Source: an uncultured SAR92 cluster bacterium (lineage in GTDB: Bacteria > Pseudomonadota > Gammaproteobacteria > Pseudomonadales > Porticoccaceae). From it: 64,000 nt of DNA. The notes beneath the pieces are model-generated. The model was not told the origin of the DNA and searched no databases. It was given only the letters and a program-made list of their open reading frames with translations. Below, piece by piece: positions 1-64,000 of the stretch. Position 1 is the stretch's first letter, and each line of letters starts with the position of its first letter. The DNA lies in NCBI GenBank assembly GCA_902527245.1, contig CABZOI010000007.1, positions 62,001-126,000 on the forward strand, written 5' to 3'. Position numbers and translations under genes: made by a program.

Positions 1-173
1 TCGGCGCTGTTGAAGAGGTTGGAGTAGACGTCCCGGTTGTTGTGCGACTTGAGGGGAATAACGCAGATTTAGGCCTCAAGAAGTTATCGGACTCTGGATT
101 AGATATCCTATCTGCGAACAGTTTATCAGACGCGGCACAAAAGGTTGTGAATGCAGCGGGAGTAAAAGAATAA
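1..173 (+). CDS. sucC: Succinyl-CoA synthetase beta subunit, C-terminal fragment
   Basis: Partial gene cut by the left edge; only the last 56 codons are present. SucC is the ATP-grasp subunit of succinyl-CoA ligase, which couples succinyl-CoA cleavage to nucleoside triphosphate synthesis in the TCA cycle. The visible tail reads [20 protein letters not shown], the conserved end of the CoA-ligase domain, and finishes with AAGVKE. Its TAA stop shares one base with the ATG of sucD (TAATG), the usual translational coupling of this pair. Identification is secure because the sequence and the neighbour agree. Confidence 0.95.
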
Positions 174-1045
174 TGTCAATCCTAATTAATAGAGATACTC
201 GTGTAATATGCCAAGGATTTACAGGTGGTCAAGGGACTTTTCATTCAGAGCAAGCATTAGAATATGGAACAAAACTAATGGGGGGTGTAACTCCGGGAAA
301 AGGCGGAACCCTGCATCTTGGATTACCTGTTTTTAACACGGTTGCGGAGGCTGTAAATAGGACAAATGCAACAGCCTCTGTCATATACGTACCAGCCGCA
401 TTCTGTAAAGATTCAATTCTCGAGGCTGCTAACGCAAATTTGAAGTTAATAGTCTGTATTACTGAGGGTATTCCAACTCAAGATATGCTTGATTGCAAAG
501 TCATATGTGACAATCTGGGTACAACTCTGATTGGACCAAATTGCCCGGGGGTAATTACACCTGATGAATGTAAAATTGGTATTATGCCTGGACACATTCA
601 TCTATCGGGTAAAGTAGGAATAGTGTCTAGGTCTGGGACACTTACTTATGAGGCTGTCAAACAGACTACTGACTATGGATATGGTCAATCTACTTGTGTT
701 GGAATCGGTGGGGACCCAATTCCGGGATCAAGTTTTATTGATATTTTGAGATTATTTGAACAAGATGCTGAAACAGAAGCGATTGTGATGATCGGAGAAA
801 TCGGTGGTACAGCTGAGGAGGAAGCAGCAGCATATATTAAATCAAACGTGACCAAACCAGTTGTTGCCTACATCGCAGGAGTTACGGCGCCCTCAGGAAA
901 GAGAATGGGGCACGCGGGTGCCATAGTATCTGGTGGAAAGGGAACTGCAGATGAGAAGTTTGCTGCTCTCGAAGATGCGGGCGTGAAAACAGTCAGAAGC
1001 CTAGCTGAGATTGGAGAAGGACTAAAAGAAATTACAGGTTGGTAA
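173..1045 (+). CDS. sucD: Succinyl-CoA synthetase alpha subunit
   Basis: SucD (290 aa, normal length) binds CoA and carries the phosphohistidine of succinyl-CoA ligase, the substrate-level phosphorylation step of the TCA cycle. The N-terminal CoA-binding Rossmann domain has [16 protein letters not shown] (residues 13-28) and GGVTPGKGG; the middle has GPNCPGVI; the C-terminal ligase domain has [14 protein letters not shown] around residue 247, where the His is the phosphorylated residue in the family. It is coupled to sucC by a one-base overlap. It ends 9 bp before the convergent stop of the monooxygenase gene. Confidence 0.97.
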
Positions 1046-1054
1046 ATTTCGTTA

Positions 1055-2521
1055 TTAATGAAATATCAGCGCCTTGTCATCCCTCAGCGCTTGATTGAAT
1101 AATTTTTTCTCCAATCTGTAATCCTGCGAGTTTATCCAAGGTTGACTTTTGGATTGTTTTGGGAAATTTTTCATTGCTCTTTTCATGTACCCAGACGAAA
1201 AATCATCTATCCAATCTTTTGGTTCGGGCCAGTTGACCGTGTCACTCGCGATTGGTGTTACAGATTTGGATCTCTCTTGATCCATGAAGTTTATCAGTTT
1301 ACAAACCCATTCGGATATTAGGTCAGCTCGTAATGTCCATGAAGCATTTATATACCCAAAGGTAGAGACCATATTCGGAATATCTGAAATCATAATCCCT
1401 TTGTAGGTCCAACATTTGCTCAGATCAACTTCTTCATTATCAATTTTTATTGTTGCGCCACCCATTATTTGAAGATTTAATCCCGTCGCTGTGATGATAA
1501 TGTCAGAATCGAGTTGTCGTCCGGATTTTAAACGAATACCGAACTCATTAAATTCTATTATCTCATCAGTGACAATTTCAGCTTTCTTATTTTTGAGAAC
1601 ATCATAAAGATTTCCGTCTGGTAACAGGCATAGTCTTTGATCCCAAGGATTATACTTGGGAGTCAAATGTTGATCTACGTTAACTGAGTCACCAACTTCT
1701 TTTCGGACCTCCCGTAATAATTTGTTTTTTAATTTTGTTGGATGTCGCCTAGATTTTTTATATATATACTCTTGAAAAAGAATGTTGCGGAAACGTGTAA
1801 TTGCATAGGCGAGTCGTGATGAAAATACTACTCTCATTAAATTAGCGAACCAATCCTCTGATGGTCTTGCAATTAAATAGGTTGGTGACCTTTGAAGCAT
1901 CACAACTTTGCGCGCTTTTTTTGCAAGCTCGGGTACAAGGGTGACTGCTGTGGCTCCAGAACCAATTACTGTTACAATTTTGTCGGTGTAGTTGGTACTC
2001 TCCTTCCATAATTGCGGATGTATTATGGTGCCTTTAAAATTTTTCGCACCCAGAAAATCTGGACAGTATGGTTTTTTATAGTTGTAGTATCCAGAACACA
2101 TGTATAAAAAATTACATTGTATGTATGAGTACGTTTTTGAAAGAGTGTCTCTAAGCTTTAATTTCCAAGTTTTATTTAACGAGTCCCAGTTGGCTTCTAC
2201 TAGAGTTTTGTTAAAGCGAATGCTTTCAACGATTTTATTTTCTTCAGCGGTTTCTTTAATGTAGTTAAGAATAGAGGGACCATCTGCGATAGCCTTCCCA
2301 CTGCGCCATGGTTTGAATTTATATCCTAGGGTGAACATATCGCTATCAGAGCGTATCCCTGGATATTTGAAGAGGTCCCATGTGCCACCAATATTTGCTC
2401 GAGCCTCAAGTATTATAAAATTTTTATTAGGACACTCTCTCTTTAAATGACACGCTGCGCCTATTCCCGATAATCCTGCTCCAACAATTACGATATCTTT
2501 ATATTCTTCGTTTTCAGACAT
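1055..2521 (-). CDS. FAD-dependent monooxygenase, Baeyer-Villiger (EthA-like) family
   Basis: A 488-aa flavin monooxygenase predicted to use FAD and NADPH to insert oxygen into a ketone. Visible motifs are the FAD dinucleotide fold GAGLSG (14-19) followed by GGTWDLFKYPGIRSDSD, the Baeyer-Villiger fingerprint FKGTIIHPQLW (162-172, pattern FxGxxxHxxxW) and a second NADPH fold GSGATA (187-192). Length and the GGTWD block resemble the EthA branch. It lies 2 bp downstream of an SDR gene on the same strand, so the pair is probably one transcript: the SDR could make the ketone that this enzyme oxidises. The substrate is unknown. No good Shine-Dalgarno is visible, which fits coupling to the SDR stop. 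Confidence 0.85.
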   Translation of the reverse strand: MSENEEYKDIVIVGAGLSGIGAACHLKRECPNKNFIILEARANIGGTWDLFKYPGIRSDSDMFTLGYKFKPWRSGKAIADGPSILNYIKETAEENKIVESIRFNKTLVEANWDSLNKTWKLKLRDTLSKTYSYIQCNFLYMCSGYYNYKKPYCPDFLGAKNFKGTIIHPQLWKESTNYTDKIVTVIGSGATAVTLVPELAKKARKVVMLQRSPTYLIARPSEDWFANLMRVVFSSRLAYAITRFRNILFQEYIYKKSRRHPTKLKNKLLREVRKEVGDSVNVDQHLTPKYNPWDQRLCLLPDGNLYDVLKNKKAEIVTDEIIEFNEFGIRLKSGRQLDSDIIITATGLNLQIMGGATIKIDNEEVDLSKCWTYKGIMISDIPNMVSTFGYINASWTLRADLISEWVCKLINFMDQERSKSVTPIASDTVNWPEPKDWIDDFSSGYMKRAMKNFPKQSKSQPWINSQDYRLEKKLFNQALRDDKALIFH

Positions 2522-2523
2522 TT

Positions 2524-3411
2524 TTATTTTAGCGGTTTTTTATTTCGCAATATGGTTATCGGTAAAGTAAAGATTGGGAAAAGCTTTTCATAATGCATCG
2601 GAGAAATTCTTTGTGATATGTCCATTAGCTTCGCATCTAAACCAACAAAAATTCGTTTTTTATTTCTTTTTATACCATTAAGTATGATGTTAGCTGCACG
2701 ACTTGGATGCATACCATATTTTTGGAAGAATTCTGACATCTCCCTTTGTGAGGTTCCGATAGGTAATAATTTGCTCATAATTCTTTGCAAGGCATCATTT
2801 TGTTTTGGCCCCGAAGTCATCCTAGCATTGGATACTATATTAGTCCCTATATGTCCTGGATGCACGCAATGCACAGAAACATTTGTGTTGCTTAACTCTT
2901 TAGATAGTGCCTCGCTGAAACCTCTAACACCAAACTTAGTAACATGATAAGCCGATTGATTCGGCACCGTTATCATTCCAAAAATTGAGGATAAATTAAC
3001 AATTGCTGCCTCATCTTGTTTCTTTAGTATTGGTAAGAAACATCTGGTGAGATTAATCACGGCATGTAAATTTGTTTCGATTACCCAGTCCCAATTCTGT
3101 TCAGTAGTATCTTCAAAGCTATCATTGACTGTCACACCAGCATTATTGAATAGCATATCCACATTTTTATGTTCTCGTAATATGTTCTCCGTAAGAACTT
3201 TTACTGTAGTTTTAGATGAGACATCTGCTAAATGCACAGAAGTTTTTGTATTATATTTGTTCAATATTTTTTCAGTCTCGCGCAATGTAGTCTCATTGAC
3301 ATCACAAATGGCAACCGAAGCACCGGCCTCTTTGAGTAAGATCGATAGATGTCTTCCTATACCTGAGCCAGCACCCGTAATGACTGCTACTTTATCTTCA
3401 AAACTTTTCAT
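2524..3411 (-). CDS. Short-chain dehydrogenase/reductase (classical SDR)
   Basis: An NAD(P)-dependent oxidoreductase, about 295 aa from the chosen ATG at 3411. The frame stays open 13 codons further upstream (to 3450), but the family start MKSFEDKVAVITGAGSGIG fits the ATG at 3411. Motifs: cofactor loop TGAGSGIG, NNAGV, catalytic Ser in NLSSIFG and YHVTK (YxxxK). It sits between dnaE2 (71 bp upstream, same strand) and the Baeyer-Villiger monooxygenase (2 bp downstream). An alcohol-to-ketone step feeding the monooxygenase is a reasonable inference; the substrate cannot be read from the sequence. Read-through from dnaE2 would bring the pair under SOS control, but no evidence decides this. Confidence 0.88.
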   Translation of the reverse strand: MKSFEDKVAVITGAGSGIGRHLSILLKEAGASVAICDVNETTLRETEKILNKYNTKTSVHLADVSSKTTVKVLTENILREHKNVDMLFNNAGVTVNDSFEDTTEQNWDWVIETNLHAVINLTRCFLPILKKQDEAAIVNLSSIFGMITVPNQSAYHVTKFGVRGFSEALSKELSNTNVSVHCVHPGHIGTNIVSNARMTSGPKQNDALQRIMSKLLPIGTSQREMSEFFQKYGMHPSRAANIILNGIKRNKKRIFVGLDAKLMDISQRISPMHYEKLFPIFTLPITILRNKKPLK

Positions 3412-3482
3412 ATTTTTTAGTATTTTTAACTCATAATAATGATAAGTCATTTATAAGGAGTTACATAGTTAATAAAAGGTGA

Positions 3483-6400
3483 TTATTTGAAATTTCGAGC
3501 TCTGACATTCAGTTTCCTAACTTCGTTATTAAGATTTTTTAGTCGGTTTGCGATTATATGAACAACATCGCCTTCTTTTTCAAGAACTCCCTGCACCAAT
3601 AGAAATTGAGATTTTAAAAGAGCTTCTCGAAATCGTTCTTGAATGTTTTTCCAAACAACGATATTACTATTACCCGTTTCATCCTCTAAAGTAATAAAAA
3701 TTACTCCAGAAGCAGTTCCTGGTCTTTGTCTCCCGGTTACGATGCCTGCAATCAGTATTTCTTGTTTGTGATTTAAATGTGAAAGATCGCAATTTCTTTT
3801 GCAGTTCTTAAATAGGCCTATATTTTTTCGGAATAAGCTCATAGGATGTTCTCCCAGAGTTAGCCCTGTCAGATCATAATCACCCAACATTTTATCAATT
3901 AAATTGAGGCTAGGTAGATTTACCTCATAAGTTTTATTGCATAAAGATAGTTGATCTTTTTTTAAGCTAAGGGAATGCCACTGAGTAATTCTGCGATCTT
4001 TATTTATTGAATCTAGTGCTCCTGCCGAGCTTAATAGACTTAATTTAGCCTTTGATAGATTTGTTTTATTATGGAAATCATTGATATTTTCAAATTTTTG
4101 ATTACAGTTTTTTATCTTTAATGAATCCATTTTTGATAAACCTTTTATTATTCTAAATCCGAGTCTTATCGAAAAATTGTATTTTCTACTTAAGCTATAT
4201 TCGGATGACTTTTCTAAGGTGTGTTCCCAAGAACTATAATTCACATCGACAGGTCTAATTTCTATGTCATGTCGTTTTGCATCTTGAGTAAGTTGAGATA
4301 TTGAGTAGAACCCCATTGGCTGACTATTCATAAGAGAACAATAAAAAGCAGCAGGATAATGGCATTTCAACCATGCTGACGCATAAGCGAGTAATGCAAA
4401 ACTTGCAGAGTGTGATTCAGGAAAACCATATACTCCAAAACCTTGTATTTGCTTAAAAAGATTTTTTGCGAAATTTAAGTTATATCCGTTTTTTAACATT
4501 CCCTCAGTCAATTTTTCTTCAAATAATGCAAGTTGGTTTTTGCTATTATATTTGTTGCTCCAACTTGCCATTGCTCTCCTTAATTGGTCAGCTTCTCCAC
4601 CTGAAAAGCCGGCTGCAACCATAGCTAATCGGATGACTTGCTCTTGAAATACTGGTATACCTAAAGTGCATTCTAAAACCTCTTTTATTTTTTTATCAGG
4701 ATATGAGACTTCTTCTAAACCTTGCCTTCTCCTTAAGTAAGGATGAACCATGCCACCTTGAATTGGTCCGGGTCGAACAATCGCTATTTCAATCACTAAG
4801 TCATAAAATGATCGAGGTTTAAGTCTTGGCAGCATGGTCATCTGTGCTCTTGATTCAACTTGAAAGACTCCTATGCTGTCTGCGTTACAAAGCATGCTGT
4901 ACGTTGCATCGTCATTTTTAGGAATTTTTTGTATAGATATATCTTTAGAATAGTTATTTTTTACCAGATCAATGCAGCGATGAATTGCTGTTAGCATACC
5001 CAAAGCAAGAATATCTATTTTCAATAATCCTAATGATTCAATATCTTCCTTATCCCATTGAATTACTGTTCTATTTGTCATAGTTGCATTTTCAATGGGA
5101 ACAATTTCACTCGTTGGTCCACGAGTTATTATAAATCCACCCACATGCTGAGAAAGATGACGTGGGAAACCTAATATTTGTTGCATTAAATAGTAAAAGT
5201 GCTGTATTAAATTTGAATTTTTGAAAGATAAATTTTCATTCGAATTAAATTCAGTAAATTTCCTTTCTAAGTCTTTTTTTCTATCCCACCAGGCCAGAGA
5301 TTGACTTATGCTTTCTATAAAATTTATATCTAAACCAAGTGCTTTTCCAACGTCCTTGATGGCACTTCTTGGTTTGTAAGTAATTACAGTTGCAGCTAAA
5401 GCTGCTCTTTCTCGAGTATATCGTTTGTATATATATTGTATTACCTCTTCCCGCCGTTCATGCTCAAAATCTATATCGATGTCTGGTGGTTCATTACGCT
5501 CTTTTGAAATAAATCTTTCAAATAGAAGAGAAATTTGTTCTGGCGAGACTTCTGTGATGAATAGACAATAACAAACTACTGAATTAGCAGCGGACCCACG
5601 ACCTTGACAAAAAATATTATTTTGATGAGCAAAAGATACGATGTCATATACAGTTAAAAAATAAGTTTCATAGTTGAGTTCGTGAATGATATTTAACTCA
5701 CGATTTATTTGAGAAAGAATTTTTTTTGGAATTCTTGAGGGCCATCTCTTTTTAGCGCCTTGATGTACTAAAAAAGATAAATATTCTTTGGAAGTTAAGT
5801 TTTTTGGTACAACTTCTATTGGATATTCATAACGCAATTCATTTAATGAAAAGTTACATAAATTAGATATGTTTATAGTTTCTCTCATTAGTTCTTCAGG
5901 ATAGATATTTTTTAAATATTCAATTTTTCTCAAATATCTTTCAGAATTAGGATAACGAGATTTACCTAATTCCATAATTGAGCATTTTTGTTTTATAGCT
6001 GTTAACACGTCTTGTAGTGGTTGACGATCTTTTTTATGCATATGCACGTCTCCACAAGCAACTACATTAACTTTCCATAGTAATGATAATTTTTGAAGAT
6101 AAGATAAGTGAGAAGTTTCTGTGCCATTTAGTAAGTTATGAAAACCAATCCATAAACGTCTTTCGAACCAATCATGTAATTGTGAAATAATGAGTTGATC
6201 TTTTTTAAAGTCTCCACAAGGCAACCAAATAATTAATAAACCGTCATTATTAAATTTTAAGTCCGACCATTTTATTTGATAACTACCTTTCTTACTTCGT
6301 CTTCTAGCAAGTGTAATTAATGATGATAATTTGCTGTAAGAATTACGATTAGTCACCAAAACAATAACTTTATGTGAATCTATTTTAAATTCACTACCAA

Positions 6401-6587
6401 TAATTAATTTTATATTCCTGTTAAATGTTGCTACGTGTGCTTTTACAACTCCTGCTAATGAACATTCATCAGTAATTGCTAGTGCTCTGTAGCCAAGGTT
6501 AGATGCCATAGTAACTAATTCATGTGGATGGGAAGCTCCACGAAGAAAAGTAAAGTTAGTGATGCAGTGAAGTTCTGAATATTGCAT
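3483..6587 (-). CDS. dnaE2: Error-prone DNA polymerase III alpha subunit DnaE2 (ImuC)
   Basis: C-family polymerase of the SOS mutasome, acting with ImuA and ImuB in translesion synthesis. The frame is open to 6644, but family proteins begin close to ELHCITNFTFLRGASHP, so the ATG at 6587 is preferred (1034 aa, normal for DnaE2). The LexA box at 6601-6620 would fall inside the coding region if the longer start were used, which supports the same choice. Domains in order: N-terminal PHP domain, the GRGSAANS block (about 329-336), catalytic acidic cluster PDIDIDF (about 368-374), helix-hairpin-helix region, and C-terminal OB fold (ILIAGIVTGRQRPGTASG). The replicative paralogue dnaE begins at 62882. 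It is separated from imuA-imuB by about 5.8 kb. Confidence 0.95.
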   Translation of the reverse strand: MQYSELHCITNFTFLRGASHPHELVTMASNLGYRALAITDECSLAGVVKAHVATFNRNIKLIIGSEFKIDSHKVIVLVTNRNSYSKLSSLITLARRRSKKGSYQIKWSDLKFNNDGLLIIWLPCGDFKKDQLIISQLHDWFERRLWIGFHNLLNGTETSHLSYLQKLSLLWKVNVVACGDVHMHKKDRQPLQDVLTAIKQKCSIMELGKSRYPNSERYLRKIEYLKNIYPEELMRETINISNLCNFSLNELRYEYPIEVVPKNLTSKEYLSFLVHQGAKKRWPSRIPKKILSQINRELNIIHELNYETYFLTVYDIVSFAHQNNIFCQGRGSAANSVVCYCLFITEVSPEQISLLFERFISKERNEPPDIDIDFEHERREEVIQYIYKRYTRERAALAATVITYKPRSAIKDVGKALGLDINFIESISQSLAWWDRKKDLERKFTEFNSNENLSFKNSNLIQHFYYLMQQILGFPRHLSQHVGGFIITRGPTSEIVPIENATMTNRTVIQWDKEDIESLGLLKIDILALGMLTAIHRCIDLVKNNYSKDISIQKIPKNDDATYSMLCNADSIGVFQVESRAQMTMLPRLKPRSFYDLVIEIAIVRPGPIQGGMVHPYLRRRQGLEEVSYPDKKIKEVLECTLGIPVFQEQVIRLAMVAAGFSGGEADQLRRAMASWSNKYNSKNQLALFEEKLTEGMLKNGYNLNFAKNLFKQIQGFGVYGFPESHSASFALLAYASAWLKCHYPAAFYCSLMNSQPMGFYSISQLTQDAKRHDIEIRPVDVNYSSWEHTLEKSSEYSLSRKYNFSIRLGFRIIKGLSKMDSLKIKNCNQKFENINDFHNKTNLSKAKLSLLSSAGALDSINKDRRITQWHSLSLKKDQLSLCNKTYEVNLPSLNLIDKMLGDYDLTGLTLGEHPMSLFRKNIGLFKNCKRNCDLSHLNHKQEILIAGIVTGRQRPGTASGVIFITLEDETGNSNIVVWKNIQERFREALLKSQFLLVQGVLEKEGDVVHIIANRLKNLNNEVRKLNVRARNFK

Positions 6588-6600
6588 GTGAATAATAAAA

Positions 6601-6620
6601 TACTGTATATATAAACAGTA
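6601..6620. promoter_or_regulatory. LexA operator (SOS box) of dnaE2
   Basis: TACTGTATATATAAACAGTA fits the gammaproteobacterial LexA consensus CTGT-N8-ACAG, with an AT-only spacer. It lies 13 bp upstream of the dnaE2 ATG on the minus strand. Read on that strand, a TTGACT -35 (plus coordinates 6639-6644) stands 18 bp before TACTGT (6615-6620), so the box would cover the -10 region. The divergent small lipoprotein gene starts at 6691 and might also respond, though its promoter is not resolved. Confidence 0.93.
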
Positions 6621-6690
6621 CTTTAATATTGGTTTGAGAGTCAACTATAAATTAAAATATTATTTTTATAATTGCAGTAGGAGCTTGCTA

Positions 6691-6876
6691 GTGAAAAAGA
6701 TAGTAATAATACTGATGTTATGTCTTCTCCAGTACGGATGTCTTGCTGTTGCGATTATCGAAGGGGCAACTGACGTAGTTGCCGCGGTTGCAACTGCTCC
6801 GATAAAAGTAGGATCAGCTGTTGTTGATGCAGCAACTGGCGATGAGGACGACAACAAGGAAAAAGAGGATGACTGA
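6691..6876 (+). CDS. Small putative secreted or lipoprotein of unknown function
   Basis: A 61-aa protein from a GTG at 6691, with TAGGAG 7 bp before it. A longer frame opens at 6634 but adds a poor N-terminus overlapping the dnaE2 promoter. The N-terminus KKIVIILMLCLLQYGC is a hydrophobic signal-like segment ending in a Cys; the lipobox is weak because Gln is at -3. Then comes an Ala/Val-rich amphipathic stretch (AAVATAPIKVGSAVVDAA) and a very acidic tail (GDEDDNKEKEDD). I do not recognise a characterised family. It is divergent from dnaE2 and convergent with metY, and its 3' end contains the metY terminator hairpin. Confidence 0.6.
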   Translation: MKKIVIILMLCLLQYGCLAVAIIEGATDVVAAVATAPIKVGSAVVDAATGDEDDNKEKEDD

Positions 6877-6898
6877 TAGTATTCCTTCAGCCATCCTC
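6860..6898 (-). terminator. Rho-independent terminator of metY, inside the 3' end of the small lipoprotein gene
   Basis: Inverted repeat GAGGATGACTGA (6865-6876) and TCAGCCATCCTC (6887-6898), 12 positions with one mismatch and a 10-nt loop. Read on the minus strand it is followed by TTTTT (complement of 6860-6864), the layout of an intrinsic terminator for metY, which ends at 6928. It includes the stop codon of the convergent small gene. In the plus direction no U-run follows. Confidence 0.75.
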
Positions 6899-6927
6899 AT
6901 CTGTTATTGAATTCAAGAGAGATGATA

Positions 6928-8196
6928 TTATTTTGCTGCCTCGAGAGCTTGTTCAATGTCGGCTTTGATGTCTGACACATGCTCAATACCAATTGATAAT
7001 CTAACTAAGTCAGCAGAAACACCTGCAGATTTTAATTCATCTTCATTCAACTGTCTGTGAGTTGTACTAGCTGGATGGCATGCAAGAGATTTTGCATCAC
7101 CTATATTTACTAGCCGCTTGATCATACCTAGTGCGTCTATGAACTTAGCGCCTGCTTTTTCACCACCCTTTATTCCAAAACTAATTATTGATGACGGTTT
7201 GCCTGAGACAATTCGTTTTGAGAGTTCGTGGTACCTGTCTGTGGGAAGACCTGCATAATTAACCCAAGAAACTTGATCGTGATTGTTTAAATAATTTGCA
7301 ATCTCTAGGGCATTTTCAACATGCCTTTCCATTCTAAGTGCCAATGTTTCTAGTCCTTGTAAAATAAGGAAAGCATTGAATGGTGAAAGCGCGGCACCCA
7401 TATTCCTTAATGGGACTACTCTCGCTCTCCCAATAAAGGGTGCCTCAAGTGCCTCTGCATACACGACCCCATGGTATGAAGGATCGGGTGTATTAAACTG
7501 AGGAAATCTTGGGTTATCCTTAAAAGGGAATGCACCTGAGTCTATGATTATTCCACCAATAGTTGTTCCATGACCACCGATGTATTTTGTCAATGAGTGA
7601 ACGACAATATCTGCTCCATGATCAATTGGTTTGCATAAGTACGGCGTTGCCACAGTGTTATCGACAATTAAAGGTATTCCGTAGTTATGAGCCATTTTTG
7701 ATAACTCTTCGATATCAACGATATTACCTGATGGATTTCCAATTGATTCGCAATATATAGCCTTTGTATTCTCATCAATTAATTTCTCCAGTGCACTTAT
7801 ATCCTCTCCGGTTGCCATACGGACATCAATGTTTTGCTGAGGAAGGGTATGAGCAAATAAATTATAAGTTCCTCCATACAACTGACTCACACTAACCATA
7901 TTATCGCCAGCGTTACAAAGCGTGTGGATTGCTGCAGTGATCGCTGCCATACCTGAGGCAACACATAGAGCTCCAGCGCCATTTTCAGCCGAGGCAAGCC
8001 TTTGCTCGAGGACATCACAAGTTGGATTCATAATCCGACTGTAAATATTTCCAGGTTCAGCTAGATTGAATAAGTCAGCACCATGTTGCGTATCTCGAAA
8101 ACTAAAGGATGTAGTTTGATATAAGGGAACTGCAACAGCATTCGTTGTAGGATCGTCACTAAACCCTGCATGAATTGCTTTTGTTTCAAATTTCAT
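6928..8196 (-). CDS. metY: O-acetylhomoserine/O-succinylhomoserine sulfhydrylase-type PLP enzyme
   Basis: Cys/Met-metabolism PLP enzyme (about 422 aa), predicted to form homocysteine from O-acetylhomoserine and sulfide in methionine synthesis. The frame is open to 8262, but family proteins begin MKFETKAIHAGF; the ATG at 8196 has a GGTGGTG ribosome site and the promoter -10 (8251-8256) lies inside the longer frame. Motifs: YSRIMNPT, IYCESIGNPSGN, LIVDNTVATPYLCKP and the PLP-binding Lys in HSLTKYIGGHG (Lys204 of this start). The C-terminal block SLACHPASTTHRQL is typical. MetY fits better than MetB or MetZ by the SFSFRDTQHGADLFNL block and length, but acceptor preference cannot be proven. Confidence 0.88.
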   Translation of the reverse strand: MKFETKAIHAGFSDDPTTNAVAVPLYQTTSFSFRDTQHGADLFNLAEPGNIYSRIMNPTCDVLEQRLASAENGAGALCVASGMAAITAAIHTLCNAGDNMVSVSQLYGGTYNLFAHTLPQQNIDVRMATGEDISALEKLIDENTKAIYCESIGNPSGNIVDIEELSKMAHNYGIPLIVDNTVATPYLCKPIDHGADIVVHSLTKYIGGHGTTIGGIIIDSGAFPFKDNPRFPQFNTPDPSYHGVVYAEALEAPFIGRARVVPLRNMGAALSPFNAFLILQGLETLALRMERHVENALEIANYLNNHDQVSWVNYAGLPTDRYHELSKRIVSGKPSSIISFGIKGGEKAGAKFIDALGMIKRLVNIGDAKSLACHPASTTHRQLNEDELKSAGVSADLVRLSIGIEHVSDIKADIEQALEAAK

Positions 8197-8250
8197 AATC
8201 ACCACCATATGTTCAAAAGCGTTAGTGTACGGGAATTCATATAACTCTAC

Positions 8251-8298
8251 ATTATAAAGCATATAACTTTTTATTCTTACCTAAAAAGAAAAAGTTAT
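8251..8298 (-). promoter_or_regulatory. Candidate metY promoter with an upstream 10-bp inverted repeat
   Basis: On the minus strand a perfect TATAAT -10 (complement of 8251-8256) would start transcription near 8244, giving a leader of about 48 nt before the metY ribosome site. No good -35 is visible. Just upstream is an inverted repeat, ATAACTTTTT (8263-8272) with AAAAAGTTAT (8289-8298). It could be an operator or a terminator for the GH13 gene that ends at 8318; no U-run follows it, so termination is uncertain. Confidence 0.4.
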
Positions 8299-8317
8299 TA
8301 TCTAGGGGGTTATCGTG

Positions 8318-10057
8318 TTAATTTTGAGTATTGGAAATCCATAATGTTTGATATGGATCTAACTTTGTGAATCCTTGTTTTCTGCAAATAGTTTTGTTTT
8401 CAATTAGATCAAAATATTCCTGGTTTTCGATGAGATTCAGATCATCAAAAAAAAGATCCTGTTTTTGTGTACTAATGTTACTAATACAAAAAATATTTTG
8501 TGATTTGCATATGCTTTGCCGCCAAAACCCGAATAAGGAGTCGGATAAATGAAGTGTAAACTGAGTGGCATTTGGATGAAATGCGCACTGCTTTTTCCGT
8601 AATTTAATTCTAGATGTTATCTTTTTATAAACAACGTGCTCTTCGCTCTCATGATTATCTAGTTTTTGAGTTAGTTTTTTGTAGTTCCATTGATGTCGGT
8701 TTATTGAACGATTTTGACCAGTATTATCCACTTTTTTTAAGTTATTTTTTGTGCCAAGAAGACTGTGAATATATAAGCCTGGAATACCTTCGAGTCCAAT
8801 CATTATCTCATGAGCACAAACGAACCTATCAATCTGATATTCATCGGTGCCAACTTCTGTTCCCTTAAGAGCGTCAAATAAGGAGATATTTATTTCGTAG
8901 TATCTCTTTCTACCGTTTTTATCATTTCTCGCAGACGTCAAACCACCAAAATTAACCATTGTTTGTACCAGATTTTCAATTTCATCCTCAGACAGAAGGC
9001 CCTCTGCTGGTCTTAAACCTATTCCATCATGAGATGCTATAAAATTAAAATAAGCAGTCCCAAATCTGGCTGGGGGCATGCTTATCATCCAAGTTTTTAA
9101 AATTCTAGAATTACCAGTTATTAAAGTATTTATTAGAAGAGGAGGTAGCGAAAAATTGTAAATACAATGTGCTTCATTACCATTTCCAAAGTAAGAAAGA
9201 TTTTCTCGATTTGGAATGTTAGTTTCAGTAATCAATAAGGTTTCAGGCGATATCGACTCAAATATAGTTCTAAAAAGTCTTATTATTTCGTGTGTTTGTG
9301 GAAGATTAATGGAGGAGGTTCCTGATTTTTTCCATAAGAAAGCAACTGCATCAAGTCTAAAGATTTTTACTCCAAAGTTGGAATACAAAATCATGATTTT
9401 AATGAACTCCATCAATACAGCCGGATTCTTAAAATCAAAATCTACTTGATCATGACTAAAAGTACACCACACATATTTCTTGCCATTGGGAGTGTCGACT
9501 GCTTTTAATAGCTCGCTTTCTCTAGGACGCACAACTTTACTGAGGTTGTCAGTTGGAAGAGCAGTTGCAAAATAGTCTTTTCCTGGATGTATTTGATTTT
9601 GGAAATTTTGAAACCATTGGCTTCTTGCTGAACAATGGTTGATGACAACATCAGCCATAACTTTATAATTTTTAGAGAGAGCCTCTACATCATCCCACGC
9701 TCCCAGTGCTTCATTAACGGAAGAATAATCTAGTACAGAAAATCCATCATCTGACGTGTAGGGGAAGAACGGAAGAACATGAATACAATTTATAGTGTCC
9801 TTCAGATAATTATCAAAAAACTTCTTGAGCGTTTTGAAGGGTTTCTCTGATTCACATTTAATTGAGTCAGCATAGGTTATTGAAATAACATCTTTTTCTG
9901 ACCATTTTTGCTCAGGATTTTTGGTAGGTTGAGGTAAAACATCACCTATTATATTTAGGATGTTCTCTGTAAGAAGTTTTAGGTCATTGTCATTAAGTTG
10001 ATCGTATATGCGTCGCAAATGAGACGAGACTTTGTCATAAATTGCATGTTTACTCAC
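8318..10057 (-). CDS. GH13 sugar phosphorylase (sucrose phosphorylase-like), probable glucosylglycerate phosphorylase
   Basis: A 579-aa alpha-amylase-fold enzyme of the sucrose-phosphorylase-like subfamily. The four GH13 regions are visible: DVVINHC (136-142), IFRLDAVAF with nucleophile Asp236, LITETN with acid/base Glu278, and ASHDGIG with Asp344. The subfamily includes phosphorylases for sucrose, glucosylglycerol and glucosylglycerate. Here the gene is translationally coupled (GTG start inside the TGA of gpgS, GTGA) to glucosylglycerate synthesis genes. The best inference is therefore reversible phosphorolysis of glucosylglycerate to glucose-1-phosphate and glycerate. Sucrose phosphorylase remains possible. 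Confidence 0.8.
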   Translation of the reverse strand: MSKHAIYDKVSSHLRRIYDQLNDNDLKLLTENILNIIGDVLPQPTKNPEQKWSEKDVISITYADSIKCESEKPFKTLKKFFDNYLKDTINCIHVLPFFPYTSDDGFSVLDYSSVNEALGAWDDVEALSKNYKVMADVVINHCSARSQWFQNFQNQIHPGKDYFATALPTDNLSKVVRPRESELLKAVDTPNGKKYVWCTFSHDQVDFDFKNPAVLMEFIKIMILYSNFGVKIFRLDAVAFLWKKSGTSSINLPQTHEIIRLFRTIFESISPETLLITETNIPNRENLSYFGNGNEAHCIYNFSLPPLLINTLITGNSRILKTWMISMPPARFGTAYFNFIASHDGIGLRPAEGLLSEDEIENLVQTMVNFGGLTSARNDKNGRKRYYEINISLFDALKGTEVGTDEYQIDRFVCAHEIMIGLEGIPGLYIHSLLGTKNNLKKVDNTGQNRSINRHQWNYKKLTQKLDNHESEEHVVYKKITSRIKLRKKQCAFHPNATQFTLHLSDSLFGFWRQSICKSQNIFCISNISTQKQDLFFDDLNLIENQEYFDLIENKTICRKQGFTKLDPYQTLWISNTQN

Positions 10058-11316
10058 CGAGAGGCTCTTTTAAGCGGTCTAACCGTAGTTTTTGCCAATT
10101 GGAATTCTTTTAAATCCTTATCCACTGCTTCAATGAGTTGGTCATAGATATCTGGGATTGCACTGACAACTCTGTTCCAACTTGGCAAGAACGGACGCTC
10201 CATAGGAATTGCGGTAAATATTTCTCCAGCTTTGATAATATTCTGAGCAAACATTTCAACGGCTTTTTCTTCCTCATGAACATCGAGTGAAAGTCCATTC
10301 ATAACTGCATCATTATGACAGTTTTCAATAACATCCAGTGCCTTTCGATAGTACGTTGCCTTTATTGACCTAAATGTTTCCTGGCTAAATATGACACCCT
10401 GTGTTGCAAGTTTCCTGAATAATCCTTTAGCAATATCAATGGACATTTTTGAGAGACCTTTGGACTCATCATTAACTGACAATGATTGATGCTTGTGATC
10501 ATAGTTGTCTGCGATATCCACCTGACACAATCTATTATTCGCATAATTTCTATACATCTCTGACAGAACACCAACCTCTAGGCTCCAATCGCTTGGTATA
10601 CGGATGTCGTTCAAAACGTCACGTCTGAATGAAAATTCACCCGCGAGTGGATATCTAAAACTATCCATATAATCTAGGTAATCCATTTGTCCTAGATTTG
10701 CTTTCAATGCTTGTATTAAAGGGGATACCAGAAGTCGAGAAACTCTACCATTGATTTTTCCATTTGCTACTCGAGCGTAAAATCCTTTACAAAATTCATA
10801 GTTGAACTGAGGGTTCGCCACAGGATAAATTAAACGCGCGAGTAGTTCTTTGTTATATGTTGTTATATCGCAGTCATGCAACGCCACTGACTCAGCTCTT
10901 CCAGTTGCTAATACATATCCCATGCAATACCACACATTTCGTCCTTTTCCATATTCTTTTGGAGCCAGATCAAGCTTTTCAAGTTGTCTATCGATCGCCT
11001 TTAGACGGGGTCCGTCATTCCATAATACTCTGAAGTGTTGAGGTAATTCTGAAAAAAATTGAAGAGAATGCACGTACTGATCTTCATTCGCTTTGTCCAG
11101 ACCAATAACAATCTGATTCAGATATGGCACACCTTTTAGTTCATTTATGATAAGAGGGAGCGCTTTGCCTTCGAGCTCACTAAAAAGGGCAGGTAATATC
11201 AAACCCATTGGGCGCCGTCTGGAGAACCTAATCAAGTCCTGATGCATTTCAGATACTGGTCTGTGCCCCAAATTATGAAGGGTTGTAATAATGCCGTTTT
11301 GATAAAAATCTCCCAT
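10054..11316 (-). CDS. gpgS: Glucosyl-3-phosphoglycerate synthase (GT-A glycosyltransferase)
   Basis: A 420-aa retaining glycosyltransferase predicted to join NDP-glucose and 3-phosphoglycerate into glucosyl-3-phosphoglycerate, the first step of glucosylglycerate synthesis. The metal/nucleotide-binding DxD is in VALHDCDITTYN (Asp148 and Asp150), preceded by GKGRNVWYCMGYVLATGRAE, and later by YPLAGEFSFRRDVL and SDWSLEVGVL, all typical of the GpgS/MpgS-like GT81 type. The upstream gene is the matching phosphatase (15 bp gap), the downstream one a GH13 phosphorylase (4 bp overlap). A mannosyl donor cannot be excluded by motif alone, but the length and blocks favour glucosyl. Confidence 0.85.
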   Translation of the reverse strand: MGDFYQNGIITTLHNLGHRPVSEMHQDLIRFSRRRPMGLILPALFSELEGKALPLIINELKGVPYLNQIVIGLDKANEDQYVHSLQFFSELPQHFRVLWNDGPRLKAIDRQLEKLDLAPKEYGKGRNVWYCMGYVLATGRAESVALHDCDITTYNKELLARLIYPVANPQFNYEFCKGFYARVANGKINGRVSRLLVSPLIQALKANLGQMDYLDYMDSFRYPLAGEFSFRRDVLNDIRIPSDWSLEVGVLSEMYRNYANNRLCQVDIADNYDHKHQSLSVNDESKGLSKMSIDIAKGLFRKLATQGVIFSQETFRSIKATYYRKALDVIENCHNDAVMNGLSLDVHEEEKAVEMFAQNIIKAGEIFTAIPMERPFLPSWNRVVSAIPDIYDQLIEAVDKDLKEFQLAKTTVRPLKRASR

Positions 11317-11331
11317 AATATAGTCCTCAAT

Positions 11332-12177
11332 TTAACTGAAGTTTTGAAGCCATTCTGTAACACCTGATACCCATCCCTTGGGCCCAAATTCTTGGCTAAT
11401 ATGCACTTTGGTTTTTCTACTAACTTTTATTGGTTTTCTTTTCCGGGGTTTGATTACCAAAGCAGTATCAGCTCCCTCTAGCATTGATATGTCATTGTTG
11501 CTGTCGCCGATCGCTAAAGAGTCACATTTGTCAATACCAGGTTGATCGCAATATATTGATATTAGTTTTTTAACTGCTTCTCCTTTGGTATGTAGACCGG
11601 TGATGTTCAAAAACCTGCCACCTTGCTGCACTAAAAGTCCATTTTTCGTTAAGCAATCTGCAAACATCTGTTTACGTTTATCAGTGCTTAGCCACACGAC
11701 AACTTCACTGAATTCACGATTATTGGCATTCCAAGCATCTTCTTCACTTAATCCTGCTAGTTTCGCAATTGACTGTATTCCTTCTATTTTTTGCATGGCA
11801 TTAAAAGTTTTAAATTCAGCGAGAAATTCATTTGCATGATTTTGAATAGAATCAATTAGGTAGTCTCGGTTATAACCATTCTGTATTAAGAAATGATCAT
11901 TTCTTATTTTCCAATTAAGTTTTGTAGTTTTAAAGTATGACTTGGGGATATAAATAGCGGATCCATTTTCAGTTATGAATGGATGATTATTATTCAACTC
12001 ATTCTTGAGTTTTAAGACTTCGCTAAAGGTCTTGCTTGTGACGGGTATGACAGGAATACCAATTTTTTCTAGCATTAACAGAAGACTTTTCGCTGGCCCA
12101 AAGGAATAGTTATCGTGATCAAGTAAGCTTCCATCAAGATCGGTCAGAATAATTCTTTTTGTTCTTTTTCTACTCAA
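11332..12177 (-). CDS. gpgP: Glucosyl-/mannosyl-3-phosphoglycerate phosphatase (HAD-IIB)
   Basis: A 281-aa HAD-family phosphatase that should dephosphorylate glucosyl-3-phosphoglycerate to glucosylglycerate, a compatible solute. Motif I is LTDLDGSLLD (Asp13 nucleophile, Asp15), motif II lies in PVTSKTFSEV, and motif IV is GDSNNDISMLEGAD, with the C2-type cap between. It is often annotated as mannosyl-3-phosphoglycerate phosphatase (YedP family). It starts with TTG at 12177 behind AGGA and is the first gene of the gpgP-gpgS-GH13 operon; the 235 bp upstream (12178-12412) is A+T-rich and must hold the promoter. Confidence 0.87.
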   Translation of the reverse strand: MSRKRTKRIILTDLDGSLLDHDNYSFGPAKSLLLMLEKIGIPVIPVTSKTFSEVLKLKNELNNNHPFITENGSAIYIPKSYFKTTKLNWKIRNDHFLIQNGYNRDYLIDSIQNHANEFLAEFKTFNAMQKIEGIQSIAKLAGLSEEDAWNANNREFSEVVVWLSTDKRKQMFADCLTKNGLLVQQGGRFLNITGLHTKGEAVKKLISIYCDQPGIDKCDSLAIGDSNNDISMLEGADTALVIKPRKRKPIKVSRKTKVHISQEFGPKGWVSGVTEWLQNFS

Positions 12178-12412
12178 AATCCTAAAACCTACAAATATTT
12201 TGCCCTTTTATGGTGCGGTTTATTAATGTTTAACAGCTAACTAATACTACTTTTCAATATAAGTTGTTGTATTACGTCAATTTTTTATTAAACGACTAAA
12301 AATTAAAGTAATTTGAAAAGGGGAGATTGCAGATTGCATGCCAACTATTGATAAAGAATTTTAGAGTTATCAGTTGTTAAATCAATAGAAATGAATACTA
12401 AGCTTGTTAAAT

Positions 12413-13870
12413 TTAAGAAAATATTCCATGAATAAACCATTTAACACCAGATTTATAGATCCAATAATTTGTTCCTTCTTCATCCCTTGCGATGTAATAA
12501 TCGAGTTGTTGATTATTTTCCCACCAATTATCATTTATCCTCTCGGGGCCGCTTAAAATAGTTATAGGGCTTTTGAAATACAATTTTCCATTGAGGAATT
12601 TAATTGGATTAGGTGTTTTGAGTAACCAAAGAGGCCTTGTGTTTTCTGTTGTTTGTTGCTCAAAAAATTGCTTCATATCGAATTCTGTAATACTTCCAGC
12701 CTTTTCAGGTATGTGCTCATTTTTTGTTAAAAGTGTAAACAAAGCTTTTTCTCCAACTTTTGCAACAATACTATCCACCAAATTCCCTTTATATTGAGAT
12801 TTATTTTTATTGTCATTAAATATCGCATTATTAATTTTTTTGTCTTCGATTAAATCAGTGCAGTAAAGAGAGACTTTCTCTACTACCTTGGGTAAATTAA
12901 TATTATCTAACTTTATTCGGCTTAAATTTAGAAGTTCACTCCAATCATTTTTGCTTCTTGATAGTTTTATTTTCATAGTTATATTTACATTTAATGGCGT
13001 AGTAAATTCCCAAATGATTTGAGAGCATCTGCAATGTATTGCAATCAAATATTCATTTAAACTTTTTAATAATGATTTCATCGGGAAGATTAAGCTTTCT
13101 TTATTTGTTAGCCCGTTAATATATTGAATCTCATCATGAAATGTTTTTGATGGCTTGAATTTGCATAATATTTGCTGTTTTTTATTTAGAAGTATTTCCA
13201 GATTAGAAATTAAATCACTATTAAATCTTTCACTAAGTAATGATATTGGTATATCTATTAAATCTTTAATACTTTGAATTCCTAATTGAGAAAATATTTT
13301 TCTAGTATTTAAATTATCAGTTATTTTTATTGCAGGTATTTTGTTTAGTTCTTTATATACATTATTTAAATTTGGTAAATTTTTTTGAAATTTATTCTTG
13401 CATAGTATTTTTGCAATCAAAGGGTTTATACCAAATCCATTAATTGCAAATATCTTGTGTAAGGATATTTTTTCATGGATTAGACAAAGTAAATTATTAT
13501 AGCCCCTGAAGAGTCTTTTAGATTTAGATATTTCGAGACATAATGCGTGATTTTCAATCGTTACATCAGCGGTAAATTGATACCCAATAATAGCTAAGTT
13601 ATTTAATAATTTTTTTTCTTGTGATGAATTTCTTTCCTTAATTATCAAGTCGGGACACATTGCTAGCGCAGTTGATAAAGAGATAGTTTTATCAATTCCA
13701 TAGTCTTTTGATAAATTATTATATGCAATTATTTTTCTTTTATTTTTATGTGTATCAATTACTACTAAAGGTTTATTCGTAAAATCCTTTGAGTAATTCA
13801 TGGTTATTGCCTCAAGAGATAATTTAGGGAACTTTATGTACATCCAAATTTCTTCAGATTTATTTTGCAT
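12413..13870 (-). CDS. imuB: ImuB, Y-family polymerase-like protein lacking catalytic residues
   Basis: ImuB (485 aa) is the hub of the ImuA/ImuB/DnaE2 mutasome, linking the polymerase to the beta clamp. The N-terminus IWMYIKFPKLSLEA corresponds to the palm strand that in active Y-family polymerases carries metal-binding acids; here Ile and Lys occupy that place. The second acidic site (Asp-Glu in DinB) is replaced near ADVTIENHALCLEIS. This inactive palm is the family hallmark. The gene is markedly A+T-rich. It follows imuA by 18 bp and shares its SOS promoter. Family members are diverse, but the context makes the call firm. Confidence 0.88.
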   Translation of the reverse strand: MQNKSEEIWMYIKFPKLSLEAITMNYSKDFTNKPLVVIDTHKNKRKIIAYNNLSKDYGIDKTISLSTALAMCPDLIIKERNSSQEKKLLNNLAIIGYQFTADVTIENHALCLEISKSKRLFRGYNNLLCLIHEKISLHKIFAINGFGINPLIAKILCKNKFQKNLPNLNNVYKELNKIPAIKITDNLNTRKIFSQLGIQSIKDLIDIPISLLSERFNSDLISNLEILLNKKQQILCKFKPSKTFHDEIQYINGLTNKESLIFPMKSLLKSLNEYLIAIHCRCSQIIWEFTTPLNVNITMKIKLSRSKNDWSELLNLSRIKLDNINLPKVVEKVSLYCTDLIEDKKINNAIFNDNKNKSQYKGNLVDSIVAKVGEKALFTLLTKNEHIPEKAGSITEFDMKQFFEQQTTENTRPLWLLKTPNPIKFLNGKLYFKSPITILSGPERINDNWWENNQQLDYYIARDEEGTNYWIYKSGVKWFIHGIFS

Positions 13871-13888
13871 AGTGATTAAAATTAAATT

Positions 13889-14626
13889 TTAGTTATATAT
13901 TTCTTGAATTGGCTTTGATTTATTCAAATTGAGGTTAAAGTTGCTGTAGTGTGATTGATGATTGTTAATTGACATTTTGTTTATTTTTATTCGATGCTCC
14001 ATCTTTATATTTGAAGGAATTATTAATTGTTTGCCAGGGTTTTTACCTCTTAATTTTTTGAGTGTTAGTAATAATGCATTTTCTTTTGAAGAATCAATTA
14101 TGATTCTTAAAAATGCAGGTGATGAATCATTGGCTGCTTCAGGAGTATTGAATAAGAATACAGGAAGGCAAGTCTCACTAGCTGCTAGTTGAAGTTTTCT
14201 TAGCATTCGATAGTTGATATTTTTATCTCTATTCCAAAGTAGTAGTAACGCGTTATTTCTAATTGTTTGTTCTGCAATCCATAACCATTCGTCAGGCTTA
14301 TTTGTTCTCACTACTAATAAATCATTCAAAGAAATTCCTGCGTTAGATAGAGCTGGAGGGTAAGGCTCATAAGGTGGATTAAGCCATATGGATAGATGAT
14401 TTGTATTCGTATATTTTTTGACTGTCTCTACAAAAAGACTTATTTCGCCTAATCCTTCCTTTTTAACTATTAATTCAGTTAATGATGAGGTTGGCCATCC
14501 TCCTAACAAAAATTCATCTAACACTTTATTTGCAGTCGGTATTCTTTCAATATAACTTGAGTGGTCATTTCCGATCCATGTATCTGATCGCTCAAGTAGC
14601 GTTTTAAGTGATGATTTGAGAGGCAT
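13889..14626 (-). CDS. imuA: ImuA, RecA-like SOS mutasome protein
   Basis: ImuA (245 aa, usual 200-250) is a RecA-like cofactor of the ImuB/DnaE2 translesion system. Typical N-terminal elements are LDEFLLGGWPTSSLTELI (about 36-53), matching the LD-LGGG-LTE pattern of the family, then LLLLWNRD and PVFLFNTPEAANDSS. It is the first gene of the imuA-imuB operon. The ATG at 14626 lies only 4 bp from the LexA box and has no Shine-Dalgarno sequence, so translation would be SD-independent from a very short leader. dnaE2, normally in the same operon, is about 6 kb away. Confidence 0.87.
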   Translation of the reverse strand: MPLKSSLKTLLERSDTWIGNDHSSYIERIPTANKVLDEFLLGGWPTSSLTELIVKKEGLGEISLFVETVKKYTNTNHLSIWLNPPYEPYPPALSNAGISLNDLLVVRTNKPDEWLWIAEQTIRNNALLLLWNRDKNINYRMLRKLQLAASETCLPVFLFNTPEAANDSSPAFLRIIIDSSKENALLLTLKKLRGKNPGKQLIIPSNIKMEHRIKINKMSINNHQSHYSNFNLNLNKSKPIQEIYN

Positions 14627-14630
14627 AATA

Positions 14631-14650
14631 TACTGTATAAATAAACAGTA
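14631..14650. promoter_or_regulatory. LexA operator (SOS box) of imuA-imuB
   Basis: TACTGTATAAATAAACAGTA matches CTGT-N8-ACAG and differs from the dnaE2 box at only one or two spacer positions. It overlaps the predicted transcription start and adjoins the -10 of the imuA promoter, the expected place for LexA repression. Confidence 0.93.
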
Positions 14651-14678
14651 TATTATTGTTTGTATCTATTCATGTCAA
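14650..14678 (-). promoter_or_regulatory. Sigma-70 promoter of imuA-imuB
   Basis: Read on the minus strand: a perfect -35 TTGACA (complement of 14673-14678), a 17-bp spacer, and TAATAT (complement of 14650-14655) as -10. Transcription would start near 14643, inside the SOS box, leaving a leader of about 17 nt with no Shine-Dalgarno. A strong promoter directly covered by LexA is the standard SOS design. Confidence 0.75.
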
Positions 14679-14755
14679 TATAATGAGTAATAAATCACAA
14701 GTTTTTAATGTATAGAGTTACAATAAATTTAGTATAAGTATATGGAAGAATTTTA

Positions 14756-15928
14756 ATGTCCTTAACTTTTGATAATTCACGATTACATAATGAATATCTG
14801 ACACCATCCCACGATGAATGGCGTAATCAGCTGAGGCGATTTTTTGAAAATGAAATAATCCCATTTGCTGATGAGTGGGACGAATGTGGCTCTATTCCTG
14901 CTGATCTATGGCCTAAATCAGCGAAAATAGGAATTCTAGGTCTCAATTATCCCGAGGAGTTTGGAGGCTCTTCTGAGGGAATCGATATTTGGCATAAGAA
15001 CATTTTAAATGAGGAGTTAGCGAGAATTGCTGTAGGCGGTGTCGGAGCAACCTTAATGGTTCATGATATTGCATTACCACCAATTTTGAAATTTGCTGAT
15101 CGAAAATTATGTGAGATGGTTATCCCGCCTGTATTAAGAGGAGAAAAACGTATTTCATTAGCTATAACCGAACCTTCCGGTGGTTCGGATGTAGCAAGCC
15201 TCTCTACGAAGGCTTCCTTAGTTGATGATCATTATATTATCAATGGAAGTAAGACTTATATTACCGGAGGAATGAATGCTGATTGGTTCACAACTGCAGT
15301 TCGAACTGGAGGAGAGGGTGCGGCTGGAATTTCAACAATACTGATACCATCAAATTTGGAGGGAGTTACTCGTACTCCTCTTGATCGCAAGCAAGGATGG
15401 TGGTGTTCCGATACTGCCACGATTTATTTTGATAATGTACGCGTTCCAAAAAACTATTTAATCGGTGAAGAGAATCAGGGATTTAAGGTTGTCATGGTGA
15501 ACTTTAATAGTGAGAGAATGGGAATGTCAGCTGCGATGGAGGCAGCATCAAGGGTGTGTTTGGAGGATGCTGCAAAATGGGCTGGAGAGAGAAAAACCTT
15601 TGGTAGAAGACTGGCTGATCATCAAGTAATTCGCCATAAATTTGCTGATATGAAGCAAAAAATAAATGCTACTCAAAGCTATTTGAATAGTGTATCTAGA
15701 GGTATTCAGTTGGGCATTGAAAATGCGGCCGACATAGCATTATTAAAAGTCCAATCAAGTCAGACTCTAGAATTTTGTGCTCGTGAGGCGATGCAAATTC
15801 TTGGTGGAGCAGCTTATATGAGAGGGAACAGAGTAGAGCGTATTTACAGGGAAGTCAGAGTAAATGCTATTGGAGGAGGATCAGAGGAAATTATGAAAGA
15901 TTTGGCTGCGCGTCAGTATGGGGTATAA
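14756..15928 (+). CDS. Acyl-CoA dehydrogenase (AtuD/short-branched-chain type)
   Basis: A 390-aa FAD enzyme making alpha,beta-unsaturated acyl-CoA. Visible blocks are the FAD/substrate region AITEPSGGSDVASL and YITGGMNADWF, the catalytic-base position of isovaleryl-type enzymes in NFNSERMGM (Glu), RKTFGRRLADHQVIRHKFAD, and the C-terminal QILGGAAYMRGNRVERIYR. The MCAD-type C-terminal Glu is not where expected (IGGGSEEI). It comes before an AtuA/carboxylase cluster on the same strand but is separated from it by the minus-strand SCP2 gene. A citronellyl-CoA or isovaleryl-CoA dehydrogenase role is plausible by context only. Confidence 0.9.
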   Translation: MSLTFDNSRLHNEYLTPSHDEWRNQLRRFFENEIIPFADEWDECGSIPADLWPKSAKIGILGLNYPEEFGGSSEGIDIWHKNILNEELARIAVGGVGATLMVHDIALPPILKFADRKLCEMVIPPVLRGEKRISLAITEPSGGSDVASLSTKASLVDDHYIINGSKTYITGGMNADWFTTAVRTGGEGAAGISTILIPSNLEGVTRTPLDRKQGWWCSDTATIYFDNVRVPKNYLIGEENQGFKVVMVNFNSERMGMSAAMEAASRVCLEDAAKWAGERKTFGRRLADHQVIRHKFADMKQKINATQSYLNSVSRGIQLGIENAADIALLKVQSSQTLEFCAREAMQILGGAAYMRGNRVERIYREVRVNAIGGGSEEIMKDLAARQYGV

Positions 15929-15950
15929 ATACACTAGAATTATTTGTAAT

Positions 15951-15981
15951 CAGACACTTTTGCCATCGGCAAAAGTGTCTG
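15951..15981. terminator. Perfect 14-bp hairpin between convergent genes (bidirectional terminator)
   Basis: CAGACACTTTTGCC and GGCAAAAGTGTCTG form a perfect 14-bp stem around a 3-nt loop. It lies exactly between the convergent stops of the acyl-CoA dehydrogenase (15928) and SCP2 (15993). No long U-run follows in either direction, so termination strength is uncertain, but the position and perfection argue for a shared terminator. Confidence 0.7.
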
Positions 15982-15992
15982 CAGAATTCGTT

Positions 15993-16292
15993 CTAGGATA
16001 GCATTGGACCAAGTTTCATCGCGATACCCATGTCACCCTGAATCTTCAACTTTCCAGTCATGAAAGCAGAGGTGCCATCAAGATTGCCTGCTGCCATTTC
16101 CATGAAATTTTCCATGCTAATTACCATGGTGCATTCAGCATCATTGTCGTCATTCGAAACTACATTGGGTGTTTGAGTTGCATCTAAAAATAAAACACCA
16201 TCCTCGCCAAAATCGAATTTAACAGTTGCTCCTAATCCGCAATCTTCGCCTATTTTTTCTTTTAAACCGTTTGTTGCCATTTCTAAAGACAT
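15993..16292 (-). CDS. SCP2 sterol-binding domain protein
   Basis: A stand-alone SCP2 (sterol carrier protein 2) domain of 99 aa from the ATG at 16292, which has GGGAGA upstream; the frame opens further to 16346 without a ribosome site. Family features are KFDFGEDGVLFLDA, ECTMVISMENFMEMAAGNLDG and the C-terminal FMTGKLKIQGDMGIAMKLG. Such proteins have a hydrophobic pocket for fatty acyl-CoA or sterol-like ligands. It is embedded, in the opposite orientation, among acyl-CoA catabolic genes, which supports a lipid-substrate delivery role. The ligand is not known. Confidence 0.9.
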   Translation of the reverse strand: MSLEMATNGLKEKIGEDCGLGATVKFDFGEDGVLFLDATQTPNVVSNDDNDAECTMVISMENFMEMAAGNLDGTSAFMTGKLKIQGDMGIAMKLGPMLS

Positions 16293-16466
16293 GGAGTTTC
16301 TCCCTTTTAATATTGATGTACACAGGTACTGTATGAATCTAGACATTTAAAATCAACTTAAATCATGGATATTTGGTCACATTAGCTTTGATTAATTTAA
16401 TTATTCGATTTTGAAATTTAGGTTGTTATTATGAATACGAGATTATAAAAGGTTTTTAAAGTGAGT

Positions 16467-16495
16467 CTTTATCGAAAGGCTTTGCGAGTTATAAT
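16467..16495 (+). promoter_or_regulatory. Candidate promoter of the AtuA/carboxylase operon
   Basis: A perfect TATAAT (16490-16495) with a weak -35 (CTTTAT/TTTATC near 16467-16473) about 16-17 bp upstream. It stands 68 bp before the TTG start of the DUF1446 gene. The surrounding 16293-16562 region is non-coding and also carries the SCP2 promoter in the other direction. Confidence 0.4.
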
Positions 16496-16562
16496 GAAAG
16501 ATATAAATAATACTGAAATCAATTATTTAAAAACGTAAAGACCAGTATTTTTAGAGGGTGTT

Positions 16563-18389
16563 TTGAATAAAAGTATTCGAATTGGTGGTGCGAGCGGATT
16601 CTGGGGAGATTCTTACCGAGCCACAGAGCAATTAATACAAGATACAACGCTTGATTTTATTGTTTACGATTACCTTGCTGAAATCACAATGTCAATCATG
16701 GCAAGAGCAAGAGCTAAATCTCCATCCGCAGGGTATGCGACTGATTTTATTGATGCAGTCATCAAACCTTATATTAAAAGAATATCAACGCATAATACTC
16801 GATTGATATCTAATGCGGGCGGTGTTAATCCTGAAAAGTGTGCTGAGGTGATCAGTGAGCTTGTGAAAGACCTGCAGCTTAATTTAAAAGTTTCCTGTAT
16901 TACGGGTGATGATTTGATGAGCTCAGCGCAAGAAATAAAAAATATGAATTGCAAGGAGATGTTCTCAGACATTAAATTTCCTGAACTTGACAAAGTAGCG
17001 AGTATGAATGCATATCTAGGAGCTTTTGCTATATCCAAAGCTTTAGATAAGGGTGCGGACATCGTTATTACGGGGCGCTGTGTTGATAGTGCTGTAACTC
17101 TGGGTGCGTGTATTCACGCATTTAATTGGACTAAATCAGACTTAGATCAACTCGCTGGTGGCTCTTTAGCGGGACATATACTGGAGTGCGGAGCTCAGGC
17201 TACTGGCGGTAATTTTACTGATTGGGAGTTGTCTAAAGATATCCATAATATTGGTTACCCCATTGCTGAGATTTCAAATGATGGCATATTCGAAATTTCA
17301 AAGCTTCATAACACAGGTGGATTAGTAAACGTAGGTACAGTTTCAGAACAGATGCTGTATGAGATTGGTGACCCAAAAAAATATATGTTACCTGACGTGA
17401 TATGTGATTTTTCGGAAGTGAGCATAACTGAGATTTCGCAAAATAAAGTCAGGGTGTCAGGTGCGAAAGGCTTGCATCCCTCCAATACTTATAAGGTATG
17501 CGCCACCTACGCAGATGGTTATCGTGGCGGAACAATTATGACAATGTATGGCGATGATTCTGTAAAAAAAGCAGATTATCTGAGTGAATCGATCTTCAAA
17601 GCATCTAGAAACACCCTTCAGAAGGTGGGTCTAGAGGACTTTACTGAAACGAGTATAGAATTAATTGGGGCTGAGAGTCAGTATGGCGAATTCGCACGCA
17701 ATCAATCCGTTAGAGAGGTTGCCATTAAAATTGCGGCTAAGCATAGGGATGCAGCAGGAATTGGAATATTCTTAAAAGAATGTGTTGGGTTAGGGCTTGC
17801 GACGCCTCCCGGTTTGTCTGGTTTTCAGGGAGGTAGAGCGAGACCATCACCAGTCATAAGACTTTTTTCGTTCGAAATACCAAAAAGTTTTGTGAATACT
17901 TATATTGACGGTCAAATTTTTGAAGATTCTCAAGTAGAGCAGTCACAACAATCAAATAAACAAAAAGCTCTGACAGATGCTCCCCCAAAAATAAAAGATA
18001 AACTTCTTGTGCCTGTAAAATTGAAAAAACTTGCTTACGCTCGTAGTGGTGATAAGGGTAATAGCGCGAATATCGGCATTATCTGCAGGCAACCAGAATA
18101 TTTGAGCTATGTTTATTACTCCTTAACGGAGCGCGCTGTTATGGAGAGATTATCGCACTTCATATCGGGAGATTCGCTGGAGGAGAAGTTGAAACATGTG
18201 TCTCGATTTTTATTACCGGGAATATCTGCAATTAACTTTTTGATCACTGATGTTCTTGGTGGTGGTGGTATTGCGAGTATTCGAAACGATGCACAAGGAA
18301 AAGGATTTGCTCAGCTTTTGCTGGATTCACCAATTATGGTATCGCAATGGATCGCAGACGAAATTGATGGAAATGAGGATATTGGATGA
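16563..18389 (+). CDS. AtuA-like acyclic terpene utilization protein (DUF1446)
   Basis: A 608-aa protein of the AtuA type: an N-terminal DUF1446 domain (about 1-450; NKSIRIGGASGFWGDS at the start and ADIVITGRCVDSAVTLG inside) joined to the C-terminal ferredoxin-fold domain marked by AYARSGDKGNSANIGII. It starts with TTG behind GAGG. In Pseudomonas atuA belongs to the gene set for acyclic isoprenoids such as citronellol; its biochemical role is not established. Here it is the first gene of an operon with carboxyltransferase (4-bp ATGA overlap), crotonase and biotin carboxylase genes, the same partners as in the atu operon. Confidence 0.88.
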   Translation: MNKSIRIGGASGFWGDSYRATEQLIQDTTLDFIVYDYLAEITMSIMARARAKSPSAGYATDFIDAVIKPYIKRISTHNTRLISNAGGVNPEKCAEVISELVKDLQLNLKVSCITGDDLMSSAQEIKNMNCKEMFSDIKFPELDKVASMNAYLGAFAISKALDKGADIVITGRCVDSAVTLGACIHAFNWTKSDLDQLAGGSLAGHILECGAQATGGNFTDWELSKDIHNIGYPIAEISNDGIFEISKLHNTGGLVNVGTVSEQMLYEIGDPKKYMLPDVICDFSEVSITEISQNKVRVSGAKGLHPSNTYKVCATYADGYRGGTIMTMYGDDSVKKADYLSESIFKASRNTLQKVGLEDFTETSIELIGAESQYGEFARNQSVREVAIKIAAKHRDAAGIGIFLKECVGLGLATPPGLSGFQGGRARPSPVIRLFSFEIPKSFVNTYIDGQIFEDSQVEQSQQSNKQKALTDAPPKIKDKLLVPVKLKKLAYARSGDKGNSANIGIICRQPEYLSYVYYSLTERAVMERLSHFISGDSLEEKLKHVSRFLLPGISAINFLITDVLGGGGIASIRNDAQGKGFAQLLLDSPIMVSQWIADEIDGNEDIG

Positions 18390-20008
18390 CTATTTTTAAA
18401 TCAAAAATCAATGTCGATTCGGAAAATTTTAAAAAGCACCGAAATGAGATGTTGGAGTTAATTGCTAGATTAGAAGAGTTGAATGGTCGTGCCAGTATTG
18501 CTTCAGAGCGAAGAAAAGAGAGATTTGAAGCGAGAGGACAGTTAACACCTCGAGAGCGCCTAGCCCGTCTACTAGATCCGGGATTGCCTTTTCTTCAAAT
18601 AGGAAACTTGGCTGGATACATGCTGGATACAAAAAACGAAAAAAAATCAATCCCAGGCTCAACAGTCATATCAGGCATAGGATTTATATCCGGTGTCAGA
18701 TGCATGGTGGTAGTTGATGATAGTGGAATCAATGCGGGTGCCTTAATGACCGGTGGAGGTTATCGAATATCCAGGTCTCAAGAAATTGCTCTCCAACAAA
18801 AGCTTCCTTTTGTTCACCTAGTTGAGAGTGCTGGCGGAGATTTAATGAATTATACGGTCGAGGGATTTAGCGAGGGTGGACGCTTGTTTGGTTCACTCGC
18901 AAAATTAAGCAAAGCAGGTATTCCAGTAATCTCTATACTCCATGGCTCTTCAACTGCAGGTGGTGCATACATGCCGGGACTTAGTGATTATGTGATAGGG
19001 GTAAAAGGAAGAGGCAGAGCATTTTTAGCTGGACCTCCATTGCTTTTAGCTGCAACAGGCGAGATAGCGACAGAAGAAGAGCTCGGAGGTGCAGAGATGC
19101 ACTCAAATGTATCGGGTTTAGTAGATTATCTAGCGGATGATGACGGTCACAGCATACAAATCGCTAGGGAGGTAATAAAAAGATTAGATTGGAATAAAAG
19201 CTCAAATGTTCGTAAAGACAAATCATTCGATGAGCCTATCTATAATATTGACGATCTAGCTGGGGTGATTCCAGTTGATTACAGAACTCCCTATGATATG
19301 CGAGAACTCGTTGCAAGAGTTGTTGATGGATCAGACTTTTTAGATTTTAAACCAAGAATTGGAGTCTCAACAGTATGTTTACAGGCTGAAGTTTTCGGGA
19401 CACAGGTGGGAATAATCGGTAACAATGGTCCAATAGACCCAGCTGGGGCTAATAAAGCGACACAGTTTTTGCAACTGCTTGATCAAGCGAATACGCCTGT
19501 TTTGTTTTTTCAGAATACTACTGGCTATATCGTTGGCAAAAAATCTGAGCAACAAGGCATGATTAAACATGGATCAAAGATGATTCAAGCGGTGAGAAAT
19601 GTAAATATCCCTAGAATAACCTTCATGACTGGAGCTAGTTTTGGCGCAGGTAATTACGGTATGTGCGGGAGAGGTTATGATCCTGATTTCCTGTACACCT
19701 TTCCAAACGCTAGAACCGGAGTAATGGGAGGTGAGCAAGCTGCTAAAACAATGTCAGTTGTTGCCCGTGGTAAGGCCAAGACGCAGGGTATAGAGGTAGA
19801 TGAGGAGATCCTGAAACAACAAGAATCAATGCTAACGCATATGTTCGACTCTCAATCAGATGCGTTTTACACCAGTGGTCATATGATGGATGATGGAATG
19901 ATTGACCCTAGAGATATGCGAAAAACTATCGGAATGATTCTCGAAACGATAGAAGAGGGCAGAAAAAGAGCGTTGAGGCCTAATAGTTTTGGTGTTGCAC
20001 GATTGTAG
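18386..20008 (+). CDS. Acyl-CoA carboxylase carboxyltransferase (beta) subunit, geranyl-CoA carboxylase-like
   Basis: A 540-aa biotin-dependent carboxyltransferase that moves CO2 from biotin to an acyl-CoA. The crotonase-fold N half has STAGGAYMPGLSDYV and FLAGPPLLLAATGE with LGGAEMH; the C half has NNGPIDPAGANKATQF, GASFGAGNYGMCGRGYDP and GVMGGEQAA. Methylcrotonyl-CoA carboxylases in my recollection read DRxHFGRxF and CTAGGAYVPAM in the first region; here the text is SEGGRLFGSLAKLS and STAGGAYMPGLSDY, which looks closer to geranyl-CoA carboxylase (AtuC). This was not aligned. The gene overlaps the AtuA-like gene by 4 bp, and the alpha subunit is two genes downstream. Confidence 0.85.
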   Translation: MTIFKSKINVDSENFKKHRNEMLELIARLEELNGRASIASERRKERFEARGQLTPRERLARLLDPGLPFLQIGNLAGYMLDTKNEKKSIPGSTVISGIGFISGVRCMVVVDDSGINAGALMTGGGYRISRSQEIALQQKLPFVHLVESAGGDLMNYTVEGFSEGGRLFGSLAKLSKAGIPVISILHGSSTAGGAYMPGLSDYVIGVKGRGRAFLAGPPLLLAATGEIATEEELGGAEMHSNVSGLVDYLADDDGHSIQIAREVIKRLDWNKSSNVRKDKSFDEPIYNIDDLAGVIPVDYRTPYDMRELVARVVDGSDFLDFKPRIGVSTVCLQAEVFGTQVGIIGNNGPIDPAGANKATQFLQLLDQANTPVLFFQNTTGYIVGKKSEQQGMIKHGSKMIQAVRNVNIPRITFMTGASFGAGNYGMCGRGYDPDFLYTFPNARTGVMGGEQAAKTMSVVARGKAKTQGIEVDEEILKQQESMLTHMFDSQSDAFYTSGHMMDDGMIDPRDMRKTIGMILETIEEGRKRALRPNSFGVARL

Positions 20009-20020
20009 AAGAATAAGCAT

Positions 20021-20845
20021 ATGAAAGATAATTCACAAAATAACTTACCTGAAACTAAAAATTTAATTTTGGAAAGAGAGCACTCTGTTCTTAAGATCTG
20101 GTTTAATCGCGTAGAGTCCAGAAATGCACTCAATGCTGAGATGACAAATGAGCTTGTTGAAGTTCTGGATTATGCAAAAGATGATTCAAGTTTACGCACC
20201 ATTGTTCTTCGTGGGAAAGGGAATATATTTTGTGCAGGTGGAGATATAAAAGACTTTAAAAATACAATGCAAAATACTGATATAAATAGTGTTTCTTTAA
20301 ATAATCGATCATTTGGAAATGTTATGACAAAACTTAACGAACAACCTCAAGTAGTCATAATTTTAGTGGAAGGTGCTGCGATTGGCGGAGGTTTAGGGCT
20401 GGCGTGCGTTAGTGATATTACTTTAGTACATCAGGAGACAAAATTTCGTCTAAGTGAGACAAGTCTGGGAATTCCTCCCGCTCAAATTGCACCGTTTGTT
20501 GTTCAAAGAATTGGCATAACAAATGCTCGATATTTAATGTTGACTGGTGCAAAGTTTGACGGAAAAAAAGCCTTTGAAATTGGTTTAGCACACGCAGTAT
20601 TTCAGGATAGCTGTCAAATGGAACAGAGGCTTGCTGATATATTATCCGAAATAAATGAATGCGCTAAAAATGCAAACGCTGCAACAAAAAAGATATTATT
20701 AAAGGCACTTTGCTCACCCATGACTGAAACACTGGATTTTGCATCTTTTGAATTTGCGAACTGTATGCTTGGCGATGAGGGTCGAGAGGGTGTTAGTGCT
20801 TTCTTAGAGAAAAGGAAACCATTCTGGGTTGAAAATGATGGTTGA
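20021..20845 (+). CDS. Enoyl-CoA hydratase/isomerase (crotonase), AtuE/LiuC-like
   Basis: A 274-aa crotonase predicted to hydrate the carboxylated enoyl-CoA made by the neighbouring carboxylase (AtuE in the geranyl pathway, methylglutaconyl-CoA hydratase LiuC in leucine breakdown). Oxyanion-hole segments are FCAGGDIKDF and EGAAIGGGLGLACVSDI; the catalytic Glu is in RLSETSLGIPPAQI. The gene lies between the two carboxylase subunits, which is the order in both atu and liu operons. The stop overlaps the start region of the alpha-subunit gene. Confidence 0.9.
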   Translation: MKDNSQNNLPETKNLILEREHSVLKIWFNRVESRNALNAEMTNELVEVLDYAKDDSSLRTIVLRGKGNIFCAGGDIKDFKNTMQNTDINSVSLNNRSFGNVMTKLNEQPQVVIILVEGAAIGGGLGLACVSDITLVHQETKFRLSETSLGIPPAQIAPFVVQRIGITNARYLMLTGAKFDGKKAFEIGLAHAVFQDSCQMEQRLADILSEINECAKNANAATKKILLKALCSPMTETLDFASFEFANCMLGDEGREGVSAFLEKRKPFWVENDG

Positions 20846-22877
20846 CATTAATAGCTTGAGGACTTGTATTTCAGATTTTCATAAATTCGATAGCGTATTG
20901 ATAGCGAACAGGGGAGAGATAGCTTGTCGCATAATCAAGACTGCCAATAAACTTGGTTATAGAACAATTTCGATTTACACTGATGCCGATAAAAAATCAC
21001 CTCATGTGGCGCTGGCAGATGAGGCGATCAATATTGGACTGGGTCCGGTAAACGCATCATATTTAGATATCAATAAAATTATTGATGTAGCGAAGCAGAC
21101 AAATGCCCAAGCGATTCATCCAGGATATGGATTTCTCAGTGAAAATTCTAATTTTGCCAAAGCGGTTGAATTAGCAGGTCTTACATTCATTGGTCCAAAA
21201 TCTGAAGCAATAGCCTTAATGGGCAGCAAAAGCGTTTCGAAGAAAAAGATGATTGAAGCAAAAGTACCTTGTATTCCAGGTTATCAAGGCGACGATCAAT
21301 CTGATAATACCTTGTTAAAGTCTGCAAAGAAAATTGGATTCCCCCTAATGATCAAAGCGTCTGCTGGCGGTGGAGGCAGAGGAATGCGTCTGGTAAATCA
21401 GGTGGATGACTTAAAGGATGCTCTCAAAATTGCTAGGGCTGAAGCTCTAAATGCCTTCGGATCTAGCGAGCTTATACTCGAAAAAGCCTTTGTAAATGCT
21501 CGGCATATTGAAATACAAATTATTTCTGATGCTTATGGATCACATTTGTATTTTGGTGAACGCGACTGCTCTATTCAACGTCGGCATCAGAAGGTTATCG
21601 AGGAATCACCCTCACCAGTTATGACTAAAATGTTAAGAGAAAAAATGGGCAAAGCTGCAGTGTGTGCTGCAAAAGCTGTAGATTATACCAATGCTGGAAC
21701 AATCGAATTTTTGGTAGATGACCAATTAAACTATTACTTTTTGGAGATGAATACGAGGATTCAGGTAGAACATCCAGTGACGGAGATGGTAACTGGTTAT
21801 GATTTGATTGCATTACAATTTCTGGTTGCGCAGGGAGCCAAATTACCCATGAAGCAATCTGATATTGCAATCACAGGGCATGCTATTGAAGCCAGGATAT
21901 ATGCTGAGGATCCTAACAATGATTTTCTTCCAAATGCGGGCAAGATAGATTTTTGGGATCCACCCCGGTTTGATGGTGTGAGAATCGATGATGGTGTTGT
22001 TACGGGTCAGACTTTATCTACTTTTTATGATCCAATGATAGCGAAAATTGTCGGATTTGGTGAGAACAGAGAATCTGCCAGACAGAAATTAATCCATGGA
22101 CTCACCAAAACAGCTCTTTTTGGTATCAAAAACAATAAACAATTTTTAATCGAGTGTCTGAGAAAGCCGTGTTTTATTAGTGGTGATTTTAGAACAGATT
22201 TTATTTCAAAAGAATTTCAAGATCAGGATAAAACAGTTGAACCAAAGAAACTTTTGGATATTGCAATTGTTTCCTGTATTCAGGCAATACGAGATACTCA
22301 GAACTTATATGCACAAACATTATGTGTGAGCGAACTTTTATGTAACTGGACTAATGCTGGTTGCTTGAAGTACAGAAAGTTGTATATGGTAGGGGATGAT
22401 CACTTTGATTTAACTCTATCACCTGATGCAAACAAGACGAATACATTTAACGTCCTTAATTTGAGCACGAGTGAGAAGTTATCATTAACCGTGGAGATAT
22501 TGGATGATAGTAGAGCTCGATGTCTTTTCGAGCGCAATATTATCGAAGTGGCATTCTTTGAGCTGAATGTTAAACAAATATACTGTGAAATTAATGGTGT
22601 ATCCCGTTTATATGAGGATATGATTAATAATCATCAAGGTGGGAAGAGAAGCGCATCCAGTGGAACGGTCGTCTCACCCATGCATGGATCATTATTGGAA
22701 GTAAATGTGAATATCGGTGAAAACGTTGTTGAGGGTCAACTGCTAGCAGTACTAGAGGCAATGAAGATGCATTATGAAATTAGAGCGGAGATAAGTGGAC
22801 AAGTAGAGTCTGTCTTCTCCCAAAAAGGTGACCAAATCTCTGCAGATGATGTGTTATTAGAGATTAAAGACAGATAA
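20835..22877 (+). CDS. Acyl-CoA carboxylase alpha subunit (biotin carboxylase + biotin carrier), AtuF/LiuD-like
   Basis: A 680-aa biotin carboxylase fused to its carrier domain. The N-terminal biotin-carboxylase fold has SVLIANRGEIACRII, IHPGYGFLSENSNFA, the ATP-grasp loop KASAGGGGRGMRLV, and LEMNTRIQVEHPVTEMVTG; the C-terminal carrier has EAMKM with biotinyl-Lys644. Starts are possible at TTG 20829, ATG 20835 and ATG 20838; an ATG overlapping the crotonase stop is preferred. Together with the 18386 gene it forms a complete acyl-CoA carboxylase. No HMG-CoA lyase gene follows, unlike typical liu clusters. Confidence 0.9.
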   Translation: MMVDINSLRTCISDFHKFDSVLIANRGEIACRIIKTANKLGYRTISIYTDADKKSPHVALADEAINIGLGPVNASYLDINKIIDVAKQTNAQAIHPGYGFLSENSNFAKAVELAGLTFIGPKSEAIALMGSKSVSKKKMIEAKVPCIPGYQGDDQSDNTLLKSAKKIGFPLMIKASAGGGGRGMRLVNQVDDLKDALKIARAEALNAFGSSELILEKAFVNARHIEIQIISDAYGSHLYFGERDCSIQRRHQKVIEESPSPVMTKMLREKMGKAAVCAAKAVDYTNAGTIEFLVDDQLNYYFLEMNTRIQVEHPVTEMVTGYDLIALQFLVAQGAKLPMKQSDIAITGHAIEARIYAEDPNNDFLPNAGKIDFWDPPRFDGVRIDDGVVTGQTLSTFYDPMIAKIVGFGENRESARQKLIHGLTKTALFGIKNNKQFLIECLRKPCFISGDFRTDFISKEFQDQDKTVEPKKLLDIAIVSCIQAIRDTQNLYAQTLCVSELLCNWTNAGCLKYRKLYMVGDDHFDLTLSPDANKTNTFNVLNLSTSEKLSLTVEILDDSRARCLFERNIIEVAFFELNVKQIYCEINGVSRLYEDMINNHQGGKRSASSGTVVSPMHGSLLEVNVNIGENVVEGQLLAVLEAMKMHYEIRAEISGQVESVFSQKGDQISADDVLLEIKDR

Positions 22878-22887
22878 GTAATGTAAG

Positions 22888-23511
22888 ATGACTGTAAAAC
22901 TTTGGCATTGCGATGGTGCGAGATCTCTGAGACCGCTATGGACTCTTGAAGAGATGGGGCTTAACTATGAGCTTGTAAAAATGCAGTTTCCTCCTCGTTT
23001 TTTACATCCTGGTTATACCGAGCTAAATCCAATTGGCACCGTTCCTTTTTTCACTGACGACAGGGAAGATCGTTTGACAGAGATGACAGAATCGTCTGGA
23101 ATCTGTCAGTATTTAGTTGAAACGTATGGCGCTGATGATTTAACTGTTAGAGCAAGTCATCCTGAGTATGGCGAATACTTAAACTGGTTGTATCGCAGTG
23201 ATGCAACTTATACGTTCCCTCAAACGCTAGTGCTACGTTATTCTGTCCTGGAGAGTGAAGAGAATAGAAATCCTCAAGTAGTCAAGGATTATACTCAATG
23301 GTTTTTTTCAAGATTAAGATCCTTAGAGACAGCACTCGTTGGTAAGGAGTTTTTAGTAGATAACAGATTCACAATAGCTGATATCGCCGTGGGTTACTCA
23401 CTTATATTAGCGGACTCGTTGAATTTAAGCGGGCAGTTTAGAAAAAATGTTGAATCTTACTATAGTAGGTTAAAAAAACGTTCTGCATTGCAACGAGCTC
23501 TCGCCTTATAA
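22888..23511 (+). CDS. Glutathione S-transferase family protein
   Basis: A 207-aa cytosolic GST: N-terminal thioredoxin fold beginning VKLWHCDGARSLRPLWTLEE, with the cis-Pro region IGTVPFF and ESSGICQYL for glutathione binding, then an all-helical C-terminal domain with FTIADIAVGYSL (N-capping motif). It follows the biotin carboxylase by 10 bp and closes the AtuA-like operon. GST-like proteins are common in catabolic clusters, as detoxifying or isomerising enzymes; no specific reaction can be assigned. Confidence 0.88.
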   Translation: MTVKLWHCDGARSLRPLWTLEEMGLNYELVKMQFPPRFLHPGYTELNPIGTVPFFTDDREDRLTEMTESSGICQYLVETYGADDLTVRASHPEYGEYLNWLYRSDATYTFPQTLVLRYSVLESEENRNPQVVKDYTQWFFSRLRSLETALVGKEFLVDNRFTIADIAVGYSLILADSLNLSGQFRKNVESYYSRLKKRSALQRALAL

Positions 23512-23546
23512 TGATATTGGTTTTGAATGATCTGAATGCTTCATGG

Positions 23547-23563
23547 ATCAGCTAGGTGCTGAT
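23547..23563. promoter_or_regulatory. 17-bp inverted repeat upstream of the paired acyl-CoA dehydrogenase genes
   Basis: ATCAGC-TAGGT-GCTGAT (6-5-6) in the 131-bp gap between the GST gene and the next acyl-CoA dehydrogenase. The size suits a dimeric regulator such as a TetR-type repressor, but no regulator gene is in the cluster and the motif was not found elsewhere by eye. It could also be part of a weak terminator. Confidence 0.3.
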
Positions 23564-23642
23564 ATAGTTAAAAACCGTGAGTATTGGAAGAACGTAACCA
23601 TCATTAAATGATTTTGTTCACCACTTTTTTAGGAGTACACAC

Positions 23643-24824
23643 ATGGATACCAACTTTTCTAAGGATGATCTTGCTTTTAGGGACGAAGTGAGAAGTTTTT
23701 TTAAGGAAGAATTTGATCATGATATGGCAAAAAGACTTGCTGATAATCATGGAGATGATTACAAAAGTTCGATCATTAAGTGGCAAAAAAAATTATATAA
23801 CAAGGGTTGGATAGCGCCAGGCTGGCCTAAGGAGTATGGCGGTACGGGTTGGACGGACACCCAAAAATTTATTTTTGAATCTGAGAGAGGCTTAGCCGGT
23901 GTGCCAGATGTAGTTCCATTTGGACTAAAGATGGTCGGCCCCGTTATATATACGTTTGGAACCCAAGCACAAAAAGATAAATTTCTACCTAGAATACTTA
24001 AATCTGATGATTGGTGGTGCCAGGGATACTCCGAACCTGGAGCGGGATCTGATCTAGCATCACTAGCTACATCTGCGGAGTATGCGGGCGATGATTACTT
24101 GGTAAATGGAAGAAAAATATGGACTAGTCTTGCCCAGTATGCGGATTGGATATTTTGTTTGGTTAGAACATCAAAGGGAGCACGTAAGCAAGAAGGTATT
24201 AGTTTTTTGCTCATCGATATGTCAACGCCGGGCATAACAATTAAACCCATAATTTCTATAGATGGAAGACATAGCTTAAACGAAGTTTTGTTCGAAAATG
24301 TAAGAGTTCCCACAGAGAATTTGATAGGTGAGCAAGATAAAGGATGGACTTATGCAAAAGCACTTTTAGCTCATGAGCGAACAAATATGGCAGAAGTTGC
24401 TGATTCAACTAGAATGCTTGCAGATTTGAAACAAAAAGCCTCTATTCAACTTGGTGGAGGCAAACGCCTAATAGATGATGAAGTATTTCTAGCTCAGATC
24501 TCAGATGTTGAGCTCGAACTGATGGCCCTGGAATATACTGAATTGAGAGCTTTAGCTGCAATTGCAGAAAAGGGGATGCCAGGCCCTGAGTCTTCGTTAT
24601 TGAAAATTAAAGGCACTGAAATAAGTCAAACCTTACATGAGTTACATTTGAAAGTAGCGGCTTATCATGGTGGCGCCATCGCAGGCAGTGAAGAGGCATT
24701 AAGTGCAGTGAAAATTGGATCTGATGCGCGAAATCGCTATATGTATGGCAGAGCAGCAACGATTTACGGTGGATCTAATGAGGTTCAGAGAAATGTTATC
24801 GCAAAAGCAGTGCTTGGACTGTGA
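23643..24824 (+). CDS. Acyl-CoA dehydrogenase, catalytic-type subunit of a paired enzyme
   Basis: A 393-aa acyl-CoA dehydrogenase with AGGAG before the ATG. FAD/substrate blocks are GYSEPGAGSDLASL and GRKIWTSLAQYADWIF. The isovaleryl-type catalytic-base position is kept as HERTNM (Glu). The C-terminus has AAYHGGAIAG and YGGSNEVQRNVIAK. It is followed 31 bp later by a second, divergent acyl-CoA dehydrogenase that lacks the Glu. This pairing is known for alpha2-beta2 enzymes such as the mycobacterial ChsE pairs acting on steroid side chains. Substrate here is unknown. Confidence 0.9.
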   Translation: MDTNFSKDDLAFRDEVRSFFKEEFDHDMAKRLADNHGDDYKSSIIKWQKKLYNKGWIAPGWPKEYGGTGWTDTQKFIFESERGLAGVPDVVPFGLKMVGPVIYTFGTQAQKDKFLPRILKSDDWWCQGYSEPGAGSDLASLATSAEYAGDDYLVNGRKIWTSLAQYADWIFCLVRTSKGARKQEGISFLLIDMSTPGITIKPIISIDGRHSLNEVLFENVRVPTENLIGEQDKGWTYAKALLAHERTNMAEVADSTRMLADLKQKASIQLGGGKRLIDDEVFLAQISDVELELMALEYTELRALAAIAEKGMPGPESSLLKIKGTEISQTLHELHLKVAAYHGGAIAGSEEALSAVKIGSDARNRYMYGRAATIYGGSNEVQRNVIAKAVLGL

Positions 24825-24855
24825 ATTCAAGTGATATGAGATAGGAGCAGGCTAG

Positions 24856-26001
24856 ATGAATTTTGATTTCAATGAAGAGCAAACCATGATTATGGATGGT
24901 ATTGCGAGATACATCCGTGAGGAATATGATTTTGATAGGAGGCGTTCTATTATAGAATCAGACTCTGCGTATTCAGACGACGTTTGGAGACAATTTTCCG
25001 AATTAGGTTGGTTATCTATTCCGTTTGATGAGAGTTATGGTGGATTTGGTGGTCACGCGGATGATCTAGCTGGTGTAATGTTGGAGCTTGGTAAAGGATT
25101 AATTATTGAACCTTACATGTCTACTGTGGTGGTTTTTGGGAGTCTGCTCAATGCCTCAAACAATGATTCATTGAAAGAACAATTGATACCAAGAATTATA
25201 AATGGTCAATATAAAGGAAGTTTTGCCTATGCTGAAGAGCAGTCTAGATTTGAGATGTCTGATGTCAAGACTTCCGCACAAAAATGTGGTGATGGTTATA
25301 AGCTCAATGGTACCAAAATTGCTGTCATTGACGCTAAAGAGAGTGATGGCCTTATTGTAACTGCGCGAACTGGAGGATCACAGTACGGTGCAGAGGGAAT
25401 TAGCTTATTTCTGGTTGATACCTCAGCAGAGGGAGTGGCGGTGTCAAGTTATAACACCATGGATTCTCACTCAAGCTCTACAATTAATCTTGAAAATGTT
25501 TTTGTGACTGAAGCAAATTTGATTGTTGATGAGGGTGAAGGGTTTCGTCACATAGAAAGTTGTCTCCCGCAAATTCTTTTATGTCTCTCTGCTGAAGCAC
25601 TTGGAATCATGGAAGTGTTAAACAAATTGACAGTAGAGTATTCTAAAACCAGAAAACAATTTGGAGCGCCAATTGGTTCATTTCAAGCGCTTCAGCACCG
25701 TATGGTTGATAATTTCATGGCGTTTGAGCAATCTAAATCTATGGTGTATCGAGGAATTTGTGAATCCACTAGTTTCAATAAAAATGACATTGATATAAAT
25801 CAATTTTTAAAAACGGCACATGCTGTAAAAGCACTGATTGCAAAGAACTCTAAGCAAATTGGAGATGAATCAATACAGATTCATGGAGGAATCGGGATGA
25901 CGGATGAGTTGAACATCGGTCACTTTGTTAAACGTTTGATGATGATCAATGTTCTGTTTGGTGATGGTGATTTCCATCGACAATGTTTCAGTCAAAACTA
26001 A
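24856..26001 (+). CDS. Acyl-CoA dehydrogenase-like protein, probable non-catalytic partner subunit
   Basis: A 381-aa acyl-CoA dehydrogenase fold with MNFDFNEEQTMIMDG at the start, RKQFGAPIGSFQALQHRMVD and IQIHGGIGMTDELNIGHFVKR near the end. The isovaleryl-type base position reads SCLPQILLC (no Glu-Arg), and the MCAD-type position reads LFGDGDFHR (no Glu). It probably cannot catalyse alone and instead forms a heteromer with the preceding gene product, contributing FAD or substrate-site residues. It is immediately followed (3 bp) by an esterase gene, so all three are probably co-transcribed. Confidence 0.88.
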   Translation: MNFDFNEEQTMIMDGIARYIREEYDFDRRRSIIESDSAYSDDVWRQFSELGWLSIPFDESYGGFGGHADDLAGVMLELGKGLIIEPYMSTVVVFGSLLNASNNDSLKEQLIPRIINGQYKGSFAYAEEQSRFEMSDVKTSAQKCGDGYKLNGTKIAVIDAKESDGLIVTARTGGSQYGAEGISLFLVDTSAEGVAVSSYNTMDSHSSSTINLENVFVTEANLIVDEGEGFRHIESCLPQILLCLSAEALGIMEVLNKLTVEYSKTRKQFGAPIGSFQALQHRMVDNFMAFEQSKSMVYRGICESTSFNKNDIDINQFLKTAHAVKALIAKNSKQIGDESIQIHGGIGMTDELNIGHFVKRLMMINVLFGDGDFHRQCFSQN

Positions 26002-26004
26002 AAA

Positions 26005-27090
26005 GTGGAAGTTAGTCCTCTACTCTTAGCACTGATCTCATCGTTCGGTGCGGTTTATGCTTTTGTAATTACCCATAAAGACAAGCTTAAGAAATACGAC
26101 AAGCCAGACGGTGAGTTTTTTAGCGCCGTCTCAAGTCAACATCAAGATCAAACACAAATAAGCCTCAATCTTTTAAGAAAAAAAATTCTGTCTTCGACAG
26201 AAAAAATGAGAACAGGATCTTGGCGAAGCAAAATTCCGTTATTACGAGAGATCATGGACTCTTTTTTTGAGGATTCTCAAATAACCAGTAAAATAAAAGA
26301 GATTCAGATCAATGGTATCTCCTCTGAGTGGGTGTTATCGGATAGTTATGACAGTAAAAATAGGATACTTTATATTCATGGAGGTGCTTTTTTTGCTGGT
26401 AGCGCTAAAAGTCATAGGGTAATAACTAATAAATTATCAGAAATTACAAATTTTTCAGTTTTAGCCATTAACTATCGATTAATTCCAGAAAATGCACGAT
26501 TAGATTCTCTTGAGGATTGTTTTACTGCATTTCATTGGTTGTTAGATAACGGCCCAGATGGTGAAGAAAAAGTAAATAACATAATTGTGATGGGGGATAG
26601 TGCTGGAGGTAATCTTGCTTTAGCACTTGCTGCTGAATTAAGAGATAATTCCGAACATCAGGCTAATGCAATTGTAGCATTATCACCTATTACGGATTCA
26701 CGCTTGACTAATCCGAGTATTAAAAAGAATATGAAAAAAGATTTTGTGCTACAACCGTTGACCCGAAATTTTTCTTGGTTAACTAGTTTCGGACTTGGTT
26801 TTGCTGCAAAGGCAGTTGCAAGGCATAATCCTTTCGATAGAAAAGTGTCACCCTTGTTGGGTGATTTAAAGAATTTACCTCCCACACTCGTCCATGTAAG
26901 TGATTCAGAAATTCTCTTTGATGACTCCAGGCGTTATGTCAACAAAGCGAATGATTTTGGCTCAAGAGCATCGTTGCAGGTTTGGGAAAATATGCCACAT
27001 GTGTGGCACATATTTTATCCTGATATACCTCAAGCAAATGATGCTTTCACTGAGATAGCTCGATTCATCTTCCAGCAAACAAAAAAATAA
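26005..27090 (+). CDS. Alpha/beta hydrolase, hormone-sensitive-lipase (HSL) family esterase
   Basis: A 361-aa carboxylesterase/lipase from a GTG start 3 bp after the preceding stop. A hydrophobic N-terminal segment (residues 4-22) may anchor it to the membrane. HSL motifs are YIHGGAFFAG (oxyanion hole, 123-132), GDSAGG with nucleophile Ser199, Asp300 in VSDSEILFDD and His332 in MPHVWHIF. It likely cleaves an ester (or CoA thioester) belonging to the substrate of the adjacent dehydrogenases. The convergent dehydrogenase stop is 14 bp away. Confidence 0.85.
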   Translation: MEVSPLLLALISSFGAVYAFVITHKDKLKKYDKPDGEFFSAVSSQHQDQTQISLNLLRKKILSSTEKMRTGSWRSKIPLLREIMDSFFEDSQITSKIKEIQINGISSEWVLSDSYDSKNRILYIHGGAFFAGSAKSHRVITNKLSEITNFSVLAINYRLIPENARLDSLEDCFTAFHWLLDNGPDGEEKVNNIIVMGDSAGGNLALALAAELRDNSEHQANAIVALSPITDSRLTNPSIKKNMKKDFVLQPLTRNFSWLTSFGLGFAAKAVARHNPFDRKVSPLLGDLKNLPPTLVHVSDSEILFDDSRRYVNKANDFGSRASLQVWENMPHVWHIFYPDIPQANDAFTEIARFIFQQTKK

Positions 27091-27103
27091 ATTTTAGAAG
27101 CGT

Positions 27104-28228
27104 TTAATCGAATATTAACTTAGCCAATTGATTTCTATGATACTGAGGATCTCCGAACTGTTGATTAGCCCATTGCGCTCGTCTAATAAAAAGCATAGCG
27201 TCACAATCGTATGTAAATCCCATCCCTCCATGGAACTGAACGGCACGATCTCCAGCAAAAGAGAGAGCATCTGAAGCTTTTGCTTTAGACATATGACAAG
27301 CTATTTGAGAGTCAATGCTGAGTGTTCCAGATTCAATGATTGATGCTGCGTGATATACAAGACTTTTTGCCGAGTCCATCTCAAGCAAAATTTCAACCGT
27401 TGGATGTTTTAAAGATTGATACGATCCAATAAGCTTTCCGAATTGCTTCCTCGTTGTTAAGTAATCAACAATAGTTTTTAGAGTAATCGATATTACTCCA
27501 ACGGACTCTGCTGCCATAAGCAGGGAGCCCAGCAGTTTTATGTCTCTCACAATTTCATGAGAAGCATGCATAATTTGCGTTTCTTCGATTATTATATTTT
27601 GAAGCGATATATCTGCCGCTCTTTTTGTTTCGTCAATTAGAGTTCTTGGATGTAAATCTTGCGGTTTTAGCATATGACTTTCAACGATAACAAACACCGG
27701 GTGAGTGTCTATAGTTGCCAACACAATTATAATATCGGCAGAAAGCGCATCGCTCACTAAAAGCTTCTCTCCAGTCATGAGATAATGATCGTTCTTTTTA
27801 ATTAATTTAAGTTGAGGTTCTGAACCCCAGTCCTCATTATCTAGAAATGCTACCGTGCCTCTTTTGCCGTCACATAATGGAGGGAGCCACTGTGATTTTT
27901 GAGACTGATCTCCCAAACGTCCAATAAGCTCCGAGGCCAATAGATGAGATGGATAGGGAATTGACATCATTGTGTTACCCATGTGCTCTACGATTGGAAT
28001 TGCTGCGCTTATACCAAAACTCATGCCTCCATATTGATCATCTATATTTATGCCGGTCCAGCCTAGTTGGATAATTTCATCCCAGGTATCAGTATCAAAG
28101 CCTAGTTCTGAGTCGATCAATTGCCGAGCTCTTTTGGTATCAGAATTATCAGCACAAAATTCTTTTGCTGATGCGTTCACCATCGATTGTTCTTCCGTAA
28201 AATCAATTTTTAAATTATTGAATTCCAT
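27104..28228 (-). CDS. Acyl-CoA dehydrogenase-like protein, probable non-catalytic partner subunit
   Basis: A 374-aa acyl-CoA dehydrogenase fold. A TTG at 28234 overlaps the upstream stop, but the ATG at 28228 has AAAGGA at proper spacing and is preferred. RKQFGKLIGSYQSLKHPTVE and VQFHGGMGFTYDCDAMLFIRR are conserved, yet both base positions are lost: the isovaleryl-type site reads KLLGSLLMAAES, and the C-terminal site reads FGDPQYHR. It immediately follows a catalytic-type dehydrogenase gene (stop at 28231), mirroring the plus-strand pair at 23.6-26 kb. Confidence 0.88.
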   Translation of the reverse strand: MEFNNLKIDFTEEQSMVNASAKEFCADNSDTKRARQLIDSELGFDTDTWDEIIQLGWTGINIDDQYGGMSFGISAAIPIVEHMGNTMMSIPYPSHLLASELIGRLGDQSQKSQWLPPLCDGKRGTVAFLDNEDWGSEPQLKLIKKNDHYLMTGEKLLVSDALSADIIIVLATIDTHPVFVIVESHMLKPQDLHPRTLIDETKRAADISLQNIIIEETQIMHASHEIVRDIKLLGSLLMAAESVGVISITLKTIVDYLTTRKQFGKLIGSYQSLKHPTVEILLEMDSAKSLVYHAASIIESGTLSIDSQIACHMSKAKASDALSFAGDRAVQFHGGMGFTYDCDAMLFIRRAQWANQQFGDPQYHRNQLAKLIFD

Positions 28229-28230
28229 TT

Positions 28231-29445
28231 TCAATCCTTTGGTAGGCCTAACACATGCTCACCGACAATATTTGCCTGGATTTGACTTGTTCCACCACCA
28301 ATTGTTGTCGAAAAGTTATTTAGGTAAGCCCGTTGCCAGAACCCGCTTTGAATAGCTTTCTTATCACCTACATAGACTGCCGCAGCTGCACCCTGGACTG
28401 TAAGAGCATATTGTCGCAATCTCCTTGAGAACTCGGTCATCCTTAACTTACTTGAAAGGGGTAACGAATTTGGAAAGTCCATACATAACTCATTAAAAGT
28501 TGCACGTCTCTCCCCTAGATATATAGCTTTTTGATCAATTAAAAGTTTGATTAATTCATCTCTTGTTATTGGATCTTTAAGCGAGGATATACCATCTTTT
28601 TTTGTTGTCTTTGCAACTTCTACAACATCTTCAACCGTAGTTGGAATAATCGAGATACCGCCTGCTGCACCAGCCTCAGCACCTCGCTCATATTGCAAAA
28701 GTTTCATTGCTAGACTCCAACCATGGCCTTCTTCACCCATCAAAGTAGATGCAGGAATTTTTGCGTCTGTAAAGAATGTTTCGGTAAATCCATAATCACC
28801 GGTAATTTTTCTAATTGGAGAGGTACTGACTCCCGGGATTTTCATTGGTGCTAAAAAAAATGAGAGGCCATCATATCTTCTATCAGAATCATTATTCGTT
28901 CGTGCGAGTAAGATCATATATTTCGCGAAGTTACCCATTGTTGTCCAGATTTTGCTTCCATTCACTATGTATGAATCTTGACTCCTTTCCGCTTTTGTTT
29001 GGATACTACCCAGATCAGAGCCATGGTTTGGTTCTGAAAAACCCTGACACCAGATATCATCACCTGATAGAATGCCCTTTAGATACTTCCTTTTTTCTTC
29101 CTCTGTGCCAATATCGATAATTAATGGTCCAGCCCAGCCGAGACCAATTACATTGAAGCAAATTGGAACTTTTTGCTTTTTCATCTCTTCATCAGCAATT
29201 TTTTGGAAAATAGGAGGTAGGCCTTGGCCTCCAAACTCAGAGGGCCATGACATTCCAAGGAATCCAGATGACCATAATTTAAACTGCCACTCACGAAGAA
29301 AATTAAGAACCTGCTCTGAACCTATTTCCATAAATGTTTGAGGGAGCAGAAACCCAGGGTCTTTTGGTTTATTAATCCTAAGCCACTCGCTTACTTTTTT
29401 TCTAAACAGTGATAGCTCAGTTTTTGAATGTTTATTGTTGTGCAT
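28231..29445 (-). CDS. Acyl-CoA dehydrogenase, catalytic-type subunit of a paired enzyme
   Basis: A 404-aa acyl-CoA dehydrogenase with GFSEPNHGSDLGSI, GSKIWTTMGNFAKYMI, catalytic-base position QYERGAEAG (Glu present), and C-terminal TIGGGTSQIQANIVGEHVLG. It is the first gene of a two-gene minus-strand operon whose second product lacks the base. The domain order and length match the large subunit of heteromeric acyl-CoA dehydrogenases. A thioesterase lies 117 bp upstream on the same strand. Substrate not determined. Confidence 0.9.
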   Translation of the reverse strand: MHNNKHSKTELSLFRKKVSEWLRINKPKDPGFLLPQTFMEIGSEQVLNFLREWQFKLWSSGFLGMSWPSEFGGQGLPPIFQKIADEEMKKQKVPICFNVIGLGWAGPLIIDIGTEEEKRKYLKGILSGDDIWCQGFSEPNHGSDLGSIQTKAERSQDSYIVNGSKIWTTMGNFAKYMILLARTNNDSDRRYDGLSFFLAPMKIPGVSTSPIRKITGDYGFTETFFTDAKIPASTLMGEEGHGWSLAMKLLQYERGAEAGAAGGISIIPTTVEDVVEVAKTTKKDGISSLKDPITRDELIKLLIDQKAIYLGERRATFNELCMDFPNSLPLSSKLRMTEFSRRLRQYALTVQGAAAAVYVGDKKAIQSGFWQRAYLNNFSTTIGGGTSQIQANIVGEHVLGLPKD

Positions 29446-29562
29446 TACCGATCACTCAATGAAAACAGGAATGGAGCATATATTGTATTTATGATCCCCG
29501 CAAATGCGTTTAAATTACTTTAATTCTAAATTTTATTTTTAAAATGGCACATAAATCATTGT

Positions 29563-29979
29563 TTATAAACGAATAAGTTTAGACGAGGCGCTTGATGTTG
29601 CAATAATCTCATTATTTTGAAACATCTCAGCAGTAGTAAATACTATTGATTTCCCCATCTTTAGGATTTTTGATTTACATATAACTTTTTCTGGTTTGCA
29701 GGGAAGGATGAATGTTACGTCCATTTTTAAGGTGAGTGGATTTACAGTAAAGTTATGTCGATATAAAACAATTTGTGCCATAGCAGAGTCGAGCATGCCA
29801 CTGATAAAACCGCCTTGAACGATCGTCCCATTCGAGTGAGTCATTTTAATCGACGGAACAAAGATACAAGAAAATTCCTCATTGCTCTTGTCAAATGAAC
29901 AATCCTCAAAACCCAAAATATCCAAGAAAGGAGGTTTTTTTGAGAGGAAGGCCTCTTTGGTTTGATTGAAAGAATCCAT
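29563..29979 (-). CDS. PaaI-type hotdog thioesterase
   Basis: A 138-aa single hotdog domain. The central helix region GTIVQGGFISGMLDSAMAQI matches the PaaI/YbgC-type pattern, followed by strands with DVTFILPCKPEKVIC. Such enzymes hydrolyse acyl- or aryl-CoA and release stalled CoA esters. It lies upstream of the minus-strand dehydrogenase pair and divergent from the POT transporter. The acyl preference is unknown. Confidence 0.8.
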   Translation of the reverse strand: MDSFNQTKEAFLSKKPPFLDILGFEDCSFDKSNEEFSCIFVPSIKMTHSNGTIVQGGFISGMLDSAMAQIVLYRHNFTVNPLTLKMDVTFILPCKPEKVICKSKILKMGKSIVFTTAEMFQNNEIIATSSASSKLIRL

Positions 29980-30098
29980 GATTGATATCTCTTGTTATGA
30001 TCCACATTATTTTTTTTGAACTACAGATGATACACGCATGAGTTTAATTTTTCCTGTTCTATTGTTAACATGAGAGGCCGAATTATGGAGGTTTAAAG

Positions 30099-31799
30099 GT
30101 GGTAAGCGAAACAACAATAATGGGTCATCCCAGAGGATTGGTAATTCTTTTTTTAACCGAAATGTGGGAACGTTTCTCCTATTACGGTATGAGAGGGCTT
30201 CTTGTAATTTATTTAACGCAACATTTCCTGTTTTCTGATGAAAAATCAACAGTTTTATATGGAGCGTATACCTCTTTAGTTTACGTAATGACAATCATTG
30301 GTGGAGCGCTTGCAGACCGCTATTTGGGTGCGAGGAAAGCTGTGACGTTTGGCGCCATTCTTCTGGTCATTGGGCATTTTGGAATGTCTTTTGAGGGCAA
30401 CGGTTCAAAGCAAATATTAACTTTGGATGGAGTGCAATATGAGATAGTCTTAGATGCGCGGGGAGGTGATGCACGTCAACAAATAGTATCTGATAATGGA
30501 GTGTCGTATATCAATTTTAATGCCTCGGACATGTTGATTGAAAACCCTGAATCTGTGGGTCTGCCCGAGTCGATCTCGCGTGATTCTTACACCATGAGTG
30601 TGGTTACTGAAGAGGTATACCTTAATATCCTTTATCTTTCCTTGGCTTTCATAATTGCTGGGGTCGGTTTTTTGAAGGCCAACATCTCTACAATCGTTGG
30701 CTCATTGTATGGTTTTGGAGATAAAAGAAGAGACTCGGGTTTTACCATATTTTATATGGGTATCAACTTAGGCGCATTTTTGGCTTCAATATTCTGCGGT
30801 TATTTAGGAATTGTTCATGGCTGGAAATATGGTTTTGGATTGGCTGGGATAGGCATGTTCATTGGACTCGCAATATTTTTGTCTTTTCAGCATTGGTTGG
30901 ATGGAAAAGCAGAGCCTCCGTCGATCGAACGTTTGAAAACTAAACTATTCTGGTTCATTAACATTGAGTGGGCATGTTATTTAGTTGGATTGGTTATTAT
31001 TGCTGTTTCAATGCTTTTAGTTATGAATGAAGAGCTTGTCGGGGGTATATTGGGCCCATTGGGTATCATTATGTTTTTGACACTTTTATATTATAGCTTC
31101 GCACAGTTGCAGGGCGATGAGCGGTCGAGAATGCTGGCAGCGATGTATTTTATATTGGCCCAGATACCTTTTTGGGCGCTTTTCGAGCAGGCAGGCTCTT
31201 CCCTGAATTTATTTACGGCACGACTTGTAGATAGAGAGATTTTTGGATGGTCAGTGCCAGGTCCGGTCTTTCAATCGTTGAATGCTGGCTATATTTTCAT
31301 TTTTGCACCAATGGTCGCATGGCTTTGGGTTTGGTTATCTAAACGAAATCTAAATCCCTCTACACCAGTAAAGTTCGCTGTTGGGGTTGCCATGGCTGGC
31401 TTGGGATTTTTATCGCTCGTGGCGGGTATGAAAGGCTCCGGCGTGATTGGAATGACGCCAGTTATTTTCATATTTTTAATCTACTGGATCCATACGATGG
31501 GCGAGCTGATGGTTTCACCTGTAGGTCTTTCGGCTGTTACCAAACTTGCTCCGACTAGAATTGTCGGCATGACTATGGGTGCTTGGTTTTTGTATTCCGG
31601 TCTATCAAATTTACTCGCAGGCCTAATAGCAAGTACTACGGGAGCAGAAACGATCGGCGGTCAGATGACAGATGTAGCTGCGGCCAAAGCAGGATACATT
31701 GCAGTCTATACACAAGTTGGATACATAGCACTTGGGATCAGTGTGCTCATGCTGATTATGGCGCCTATGATAACGAAAATGATGCGTGGAGCTGATTAG
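30099..31799 (+). CDS. POT/PTR-family proton-dependent oligopeptide transporter with a periplasmic insertion
   Basis: A 566-aa MFS transporter for di- and tripeptides driven by protons. The GTG start has GGAGG 7 bp before it. The diagnostic TM1 motif EMWERFSYYGMR (ExxERFxYY) is present, with GGALADRYLGARKAV after TM2 and GFLKANISTIVG in TM4. Between TM3 (ends about residue 105) and TM4 (about residue 190) is a non-hydrophobic stretch of roughly 80 residues (QILTLDGVQYEIVLDARGGD and onward) that canonical POT proteins lack. It faces the periplasm if the topology is standard. Peptide uptake may be linked with the gamma-glutamyltranspeptidase at 35.4 kb. Confidence 0.92.
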   Translation: MVSETTIMGHPRGLVILFLTEMWERFSYYGMRGLLVIYLTQHFLFSDEKSTVLYGAYTSLVYVMTIIGGALADRYLGARKAVTFGAILLVIGHFGMSFEGNGSKQILTLDGVQYEIVLDARGGDARQQIVSDNGVSYINFNASDMLIENPESVGLPESISRDSYTMSVVTEEVYLNILYLSLAFIIAGVGFLKANISTIVGSLYGFGDKRRDSGFTIFYMGINLGAFLASIFCGYLGIVHGWKYGFGLAGIGMFIGLAIFLSFQHWLDGKAEPPSIERLKTKLFWFINIEWACYLVGLVIIAVSMLLVMNEELVGGILGPLGIIMFLTLLYYSFAQLQGDERSRMLAAMYFILAQIPFWALFEQAGSSLNLFTARLVDREIFGWSVPGPVFQSLNAGYIFIFAPMVAWLWVWLSKRNLNPSTPVKFAVGVAMAGLGFLSLVAGMKGSGVIGMTPVIFIFLIYWIHTMGELMVSPVGLSAVTKLAPTRIVGMTMGAWFLYSGLSNLLAGLIASTTGAETIGGQMTDVAAAKAGYIAVYTQVGYIALGISVLMLIMAPMITKMMRGAD

Positions 31800-31846
31800 A
31801 GGGCTCTTGAAAAAATAATAGTAATTTTTATAAAGAGGAGTAAGTA

Positions 31847-32308
31847 ATGCCACAAGTAATCGAGAAGGCCGATATTTCAAGCTATATAGGTCATGAATGT
31901 GAGCCAACAGAATGGTTTGAGGTAACGCAAGATCAAGTAAATCAATTCGCTGATTGCACTTTAGATCATCAGTTCATTCATATAGATCCAGTGGCGGCGG
32001 CACAAACGCCTTTTGGAGGGACAGTCGCCCATGGTTTTTTAACACTTTCTATGCTGTCCCATTTTTCAAGCCAGTATAACCTCGTAATTAATGGTATTAC
32101 ATTTGGCGTTAATAAAGGTTTCGATAAAGTCAGATTCGTGGCACCAGTTAGAGTTGGTAGTAAAATCAGATGTCATGCAAAAATAAAAAGCATTATTGAA
32201 AAAAGACCTGGACAATTTGATTTTATAATGGACCTGTCCGTTGAAATTGAAGGTCAAGAAAAGCCAGCTCTGGTTGCTGAATGGTTAACCGTTCAGTTTG
32301 CAAGTTAA
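31847..32308 (+). CDS. MaoC-like (R)-specific enoyl-CoA hydratase
   Basis: A 153-aa hotdog hydratase of the NodN/MaoC type with GAGGAG before the ATG. The active-site block is DHQFIHIDPVAAAQTPFGG followed by VAHGFLTLSMLSHF, the hydratase-2 pattern (Asp and His dyad). It would hydrate trans-2-enoyl-CoA to the (R)-3-hydroxy form, matching the MFE2-type dehydrogenase encoded next (26 bp gap). With the thiolase further on, these three genes make a beta-oxidation set. Confidence 0.88.
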   Translation: MPQVIEKADISSYIGHECEPTEWFEVTQDQVNQFADCTLDHQFIHIDPVAAAQTPFGGTVAHGFLTLSMLSHFSSQYNLVINGITFGVNKGFDKVRFVAPVRVGSKIRCHAKIKSIIEKRPGQFDFIMDLSVEIEGQEKPALVAEWLTVQFAS

Positions 32309-32333
32309 TTTTATTGATATCACGAGGTCATTT

Positions 32334-33245
32334 ATGACAATTAGTTTTGATGGGAAGGTTTGCGTTGTCACTGGGGCTGGAAATGGCTTAGGTAGATGTC
32401 ATGCTTTAGCTCTTGCAGAGAGAGGAGCAAAAGTTGTTGTAAATGACCTTGGAGGCGCGCGAGATGGGACTGGAGCTTCCTCTGAGGCAGCTGACACTGT
32501 GGTCGATGAAATTATAAAAAATGGGGGTGAGGCATTTTCTCATGGTGCGAATGTCACAAATTATGAAGAAGTTGTAGACATGATTAAGCAGACAATGAAG
32601 CGATGGGGACGTATCGATGTATTAATCAATAACGCCGGAATTTTGCGCGACAAATCGTTCAGTAAAATGGAGTTGAGTGATTTTAAACTAGTACTTGATG
32701 TTCATCTGATGGGGAGTGTTAATTGTACAAAAGCTGTTTGGGATATTATGAAAGAGCAAAACTATGGAAGAATTGTGATGACAACTTCGTCCAGTGGACT
32801 GTATGGTAATTTTGGACAAACCAACTATGGTGCTGCAAAAATGGGCCTGATAGGTTTCATGAATACATTGGTGCTCGAGGGTGGAAAATATAATATCCAT
32901 GTGAATGCACTATCTCCAACTGCCAATACTCGTATGACTGAAGATCTTCTTCCTGCACCAATGCTTGATCTTATGACTGCTGAATCAGTGACAGCGGGAG
33001 CACTTACTCTTTGTCATGATAATGCTCCAAACAGGACAATTCTCTGTTGTGGTGCTGGTGGTTACGCGAAAGCTAGCATTTATGAAACTGATGGTATTTT
33101 TATTTCTAAAAAGGAACAAACTCCTGAAAATGTGATTGAAAATTGGGAAGCATTGACCGATCCTACAAATCATAAAGCTTTGGAAGCAGGCGGAAAGCAG
33201 ACTGAGAAATTTATAATGAAAGCAATGTCAGCACTACAAAATTAA
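32334..33245 (+). CDS. SDR, MFE2/17beta-HSD4-type (3R)-hydroxyacyl-CoA dehydrogenase
   Basis: A 303-aa short-chain dehydrogenase from the ATG at 32334 (CGAGG upstream; the frame opens 12 codons earlier inside the MaoC 3' end). The N-terminal [13 protein letters not shown] and the long loop [20 protein letters not shown] are characteristic of the dehydrogenase domain of peroxisomal multifunctional enzyme type 2. NNAG and YGAAKMG (YxxxK) complete the active site. Its place between MaoC hydratase and thiolase supports oxidation of (3R)-hydroxyacyl-CoA to 3-ketoacyl-CoA. SCP2, another MFE2 domain, is separately encoded at 15993. Confidence 0.9.
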
Positions 33246-33271
33246 CATTAATTAAGATCGAGGATATTGAA

Positions 33272-34453
33272 ATGAGAGAAGCAGTAATTGTATCTGCAGC
33301 GAGAACACCGATAGGAAAGGCATATAGAGGAGCCTTCAATAATTTGGAATCACCATCTATGGCATCTGTCGCTGTCAAGGCAGCCGTTGATCGCTCTGGT
33401 ATTGATCCGAAAGAAGTGGACGACTGCATCATGGGAGCTGCTATTCAGCAAGGTACTCAAGGTTTTAATCTTGGGAGACAAGTAGCGATGGCCTCTGGTT
33501 TACCTGTATCTGTGGCTGGGATGACGATTGATAGACAATGCTCATCAGGTTTGATGACAATCGCAACAGGAGCGAAGCATATAATCAATGATAATGCACC
33601 GATTACTATTGCGGGTGGTTGCGAAAGTATAAGTCTTGTTCAAAATGAACATATGAACTCTCATCGAATAGGGGATCCATTAACAATAAAAAACGCCCCA
33701 ATGATTCATATGCCAATGTTAGATACTGCGGAGACTGTGGCTAAGAGATACAATATTTCTCGTGAAGCACAAGATGAGTATGCAGTAGCATCTCAAGAGA
33801 GAACTGCTGATGCACAGGTGCGAGGTGCTTTTGATAATGAGATAGTGCCTGTAACTGCAATCAAAATGATAATGAATAAGGAAACTGGCGAGGTGACAAA
33901 AGAGGAAGTTACACTCACGAAAGATGAGGGAAATCGTCCAGGAACAACAATCGAAAACTTGGCAAATTTAAAACCTGTCAGAAATGATGGAACTATCACT
34001 GCAGGAAACGCATCTCAACTTTCCGACGGTGCGGCAGCTGTTGTTATGATGGACGGAAAACTTGCTGAGCAAAGAAATATCGAGCCTTTAGGGATATACA
34101 GAGGCATGGCGGTTGCCGGCTGTGAGCCAGACGAGATGGGTATTGGCCCAGTTTTTGCCATTCCTAAATTACTCGAAAGAAATAATCTCTCTATGGACGA
34201 TATTGGTTTGTGGGAGTTAAATGAAGCTTTTGCTGTCCAGGTTCTTTATTGCAGAGATAAACTCGGTATTCCAATGGATAAACTAAATGTGAATGGGGGT
34301 GCAATTTCAATAGGGCATCCTTATGGTATGAGTGGTGCGAGAATGGTGATGCACGCTCTGATAGAAGGAAGACGCCGTGGAGAGAAATATGTTGTTATCA
34401 CAATGTGTGTCGGTGGGGGCATGGGGGCCGCTGGGCTCTTTGAGGTGGTTTAA
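33272..34453 (+). CDS. Thiolase (acetyl-CoA acyltransferase)
   Basis: A 393-aa thiolase of the degradative/acetoacetyl type. The acyl-binding nucleophile is Cys90 in [11 protein letters not shown]; the second half has [20 protein letters not shown] (His) and [15 protein letters not shown] (proton-transfer Cys). It would cleave 3-ketoacyl-CoA with CoA to acetyl-CoA and a shortened acyl-CoA. It is the third gene of the MaoC-SDR-thiolase set, 26 bp after the SDR. The chain length or side-chain preference is not visible. Confidence 0.95.
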
Positions 34454-34491
34454 GCAGATTAAACACTATTGCAGCGTAGTTTAATTAAGGT

Positions 34492-35394
34492 TTGAAAATA
34501 CAATACTGCACCAATGACGCCAGAACAGCTTTTTTAGATCAAGGGAGTAAAAGTGCTCCACCTCTCGTGTTGGTGGGTGGTCTTAATCAGCAGCTAATAA
34601 CATGGCCAGAATATTTTGTTGACGGCTTGCTGAATCTCGGATATCGGGTAATTCGTCTGGACAATAGGGACTCTGGGTTCTCCCGAAGTTATGATGAGCT
34701 AAAATGTCCAAGTTTTTCTCGCTTGACACTTTTCAGATGGTTTGGTGTGCCGGTGGATATTCCCTACTCTCTAGAAGTCATGGCGTGGGATGTTATAAAT
34801 CTTCTCGACCACTTATCTCTGCCAAGCGCACACATAATTGGTATCTCTATGGGGGGAATGATTGGTCAAATTTTGGCAGGGAAATATCCCAGCAGGGTAA
34901 GCTCCTTTACCTGTATTAATTCTTCATCAGGAAAATTGGGTAAGGGATTGCCTTCATTGGCAGTTTCCAAAGCTATGATTGAACCAACACCCGCCGGCAT
35001 GACTCCCATAGATAACTCCGTTCGTGTAAGACAGATGTTTGGCAGTCCTGAATATCCAGAGACTGATGATTATGTTAGAGAACAGGTAAAAAAGGAGCAT
35101 GACAGAGCAAGAAATATAAAAGGTTATTTCAGGCAAATGGCAGCGGCGCGCAGTGCTCCAAATCGCAAGAACATGCTAAAAAAGATTGTAGCGCCAACAC
35201 TTATAATTCATGGTGAAGATGATCAATTGGTGAATGTAAATGGTGGCAAAGAGATCAAAAAGCATATAAGACATGCCAAATTTGTGACGTTTAAGGGTAT
35301 GGGACACAATATGCCCATAGAACTTTTGAAAAAGTTTTTAACTTTGATATCCCAAAATATTGCTGAAGGAGAAAATTTTGATAGAACAACATGA
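34492..35394 (+). CDS. Alpha/beta hydrolase
   Basis: A 300-aa alpha/beta-hydrolase beginning with TTG behind TAAGG. The nucleophile elbow GISMGG holds Ser119, the acid is in HGEDDQLVNV (Asp243/244), and the His is in GMGHNMP (His272); LDNRDSGFSRS precedes the lid. The sequence resembles the aclacinomycin-methylesterase-like and dienelactone-like group often linked with catabolic clusters. Ester or C-C bond hydrolysis is possible; the substrate is unknown. Its 3' end overlaps the start of the transpeptidase gene. Confidence 0.82.
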   Translation: MKIQYCTNDARTAFLDQGSKSAPPLVLVGGLNQQLITWPEYFVDGLLNLGYRVIRLDNRDSGFSRSYDELKCPSFSRLTLFRWFGVPVDIPYSLEVMAWDVINLLDHLSLPSAHIIGISMGGMIGQILAGKYPSRVSSFTCINSSSGKLGKGLPSLAVSKAMIEPTPAGMTPIDNSVRVRQMFGSPEYPETDDYVREQVKKEHDRARNIKGYFRQMAAARSAPNRKNMLKKIVAPTLIIHGEDDQLVNVNGGKEIKKHIRHAKFVTFKGMGHNMPIELLKKFLTLISQNIAEGENFDRTT

Positions 35395-37105
35395 CCTATG
35401 TCAGTCACGAGGTAGATTTATAAACATAATAAGCACTCTCTTTTTGCTTTTGTCCTCTCTAAATATTCAGGCAGTTGACAGGATTACGGGTGAACAATTT
35501 TCAACGCGATCTCCAGTATTAGCGACTGAAGCAATGGCTGCGACCTCCCAACCCCTAGCGACTCAGGTGGCTCTAGAAATTATGAGAAAAGGTGGAAACG
35601 CTATGGATGCAGCGATAGCAGCTAATGCAATGCTTGGTCTTGTTGAGCCCACTGGAAATGGAATTGGTGGCGATTTATTCGCAATCATTTGGGATGCAAA
35701 ATCTCGGAAGCTTTATGGACTGAATGCTTCAGGTAGATCTCCAAAATCACTATCCCTCGAATGGTTTAAAAAAAATAACTATGAGAAGATTCCGTCACAT
35801 GGTCCACTGCCAGTTACTGTACCCGGTGCCGTTGATGGTTGGTTTATGATTCATGAGCGGTTTGGCAACCTTCCTATGAAAGAAATTCTAGACCCCACAA
35901 TACGTTATGCCAGATCAGGTTTTCCTGTGAGTCAGTTGATTGCATATTACTGGAAAAGATCAGTTCCAATATTGAGTAAATGGCCAGGTTTTAAAGAACA
36001 ATTTACATTTAATGGAAGGGCTCCTGAGGAAGGAGAAATTTGGAGAAACGAGGCACTCGCAAATACTCTAGAGCTATTGGTATCTGGAGGTCGAGATGTT
36101 TTCTATGAGGGTGAGATAGCTAGAAATATTGATAGGTATATGAAAGAAAATGATGGATTTCTTTCTTATGATGATTTGCGCTCTCATAGAGGAAATTGGG
36201 TTGAGCCTGTCTCGACAAATTATCGTGGTTACGATGTATGGCAATTGCCTCCCAATGGTCAGGGAATTGCGGTTTTGCAAATCTTAAACTTAATGGAATT
36301 GTATGATTTGTCTAAAATGAATCCTGAGTCAGCAGAGTATGTTCATCTCTTCACCGAAGTTAAGAAATTGGTTTATGAGGACCGTGCTAAATACTATGCG
36401 GATATGGATTTTAATGACATTCCAATTAAAGATCTTGTATCAAAAGAATATGCGAAAGAGAGAGCCGATTTGATTAATTTCGACAAGGCTGGATTAGCTT
36501 ATCCTTCGGGTGCATTGGATAGTGGGGGAGATACCATTTATCTTGCCACTGCTGATGGTGATGGCAATATGGTTTCTTTGATTCAAAGCAATTATAGAGG
36601 TATGGGTTCTGGTATGACACCTCAGGGTCTTGGCTTTATCTTACAAGATAGGGGAGAGATGTTCAGTTTAGATCAATCGCATATGAATAAATTTGAAGGT
36701 GGCAAACGTCCATTTCACACAATTATTCCAGGCTTTGTTACTAAAGATGGCATACCTTGGTTAAGTTATGGGTTGATGGGGGGTGCTATGCAACCACAAG
36801 GTCATGCTCAGATTTTAATTAATTTAATTGATTTTAAAATGAATGTGCAGGAAGCGGGCGATTTTCCTAGAATTCATCATACAGGATCATCAGAACCCAC
36901 AGGTGAGGTTATGAAAACTGGTGGGATTTTGAATTTAGAATCACAATTTCCATACAAAACGATTCGGGCATTAATGAGAAGAGGTCATAGAATCCAATAT
37001 GCTAATGGTCCATATGGCGGGTATCAGGCAATAAAAAGGTCGGAGAACGGCGTTTATTGGGGTGCTTCAGAGAGCAGAAAAGATGGTCAAGCCGCCGGTT
37101 TTTGA
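35378..37105 (+). CDS. ggt: Gamma-glutamyltranspeptidase, periplasmic
   Basis: A roughly 575-aa N-terminal-nucleophile hydrolase that removes the gamma-glutamyl group from glutathione and related peptides. The frame is open from 35360, but AAGGAG at 35366-35370 is well placed for the TTG at 35378. A signal peptide follows (hydrophobic INIISTLFLLLSS, cleavage near IQA-VD). Family blocks: RKGGNAMDAAIAANAMLGLV, GIGGDLFAI, and the autoprocessing Thr in SGGDTIYLATADGDGNMVS (Thr386 from this start). It overlaps the alpha/beta hydrolase by 17 bp. A link with the peptide transporter and GST is possible but unproven. Confidence 0.9.
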   Translation: MIEQHDLCQSRGRFINIISTLFLLLSSLNIQAVDRITGEQFSTRSPVLATEAMAATSQPLATQVALEIMRKGGNAMDAAIAANAMLGLVEPTGNGIGGDLFAIIWDAKSRKLYGLNASGRSPKSLSLEWFKKNNYEKIPSHGPLPVTVPGAVDGWFMIHERFGNLPMKEILDPTIRYARSGFPVSQLIAYYWKRSVPILSKWPGFKEQFTFNGRAPEEGEIWRNEALANTLELLVSGGRDVFYEGEIARNIDRYMKENDGFLSYDDLRSHRGNWVEPVSTNYRGYDVWQLPPNGQGIAVLQILNLMELYDLSKMNPESAEYVHLFTEVKKLVYEDRAKYYADMDFNDIPIKDLVSKEYAKERADLINFDKAGLAYPSGALDSGGDTIYLATADGDGNMVSLIQSNYRGMGSGMTPQGLGFILQDRGEMFSLDQSHMNKFEGGKRPFHTIIPGFVTKDGIPWLSYGLMGGAMQPQGHAQILINLIDFKMNVQEAGDFPRIHHTGSSEPTGEVMKTGGILNLESQFPYKTIRALMRRGHRIQYANGPYGGYQAIKRSENGVYWGASESRKDGQAAGF

Positions 37106-37124
37106 CAGATTTAAAGCTGTATAG

Positions 37125-38135
37125 TCAAGAGTTGATTGATATTGAAATCTTGCCAAAATGTTTTTGCTCCAGTTGATGTTGAAACGCACTGGATAGCTCT
37201 TCAAGCTGAAAATAATCACTAATAATTGGTCTAAAATTGCAAGTATCTAAGTAATCAACCATTCTCTGTTGTGATTCACGATTTGCCATTGCAATCCCAC
37301 TAATATTTATTTGTTTCATGAATACTCGAGGTAGCACAATATCGCTCACTGATGGTCCCGTTAGGACGCCTATTAGTGCAAGATGGCCTCCAAATTTTGT
37401 TGATCTAATTGATTCATTAAGTGTCATCCCTCCACCAACCTCAATAACATGATCAACACCCTCACCATCCGTTAGTCTAAGAACTTCTTTTCCCCATTGT
37501 TTATGTTCATTGTAATTGATTACTTCATCAGCACCCATTTCTTTTAATTTATTACATTTGACTTCAGAGGATGATGTTGAGATGACTTTTGCACCCATAG
37601 ATTTTGCAAATTGAATTGCAAATAGTGAGACGCCACCTGACCCTAATGTGAGCACAGTCTGATTTGGCTTCAGATTTCCTCTCTCTATCAGAGCATGCCA
37701 CGCTGTTAAGGCTGCACATGGCAATGTTGCTGATTCTGATTGTGTCCAATTAGAAGGAGCGCGTGTGATTGAAGTCTCTGATATTGCTATGTACTCAGTC
37801 GCATAACCATCCTCATTGTCTCCAATAAAACTCAAAAGCTTTGGATTTGGAGGTCCAGATCTCCAATGTGGGTAACAACAACTTATAACCCTATCACCTT
37901 TTTGCCATATTTTAACGTTGGGACCACATTTTACGATTTCTCCAGCACAGTCAGAGAGTACGATTCGGCCATCAGCAACTGGAATCCCTCCAAGTGCAAC
38001 CAATAAATCATGGTAATTCAGACTGCTCGACATGACTCTGATTAAGACTTGATTGTCATTTGGCTCCGGTATCGTTGATTCTTCGAGCATTAAATTCTGA
38101 AGACCACCAGGCTTGGATAATTTCACTCTCTTCAT
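37125..38135 (-). CDS. Zinc-type alcohol dehydrogenase / quinone oxidoreductase family protein
   Basis: A 336-aa medium-chain dehydrogenase from the ATG at 38135, which has GGGGAG upstream; the longer frame to 38174 enters dapD. GroES-like N domain (SSSLNYHDLLVALGG), then the NADPH-binding LTLGSGGVSLFAIQFAKSMGAKV. The structural zinc cysteines are not apparent and the first catalytic Cys position is replaced (LNYHDLL), so it resembles zinc-independent quinone reductases. It follows dapD by 16 bp on the same strand and converges with the transpeptidase. Substrate unknown. Confidence 0.85.
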   Translation of the reverse strand: MKRVKLSKPGGLQNLMLEESTIPEPNDNQVLIRVMSSSLNYHDLLVALGGIPVADGRIVLSDCAGEIVKCGPNVKIWQKGDRVISCCYPHWRSGPPNPKLLSFIGDNEDGYATEYIAISETSITRAPSNWTQSESATLPCAALTAWHALIERGNLKPNQTVLTLGSGGVSLFAIQFAKSMGAKVISTSSSEVKCNKLKEMGADEVINYNEHKQWGKEVLRLTDGEGVDHVIEVGGGMTLNESIRSTKFGGHLALIGVLTGPSVSDIVLPRVFMKQINISGIAMANRESQQRMVDYLDTCNFRPIISDYFQLEELSSAFQHQLEQKHFGKISISINS

Positions 38136-38151
38136 CTTTCTCCCCACATGT

Positions 38152-39174
38152 TTAATTGGACTTATGTAAATCACTGTTTAATGCGACGGTGCTTTTATTT
38201 CGCAAGCATTCAACTTGTCCGGAAACTGAGTTTCTTCGAAATAAAAGATCATTTGCTTTACTCAATTCTCTTGCCTTTTTTAAGTTTTTTTCTTTATGCA
38301 TACTGTCAACTTCGGAAACTATCGTTCCTGCAGTGATATACAGCCCAGCTTCCACAATGCAATTATCGCCAAGAGAGATACCAATTCCACTGTTCGCACC
38401 CAGTAAGCATCCTTGTCCTATCGATATAGTTTCTTTGCCTCCACCGGACAACGTGCCCATAATCGAGGCACCTCCACCTATATCTGTTCCTTTTGCGCAA
38501 AAAACACCGGCAGAAATCCTGCCCTCGACCATATTTGGACCCTCAGTTCCAGCATTAAAATTAACAAACCCCTCATGCATTACAGTAGTTCCTTCTCCTA
38601 AATATGCACCCAGCCGTACTCTGGATGTATTTGCAATTCTCACTGAGGGGGGGACGACATAGTCTGTCATTTTTGGAAATTTATCGACACTTGTTATATC
38701 AACACGTTTTCCAAGCAAGTGCATTTTAGTTATAACATCATCGATTTCCGTCGCGTCTATGGGGCCGTGATTAGTCCAGGCAATTGTCTTTAAATAATTG
38801 AATATACCATCTAGATTTATTTGATTTGGTTTAACAAGACGATGTGATAGACAGTGGAGTTTCAAGTAGCATTCAGGAGTTGTCTCTGGAGGTTTATCCT
38901 CTATCATTAAAGTTATTGTTAATCCAGGGGGTTGATTCTCAAGCAGTTTTATTGATTCGTCGAATATTACCGAATTTTCTGTTTCAGACCTGGATAGAGT
39001 CTTTGCAAGTTTTAAATTACTCGAAGCATCAATAGTATTAGTCTGGATCGAATTTAGCAGGCTTTCGTTCAGGTCAATATCAATCTGATAGGCAGGTTCA
39101 GGATACCAAACCTCAAGCCACTCATTACGTTTATTTTTAGAGCCAATGCCAATGCCAAAGAATGCAATTTTCAA
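38152..39174 (-). CDS. dapD: 2,3,4,5-tetrahydropyridine-2,6-dicarboxylate N-succinyltransferase
   Basis: DapD (340 aa, the longer Pseudomonas-type form) succinylates tetrahydrodipicolinate in lysine and diaminopimelate synthesis. The start is TTG at 39174. The N-terminal domain includes GIGIGSKNKRNEWLEVWYP; the C-terminal left-handed beta helix shows hexapeptide repeats with MHEGFVNFNAGTEGPNMVEG and SAGVFCAKGTDIGGGASIMG, then GCLLGANSGIGISLGDN. It is next to dapC (separated by the ArsC-fold gene, the TonB receptor and nth), which keeps the succinylase branch together. Confidence 0.93.
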   Translation of the reverse strand: MKIAFFGIGIGSKNKRNEWLEVWYPEPAYQIDIDLNESLLNSIQTNTIDASSNLKLAKTLSRSETENSVIFDESIKLLENQPPGLTITLMIEDKPPETTPECYLKLHCLSHRLVKPNQINLDGIFNYLKTIAWTNHGPIDATEIDDVITKMHLLGKRVDITSVDKFPKMTDYVVPPSVRIANTSRVRLGAYLGEGTTVMHEGFVNFNAGTEGPNMVEGRISAGVFCAKGTDIGGGASIMGTLSGGGKETISIGQGCLLGANSGIGISLGDNCIVEAGLYITAGTIVSEVDSMHKEKNLKKARELSKANDLLFRRNSVSGQVECLRNKSTVALNSDLHKSN

Positions 39175-39180
39175 TCTTTG

Positions 39181-39534
39181 CTATCTCTTTTTTGTATAGA
39201 AAGTTAAGTATTTTTCTTCATCAAAATCAATAATCAGTTTGTCTGAGGATTCTAATATGGGCCGCTTAATTAAAGTTGGATATTTAACTAGTAATGACAA
39301 GATATGGGAGTCTTGGATATTTGATGTAATGCTTTCGTCTAAATTTCTCCAAGTTCTACTCTTTTTATTTAATAGTTGCTCGGAGCCAACCTGACGGAGC
39401 CAGTCATCAACTTTTGAATTGTCAAAGGTCTTTGATCGCAAATCTACGTATTGATATTCGACGCCATTATTTTGAAGCCAACTAACTGCTTTTTTAACTT
39501 TATCGCATGTTTTAATTCCGTATATGTAGTCCAT
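39181..39534 (-). CDS. ArsC/Spx-family thioredoxin-fold protein (YffB-like)
   Basis: A 117-aa protein of the ArsC/Spx superfamily. It begins DYIYGIKTCDKVKKAVSWL with a single Cys in the position of the active-site Cys, and then VEYQYVDLRSKTF and NKKSRTWRNLDE. Genes of this type commonly sit beside dap genes in proteobacteria, and their role is unclear. Nothing supports arsenate reduction specifically. It is 6 bp upstream of dapD and 5 bp downstream of the TonB receptor on the same strand. Confidence 0.85.
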   Translation of the reverse strand: MDYIYGIKTCDKVKKAVSWLQNNGVEYQYVDLRSKTFDNSKVDDWLRQVGSEQLLNKKSRTWRNLDESITSNIQDSHILSLLVKYPTLIKRPILESSDKLIIDFDEEKYLTFYTKKR

Positions 39535-39539
39535 TGTTT

Positions 39540-42119
39540 TCAGAACTGATAGTTGAAATTAACGTAAATTACCCTGCCCAGCGGATCATGCTGTTTGGGA
39601 TCATAACTGAGATTCGCCGCATCATTTACCCTTGGCGGTTGTTCATTGAATAAATTCCTGACTCCCACCGCTATGGTGCTCTGTGATTCGTTGATCTTTG
39701 AAAGTCTCACCCTAAAATTTAAATCTAAGGTTTCATATGAATTAACTTTTTCCTCACCATTAGAATAGGAACTTATGAAATTAATATTGCCGTTCATAGA
39801 CAAGTTATTTTTCGACCAATCTATATTTAAATTTGTTTTATTTTTTGGCAGGGACCGAGCAAAATTTCCCCTATTAAACTTTCCAAGAGCATCTATTTTT
39901 TCTCCTGTGGGTGAAGTGATTTCGAAATTCAATAGTTGACTAGTTAGAATAGAGAATGAGATCTCGTCGGTAATGTTGAATGACCCTTCCATATCGAGAC
40001 CGCTCACCTTTACCTCTGAAGAGTTGAAATACTGAACTTTTATACCTGATAGAGTCCCATTGTCTGTTCTATAAATGTCAGCACCGTTGATGTCAGCGAG
40101 AATTTTGCCCTGGGCATTCTCAACTGTAATCAAATCATCGTAATCAATCGACCAGAAATCAAGATCAACTAAAGCCGACTCATAAGGTTTAAATGTGAGG
40201 CCAATCCCAATATTTCTCGACTCTTCAGGATCAAGATCTTGAGAACCAGATTGTGTAACCCTCACAAAAGAGACGCCACCTTTTGCAGATCCATCTTCGT
40301 TGTAATCCTGTATGCCCTCTAATTGAACAATTTGAGCATTCATTTGTGATAGTGAAGCCTCTCGGAAAGCTGTGCTCCAGGTCACTTTTGAAGAGAACTT
40401 TTCATTCATTTGCCAAAATAAAGCAATCTTAGGGTCAATACTTTTACCAACATCAAGATCCTCATATCGTAATGCAGATGAAATGTTTAATGTATCAGTT
40501 AATTGCATTTTAGTTTCTGCAAAAATAGAAAATGTATTTCTAGATTCATCGATTTCGGATACTCCCCCAAGAAAGATCAAATCAACTGGAATAGGAGTGC
40601 CATCGGGATCAAATCGTATTTCATATAAATCATCTGTTTCTGTTGCATATGTTTCTTTCTTCGCCTGAATGCCGAGCGCAAATTGGGTTGAAATACTATT
40701 CGAAAGGACAAAATTAGATCTAAATATGCCATCTAGAACTGTTAGAGAAGTCTCTCTGACCGTATTTGTTTCGTAACTAAGATAGTCATAAAGTGCTTGG
40801 CTATTATTGTCAGGTATGAAAGGATCATAATATTCATTACCATTTGGTCCTCCGATACCATTGAATGCATCCTGGAGCCTTGACGCGATGGTGTCTGGCT
40901 GAATGGCTCTATATTCATTTGTACTGTGAGTGATTGATGTATTCCAATCACTTTCCGAACCTATATTTCCTTCGAGTCCAAAAGAATATCGGTATGTTGT
41001 GTTATGTCTGGGTGCTTTTGGTGAGGCATAATCAAAAGCGAAGGGTCTTCCGAGCCATGCTAGAGGCACTTTTAGAGGATTGCTGGGGTGATCTGCTGAG
41101 ATTACAGGAAAAGTCAGATCAGGGTAACTTGGAGACTGAGGATTATCTAAAACTTTATTATTATTAAAGGTGATATCTGCATTCACATCAATATTATTTG
41201 TTAAAGCATGTCTGAAACTCCCAAATAATTGCTTCTTTTCCTCATCATTAACTAGGTTAAATCTGGGGCCATACCAAAATCCACATAAGCTGACACCAAT
41301 AGGGACTGCCTCCTCATACTCACTACATTTAGCATTCGGAATATATTGCCCTGCAGCATATGTTCCCTCATACGATCCCTCTGAAACCTCTGCGGGGGCA
41401 AGGGCAATAAATGAGCTGCCTAATGAGCTTACTGCATTATCGGAAAGGTACATTTTTGATGAAGCATTCAAGGGACTTCTATTCTGGTACGAGCCGGCTA
41501 GCATATAATTTGTGGATTCAGAATTTGAACCATAAATAAAGGATATCGAACCGTCTTTTTGACTGTGCTCATAAGTGCCTGCCAAGTTGACATCGAACTC
41601 AAATCCGTCGTAATCGTCTTTTAGAATAAAATTTACAACACCTGCGACTGCATCAGATCCATATATGGATGAAGCTCCTTCTCTCAATATTTCGATTCTT
41701 TCAAGAGCAATAATGGGAATTGTGCTTGTATCAACAAATACGCTACCATCGTTCGCTAGTGCCCCAGAAATTGTTTGTCTTTTACCATCAATTAAGACCA
41801 AAGTGGAGCTTAATCCTAGGCCTCTGAGATTAATATTTGATGTTCCTTGTGTGGAACCTTGAGTAAATGCGTCCGTTTGATTTTCAGCTCCCGAGCTAAA
41901 GGTAATATTTTTTACAATATCATTGACATTTTGAGCATTAATCTTATCAATGAAATCTCTGTCAATTACAGTTAGTGTTTGGTTGCTTTCATCAGTTTGA
42001 CTATTTAAATACGATCCAGTTGTTATCACTTCCTCAATAATCGATTCGCCAATGACGAGAGTGGAGACTATAAACGATGCAATGATCAAAAAAGATTTAA
42101 GTAGTTTCGCTTTATGCAT
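39540..42119 (-). CDS. TonB-dependent outer-membrane receptor
   Basis: An 859-aa outer-membrane active transporter. Signal peptide at residues 1-25 (SFLIIASFIVSTLVIGES), a TonB box-like EEVITTGSY, a plug domain with VNDIVKNITF, LRGLGLSSTLVLIDGKRQ and EILREGASSIYGSDAVAGV, then a beta-barrel ending in IYVNFNYQF with the terminal Phe used by BAM. The plug resembles receptors for large organic substrates in marine gammaproteobacteria, but the ligand cannot be assigned; no ferric-siderophore signature is evident. It interrupts the dapC-dapD region, 5 bp from the ArsC-fold gene. Confidence 0.93.
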   Translation of the reverse strand: MHKAKLLKSFLIIASFIVSTLVIGESIIEEVITTGSYLNSQTDESNQTLTVIDRDFIDKINAQNVNDIVKNITFSSGAENQTDAFTQGSTQGTSNINLRGLGLSSTLVLIDGKRQTISGALANDGSVFVDTSTIPIIALERIEILREGASSIYGSDAVAGVVNFILKDDYDGFEFDVNLAGTYEHSQKDGSISFIYGSNSESTNYMLAGSYQNRSPLNASSKMYLSDNAVSSLGSSFIALAPAEVSEGSYEGTYAAGQYIPNAKCSEYEEAVPIGVSLCGFWYGPRFNLVNDEEKKQLFGSFRHALTNNIDVNADITFNNNKVLDNPQSPSYPDLTFPVISADHPSNPLKVPLAWLGRPFAFDYASPKAPRHNTTYRYSFGLEGNIGSESDWNTSITHSTNEYRAIQPDTIASRLQDAFNGIGGPNGNEYYDPFIPDNNSQALYDYLSYETNTVRETSLTVLDGIFRSNFVLSNSISTQFALGIQAKKETYATETDDLYEIRFDPDGTPIPVDLIFLGGVSEIDESRNTFSIFAETKMQLTDTLNISSALRYEDLDVGKSIDPKIALFWQMNEKFSSKVTWSTAFREASLSQMNAQIVQLEGIQDYNEDGSAKGGVSFVRVTQSGSQDLDPEESRNIGIGLTFKPYESALVDLDFWSIDYDDLITVENAQGKILADINGADIYRTDNGTLSGIKVQYFNSSEVKVSGLDMEGSFNITDEISFSILTSQLLNFEITSPTGEKIDALGKFNRGNFARSLPKNKTNLNIDWSKNNLSMNGNINFISSYSNGEEKVNSYETLDLNFRVRLSKINESQSTIAVGVRNLFNEQPPRVNDAANLSYDPKQHDPLGRVIYVNFNYQF

Positions 42120-42239
42120 AATATATTTATTTAAAAAAATCCAGTAAGCTATTGTTTTTAATCATAATAATAAACGAAATTAATCGACTGAACATTTTAC
42201 CATTTCTTAACAAGATTTACCCAGTTAAATCTTTTGCGG

Positions 42240-42893
42240 CTACGCCTTATTAGTTACAAATGGTTTTTTTCTATTAGGATACAAAGTTTTACAGATCTCG
42301 CACACTGTCCCATTGCATCCTCTAGCGGAGCAATATTCCCTACCATAAAAAATGATTTGTAAATGAAGCCGGTTCCATTTGTCCCTAGGAAATACCTTTT
42401 TTAAATCCTTTTCGGTTTGTTGAACATTTTTACCTTTCGAAAGTCCCCATCTTTGAGCTAATCGATGTATATGTGTGTCTACAGGAAATGCAGGATGTCC
42501 AAAACCTTGCGACATAACAACACTGGCAGTTTTGTGTCCAACTCCTGGAAGCTTTTCAAGATCCTCAAAGTTTTCAGGCACCTGTGAGTTATGTTTTTCA
42601 ATTAGTGTTTTTGAAAGTTCATAAATTGCACTTGATTTTTTTGGAGCAAGCCCACAAGGTCTGATTATTAAATAAATGTCTTCTTTTGAAAGTTTTATCA
42701 TTTTCGAGGGCGTGTCAGCTTTTTTGAAAAGCACAGGCGTTACTTTATTAACTCTTTCATCCGTGCATTGAGCGCTTAAGAGGACTGCTATGAGTAAAGT
42801 GTAATGGCTTGAATGATCCAATGGAACTGGAACATTGGGATAAAGAGTTTCGAGTCGACTTGCTATGTAATTTGCCCGTTCTTGACGCGTCAT
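42240..42893 (-). CDS. nth: Endonuclease III with non-canonical cysteine loop
   Basis: A 217-aa bifunctional DNA glycosylase/AP lyase for oxidised pyrimidines. The helix-hairpin-helix LEKLPGVGHKTASVV carries catalytic Lys121 and the family Asp139 is in FPVDTHIHRL. The C-terminal cysteines are at 188, 193, 198 and 201 (C-x4-C-x4-C-x2-C), not the C-x6-C-x2-C-x5-C of the standard 4Fe-4S cluster. The cluster may be absent or differently built. Start overlaps the dapC stop (ATGA), so the two are translationally coupled. Confidence 0.92.
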   Translation of the reverse strand: MTRQERANYIASRLETLYPNVPVPLDHSSHYTLLIAVLLSAQCTDERVNKVTPVLFKKADTPSKMIKLSKEDIYLIIRPCGLAPKKSSAIYELSKTLIEKHNSQVPENFEDLEKLPGVGHKTASVVMSQGFGHPAFPVDTHIHRLAQRWGLSKGKNVQQTEKDLKKVFPRDKWNRLHLQIIFYGREYCSARGCNGTVCEICKTLYPNRKKPFVTNKA

Positions 42894-44125
42894 GAGGGTT
42901 TACTATTAAATTTATTGTCTACTATGAACTGCTCAATTCGTCTGGCACCCTCAACACAATCATCATATTGATGAACAAGCGCCAACCTGACACGATCATA
43001 TCCACTTATTAATCCATCTTTATCACTGCTCATGAAGTGACCTGGGAGTATGGTTACATTTTGCTGCCTAAATAGCTCATAGGTGAATGTTTCGCTGTTG
43101 ATGGGTGTTTTTGGCCATAAATAAAAGGATGCCTCAGGTTTAGGATAAGTTAAGTATTTCCCCAATATTTTACCTACCTCTTCAAATTTCTTTCTGTACA
43201 TTACTCGATTAGATATGCAATGAGTCTCATCACTCCAGGCGTAGGATGAAGCATACTGAATTGGCTCTGGAATACTGCACCCATGGTAGGTTCGATACCT
43301 TTTATACTTTTGAATTATCTTGGCGTCACCGGCTGCAAATCCCGAACGAAATCCCGGCAAATTAGAGCGTTTAGATAAACTATGAAACACCAAACAGTTT
43401 TTATAATTTTCGTTGCCCACCTTGTTACAAATCTCCAACAGACCAGGAGGGGGCTTAGATTCATCCATATATATTTCTGAGTAACACTCATCGGATACTA
43501 AAAGAAAGTCAAAATCAATCGCTAATTTGATTGCATCTGCTACGACTGTTTCCGGTATGACTTTTCCTGAGGGATTACCGGGAGAACATAAATACATGAT
43601 CTTGGTTCTTTGCAGAATTTCATCATTAATTGATTTCAGGTAGGGTAGATTTTGACTTTGCTTGTCTGTCGAAAAATAAAAAACTTCCGCATTTGCCATT
43701 TCAGCAGCGCCCTCGTAGATTTGATAAGTAGGATTCTGAGTAAGTACAACTGGATCCTTTGAATTCGAATCTCCAATAATTGCTTGTGTTAGAGAGAATA
43801 AACCTTCCCTTGTACCCGCAACTGGAGCTATATTCTGGTCACTATCTAAAGAATCAATTTGGAGTTTATATCTTTTTATTAACCATTTTTTAATTGAATC
43901 TCTGAGCCTGTCAGAACCACCTATTTTTGGATATCGTGACATTTCTTGAATTGCGCTAGAGACTTGATCGAGAATAAAAGAGGGTGGAGAGTGTTTTGGC
44001 TCCCCAATCGAAAAGTCTATGTTACGCAGATTTTTTCTAGGTTCTACCTGACCTATGAGCTGATTGAGTTTTTCAAAAGGATAAGACTTTAGTCTACTAA
44101 GTTTAGAAGTCATAAAACTACTCAC
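42890..44125 (-). CDS. dapC: Succinyldiaminopimelate transaminase
   Basis: DapC (411 aa) is a fold-type I PLP aminotransferase converting N-succinyl-2-amino-6-ketopimelate with glutamate in the lysine pathway. Motifs: GTREGLFSLTQA, SPGNPSGKVI, LVSDECYSEIYMD and PLP-Lys252 in FHSLSKRSNLPGFRSGF. An internal ATG (residue 5) is an alternative start. It lies 5 bp after glnD and overlaps nth by 4 bp. Its position beside glnD and dapD is typical of gammaproteobacteria and supports DapC over generic aspartate aminotransferase. Confidence 0.9.
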   Translation of the reverse strand: MSSFMTSKLSRLKSYPFEKLNQLIGQVEPRKNLRNIDFSIGEPKHSPPSFILDQVSSAIQEMSRYPKIGGSDRLRDSIKKWLIKRYKLQIDSLDSDQNIAPVAGTREGLFSLTQAIIGDSNSKDPVVLTQNPTYQIYEGAAEMANAEVFYFSTDKQSQNLPYLKSINDEILQRTKIMYLCSPGNPSGKVIPETVVADAIKLAIDFDFLLVSDECYSEIYMDESKPPPGLLEICNKVGNENYKNCLVFHSLSKRSNLPGFRSGFAAGDAKIIQKYKRYRTYHGCSIPEPIQYASSYAWSDETHCISNRVMYRKKFEEVGKILGKYLTYPKPEASFYLWPKTPINSETFTYELFRQQNVTILPGHFMSSDKDGLISGYDRVRLALVHQYDDCVEGARRIEQFIVDNKFNSKPS

Positions 44126-44130
44126 TGAGA

Positions 44131-46803
44131 TTAAATATTATTTCTATTATCTAACTCTTGGCAGATCTCGTGAGCTAGAAGATTCGCTACAGTTGAACCT
44201 ACTGGCTGTCTTGTTTCAAGATCCGTTACATAGAAAGTATCCTCTACTCTCTCTCCTAGGGTTGCAATTTTAGCATTCTCTAAATTGATTTTATTTTTAA
44301 TGAATATCTGAGAGAGATGCGCGAGCAAACCGCCTCTATCGGGGGTCACTAACTCAAGCCGAGACATGTTTCTTGTTTCATCGGTTGTTATTTCAACACT
44401 TGTTTTAAATTTAAATTGCCTCAAGGTTCGAGAGACTTTTCTCGAAACAGGTTGAAATGATTCAAAGGGTTGAATGATATGAGACGATAGATCTCGGCTT
44501 AGACTAGCACAAAATTCATGATCCTCGCCTATTGGTTTATTGTTATGGTTTAGAACATGAAACGTGTCAAACGCGAAATTATTAGTAGTCGTTTCTAGTC
44601 TCGCATCTTGAATAGATAATCGATGCTGGTCTAATACATTGGCGATTTTAGCAAAAATCTTATCTTGATCTCTTGCATATACAAATATCTCGGTGGCAAT
44701 TGGTTTATCCTCACCTATATCAGTTATTACAATTGTAGGTGCATCAATTGTATTTGCAGAAAGAATTGACTCGCTATATTTTGCAATATTTTCAGGGAGC
44801 TCTCGTACAAAAAAATCATCATTTAATGTGGACCATAGTTCATTTATTTTATCGATGTTTGATTTGTGCGTAGAAATCAATTTAGCAGCCTCAGCTTTAG
44901 TATCAGAGATATGTACTTCTCTAAATTCGATTGATGATTTTGATTCAAACAGTTTTTTTGTCGAAATATAAAGATTGCTCATTAATGCACTTTTCCAGTC
45001 AGTCCAAAGGTCAGGATTTGTAGCACAAATATCTGCAACTGTAAGGATATAGAGTAGATCTAGATGGTAAACATCTTTTACTTTATCCGCGAAATTTCGG
45101 ACCACATCTGGATCAGCAATGTCCTCACGCTGTGAAACTGACGACATTAAGAGATGATTCCTGACCAGCCATTCAAGTGTATTTGTCTCAGTTTCAGGAA
45201 GGTGATGTTCAATCGCGAATGATCGCACATCAATAGCACCGAGTTCTGAATGGTTTCCCCCTCGGCCTTTGGCAATATCATGGAAGAGTGCCGCTATGAC
45301 AATTGTTCCTTGATTCTCCATGTTGGAAAATATTTTGGATGCAGTTCGAAAGTTTTTGGATTTCTTAATATCACCAAATGAAATCAGATTTTCTATGACC
45401 TTGATTGTGTGCACTTCAACCGGATATATATGAAATAAATCATGTTGAGTTAATCCAACTATATTCTTATAGTTTGGCAAGTAGGCGCCGAGGATCCCGT
45501 ATCTACTCATTCTGCGTAGCTGCAGTGGAAGATTTGATTTGGCATGAAGTAGTCGAATGAATAGATTTTTGTTTGTAAGCTGCTCTCTAAATTCATCGTC
45601 AATTAAATATCGGTAATCACGAAGTTGCTTAATTGTTGATGCTCTGAGGCCTACAATATTTTTATTCTCTGCTAAAATCACAAAAATTTCTATGATCGCC
45701 GACGGTTGCTCAAAAAAGACACTTGATCTAATGGTATCTATAAATCCATTGTGAATTACGAATCTTTCATTATATTTATTTATCGTGTTATCTTGCTTTT
45801 TTTTTAATTGTTCTCCAAACCACTTTAAGATCATATCGGTTAGCTCTCGAGTTGACGATACAACCCGATAGTAATCTTGCATAAATCTCTCAACTCCCAA
45901 GCTTTTTTTCTCTTCAAAATAACCTAATTTTTTCGCAAGATATGTTTGGTAATCAAACAGAAGACGTTCCTCAATTCTATTTGCATGGAGATGGATCTCA
46001 TATCGCACACGCCAGAGAAAGCTTTCATTGTTCCTTAATAAATCCAGATCACTTTCTGAAAGTATCTTATTGCTAACCAGTTGCCTTCGATCATTTTTCT
46101 TAAAGAAGTGAGTAGATATCCAGTCTATTAATTGAAGATCTCTGAGGCCTCCTGGAGTCTCTTTGACATTGGGTTCCAAGTTGTACTCAGTATTACCATG
46201 ACGTTTATATCGATTTTCTTGTTCTTCCAATTTTTTATGAAAGAATTCGCTTGTATCACCATGCAAGTTTTTGGCAAGTTCTGAGCAGAAATCGTTATAA
46301 ATCTTTTTATTACCTGCAATCAAGCGATGTTCCAGTAAATTCGTATTGATAGTGATATCAGCTTTCGCAAATGAAATACACTGTTCAATAGATCTAACAC
46401 TGTGGCCTATGATTAAGTTTGCGTCCCACAATTGTGTTAAAAATTCCTCTACTAACTCACCGTGAGTCTGTATCTCGATTTCCTCTGCAAGGACTAAAAG
46501 GTCTAAATCAGATTGCGGATGAAGAGCTCCTCGACCATATCCTCCTACTGCGACTAGCGAGATTCTCTTCGATTTTAAAGTCTTGTTCCATATGACTTTC
46601 AAGAAAAGATCAAAAAAGTCAGACCTTTTTTTTAAAAACTCTGAGATTGAGTCAAATGTAGGTTCGTTAGATGTAAAATACTTCTCAACCTCAAGAAGTA
46701 TCTTTTTATAGTTGTCATGAGAGCGTCCTTGCGAAAATCTTTGCCAAACACTTATATCCTCGAAAACTTGGTTTGGAAACCAATTATTGTCAAGATTTGT
46801 CAT
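44131..46803 (-). CDS. glnD: Bifunctional [protein-PII] uridylyltransferase/uridylyl-removing enzyme
   Basis: GlnD (890 aa, normal) senses glutamine and controls nitrogen assimilation by modifying PII. Domains in order: nucleotidyltransferase with VAVGGYGRGALHPQSDLDLL (GG-12-DxD pattern), the linker GGLRDLQLIDW, an HD hydrolase domain with LFHDIAKGRGGNHSELG, and two C-terminal ACT domains (around DKIFAKIANVLDQHRLSI and ELVTPDRGGLLAHLSQIF) that bind glutamine. It follows map by 39 bp and leads into dapC, a common gammaproteobacterial order. Confidence 0.96.
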   Translation of the reverse strand: MTNLDNNWFPNQVFEDISVWQRFSQGRSHDNYKKILLEVEKYFTSNEPTFDSISEFLKKRSDFFDLFLKVIWNKTLKSKRISLVAVGGYGRGALHPQSDLDLLVLAEEIEIQTHGELVEEFLTQLWDANLIIGHSVRSIEQCISFAKADITINTNLLEHRLIAGNKKIYNDFCSELAKNLHGDTSEFFHKKLEEQENRYKRHGNTEYNLEPNVKETPGGLRDLQLIDWISTHFFKKNDRRQLVSNKILSESDLDLLRNNESFLWRVRYEIHLHANRIEERLLFDYQTYLAKKLGYFEEKKSLGVERFMQDYYRVVSSTRELTDMILKWFGEQLKKKQDNTINKYNERFVIHNGFIDTIRSSVFFEQPSAIIEIFVILAENKNIVGLRASTIKQLRDYRYLIDDEFREQLTNKNLFIRLLHAKSNLPLQLRRMSRYGILGAYLPNYKNIVGLTQHDLFHIYPVEVHTIKVIENLISFGDIKKSKNFRTASKIFSNMENQGTIVIAALFHDIAKGRGGNHSELGAIDVRSFAIEHHLPETETNTLEWLVRNHLLMSSVSQREDIADPDVVRNFADKVKDVYHLDLLYILTVADICATNPDLWTDWKSALMSNLYISTKKLFESKSSIEFREVHISDTKAEAAKLISTHKSNIDKINELWSTLNDDFFVRELPENIAKYSESILSANTIDAPTIVITDIGEDKPIATEIFVYARDQDKIFAKIANVLDQHRLSIQDARLETTTNNFAFDTFHVLNHNNKPIGEDHEFCASLSRDLSSHIIQPFESFQPVSRKVSRTLRQFKFKTSVEITTDETRNMSRLELVTPDRGGLLAHLSQIFIKNKINLENAKIATLGERVEDTFYVTDLETRQPVGSTVANLLAHEICQELDNRNNI

Positions 46804-46842
46804 AAAAACTTATAACTCGCGATTATCGTGATTCAAAAATAA

Positions 46843-47589
46843 TCATTTCGTTAGTATTTCTGATCCGTTTTCGGTAACAACTATAGTATGCTCCCATTGA
46901 GCTGATAATCTTCCGTCTTTTGTTTCAACCGTCCATCCATCTGACTTCAGCTTCGTTGCAGATTTTCCTGCATTTAACATGGGTTCAATCGTAAATGTCA
47001 TACCTTCTTTTAATTGTGCTCCAGTGCCTTTGATCCCGTAATGCAGCACTTGAGGTTCTTCATGAAAATTTGAACCAATTCCATGGCCACAATATTCACG
47101 CACCACTGAATAGTAATTCTGTTCAGCATGCGTTTGAATAACAGAGCCAATGTCTCCAAGATATGCATCTGGTCCTACTGCTTCGATTCCTTTAATTAGA
47201 CATTCTTGTGTAACTTCAACAAGCCGTTGTGCATGGGGGGCAGGGGTCCCTACAAAAAACATTCTGCTCGTATCACCAAACCATCCATCTTTTATCACTG
47301 TTACATCAATGTTAAGGATATCACCATTTTTGAGAATTTTTTTGTTGTTGGGAATACCATGACAGATGACTTGATTGACTGATGTACATATTGATTTTGG
47401 ATAACCTCTATAACCGAGGGTGGCAGGTATAGATTTTTGTTTCTGAACCATGTGATTATGACAAATATCATTAAGCTCACCAGTACTTATGCCTGGCTCT
47501 ATAAAAGGTGTTACGATATCTAAAACCTCAGAAGCAAGCCTCCCTGCAACTCGCATTTTCTCTATTTCTTTTTTTGTTTTGACGAACAT
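46843..47589 (-). CDS. map: Methionine aminopeptidase, type I
   Basis: A 248-aa metalloprotease removing N-terminal Met from new proteins. Metal ligands and active-site residues are visible: Asp pair in NIDVTVIKDGWFGDTSRMF, His in YCGHGIGSNFHEEP, Glu in TFTIEPML, and Glu in QWEHTIVVTE. It begins at ATG 47589 with TGGAAA upstream and is divergent from rpsB, as in many gammaproteobacteria. The 245-bp gap to rpsB holds both promoters. Confidence 0.97.
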   Translation of the reverse strand: MFVKTKKEIEKMRVAGRLASEVLDIVTPFIEPGISTGELNDICHNHMVQKQKSIPATLGYRGYPKSICTSVNQVICHGIPNNKKILKNGDILNIDVTVIKDGWFGDTSRMFFVGTPAPHAQRLVEVTQECLIKGIEAVGPDAYLGDIGSVIQTHAEQNYYSVVREYCGHGIGSNFHEEPQVLHYGIKGTGAQLKEGMTFTIEPMLNAGKSATKLKSDGWTVETKDGRLSAQWEHTIVVTENGSEILTK

Positions 47590-47718
47590 TTAATTATTTC
47601 CAAAAGTTGTAATATTCTACTCATTTCTTCCTAAATATGGTGGAAATATTGATTTTTTTTGCACATTTCAACGGTTTATTAAATTATTAAAAATCTTTTC
47701 CTAGAAGCATGTATGTGA

Positions 47719-47733
47719 TATAAAGCGCCCGCG
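47719..47733 (+). promoter_or_regulatory. Candidate rpsB promoter -10 with G+C-rich discriminator
   Basis: TATAAA (47719-47724) followed directly by GCGCCCGCG, a G+C-rich discriminator of the kind found at stringently controlled ribosomal promoters. Transcription would start near 47731, giving a leader of about 100 nt. The -35 is poor (TTTTCC 17 bp upstream), so the exact element is uncertain. Confidence 0.5.
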
Positions 47734-47834
47734 GTAAATTTATTTTAATTCACACGCACTTCGACACGATATCCTGGGTGCCTAAGAAGGTTGGTTATTG
47801 GGGGGTGCGGAGGTTTAACCCAAGGAGTAAAATT
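47731..47834 (+). promoter_or_regulatory. rpsB 5' leader, possible S2 autoregulatory RNA
   Basis: The roughly 100-nt leader between the candidate promoter and the rpsB ATG. TTGGG (47798-47802) can pair with CCCAA (47819-47823), closing a hairpin that abuts and partly includes the AAGGAG ribosome site (47822-47827). In gammaproteobacteria S2 represses rpsB-tsf translation through a structured leader, so this is a natural candidate. Structure was inferred by eye, not folded. Confidence 0.5.
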
Positions 47835-49070
47835 ATGTCAAATGTATCTATGAGAGATATGTTAAAAGCGGGTGTGCATTTTGGCCACCAAACCCGTTTT
47901 TGGAACCCAAAAATGGGTCAGTATATTTTCGGTTCTCGAAATAAAATCCATATACTTAATTTAGAGCTTACCTTGCCTGCCTTTAATGAAGCATTAGAGG
48001 TCTTGAGGAAAGAGGGCGCAAAAGGGAATCAAATCTTGTTTGTTGGCACTAAAAGAGCCGCACAAAAAATAATAAAAACGCAAGCTGAAAGATGTGGAAT
48101 GCCACATGTGACACATCGATGGCTAGGCGGAATGCTCACAAACTACAAGACAATTAATGCTTCAATAAAGCGATATAGAAATCTTGAAGAGCAAGAGAGA
48201 GATGGCACTTTTGATAAATTAAGTAAGAAGGAAGTGTTGAATAAAACTCGCATGAAAGAAAAGCTTGAGAATTCAATTGGCGGTATAAAAGACATGCGAG
48301 GTTTGCCTGATATTCTTTTTGTAGTTGATGTCGATCACGAAAGGATAGCGATAAATGAAGCCAATAAGTTAGGCATACCTGTTGTTGGTATTGTTGATTC
48401 CAATAGTGATCCTGATGGTATTGATTACATTATTCCGGGGAATGATGATTCGATTCGAGCAATAGAGTTGTTTGCCTCTGAAGTTGCAGATGCGATTATT
48501 AAAGGTAAGGCCGAGCTCGCCTCAGTATCTAGCAAAGATGAGTTTGTTGAAGTAGCCGATGATAAGCAGTCTGATTCCGAAAAAGAAATTCCCAAAGTAA
48601 AAGTCGTCAAAAAAGTCTCGAAGCCAAAGACTACTGATGTTGAAGCGAGCACAGCTGATCGAGAAGAGAGTGTTACGATAAAAGAAAAAACTAGTGTGAA
48701 AGAAGATTCCACAGAACCTAACGCTAGCCTCGAGGAAGATGAAAAGAAAGACTCAAAAACCAAAATTAAATCTTCTTTGGATGAGCCGACTTCGGAGACG
48801 AAGAAGAAAGACGCTACTCAATCAAAAAAAGAAGTAACGGCATCTAAAAAAGAAGCTGCTAAGCCCAAAAAAGAAGCTGCTAAGCCCAAAAAAGAGGCGG
48901 CTAAACCAAAAAAAGAGGCGGCTAAACCAAAAAAAGAAGCAGCTAAACCAAAAAAAGAAGTAGCTAAACCAAAAAAAGAAGCAGCTAAACCAAAAAAAGA
49001 CGGTACCGAACCAAAAAAAGGTGCCACTAAACCAAAAAAAGCTGCAGTGAAAAAGGTGAAAAGTGAATAG
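47835..49070 (+). CDS. rpsB: 30S ribosomal protein S2 with long Lys/Ala/Pro-rich C-terminal tail
   Basis: Residues 1-228 are an ordinary S2: [20 protein letters not shown] at the start, [32 protein letters not shown] and [12 protein letters not shown] at the end. The ATG at 47835 has AAGGAG; an open frame extends upstream through the leader but is not coding. After the core comes a 183-residue charged, low-complexity tail: first acidic/mixed (229-337), then nine 7-residue units of the type KKEAAKP (338-400) and a basic end. S2 is normally about 240-260 aa. The tail has no stop or frame change and is in frame with the core. Confidence 0.95.
48846..49034 (+). repeat. 21-bp tandem repeat in rpsB (nine units, KKEAAKP)
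   Basis: Nine consecutive 21-bp units encode KKEAAKP (five identical, then [28 protein letters not shown]). The first two units are nearly identical in DNA, units 3-4 form another near-identical pair with different codons (gaggcggct, ccA), and the last two have decayed. This suggests successive duplication. Each unit starts with six A residues (seven when preceded by CCA). Confidence 0.95.
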
Positions 49071-49110
49071 TTCTCGTCTTATTTCGATTATCGGACGATG
49101 GCGATTAATT

Positions 49111-49137
49111 GGGGGGGTGATATACCCCCTTTCTTTT
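49111..49137 (+). terminator. Hairpin with T-rich tail between rpsB and tsf (terminator or attenuator)
   Basis: GGGGGT (49113-49118) pairs with ACCCCC (49124-49129) around a GATAT loop, extendable by two G-U pairs, and is followed by TTTCTTTT. It sits in the 85-bp rpsB-tsf gap, where partial termination is known in related operons to set the S2 to EF-Ts ratio. The broken T-run suggests leaky termination. Confidence 0.7.
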
Positions 49138-49155
49138 AATAAATGGAGTTAGAAA

Positions 49156-50019
49156 ATGAGTAAAGTATCAGCCGCATTGGTAAAGGATCTCAGAGAGAGA
49201 ACAGGATTAGGTATGATGGAATGTAAGAAAGCATTAATAGCGTCCTCTGGAGATATTGATGCTGCCATTGAAGAACTCAGAAAATCAAGTGGGATGAAGG
49301 CAGCCAAAAAAGCGTCTAGGACAGCCGCTGAGGGAATCATATTGATGGAAATTACTGCTGATCAAGGAACGCTTGTTGAGGTGAATACAGAGACTGATTT
49401 TGCCGCAAAAGATGAGTCATTTAGAGAGTTTGCTCATAGCATTTTACGGAATGCTCATGAGCTTAAGACGTCCGATATAAGTGTCGTTCTCGACTCGAAT
49501 ATTAATTCATCAAGGGAGCAGCTCGTGCAAAAGATTGGTGAGAACATCACGCCGAGGAGAGTTGTCAGTGTCACTGCACCTGTTATCGATGGTTACATAC
49601 ATGGGAATGACAAGATCGGGGTATTAGTATGTTTATCCCGTGGTAGCAGAGAGGTTGCGAGAGATATTGCTATGCATGTTGCTGCAGTCAATCCAACAGT
49701 TTTAAGCTCGGAGCAGATGCCGACAGATTTGATCGAAGCGGAAAAGAATATTTTTACCGCTCAAGCACGGGAGAGTGGGAAGCCTGAAGAGATTATTGAA
49801 AAAATGATATCAGGAAGAATCAATAAATTCTTGAAAGAAAACAGCCTACTTGACCAAGCATTTGTGAAAGACCCCGATGTGACAATTCGGAAATTTCTGG
49901 AAAATAATGATTCAGAAATTACTTCATATCATCGATTTGAAGTGGGTGAGGGTATAGAAGTTGATAGAACAGATTTTGCCTCAGAGGTTGCAGCTCAAAT
50001 TCAAAGTATTGATAAATAA
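49156..50019 (+). CDS. tsf: Elongation factor Ts
   Basis: EF-Ts (287 aa) is the guanine nucleotide exchange factor of EF-Tu. The UBA-like N-terminus has VKDLRERTGLGMMECKKAL, and the core has EVNTETDFAAKDESFREF, which contains the conserved TDFxAK motif contacting EF-Tu. RBS GGAG lies before the ATG. It follows rpsB across a hairpin and precedes pyrH by 18 bp. Confidence 0.97.
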   Translation: MSKVSAALVKDLRERTGLGMMECKKALIASSGDIDAAIEELRKSSGMKAAKKASRTAAEGIILMEITADQGTLVEVNTETDFAAKDESFREFAHSILRNAHELKTSDISVVLDSNINSSREQLVQKIGENITPRRVVSVTAPVIDGYIHGNDKIGVLVCLSRGSREVARDIAMHVAAVNPTVLSSEQMPTDLIEAEKNIFTAQARESGKPEEIIEKMISGRINKFLKENSLLDQAFVKDPDVTIRKFLENNDSEITSYHRFEVGEGIEVDRTDFASEVAAQIQSIDK

Positions 50020-50037
50020 AGAAGATGGAGGAAGAAA

Positions 50038-50766
50038 ATGCCCACCCAAAAGCTAAAAAAATATAAGCGCATTTTACTTAAACTCAGTGGTGAACAACTC
50101 ATTGGTGATGAAGGTTTTGGGATAGACCCCAAGGTGCTCGACAAGATGGCACTTGAAATTGGACAACTCGTTGGTATCGGAGTTCAGGTGGGTTTAGTAA
50201 TAGGCGGTGGCAATTTATTTCGAGGTGCTGCTTTGAATAGTGCGGGTATGGATAGAGTCACTGGTGATCATATGGGGATGCTGGCCACAGTTATGAATGC
50301 ACTCGCAATGAGAGATGCATTGGAAAGAACAAGCATTTCATCAAGAGTAATGTCAGCTATTCAAATGAGTGGTGTTGTTGAGCATTATGATAGAAGAAGA
50401 GCAATGAGATATTTGCAAGATGGTGACGTTGTCATCTTTGCCGCGGGAACTGGCAATCCTTTTTTTACTACAGATTCAGCAGCTTGCCTGAGAGGTATAG
50501 AAATAGGAGCTGACGCAGTTTTTAAAGCTACTAAAGTCGATGGGGTGTATAGCGCTGATCCGCTCAAAAATCCAGATGCAAAATTTTACTCGAATTTAAC
50601 TTATGATGAGATTCTCGATAAGAAACTTGGAGTTATGGATTTAACAGCGATTTGTTTGTGTCAAGAGTATAAGATGCCATTACGAGTTTTTAAAATGTCA
50701 AAATCAGGCGCACTACTGAGGGCTGTAGTAGATGGAACTGAGGGTACTCTCGTAGAGGAGAATTGA
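50038..50766 (+). CDS. pyrH: Uridylate kinase
   Basis: PyrH (242 aa) phosphorylates UMP to UDP and belongs to the amino-acid-kinase fold. Motifs: [10 protein letters not shown] (phosphate-binding Lys and Gly-rich strand), [29 protein letters not shown] (UMP site) and [19 protein letters not shown]. The start ATG has GGAGGAAG. It ends 1 bp before frr, in the usual order. Confidence 0.97.
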
Positions 50767-50767
50767 G

Positions 50768-51325
50768 ATGATAGATGATTTTAAGCAGGATGCAGCCTCT
50801 AGGATGGCTAAGACGATAACCGCTTTAAAAGCGACAATGGCAAAAATTAGAACCGGTAGGGCCAATGCAAATTTACTTGACGGAGTGAATATCGAATATT
50901 ATGGAGTGGAAACACCTATTGGACAAGCTGCTTCAATTGTTGTGGAGGATGCAAGAACTCTGTCTGTTACTCCCTGGGAAAGCTCAATCATCCCAGATAT
51001 TGAGAAGGCGATAATGAAATCTGATTTGGGTTTGAATCCCACAACAGCAGGAAATGTTGTAAGGATTCCTCTCCCAGCCCTGACTGAGGAAACAAGAAAA
51101 AATTATACGAAGCAAGCAAAAGCAGAGGCAGAGAACTCAAGAATATCAATTCGTAATGTCAGAAGGGATATTCTTTCAACTGCTAAAGAATTGGTTCGAG
51201 ATAAAGATATAAGTGAAGATGATGAAAGAAGAATTGGTGAGGTTATTCAGAAAGCCACCGACGATCATATCAATCAGATAGATGAAATACTCAAAGTTAA
51301 AGAAAAAGAATTGATGGAAATTTAA
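50768..51325 (+). CDS. frr: Ribosome recycling factor
   Basis: RRF (185 aa) splits post-termination ribosomes with EF-G. It shows the characteristic TIRTGRA-like segment (AKIRTGRANANLLDGVNIEYYG), TPIGQAASIVVEDARTLSVTPW and a C-terminal long helix with RRDILSTAKELVRDKDISEDD. It is 1 bp after pyrH. The next gene in most gammaproteobacteria is uppS; here cdsA follows after 70 bp. Confidence 0.97.
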   Translation: MIDDFKQDAASRMAKTITALKATMAKIRTGRANANLLDGVNIEYYGVETPIGQAASIVVEDARTLSVTPWESSIIPDIEKAIMKSDLGLNPTTAGNVVRIPLPALTEETRKNYTKQAKAEAENSRISIRNVRRDILSTAKELVRDKDISEDDERRIGEVIQKATDDHINQIDEILKVKEKELMEI

Positions 51326-51395
51326 GTTCTGTATCTCAAAATTGAATCTAATCAGTTTACAACTATGAGTCATTTGATCACGCAGAGTATTTGAA

Positions 51396-52250
51396 ATGCT
51401 TATATACAGAATAATTACAGCTGCATTACTTGTGTTAGCGCTTGGAGTGCTTCTGGTTGGGTTACCAAAACCTCTATTTGTCTCATCTCTCCTTTCAATA
51501 ATTTTAGTAGCGACATGGGAATGGGTAAATCTATCGGGATACAAGGCTACGAGCTCAAAGATTGCCTTCATGGGCGTGTTTCTAATCATGGCATTTTGTA
51601 TTTTTATCTGGCTAGATTTTTCAGAATCCTTTAACTATGGGCGTGCGCTTGTATCTTTATATTGGACGGTTCCAATCCTAGGAGTGTTTGTTTTTGTCAC
51701 TTTTAGAAATAGTGAGTTTCGAAATACGATTTTTAGATCCGATACTTGTCTTACGATCTTTGGAATGCTTCTATTCTGTGTGTTGTGGATATCGATTTTA
51801 CTTATTAGTTCTCATGAGAGCGGACGTTCTTTATTGCTTTTTGGTATCTCAATTGTGGTTTTGTCTGATGTTGGTGGATATATTTTTGGTAAGTTATTCG
51901 GTCGAAATAAACTCGCTCCTGAGATAAGCCCCGGAAAAACATGGGAAGGTTTTTTGGGAAGCGTTATATTACCATTGTCCGCTTTATTATTTGTTAACAA
52001 TACGCTACCAATCCTTGATCCCCTCTATTATGCAGGAGCAGGAATAGTAACTTTTATTTTTACATTGCTGCCCGTCATTTTGATTTCGATCACGGGTGAT
52101 TTGTTCATCAGTCTTTTCAAACGAGCCAGTGGCACAAAAGACAGTGGAGATATTCTTCCCGGTCATGGCGGTATGTTAGATCGTATAGATGGTCTTTTGT
52201 TGGCTTTTCCCGTTTATGCTGCAATTATCTTTAGCTTGGTAATGTCATGA
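51396..52250 (+). CDS. cdsA: Phosphatidate cytidylyltransferase (CDP-diglyceride synthase)
   Basis: CdsA (284 aa) makes CDP-diacylglycerol from phosphatidic acid and CTP in the inner membrane. Several hydrophobic segments are visible (for example ITAALLVLALGVLLVGL and FGMLLFCVLWISILLI), and the family signature near the C-terminus reads SITGDLFISLFKRASGTKDS then PGHGGMLDRIDGLL; SPGKTWEGFLGS precedes it. It overlaps dxr by 4 bp (ATGA). No uppS gene lies before it. Confidence 0.95.
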   Translation: MLIYRIITAALLVLALGVLLVGLPKPLFVSSLLSIILVATWEWVNLSGYKATSSKIAFMGVFLIMAFCIFIWLDFSESFNYGRALVSLYWTVPILGVFVFVTFRNSEFRNTIFRSDTCLTIFGMLLFCVLWISILLISSHESGRSLLLFGISIVVLSDVGGYIFGKLFGRNKLAPEISPGKTWEGFLGSVILPLSALLFVNNTLPILDPLYYAGAGIVTFIFTLLPVILISITGDLFISLFKRASGTKDSGDILPGHGGMLDRIDGLLLAFPVYAAIIFSLVMS

Positions 52251-53434
52251 AGAAACGTTCCATTACTATTTTGGGTTCGACAGGATCTATAGGTTTGAAT
52301 ACCGTAAATGTAATTAAGACAAATAACCATTTATTTGATGTTTATGCGCTGAGTGGTAATTCTCAAGTAGAGCTCTTATTCAATCAATGTATGGAGCTTA
52401 ATCCAAAATATGCTGTAGTCGTCACTGAGAAATCTGCGAATAGGTTAAAAGAAAAACTCATTGAGCATGGCTCAAAAACATCAGTGATGTTTGGATTAGA
52501 TGGATTCATTCAAGTAAGTACTTCAAATGAGGTTGACATAATTATGTCAGCAATCGTTGGTTCGGAAGGACTTTTGCCAACATTTTCAGCTATCTCTAGC
52601 GGTAAAACAGTTTTGTTAGCAAATAAAGAATCTCTAGTCATGGCTGGTAATCTCATAATTGCAGAGGCTAAAAAATCTGGTGCGCTTATATTACCTGTCG
52701 ATAGTGAGCACAATGCGATTTTTCAATGCATCCATCAGACCCATGACATAGATGAAAAAAAAGCTATATCAAGACTGACTCTAACTGCATCGGGGGGACC
52801 TTTCCGTGATACAAATGAAAGTGACTTGAAGTCTGTTACGCCACAAGATGCATGCTTGCACCCCACTTGGAATATGGGAAAAAAAATATCTATTGATTCT
52901 GCGACTTTGATGAACAAAGGTTTAGAGCTTATAGAAGCTCGATGGTTATTTGATTGTAACTTGGAGAAATTGAGGGTAGTTATTCATCCGCAAAGTATTG
53001 TTCACTCTTTTGTTCATTTTTTTGATGGTTCTGTTATGGCTCAGTTAGGACAACCTGACATGAGAATTCCAATTTCGTTCTGTTTAGGATGGCCCCAAAG
53101 GATTGCTTCAGGCTCTGAGCAATTAGATATTTCACAGATTAGAAAACTGGAATTTCTTGAACCTGACCGGAAAAAATTTAGATCACTGGATTTAGCAGAA
53201 TCTTGTCTTGAAATTGGCATGAATTCGGCCATTTATCTTAATTCTGCTAATGAAGTAGCAGTCGATGCTTTTTTAAAACGGAAAATAAAGTTTACGACTA
53301 TTACACACATAGTCAGTGAAAGTCTTGAGAAGGCAAATTTTCATGAACCAGAATCGATAGCAGATGTCAAAGATACTGATGTTGAAGCAAGAGCTATGGC
53401 ATACCAAAGCTTGAAAAAGTGGAACGCAAGATAA
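52247..53434 (+). CDS. dxr: 1-deoxy-D-xylulose 5-phosphate reductoisomerase
   Basis: Dxr (395 aa) makes 2-C-methylerythritol 4-phosphate, the committed step of MEP isoprenoid synthesis. NADPH fold ILGSTGSIGLNTV at the start, LLANKESLVMAG, metal/substrate region LPVDSEHNAIFQC, TASGGPF and HPTWNMGKKISIDSATLMNKG. Overlaps the cdsA stop by 4 bp; rseP follows within 3 bp. Confidence 0.97.
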   Translation: MKKRSITILGSTGSIGLNTVNVIKTNNHLFDVYALSGNSQVELLFNQCMELNPKYAVVVTEKSANRLKEKLIEHGSKTSVMFGLDGFIQVSTSNEVDIIMSAIVGSEGLLPTFSAISSGKTVLLANKESLVMAGNLIIAEAKKSGALILPVDSEHNAIFQCIHQTHDIDEKKAISRLTLTASGGPFRDTNESDLKSVTPQDACLHPTWNMGKKISIDSATLMNKGLELIEARWLFDCNLEKLRVVIHPQSIVHSFVHFFDGSVMAQLGQPDMRIPISFCLGWPQRIASGSEQLDISQIRKLEFLEPDRKKFRSLDLAESCLEIGMNSAIYLNSANEVAVDAFLKRKIKFTTITHIVSESLEKANFHEPESIADVKDTDVEARAMAYQSLKKWNAR

Positions 53435-53436
53435 TC

Positions 53437-54792
53437 ATGATGACTACAATATTCTATTTCATTATTACTCTCTTTGTCGTAATTACAATTCACGAATATG
53501 GACACTTTTACGTTGCAAGAAAGTGCGGTGTCAAGGTAATAAGATTTAAAATTGGGTTCGGAAGAGATTTATTTGTGAGATCTGACGAGACTGGAACTTT
53601 ATTTAGTATAGGTTGGATACCACTGGGTGGTTACGTCCAAATGCTTGATGAAAAGGCAGTTAGTAAAAGTCAAGATGATATTAAAAATGCATTCCAAACA
53701 AAAAGTCCTTTTTCAAGGCTTCTAATTGTTTTAGCTGGACCCTTTGCAAATATGATACTAGCGGTTTTAATTTTTTGGGCTTTCTTTTTATCAGGAGAGA
53801 AAACTTTGGAGCCGATTATAGGCTCGCCGAATCCTGATTCTGTTGCTATGGAGAAGGGTTTTGAGGACGGTATGCGTATCAATAGGATCGGTAAAACTGA
53901 AATTCAATCATGGAAAGACATCAATAGGACGCTATTTGAATACATTGGGCACAATGGTGATATTCAATTTTGGGTAGAAAAAAATAGGTCATCAGATGAG
54001 TCGATGATATCTGTGGATGTTCAATCATGGCTCTCAGAAGCTTCAGAGCCAATGCCTGCGAGAGAATTAGGTTTAAATCCCAAGTTTGATCAAGAAGGGA
54101 TACAAATTATAAAAGTTGAGGATGGTAGCGCCGCTGAGTTAAGTGGATTAAAAAAAGGGGATAAAATAATAAGTATAAATGCTCATGAAAACCCTTCTTT
54201 AGAGTCTTTCATAAAATTGGTTTCGGAGAATGGTAACAGTGATATCACGATCACATATGGAAGAGATGAAATTGAAAACACTATTGTGGTTACTCCGAAT
54301 GTAAAGATCAATGATGATCAGCAGACTGGGTTTTTAGGAGTAACTCTTTCACCTAATGTCTCCTATCCAGAATACATGATAAAGGTTATTGAACATAATA
54401 TATTTAGTGCTTTATCTGCAGCGATGTCGCAAACCGCAGAGACCTCTGGTTTTATTGTGTCTTCACTTATTAAATTATTGGTCGGTGATATAAGTGCTAA
54501 AAACCTCAGTGGCCCAATTGGAATTGCGAAGGTTGCTGGCGACTCTGCTGAGTCTGGAGTACTAATTTTTATGCGTTTTATTGCCGTTCTGAGTATAATG
54601 TTGGGTATTATGAATCTCCTCCCTATCCCTATATTAGACGGTGGCCAGGCTGTTTATCTGTTATATGAGATTTTCGTTGGACGACCTGTTCCTGAAGGAG
54701 TTCAGAACTTTGGGATGAGGTTTGGCGTGTTTGTTTTGTTGACTTTGATGGTATATGCGACCATGAATGATATTATGAGATTGCTATTCTAG
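53437..54792 (+). CDS. rseP: Site-2 protease RseP (RIP metalloprotease)
   Basis: RseP (about 451 aa) is an inner-membrane zinc protease that cleaves anti-sigma-E and remnant signal peptides. The zinc motif HEYGH lies in TM1 (ITIHEYGHFYVARKCGVKV), the second motif LPIPILDGG in the C-terminal part, and PDZ domains between (for example VEDGSAAELSGLKKGDKI). The frame opens at GTG 53419 inside dxr; ATG 53437 (or 53440) after the dxr stop is preferred, though its Shine-Dalgarno is weak. Confidence 0.95.
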   Translation: MMTTIFYFIITLFVVITIHEYGHFYVARKCGVKVIRFKIGFGRDLFVRSDETGTLFSIGWIPLGGYVQMLDEKAVSKSQDDIKNAFQTKSPFSRLLIVLAGPFANMILAVLIFWAFFLSGEKTLEPIIGSPNPDSVAMEKGFEDGMRINRIGKTEIQSWKDINRTLFEYIGHNGDIQFWVEKNRSSDESMISVDVQSWLSEASEPMPARELGLNPKFDQEGIQIIKVEDGSAAELSGLKKGDKIISINAHENPSLESFIKLVSENGNSDITITYGRDEIENTIVVTPNVKINDDQQTGFLGVTLSPNVSYPEYMIKVIEHNIFSALSAAMSQTAETSGFIVSSLIKLLVGDISAKNLSGPIGIAKVAGDSAESGVLIFMRFIAVLSIMLGIMNLLPIPILDGGQAVYLLYEIFVGRPVPEGVQNFGMRFGVFVLLTLMVYATMNDIMRLLF

Positions 54793-54802
54793 ATAGATAT
54801 GT

Positions 54803-57139
54803 ATGAAAACACTGACTAGATTAAATTCAATAATCCTACTTGTATCAGCGATAGCACTCAATCTTGAAGCTGACGAAATTTTTAGTGTTCAAGATATCCG
54901 AATAGAGGGCTTGCAAAGAGTATCCGCGGGAACTGTTTTTGGCTCCTTACCGATAAATATTGGGGACCAGGTAGACGAAAGTATCTTGAGAGCATCAACG
55001 AGAGCTTTGTTTAGAACTGGCTATTTTGCCGATGTCTTATTATCCAGAGAAAACAACATATTGGTTATAACTTTGGCAGAGAGACCCTCCGTAAATGAAA
55101 TAATTTTAGAGGGGAATAAGGCGATAGAGACAGATCAATTGCTTGGTGCACTCAGAGATAATGGATTAGCCGAAGGACAGATTTTTCGGCAAATAATTTT
55201 AGAGGGTATGAGCCAGGAATTAGAGAGACAATATGTCGCACAGGGTAGATACGGTGCAATTGTAAAAACAGAGGTCTCAGATCTTCCGAGGAATCGTGTT
55301 TCCATCAAGATAGATATTGATGAGGGTGATGTTGCAAAAATCCGTCATATAAATTTAGTAGGTAATCGTGAATTTTCGGATAGTGAATTATTAGATCAAT
55401 TTGAACAAAAGAAAACAGGTTGGCTTTCTTGGATTATTAGCGATGATAAATACTCTCGAGAGAAACTTTCATCAGATTTAGAAACACTTGAAAGTTTTTA
55501 CCTTGACCGAGGATACCTAGAGTTTGAAGTCTTAAATACGCAGGTCTCTGTTAGTCCAGACAAAGAATCAGTCTTTATTACAATCAATATAAATGAAGGA
55601 GATATTTTTTCCGTTGGGGAGATAAAGCTGGCTGGGGAGTTAATAATTTCAGAGGAACAGGTTAAAAATTTAATTCTGTTGCAACCCGAGAAGACGTTTT
55701 CTCAGATTTTGATGACAACCTCTAGCGAATATATTTCAAAGCGACTTGGAAATGAGGGATACACTTTTGCAGAGGTTCAAGGCTATCCTCAATTGGATTC
55801 AGATAATAACAAGACTGATGTAACCTTTTTAATCGATCCAAAGAAACGTGCTTATGTGAGGAGAGTAGAGTTTAGAGGAAACACAAAAACTGCTGATTCT
55901 GTCTTGAGAAGAGAAATGCGACAAATGGAAGGAGGATCAGCCAACAACGCATTGATAGATTTATCGAAAGTTCGTTTAGAAAGAGTTGGATTTTTTAAAG
56001 AGGTGAATGTTGATACTGTTCCTGTTACAGGCACAGAAGATCAGGTTGATGTTATTTTTACTGTGGAGGAGCAGCCTTCTGGATCCGTTGGAGCAAATCT
56101 CGGATATTCGCAGGGATACGGATTAATGTTAGGTGCCAATTTAACAGAAAATAATTTCCTTGGAACAGGAAAACAGGTTGGTATTGGAATAAATAAGAGC
56201 ACGTATCAATCATCTCTCAACTTTAGTTATACCGAACCATATTTCACGCCTGATGGAGTAAGTGCTGGATATAGTATATTTGCTCGTGAAACAGATTATA
56301 GTCGACTGAGATTGCAACCTTTCTCACAAAATACTAAAGGAGCAAACCTCAATTGGAGTTATCCAATATCTGAAATACAAAGAATTGGATTCGGACTTGG
56401 CTATGAGTATTTAGAATTAAATCTTGGTGATTATGTTAGCTCTCAAATTATCGAAGACTTTGTCTCAGCCAACGGGAACTGGTTCAAATCAGTTAATTTC
56501 AACCTAAATTGGGTTAAGTCAACGCTGAATCGAGGGATATTTGCCACACGAGGAACTTCACAACGCGTTGGCTTAGATCTTTCAATGCCAGGATCAGGTT
56601 TGGAGTATTATAAAATCACGTATAAAGGATCTCATTTAAGAGGCATGGGTAAGCAACTGAGTTTAAGACTTCGCGCTGATCTTGGCTACGGTGAGAGCTA
56701 TGGTGATACAACGCAAATGCCATTTTTTAAGAATTTCTACAGCGGTGGATTGGGCTCAGTTCGAGGTTATAAAAAATATACCCTGGGACCGAGAAATTTG
56801 CCCCAAGGAGGTTTTTACTCATATAGCAGGCCGACTGGAGGAAATGTGCAAATCGTTCTTGGTGCTGATGTGATCTTTCCGTTACCATTCGTAAAAGATC
56901 AAAGATCTTTACAGTCATCTTTTTTTATTGATGCAGGTAATATTTTTAATACTAAATGTGGGAGTTCCCAGATAAACTGTTTTAATATTGAGGAGGGGGA
57001 ACTTAGGTACTCCGTGGGCGTTGGTGCGACTTGGTTGAGTGGGTTTGGTCCAATAACATTTAGTATTGCAAAACCTTTGAACTCTCAGCCAGGTGATGAA
57101 ACTGAAGTTTTTCAGTTTTCGTTGGGTAATCAATTTTAA
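54803..57139 (+). CDS. bamA: Outer membrane protein assembly factor BamA
   Basis: BamA (778 aa) inserts beta-barrel proteins into the outer membrane. A signal peptide (residues 1-23) precedes POTRA domains (start SVQDIRIEGLQRVSAGTVFG) and a C-terminal Omp85 barrel with the lid motif SVRGYKKYTLG, and the final FQFSLGNQF ends in Phe. The order rseP-bamA-skp-lpxD is standard. Length is within the normal range of about 780-810. Confidence 0.97.
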   Translation: MKTLTRLNSIILLVSAIALNLEADEIFSVQDIRIEGLQRVSAGTVFGSLPINIGDQVDESILRASTRALFRTGYFADVLLSRENNILVITLAERPSVNEIILEGNKAIETDQLLGALRDNGLAEGQIFRQIILEGMSQELERQYVAQGRYGAIVKTEVSDLPRNRVSIKIDIDEGDVAKIRHINLVGNREFSDSELLDQFEQKKTGWLSWIISDDKYSREKLSSDLETLESFYLDRGYLEFEVLNTQVSVSPDKESVFITININEGDIFSVGEIKLAGELIISEEQVKNLILLQPEKTFSQILMTTSSEYISKRLGNEGYTFAEVQGYPQLDSDNNKTDVTFLIDPKKRAYVRRVEFRGNTKTADSVLRREMRQMEGGSANNALIDLSKVRLERVGFFKEVNVDTVPVTGTEDQVDVIFTVEEQPSGSVGANLGYSQGYGLMLGANLTENNFLGTGKQVGIGINKSTYQSSLNFSYTEPYFTPDGVSAGYSIFARETDYSRLRLQPFSQNTKGANLNWSYPISEIQRIGFGLGYEYLELNLGDYVSSQIIEDFVSANGNWFKSVNFNLNWVKSTLNRGIFATRGTSQRVGLDLSMPGSGLEYYKITYKGSHLRGMGKQLSLRLRADLGYGESYGDTTQMPFFKNFYSGGLGSVRGYKKYTLGPRNLPQGGFYSYSRPTGGNVQIVLGADVIFPLPFVKDQRSLQSSFFIDAGNIFNTKCGSSQINCFNIEEGELRYSVGVGATWLSGFGPITFSIAKPLNSQPGDETEVFQFSLGNQF

Positions 57140-57160
57140 AATTATTTTTGGAGATAGCAA

Positions 57161-57679
57161 GTGAAATATATAAAACTATTAAGTATTGTTTTTTTGGTAG
57201 CTATAGCGACTATAGCCTCTAGTGAAGATAAGATAGCAGTAATTGATATGCAACAGGCAATGTTTGCTTCAAACTATGCACAAAATATGGCTAAGGAAGC
57301 CTCTGAGAGTGCAGATTTTGTAGCTTTGAGAGCGAAAGCGGAGAGTAGTGCAGCAGATCTTCAGGCAATGGCCAAAGAAGCAGAAACAAAGAGATTGACT
57401 TGGTCTACGGAGGAGGCTGCTGAGCATCAAAAAAAGATGTCATATACAAAAGCGGACTATGATTTAGCAGTTCAGAAGATTCAAGGAGAGCAACAACAGC
57501 TCCAACAAAAGATAATGCAAGAGTTAACACCTCAATTCCAAGAAGCTCTAAGTGAGGTTGCCAAGGGTGAAGGAATAACACTTCTGTTGAGAAGGGAGTC
57601 TGTAATTATTGCTGATCCAAAGAATGACTTAACAGCCAAGGTAGTAGATAAACTGAATCAAATTACTTTAGAGAAATAG
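57161..57679 (+). CDS. skp: Periplasmic chaperone Skp/OmpH
   Basis: A 172-aa protein that holds unfolded outer-membrane proteins in the periplasm for BamA. A signal peptide (IKLLSIVFLVAIATIASS) is followed by KIAVIDMQQAMFASNYAQ and a long charged coiled-coil-like region, the OmpH pattern. The start is GTG with GGAGA. It is between bamA and lpxD, with an 11-bp gap to lpxD. Confidence 0.93.
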   Translation: MKYIKLLSIVFLVAIATIASSEDKIAVIDMQQAMFASNYAQNMAKEASESADFVALRAKAESSAADLQAMAKEAETKRLTWSTEEAAEHQKKMSYTKADYDLAVQKIQGEQQQLQQKIMQELTPQFQEALSEVAKGEGITLLLRRESVIIADPKNDLTAKVVDKLNQITLEK

Positions 57680-57690
57680 ATTCAAAGGCT

Positions 57691-58695
57691 ATGCAAGAAA
57701 GTTATACAGCAGAGGAAATTGCTGAATTTCTGGGTGCAGATATTCGTGGAGATAAAGATGCTCAAATATATGGTTTGAATACACTGAATAATGCTGGAGA
57801 GGGCGAGCTTTCTTTTTTCTCAAACCCACTATATAAGAAGGAATTGGATGGAACAAAAGCATCTTTTGTGATTCTTTCTGTCGAAGATTCTTCTGACTAT
57901 GCAGGCTCGTGCTTTATAGTAGAAAATCCCTATCTTGCTTATGCCAAAATTTCTCATTGGTTTTGTTCAGACAAAACAAAGCGTTTGGCTAATGGTGGTC
58001 CACCAAAAATTGAAGAAAACGCATTCATCTCCTCGGGTGTAGTAATTGGTAATGATTCAATAGTCGGAGATTTTTCAAAGATCGGTTCGAATGTTTCAAT
58101 AGGATCAAACGTCAAGATTGGCAAACATACTAGAATTTTTCCTAATGTGTCTATATATGATGATGTAGTTATTGGGGACAATGTAATAATTCATAGTAAT
58201 TCAGTCATTGGATCTGATGGATTCGGAATGGCGAGACGAGAAGATGGTTCTTGGGAAAAAATTGCTCAGTTAGGAATTGTTAATATAGGGAATGATGTTG
58301 AAATAGGAGCGTGCTGTACTATTGACAGGGGTGCACTAGGTAATACCACCATTAATAATGGGGTTAAATTAGATAATCATATTCAAATTGCTCATAATGT
58401 GGTAATTGGTGAAAATACAGTAATGGCAGCCTACTGTGGGATAGCGGGTAGCTCTGTAATAGGAAAGAATTGTGTCTTTGGTGGTGATGTATGTGTGGTC
58501 GGACATGTAGAAGTTTGTGATAGTGTGATGATCACCGCTAGAACTCTTGTCACAAAATCAATTTCAAAACCTGGTTCTTACTCCTCTGGGACCACTCCGT
58601 TGATGGATACAAAAAGTTGGAGAAAAAATGCAGTCAGATTCACCCAATTAGACACGATCGCAAAGAAGCTAAACAAAATAAAAAATATCGATTAA
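57691..58695 (+). CDS. lpxD: UDP-3-O-(3-hydroxyacyl)glucosamine N-acyltransferase
   Basis: LpxD (334 aa) adds the second hydroxyacyl chain in lipid A synthesis. The N-terminal uridine-binding domain has LNTLNNAGEGELSFFSNP; the left-handed beta-helix has hexapeptide repeats, with the catalytic His in LDNHIQIAHNVVIG and GSDGFGMARREDGSWEKI. Substrate acyl-ACP comes from the fatty-acid pathway. Followed 20 bp later by fabZ. Confidence 0.96.
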   Translation: MQESYTAEEIAEFLGADIRGDKDAQIYGLNTLNNAGEGELSFFSNPLYKKELDGTKASFVILSVEDSSDYAGSCFIVENPYLAYAKISHWFCSDKTKRLANGGPPKIEENAFISSGVVIGNDSIVGDFSKIGSNVSIGSNVKIGKHTRIFPNVSIYDDVVIGDNVIIHSNSVIGSDGFGMARREDGSWEKIAQLGIVNIGNDVEIGACCTIDRGALGNTTINNGVKLDNHIQIAHNVVIGENTVMAAYCGIAGSSVIGKNCVFGGDVCVVGHVEVCDSVMITARTLVTKSISKPGSYSSGTTPLMDTKSWRKNAVRFTQLDTIAKKLNKIKNID

Positions 58696-58715
58696 TCCAC
58701 AGCTAGGAATATAAA

Positions 58716-59162
58716 ATGGATGTAAACAAAATCATGTCTTTACTGCCTCACAGATATCCAATGTTACTTGTTGACAGAATCACTGATTACACAGCATTTA
58801 AAAATATTTCTGGATACAAGAACGTTACTATAAATGAAGAAGTTTTTAATGGTCATTTCCCATCAAACCCTATTTTTCCTGGTGTTTTGACGATTGAAGC
58901 GCTTGCTCAAGTCTCTGGAATTCTTGGATTTGCCTCGACAAATACTACTGCTTCCGATGGGAAATTGTATCTTTTCGCAGGTGTGGATAATGTCAGATTT
59001 AAAAGACCTGTAGTCCCTGGAGACAAATTAGTACTTGAGTCTGAGGTGAAAACGGTCAAGAGGAATATATGGCGATTCCAAACTCAAGCACTGGTCGATG
59101 ACAAAATTGTCTGCAAGGCAGAACTATTATGTGCCTATACTGACAAGGATGAAATCAAGTGA
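58716..59162 (+). CDS. fabZ: 3-hydroxyacyl-ACP dehydratase FabZ
   Basis: A 148-aa hotdog dehydratase that removes water from 3-hydroxyacyl-ACP, competing with LpxA/LpxD for the substrate. The catalytic region is LPHRYPMLLVDRI and NGHFPSNPIFPGVLTIEALAQ (His and Glu dyad). Its TGA overlaps the GTG start of lpxA (GTGA). Order lpxD-fabZ-lpxA is conserved. Confidence 0.96.
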   Translation: MDVNKIMSLLPHRYPMLLVDRITDYTAFKNISGYKNVTINEEVFNGHFPSNPIFPGVLTIEALAQVSGILGFASTNTTASDGKLYLFAGVDNVRFKRPVVPGDKLVLESEVKTVKRNIWRFQTQALVDDKIVCKAELLCAYTDKDEIK

Positions 59163-59926
59163 TTCATCCTAGTGCTATTGTCCATGAGTCCGCCAAAATA
59201 GGAAAAGAAGTTAAAATTGGCCCCTGGACACAAATTGGTGAAAATGTCGAGATTGGTGATAAGTGTGAAATTAGCTCCCACGTTGTTGTCAAAGGTCCAA
59301 CAATAGTTGGTCATTCAAATAAAATTTATCAATTTGCGACAGTGGGCGATGACACGCCGGACCTCAAATATAAAGGTGAAAAAACTAAGCTCGTCATAGG
59401 CAGTAACAATATAATAAGAGAAGGTGTGACTATTCACAGAGGTACAATCCAAGACAAAGGTATTACCTCGATAGGTGATAACAATTTGTTTATGGCATAC
59501 GCTCATATTGGGCATGACTGTATTATTGGCGATAACATTATTATGACAAATAATGCAGCGATATCTGGTCATGTGACCGTAGGGGACTGGGCCATACTTT
59601 CTGGTTTTGCAGCAGTACATCAGTATGTCAGTCTTGGTGCACACTGTTTTATAGGCCCCACCGCATTTGTTTATCATGATGTGCCTGCTTTTGTAACAGT
59701 AGCAGGTAATCCCGCTGAGCCAAGGACTATAAATAGGGAAGGACTCAAGAGACGTGGATTTACTGCTGATGAGATTTCATTAATTAATAAAGCATACAAA
59801 ATTTTATATAGGAGAGGTTTACAGCTTTCAGACTCAATCAAGGAAATTTCTTTATTGGGAGAGAGTGATATTTTAAACACTTTTCTTGCATCCATTGAAG
59901 CTTCCACACGTGGCATTATTCGATAA
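59159..59926 (+). CDS. lpxA: UDP-N-acetylglucosamine O-acyltransferase
   Basis: LpxA (255 aa) catalyses the first step of lipid A synthesis. The GTG start overlaps the fabZ stop. Left-handed beta-helix repeats from IHPSAIVHESAKIGKEVKIG; the catalytic His lies in AYAHIGHDCIIGDN; the C-terminal helical domain begins NREGLKRRGFTADEI. Normal length. Followed 3 bp later by lpxB. Confidence 0.97.
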   Translation: MIHPSAIVHESAKIGKEVKIGPWTQIGENVEIGDKCEISSHVVVKGPTIVGHSNKIYQFATVGDDTPDLKYKGEKTKLVIGSNNIIREGVTIHRGTIQDKGITSIGDNNLFMAYAHIGHDCIIGDNIIMTNNAAISGHVTVGDWAILSGFAAVHQYVSLGAHCFIGPTAFVYHDVPAFVTVAGNPAEPRTINREGLKRRGFTADEISLINKAYKILYRRGLQLSDSIKEISLLGESDILNTFLASIEASTRGIIR

Positions 59927-59929
59927 TTA

Positions 59930-61081
59930 ATGAAAGCAAATAATTTAACTATTGCAATGGTAGCTGGAGAAAAATCTGGAGATTTACTCGGTGCTGATTT
60001 GATAAGAAACCTAAAAAAAATATATCCGAATGCTTTGTTTGAGGGCGTGGGCGGACCATCAATGATCTCCGAGGGATTTCAGTCCCATATTGATATGGAT
60101 CGCCTATCGGTTATGGGAATTATGGAGCCTTTAAAACGACTTCCTGAACTCATACGTCATCAAAAATCACTTATAAAAAGATATTCCCAAAATCCACCTG
60201 CTGTTTTTATAGGCATCGATTCACCCGATTTTAACTTAAAAATAGAACGAATTTTAAAATCTAAGTCTATAAAGACAGTGCACTACGTTAGTCCGTCGGT
60301 ATGGGCTTGGCGACAAGGAAGAGTCAAAAAAATAAAAGTAAGCGTAGACCTGATATTAACCCTTTTCCCATTTGAAAATGAAATATATGAGAAAAATAAC
60401 ATACCTGTAAAAAATGTCGGTCATCCTTTGGCATCTCAACTCGTGAACGGTAGATTGTCTTCACGGAAAAGACTAGATCTCTCAGACAGAAATGAAATTA
60501 GTCTATGCGTAATGCCAGGAAGTCGCGCTGAAGAGGTAAGTAAGTTATTAATTATATTTATAGAGGCGCTAGATAAATTTACTATAAAAAATAATATAGG
60601 ACTGAAAATAGCAATACCCGCGGCAAATCAAAGCCGATATAAGCAAATATCCGAGATTTGTACAGCGCATGGTTTTCATGACATAAAGTTAACACTTGGT
60701 GATTCTCATAAAGTAATGCGCGAAAGTGATTTGGTGTTATTGGCATCTGGTACATCATCCATTGAGGCAATGTTGCTACTGAAACCGATGATTGTGGTTT
60801 ATAAATTGCACTGGTTGACATTCCTGATTGCAAAGCCCTTGATTAAAACAAAATTTGTCGCCTTACCAAATTTGCTGTCACAAAAGATGTTAGTGCCGGA
60901 GTTACTTCAAGAAAATGCGAATTCGGAGTCTATACTGTTTGAGTTAGAGCAACTTGTTTTTCATACTGACTTATTGGCTATTCAAAATAAATTCAAGAGA
61001 CTTAGTCAGCCTTTAATGCAGAACTCTGGAAAAATAAGCGCTGGAGCCGTAAGTGAATTAATTGAAGCATCGAATTTATGA
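59930..61081 (+). CDS. lpxB: Lipid A disaccharide synthase
   Basis: LpxB (383 aa) is a GT19 glycosyltransferase joining UDP-2,3-diacylglucosamine and lipid X. Signatures: MVAGEKSGDLLGADLIRNL, GIDSPDFNLKIERILK, YVSPSVWAWRQGRVKKIK, LPGSR-type VMPGSRAEEV and LLASGTSSIEAMLL. The stop overlaps the rnhB start (ATGA). Confidence 0.96.
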   Translation: MKANNLTIAMVAGEKSGDLLGADLIRNLKKIYPNALFEGVGGPSMISEGFQSHIDMDRLSVMGIMEPLKRLPELIRHQKSLIKRYSQNPPAVFIGIDSPDFNLKIERILKSKSIKTVHYVSPSVWAWRQGRVKKIKVSVDLILTLFPFENEIYEKNNIPVKNVGHPLASQLVNGRLSSRKRLDLSDRNEISLCVMPGSRAEEVSKLLIIFIEALDKFTIKNNIGLKIAIPAANQSRYKQISEICTAHGFHDIKLTLGDSHKVMRESDLVLLASGTSSIEAMLLLKPMIVVYKLHWLTFLIAKPLIKTKFVALPNLLSQKMLVPELLQENANSESILFELEQLVFHTDLLAIQNKFKRLSQPLMQNSGKISAGAVSELIEASNL

Positions 61082-61677
61082 AACCACATGAGAATTATCT
61101 GGTTGCTGGGGTCGATGAAGTGGGGAGAGGATGTTTAGCCGGTGACGTCTTGGCAGCAGCTGTAATTCTGCAACCTAAAAAACTGATAGATGATTTAATT
61201 GATTCAAAAGCTATTAATGCTCTTCAGAGATCTTTTGTTTATAAGGAAATTATTCAAAACTGTATTTGTTATTCGATTGGCAGGGCAAGCGTTGATGAAA
61301 TAGATCGATTCAATATCTTACAAGCAACTCTTTTGGCAATGAAAAGAGCAGTAGACTCATTAGTAATAAAGCCACATAGGGTAATGGTCGATGGAAATGT
61401 TATACCAAGATGGGAATATGAGAGTGAGGCTATCATAAAAGGTGATTCAAAAGTGCCAGAAATTTCAGCAGCTTCAATTATTGCAAAAGTAACACGCGAT
61501 GAGGAGATGAACATACTTGCAAAAAAATATCCTGGTTATGGCTTTGAAAAAAATAAAGGCTACGGAACACCTCAACATAAAGCAGCAATAAAAGCAAAAG
61601 GCTTTTGTGATTGTCACAGAAGAACATTCTCTCCGATTAGCGAGCTAATACATGATAGACAAGAGTGTCTCTTGTGA
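61078..61677 (+). CDS. rnhB: Ribonuclease HII
   Basis: RNase HII (199 aa) cuts RNA in RNA-DNA hybrids and at single ribonucleotides in DNA. The catalytic acids are in VAGVDEVGRGCLAGDV (Asp13, Glu14), VMVDGNVIP and AASIIAKVTRDEEM; the C-terminal KGYGTPQHKAAI is present. It is coupled to lpxB. A separate gene, not accA or dnaE directly, follows. Confidence 0.96.
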   Translation: MKPHENYLVAGVDEVGRGCLAGDVLAAAVILQPKKLIDDLIDSKAINALQRSFVYKEIIQNCICYSIGRASVDEIDRFNILQATLLAMKRAVDSLVIKPHRVMVDGNVIPRWEYESEAIIKGDSKVPEISAASIIAKVTRDEEMNILAKKYPGYGFEKNKGYGTPQHKAAIKAKGFCDCHRRTFSPISELIHDRQECLL

Positions 61678-61787
61678 TATTTGTAATTTTCTTGCAAACA
61701 AAGCTTTCAATAAAAATTAAAATATAATTCTAGTAACAATCTGCATACAACATGTAAAATATAGATGGTTAGTGTGGAGATTTTGAA

Positions 61788-62879
61788 TTGAAGTATGCAG
61801 AGATTTCTGGATGGGGAAGTTATGCTCCGCCCATGATCATGTCTAATGAGGACATTAGCAGAGTGGTAGATACCAATGATGAGTGGATATATTCAAGATC
61901 AGGTATCAAAAGGAGGCATTATTCTCATGTTTCTACTGGCAAAATGGCATGGTTAGCCTCAGAGAGGGCGCTTTCCTCGGGTGGTTTCGATGCTAAAGCT
62001 TTGGATCTAGTGATTCTTGGTTCAACTTCTCCAGAGGAGTATTGTCCAAATACAGCAAGCTGGATTAAAAATGAACTTGGCGCGGTTAAAGCCGCCGCAT
62101 TTGATTTGAATTCTGCATGTACTAGCTGGTTTTATGGATTAAATGTTGCCTCAGATATGATTAAGGCAGGTTCGATTAAATCAGCTTTGGTTATTGGAGC
62201 AGAGCGAATCTCGCTTGCTATGGACTGGAACAAACGTGAATCATGTGTCTTATTTGGGGATGGAGCTGGTGCCGTCCTTTTGACAGCGAGTGATAAAGAT
62301 ACTGGTTTAAAGACTGCGTTTATGAGCTGCGTACCTGACACGAGAGAATGTCTGCATTTGCCCAGCTGGGGACTCTCCCCATTACATTTTACTAATGACA
62401 TATTTGTCTCTTTGAATTTTGAGGGGCAAGAAGTATTCAAGAATGCTGTAAAGGGCATGTCTGATGCTATTGATAACGTATTGTCAAAAGAGGATATTCA
62501 AGTGGCGGACATTGATTTATTTATTCCTCATCAAGCTAATATGAGAATTATACAAGCACTGGCTAAGCGCTTGAATTTTCCCATGGAAAAAGTCATTGTC
62601 CGTATTGATGAATACGCAAATACGTCTGCAGCTTCAATTCCACTTGCAATGGTTGACGCATTAAATGATAAAAGAATAAAGCCTGGAATGAATATTTTAG
62701 TCGCAACATTTGGAGCAGGCCTAACGTGCGGAGCTGGAATTATCAAATGGGGTGATAGGGTAGAATCAATATCAGAATCATCAAAAAGTATACCTGATTA
62801 TGATGGATCTATATTTGATCTTATGAAAGATAGTTTTAATCATTATGGAATAAACGCATCACATTTGTTAACACCCTAA
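61788..62879 (+). CDS. Beta-ketoacyl-ACP synthase III family protein, extra copy between rnhB and dnaE
   Basis: A 363-aa KAS III-type condensing enzyme with a TTG start (TGGAGA 7 bp before). The catalytic triad is complete: Cys111 in [12 protein letters not shown], His248 in [10 protein letters not shown], and Asn278 in EYANTSAAS, with GFGDGAGAV-like [11 protein letters not shown]. After the usual end ([14 protein letters not shown]) there are about 35 extra residues. It has its own 110-bp upstream gap with a TATAAT at 61723-61728. In most gammaproteobacteria rnhB is followed by dnaE, so this is an insertion. It could be the housekeeping FabH or a specialised synthase; fatty-acid type starter condensation is the safe call. 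Confidence 0.88.
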
Positions 62880-62881
62880 AA

Positions 62882-64000
62882 ATGTCAAAAAACTTTGTTC
62901 ATCTCCGAGTTCGTTCAGAATATTCTTTGATCGATAGTATCGTTAGATTAAAAGATCTGACTTCACGAGTAGCCTCAGATAGCATGCCATCCGTTGCTCT
63001 AACTGATTTTAATAATTTATTTGGATTAGTTAAATTTTATAAGTTAGCAAGATCTTCTGGTTTAAAACCGATTATGGGCGCTGATGTCCTCATTAAATAT
63101 TCTAATTCGCAAAAACCAACAAATATGACTTTATTAATAAAAAATGAGATTGGATATCGAAATCTAACAAAGTTAATTTCCGATGCATATTTGTCGAAGC
63201 ATACAAATTCTGTCCCAGTGATTGATTTTTCATGGCTCAAATCACTTAACACTGGACTGATTGCGTTATCAGGAGGTAGAGAGGGGGAAATTGGTAGATT
63301 GCTATCGGTAAATAAAGACGAGGAAGCGAGGGAAATACTGAAAATAAATCAAGATTTATTCGATGACCGATTCTATCTTGAGATCCAACGAACTGGACGT
63401 ACTGGCGAAGAGAGCTTTATTCAGAAAGCGCTGAATCTTTCAGATAAATTTGATTGTCCCTTAGTTGCCACTAATGACGTCAGATTTATCTCACAGAAAG
63501 AATATGAAGCACATGAGGCGAGAGTTTGCATTCACGACAGCAGATTACTTAATGATCCAAGAAGAGAGCGGCAATACTCAGAAGAGCAATATCTGCGCTC
63601 TGCGAGCGAGATGATAGAACTTTTTAAAGATATTCCCGAGGCGATTGACAATACTTTAGAAATCGCGAAACGGTGTAATTTGCAAATTAGTTTAGGCGAC
63701 AATTACTTGCCAGATTATCCGATTCCTGACGGTCTCAGCGCTGATGATTTTTTAACAAAACAAGCGATAAAGGGTTTGGAACAAAAATATCATGCTTTGA
63801 ACTCAATGGATATTAAACATCATCATCTAAATAAAGACACGATTTTAACCTACAAAGACAGATTAAATTATGAGCTTAAAGTCGTTATTAAAATGGGATT
63901 TTCTGGTTATTTTTTGATTGTAATGGACTTTATCGCTTGGGCTAAGCAAAACAAGATACCTGTGGGCCCGGGTAGAGGATCAGGTGCCGGATCCTTAATC
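62882..64000 (+). CDS. dnaE: DNA polymerase III alpha subunit, replicative (5' part)
   Basis: The N-terminal 373 codons of the replicative polymerase, running off the right edge. The PHP domain begins [20 protein letters not shown], with [20 protein letters not shown], and the last bases encode [11 protein letters not shown], the start of the polymerase region. It begins 2 bp after the ketoacyl synthase. It is distinct from dnaE2 at 3483. Confidence 0.96.

Follow-up and report, generated by a model that had tools for sequence, protein, structure and literature searches.

The main known examples of heteromeric acyl-CoA dehydrogenases (ACADs) come from steroid degradation, and the PimCD type is a likely second case. 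The steroid side-chain enzymes ChsE4-ChsE5 (FadE26-FadE27) and Tcur3481-Tcur3483 are α2β2 ACADs, which share with the two gene pairs described here the adjacency of the genes and the presence of the isovaleryl-type Glu in one subunit only. According to a review (PMC8399759), each αβ unit in enzymes of the ChsE4-ChsE5 type contains a single active Glu and a single FAD. IpdE1-IpdE2 is a heteromeric ACAD of late steroid-ring degradation. PimC and PimD, the large and small subunits of pimeloyl-CoA dehydrogenase, form a two-gene ACAD of like plan that is suggested to be heteromeric (PMC12543098). The surroundings of the present pairs resemble the Pseudomonas Atu cluster in that genes for AtuA, a geranyl-CoA carboxylase (GCC)-type AtuC/AtuF and a crotonase-family hydratase lie in one run. 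In contrast to the Pseudomonas cluster, no AtuD ortholog was found among the ACADs compared, and two heteromeric ACAD pairs, a single-gene ACAD (ACAD0), a glutathione S-transferase (GST)-like gene and a MaoC/short-chain dehydrogenase (SDR)/thiolase set are found instead. No link between heteromeric ACADs and Atu clusters was recognised in the literature searched, which included few subscription papers.

Gene pairs and the distribution of catalytic residues

The window, a stretch of 64,000 nucleotides, belongs to the genome of a SAR92-clade marine bacterium. The two adjacent ACAD pairs reported in the preliminary description were recovered in full, each ORF on its expected strand, and all four products were assigned to the ACAD family by Pfam. 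Pair 1 lies on the plus strand and consists of an α gene (23643..24824, 393 aa) and a β gene (24856..26001, 381 aa), with 31 nt between the ORFs. Pair 2 lies on the minus strand, with α at 28231..29445 (404 aa) and β at 27104..28234 (376 aa); the listed TTG start of this β overlaps the α stop by 4 nt, and an alternative ATG at 28228, 2 nt past the α stop, is possible. Among solved structures, the catalytic subunits ChsE4 and Tcur3483 were the best relatives of the α proteins (4x28_A for pair 1; 6wy8_B and 4x28_A for pair 2). Two more ACAD pairs with the same catalytic/non-catalytic split are present elsewhere in the SAR92 genome.

An alignment of 192 proteins was used to locate the catalytic base, and the positions were read again after other ACADs had been added. 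The isovaleryl-type position was occupied by Glu in 25/25 pair-1 α proteins (AHERTNM in the window) and in 56/56 pair-2 α proteins (LQYERGA), as had been claimed for the first members of the pairs. The claim that the second members have no acidic residue there or at the MCAD-type position was likewise borne out by the alignment: the isovaleryl-type residue was Ile, Val or Met in all 24 pair-1 β proteins and Ala, Gly or Ser in all 55 pair-2 β proteins (acidic in 0/24 and 0/55), and the MCAD-type residue was Gly in all α proteins and Phe, Tyr or Leu in all β proteins, none of them acidic. As a control for the two columns, single-gene ACADs of the same genome had Glu at one position (the protein encoded at 14756, C1, C4 and C13) or at both (C9). 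On the question of a displaced base, the β proteins lack an acid at either base position, but an Asp of the FGD motif, two residues past the MCAD position, is present in 23/24 pair-1 β proteins (the other has Asn) and in 55/55 pair-2 β proteins. This Asp, lying outside both base positions, may have a role.

Other motifs were divided in the same manner. EPxxGSD was found in 24/25 pair-1 and 56/56 pair-2 α proteins and in no β protein, and RxQFG in 18/24 pair-1 and 55/55 pair-2 β proteins and in no α protein; QxxGGxG was present in all β proteins (24/24 and 55/55) as against 1/25 pair-1 and 6/56 pair-2 α proteins. Both β proteins of the window keep RxQFG and QxxGGxG. As judged from these motifs, α retains the substrate/flavin motif and β retains those of the FAD half contributed by a neighboring protomer. 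The α proteins of the two pairs differ at the residue next to the MCAD position, which was Tyr in 25/25 pair-1 proteins versus Gly in 56/56 pair-2 proteins; by analogy with MCAD and isovaleryl-CoA dehydrogenase (IVD) structures, this would be the position equivalent to MCAD Tyr375.

Pairing, selection and predicted structure

The β gene directly followed the α gene at 45/45 pair-1 loci and at 63/64 pair-2 loci with room downstream, although some genomes were present in two collections and were thus counted twice; this frequency indicates pairing beyond chance. In both β genes, dN/dS was approximately 0.13–0.14 between two relatives (G024 and G013), synonymous sites being saturated relative to the window sequence, and by this measure both are under purifying selection. 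The pair-2 β protein was predicted as a single chain with a complete ACAD fold (pLDDT 89); comparison of this model by VIA-align placed ordinary ACADs and Tcur3481 in a tie (Z of about 42) and did not discriminate between them. The single-chain model of pair-2 α, obtained from a shallow alignment, had a pLDDT of 50.9.

The β genes might instead be functionless, decaying duplicates, with α proteins that are active by themselves. In favor of this, β is more diverged than α, most relatives showing 47–54% identity to the window for pair-2 β versus 66–72% for pair-2 α, and one locus (L100) has a pair-2 α without a recognisable β. However, such decay was rejected on the low dN/dS and the near-invariant pairing, and the conserved FAD-half motifs and the complete fold predicted for pair-2 β also speak against it, making this explanation extremely improbable. 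In sequence terms, the pairs follow the known heteromeric ACAD plan (ChsE4-ChsE5, Tcur3481-Tcur3483, PimCD-like). As an arrangement of catalytic and non-catalytic partners, the α2β2 design put forward in the preliminary description is supported by the split base, the pairing and the purifying selection on β; the quaternary structure of both pairs would be α2β2 by analogy with the solved relatives.

Gene neighborhood and distribution

The preliminary description presented the two pairs as facing each other. The strands are as described, but the arrangement extends further, since the pairs are part of one gene neighborhood that is conserved in relatives. Upstream lie ACAD0 (14756..15928, plus), which has the base Glu and is not an AtuD ortholog, and, on the minus strand, a gene for an SCP2-domain protein (15993..16346). 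The following five genes are on the plus strand. An AtuA-like lyase with an AtuA ferredoxin-like domain (16563..18389) scored 473 bits with PF07287 (cut-off, 22.8 bits) and 96 bits with PF23544. The AtuC-like carboxyltransferase (18386..20008) scored higher with GCC (5ikl, 599 bits) than with methylcrotonyl-CoA carboxylase (MCC; 3u9r, 434 bits). When aligned to GCC and MCC chains, it had Gly164 where MCC has Phe and lacked the insertion before the Gly gate, which amounts to two additional residues of the MCC chain in our alignment and to three in the published description. These features assign the carboxylase of the cluster, on sequence, to the GCC type. A crotonase-family hydratase (20021..20845) is AtuE-like by position; its score with the gamma-carboxygeranoyl-CoA hydratase model fell short of the cut-off. 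It is followed by an AtuF-like biotin carboxylase with a carrier domain (AMKM; 20829..22877) and by the GST-like protein (22888..23511), which co-travels with ACADs and Atu genes.

A hydrolase of the hormone-sensitive-lipase (HSL) family (26005..27090, plus) separates the two pairs. Beyond pair 2 are a 4HBT thioesterase-like gene (29563..29979, minus) and, on the plus strand, genes for a MaoC-like hydratase (31847..32308; family assigned by eye, with no NCBIfam match at the cut-off used), an SDR that is likely a 3-hydroxyacyl-CoA dehydrogenase (32298..33245) and an acetyl-CoA C-acyltransferase (thiolase; 33272..34453). The run AtuF, GST, pair 1, HSL, pair 2, MaoC, SDR and thiolase was conserved in many relatives. 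In relatives, a gene resembling 2,4-dienoyl-CoA reductase (family assigned by eye) lies between the GST gene and pair 1. Of the 17 ACAD matches in the genome, 14 were compared with 14 AtuD candidates; identities were 39% at most, and no AtuD ortholog was detected in this comparison.

Among 98 genomes of the family, 29 contained both AtuA and pair 2, six contained pair 2 only, three contained AtuA only and 60 contained neither; these are raw counts, uncorrected for kinship. A strong AtuA match was present in 114/293 genomes of the order. Of 40 AtuA loci in other families, three had pair 2 next to a divergent Atu cluster, with AtuA proteins that were 33–35% identical. An ACAD0- or AtuD-like single-gene ACAD was found in none of these three stretches but was present at 24 other carboxylase loci. 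In Halieaceae, ABC1/UbiB-like genes were seen by eye beside pair 2 and gave no functional lead.

Candidate substrates and proposed function

The preliminary description referred to enzymes of steroid side-chain degradation and to branched or steroid-type acyl-CoA as substrates. The branched alternative agrees with the Atu-type surroundings; the steroid alternative was not supported in this genome. If both pairs acted on steroid or bile-acid side chains, this would accord with the fit of the α proteins to ChsE4 and Tcur3483, with the nearby SCP2-domain gene and with the Gly found in pair-2 α proteins (56/56) at the position of the key glycine G363 of Tcur3483. However, pair-1 α proteins lack this glycine (Tyr in 25/25), and it is not steroid-specific because the single-gene ACAD0 carries it too (32/32). 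In sequence, ordinary ACADs are nearer to the β proteins than ChsE5 and Tcur3481 are: a profile of 12 β proteins ranked ordinary ACADs first among solved structures, with 6wy8_A 19th and 4x28_D 58th of 60, and so demonstrates no closeness to steroid β subunits. The IpdE2 model gave matches to both β proteins of the window, with 115 and 107 bits, but far under its cut-off of 450 bits, and a ring-degradation context was not found. Unlike the situation expected for ChsE4-ChsE5 and Tcur3481-Tcur3483, neither steroid marker searched for in the SAR92 genome was found: a KshA profile gave no match there, as against strong matches in 12/98 family genomes (positive control), and the ChsH2-type C-terminal OB domain was likewise absent, although this marker is non-specific because 46/98 family genomes match it. 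A strong KshA match was present in 7/35 pair-2 genomes and missing from the other 28. The steroid reading was therefore rejected for the SAR92 genome and remains a rival for the other genomes; as an account of both pairs, with Atu genes as neighbors, it is quite improbable.

Alternatively, both pairs may be PimCD-like ACADs for unbranched or dicarboxylic acyl-CoAs, adjoining the Atu genes without a common pathway. PimC and PimD were the best NCBIfam models for the pair-1 subunits, PimCD relatives of beta-proteobacteria show fitness phenotypes on C8–C12 dicarboxylates (PMC12543098), and the pairs are retained where AtuA at the locus is a remnant. Nevertheless, pair 1 (450 and 315 bits) and, by far, pair 2 (202 and 121 bits) remain under the equivalog cut-offs of PimC (624 bits) and PimD (653 bits), the context is Atu-type rather than benzoate/dicarboxylate, and pair 2 independently adjoins divergent Atu clusters in three families, so that we regard this alternative as rather unlikely. 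Breakdown of fatty acids with methyl branches or double bonds, DSF-type signals for example, in place of isoprenoids would fit the dienoyl-CoA reductase-like gene of the relatives, and in Pseudomonas nitroreducens an Atu-like cluster, dmgA-H, is central to the degradation of DSF (PMC9973270). None of the present data separates DSF-type from isoprenoid substrates; Atu genes are better known for the use of isoprenoids (PMC4847356), and we consider the DSF alternative unlikely.

Taken from their sequences, the gene surroundings point to branched, isoprenoid-type acids, not steroids, and we infer a substrate of this type for the cluster. On balance, we lean towards a scheme in which each pair forms one heteromeric ACAD of an isoprenoid-shortening cluster, with pair 2 at the AtuD step and pair 1 at an unbranched step. 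The α subunit would contribute both the substrate/flavin pocket and the catalytic Glu. The β subunit, having lost the base, would stand in for the neighboring protomer of ordinary ACADs by supplying that protomer's half of the FAD site; this split would give one active site per αβ unit and two per tetramer. Pair 2 would replace AtuD in converting 3-methylacyl-CoA to the 3-methyl-2-enoyl-CoA needed by the carboxylase. Pair 1, which has Tyr in place of the pair-2 Gly, would dehydrogenate the acyl-CoA that is left by thiolysis and has no 3-methyl branch. With the MaoC hydratase, the SDR and the thiolase as partners, the pairs would shorten the isoprenoid chain by one C5 unit per cycle. Since no MCC relative was seen in the SAR92 genome, the GCC-type enzyme would have to finish the chain as well. 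The assignment of pair 2 as AtuD is favored by its co-occurrence with AtuA, the GCC-type carboxylase, the lack of an AtuD ortholog among the ACADs compared, the Atu clusters of other families and the Tyr/Gly split. It is opposed by two genomes of the same genus that retain both pairs with AtuA reduced at this locus to a 49-residue remnant, and by the lack of AtuA in 7/18 pair-2 genomes that had been found by way of named loci and were searched for it. Against the scheme as a whole are the 14/46 pair-1 genomes without pair 2 and the Halieaceae, in which pair 2 occurs with ACAD0, often with GST, and no Atu genes lie within the stretch. Furthermore, ACAD0 could perform one of the proposed steps, no MCC relative was seen in the genome, and the Tyr/Gly argument depends on analogy with MCAD and IVD structures.

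The monoterpene island of Castellaniella defragrans contains several ACADs (PMC4109377), and in a North Sea study (PMC8371827) the use of terpenoids is predicted for the HTCC2089 clade and not for SAR92. More tentatively, and with considerable doubt, we suggest that heteromeric ACADs were recruited, both in the SAR92-type cluster and in three further families, to fill the AtuD role in an isoprenoid pathway that depends on carboxylation. The two enzymes would alternate on branched and unbranched intermediates, so that marine SAR92-clade bacteria could dismantle saturated isoprenoids with long chains, for instance the phytol tail of chlorophyll, unit by unit. Should pair 2 indeed act as AtuD in these clusters, the split ACAD design would be associated with acyl chains that are bulky or branched in general, and such loci in marine genomes would be read as isoprenoid, not steroid, catabolism. 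Among cultured relatives, pair-2 orthologs are present in Haliea, Halioglobus, Parahaliea and Kineobactrum.

Distribution of the catalytic base between paired subunits

In the window genome (1.9 Mb, 34 contigs, 94.3% complete; the window spans G000:C7:62001-126000), whose closest named relatives are SAR92-clade/Porticoccaceae records, four acyl-CoA dehydrogenase (ACAD) ORFs were found where a preliminary description had placed them: pair 1 on the plus strand (alpha, 23643-24824; beta, 24856-26001) and pair 2 on the minus strand (alpha, 28231-29445; beta, 27104-28234). The pair-2 frames are in contact: beta has a listed TTG start that shares 4 nt with the end of alpha, and an alternative ATG lies 2 nt past the alpha stop. 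The same description held that the first member of each pair keeps a Glu base and that the second has no acid at either base position. This was confirmed for both pairs by alignment of 192 proteins (pair 1, 25 alphas and 24 betas; pair 2, 56 alphas and 55 betas; and 32 sequences of ACAD0, the single-gene ACAD at 14756), a set without identical copies or matches below identity and length thresholds. The isovaleryl-type position was Glu in all alphas (25/25 and 56/56), Ile/Val/Met in 24/24 pair-1 betas and Ala/Gly/Ser in 55/55 pair-2 betas; no alpha or beta carried an acid at the MCAD-type position. Single-gene ACADs of the same genome served as controls for these columns, with Glu at the isovaleryl-type position in ACAD0 and the contig C1 protein, at the MCAD-type position in those of C4 and C13, and at both in that of C9. 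A displaced base in the second members was also sought: the FGD motif of betas places an Asp two residues past the MCAD-type position (23/24, the remaining one Asn, and 55/55), outside both base positions. At L025:9237-10397 a single-gene ACAD carries Glu in both columns, isovaleryl-type and MCAD-type.

The FAD motifs were likewise divided. EPxxGSD occurred in 24/25 pair-1 and 56/56 pair-2 alphas and in zero betas, RxQFG in 18/24 pair-1 and 55/55 pair-2 betas and in zero alphas, and QxxGGxG in all betas (24/24 and 55/55) but few alphas (1/25 and 6/56); in ACAD structures, these motifs correspond to the two parts that make up the FAD site. This complementary split agrees with PMC8399759, which describes a single Glu and a single FAD for each alpha-beta unit of heteromeric ACADs. 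Beta directly followed its alpha in 45/45 pair-1 and 63/64 pair-2 loci, genomes present in two collections being counted twice. Two more pairs with the same base split lie on C4 and C16 of the window genome, so that 8 of its 17 ACAD matches sit in split pairs. From their sequences, the two pairs in the window, and four genome-wide, are well supported as putative catalytic/non-catalytic ACADs of a known enzyme plan. The further pairs are at C4:103040-104419 and C16:32651-34062 (L023, L024), and the C4 pair adjoins a thiolase 63% identical to that of the window.

Relation to steroid side-chain enzymes

The closest NCBIfam models for pair 1 were PimC and PimD, the pimeloyl-CoA dehydrogenase subunits, with scores under their cut-offs; pair 2 was more distant. 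Among solved structures the catalytic subunits ChsE4 and Tcur3483 were nearest to the alphas, and ordinary ACADs were nearest to the betas. The predicted pair-2 beta (pLDDT 89) superposed on Tcur3481 (Z 42.2, 352 residues, 2.6 A), tied with ordinary ACADs. The steroid side-chain role raised in the preliminary description was not borne out for the window genome, in which the KshA_C and OB_ChsH2_C profiles had no match. The search itself works, since KshA_C matched strongly in 12/98 family genomes. Strong KshA_C was present in 7 of the 35 pair-2 genomes and absent from 28.

Association with acyclic terpene utilization genes

Upstream of the pairs lie an SCP2-domain gene and AtuA, of the acyclic terpene utilization (Atu) set, followed by AtuC, a crotonase-family hydratase, AtuF and GST; downstream come MaoC-like, SDR and thiolase genes. 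AtuC scored 599 bits against geranyl-CoA carboxylase (GCC; 5ikl) versus 434 bits against methylcrotonyl-CoA carboxylase (3u9r). Its Gly164 aligns with the methylcrotonyl-CoA carboxylase Phe that, according to PMC4673880, blocks the larger substrate; the Gly162 of that paper and the chain numbering are off by one in residue count. Three other carboxyltransferases of the genome are just 24-26% identical to AtuC. Elsewhere in the window, a gene resembling Baeyer-Villiger-type monooxygenases stands in tandem with an SDR gene close to the start (1055-3450), and DnaE2-, ImuB- and ImuA-like mutasome genes were assigned by eye (3483-6644, 12413-13870 and 13889-14626).

The run AtuF-GST-pair 1-HSL-pair 2-MaoC-SDR-thiolase was found again in relatives of two genera. 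In many relatives (e.g. L041:16423-18456) a gene of ~677 aa, by eye like NADH:flavin oxidoreductase/2,4-dienoyl-CoA reductase and absent from the window, sits between GST and pair 1. Among 98 family genomes, 29 had pair 2 and AtuA, 6 pair 2 alone, 3 AtuA alone and 60 neither (Fisher p ~1e-15, overstated because the genomes are related). Pair 2 was scored present at >=220 bits (35/98) and AtuA in 32/98, excluding a G024 paralogue and fragments in G013 and G068; G070, where AtuC, hydratase and AtuF adjoin pair 1, was scored negative because the AtuA search had no match. In G013 and G024, of the same genus, AtuA beside pair 1 is reduced to its first 49 residues (G013:C14:5809-5955; G024:C60:9754-9900), and AtuC, AtuF and the remainder of the Atu run are gone from that locus. 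Both pairs are nevertheless kept, so they are useful without that carboxylase or, in G024, a second AtuA elsewhere serves. Between these genomes dN/dS is ~0.06 for pair-1 alpha, ~0.14 for pair-1 beta and ~0.13 for pair-2 beta. A further, divergent copy of AtuA, sharing 34-35% identity with the window protein, occurs at other genomic places in G024 (C49:1693-2994, L115, with an adjoining AtuF-like gene) and G054 (C1:633635-634948, L116).

Nineteen genomes were also searched via named loci, and pair-2 alpha was found in 18 (not at L101; at L100 without beta), of which 11 had AtuA and 7 did not. Halieaceae carry pair 2 together with ACAD0 and mostly also GST. ACAD0 and GST adjoin Atu genes in L161 and L165, indicating that these genes partly travel together. 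The tie of pair 2 to Atu is frequent, not strict. At L100, a Sphingomonadaceae MAG, the alpha (4269-5495) is 54% identical, the adjacent beta is not recognisable and a hydratase-like gene is next.

Forty AtuA loci, all outside the window's family but within its order, were drawn from 114 strong-AtuA genomes among 293 searched. Pair 2 adjoins the Atu cluster in three of them (L137, L145 and L166), in three families, with alphas 51-53% identical and AtuA only 33-35% identical to the window's; in L166, AtuA, hydratase, AtuF, AtuC and pair 2 all have the same direction. The alphas have Glu (3/3), and neither beta readable at the base column has an acid (0/2; that of L137 is cut by the contig end). 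An ACAD0- or AtuD-like single-gene ACAD was found in none of the three stretches; L166 has one extra ACAD, cut at the stretch end, 33% identical to pair-1 alpha. The remaining 37 loci had a carboxylase and single ACAD (24), carboxylase only (8), single ACAD only (2) or neither (3). For this tally L137 was moved by hand out of the 'carboxylase only' class, to which its truncated beta had first assigned it.

Candidate substrates and the missing AtuD

Fourteen ACADs directly adjoining AtuC in other-family loci, labelled AtuD by position, were 60-99% identical among themselves and <=39% to 14 of the 17 ACAD matches of the window genome (C6, C7:43756 and C16:34921 were left out), and no AtuD ortholog was found among those compared. 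The new element is the genomic context: no AtuD was recognised for this GCC-type Atu cluster, and pair 2 recurs beside divergent Atu clusters.

The residue just before the MCAD-type position is Tyr in 25/25 pair-1 alphas and Gly in 56/56 pair-2 alphas. This column is G363 in Tcur3483, the residue at which the chains of 6wy8 and 6wy9 differ; it is Tyr375 in MCAD and Gly in isovaleryl-CoA dehydrogenase, where Gly gives space for the branch. The difference suggests that pair 2 may act on a 3-methyl-branched and pair 1 on an unbranched substrate; each C5 unit of an isoprenoid chain would need both branched and unbranched steps. ACAD0, with Gly at this column in 32/32, is also a candidate for the branched step.
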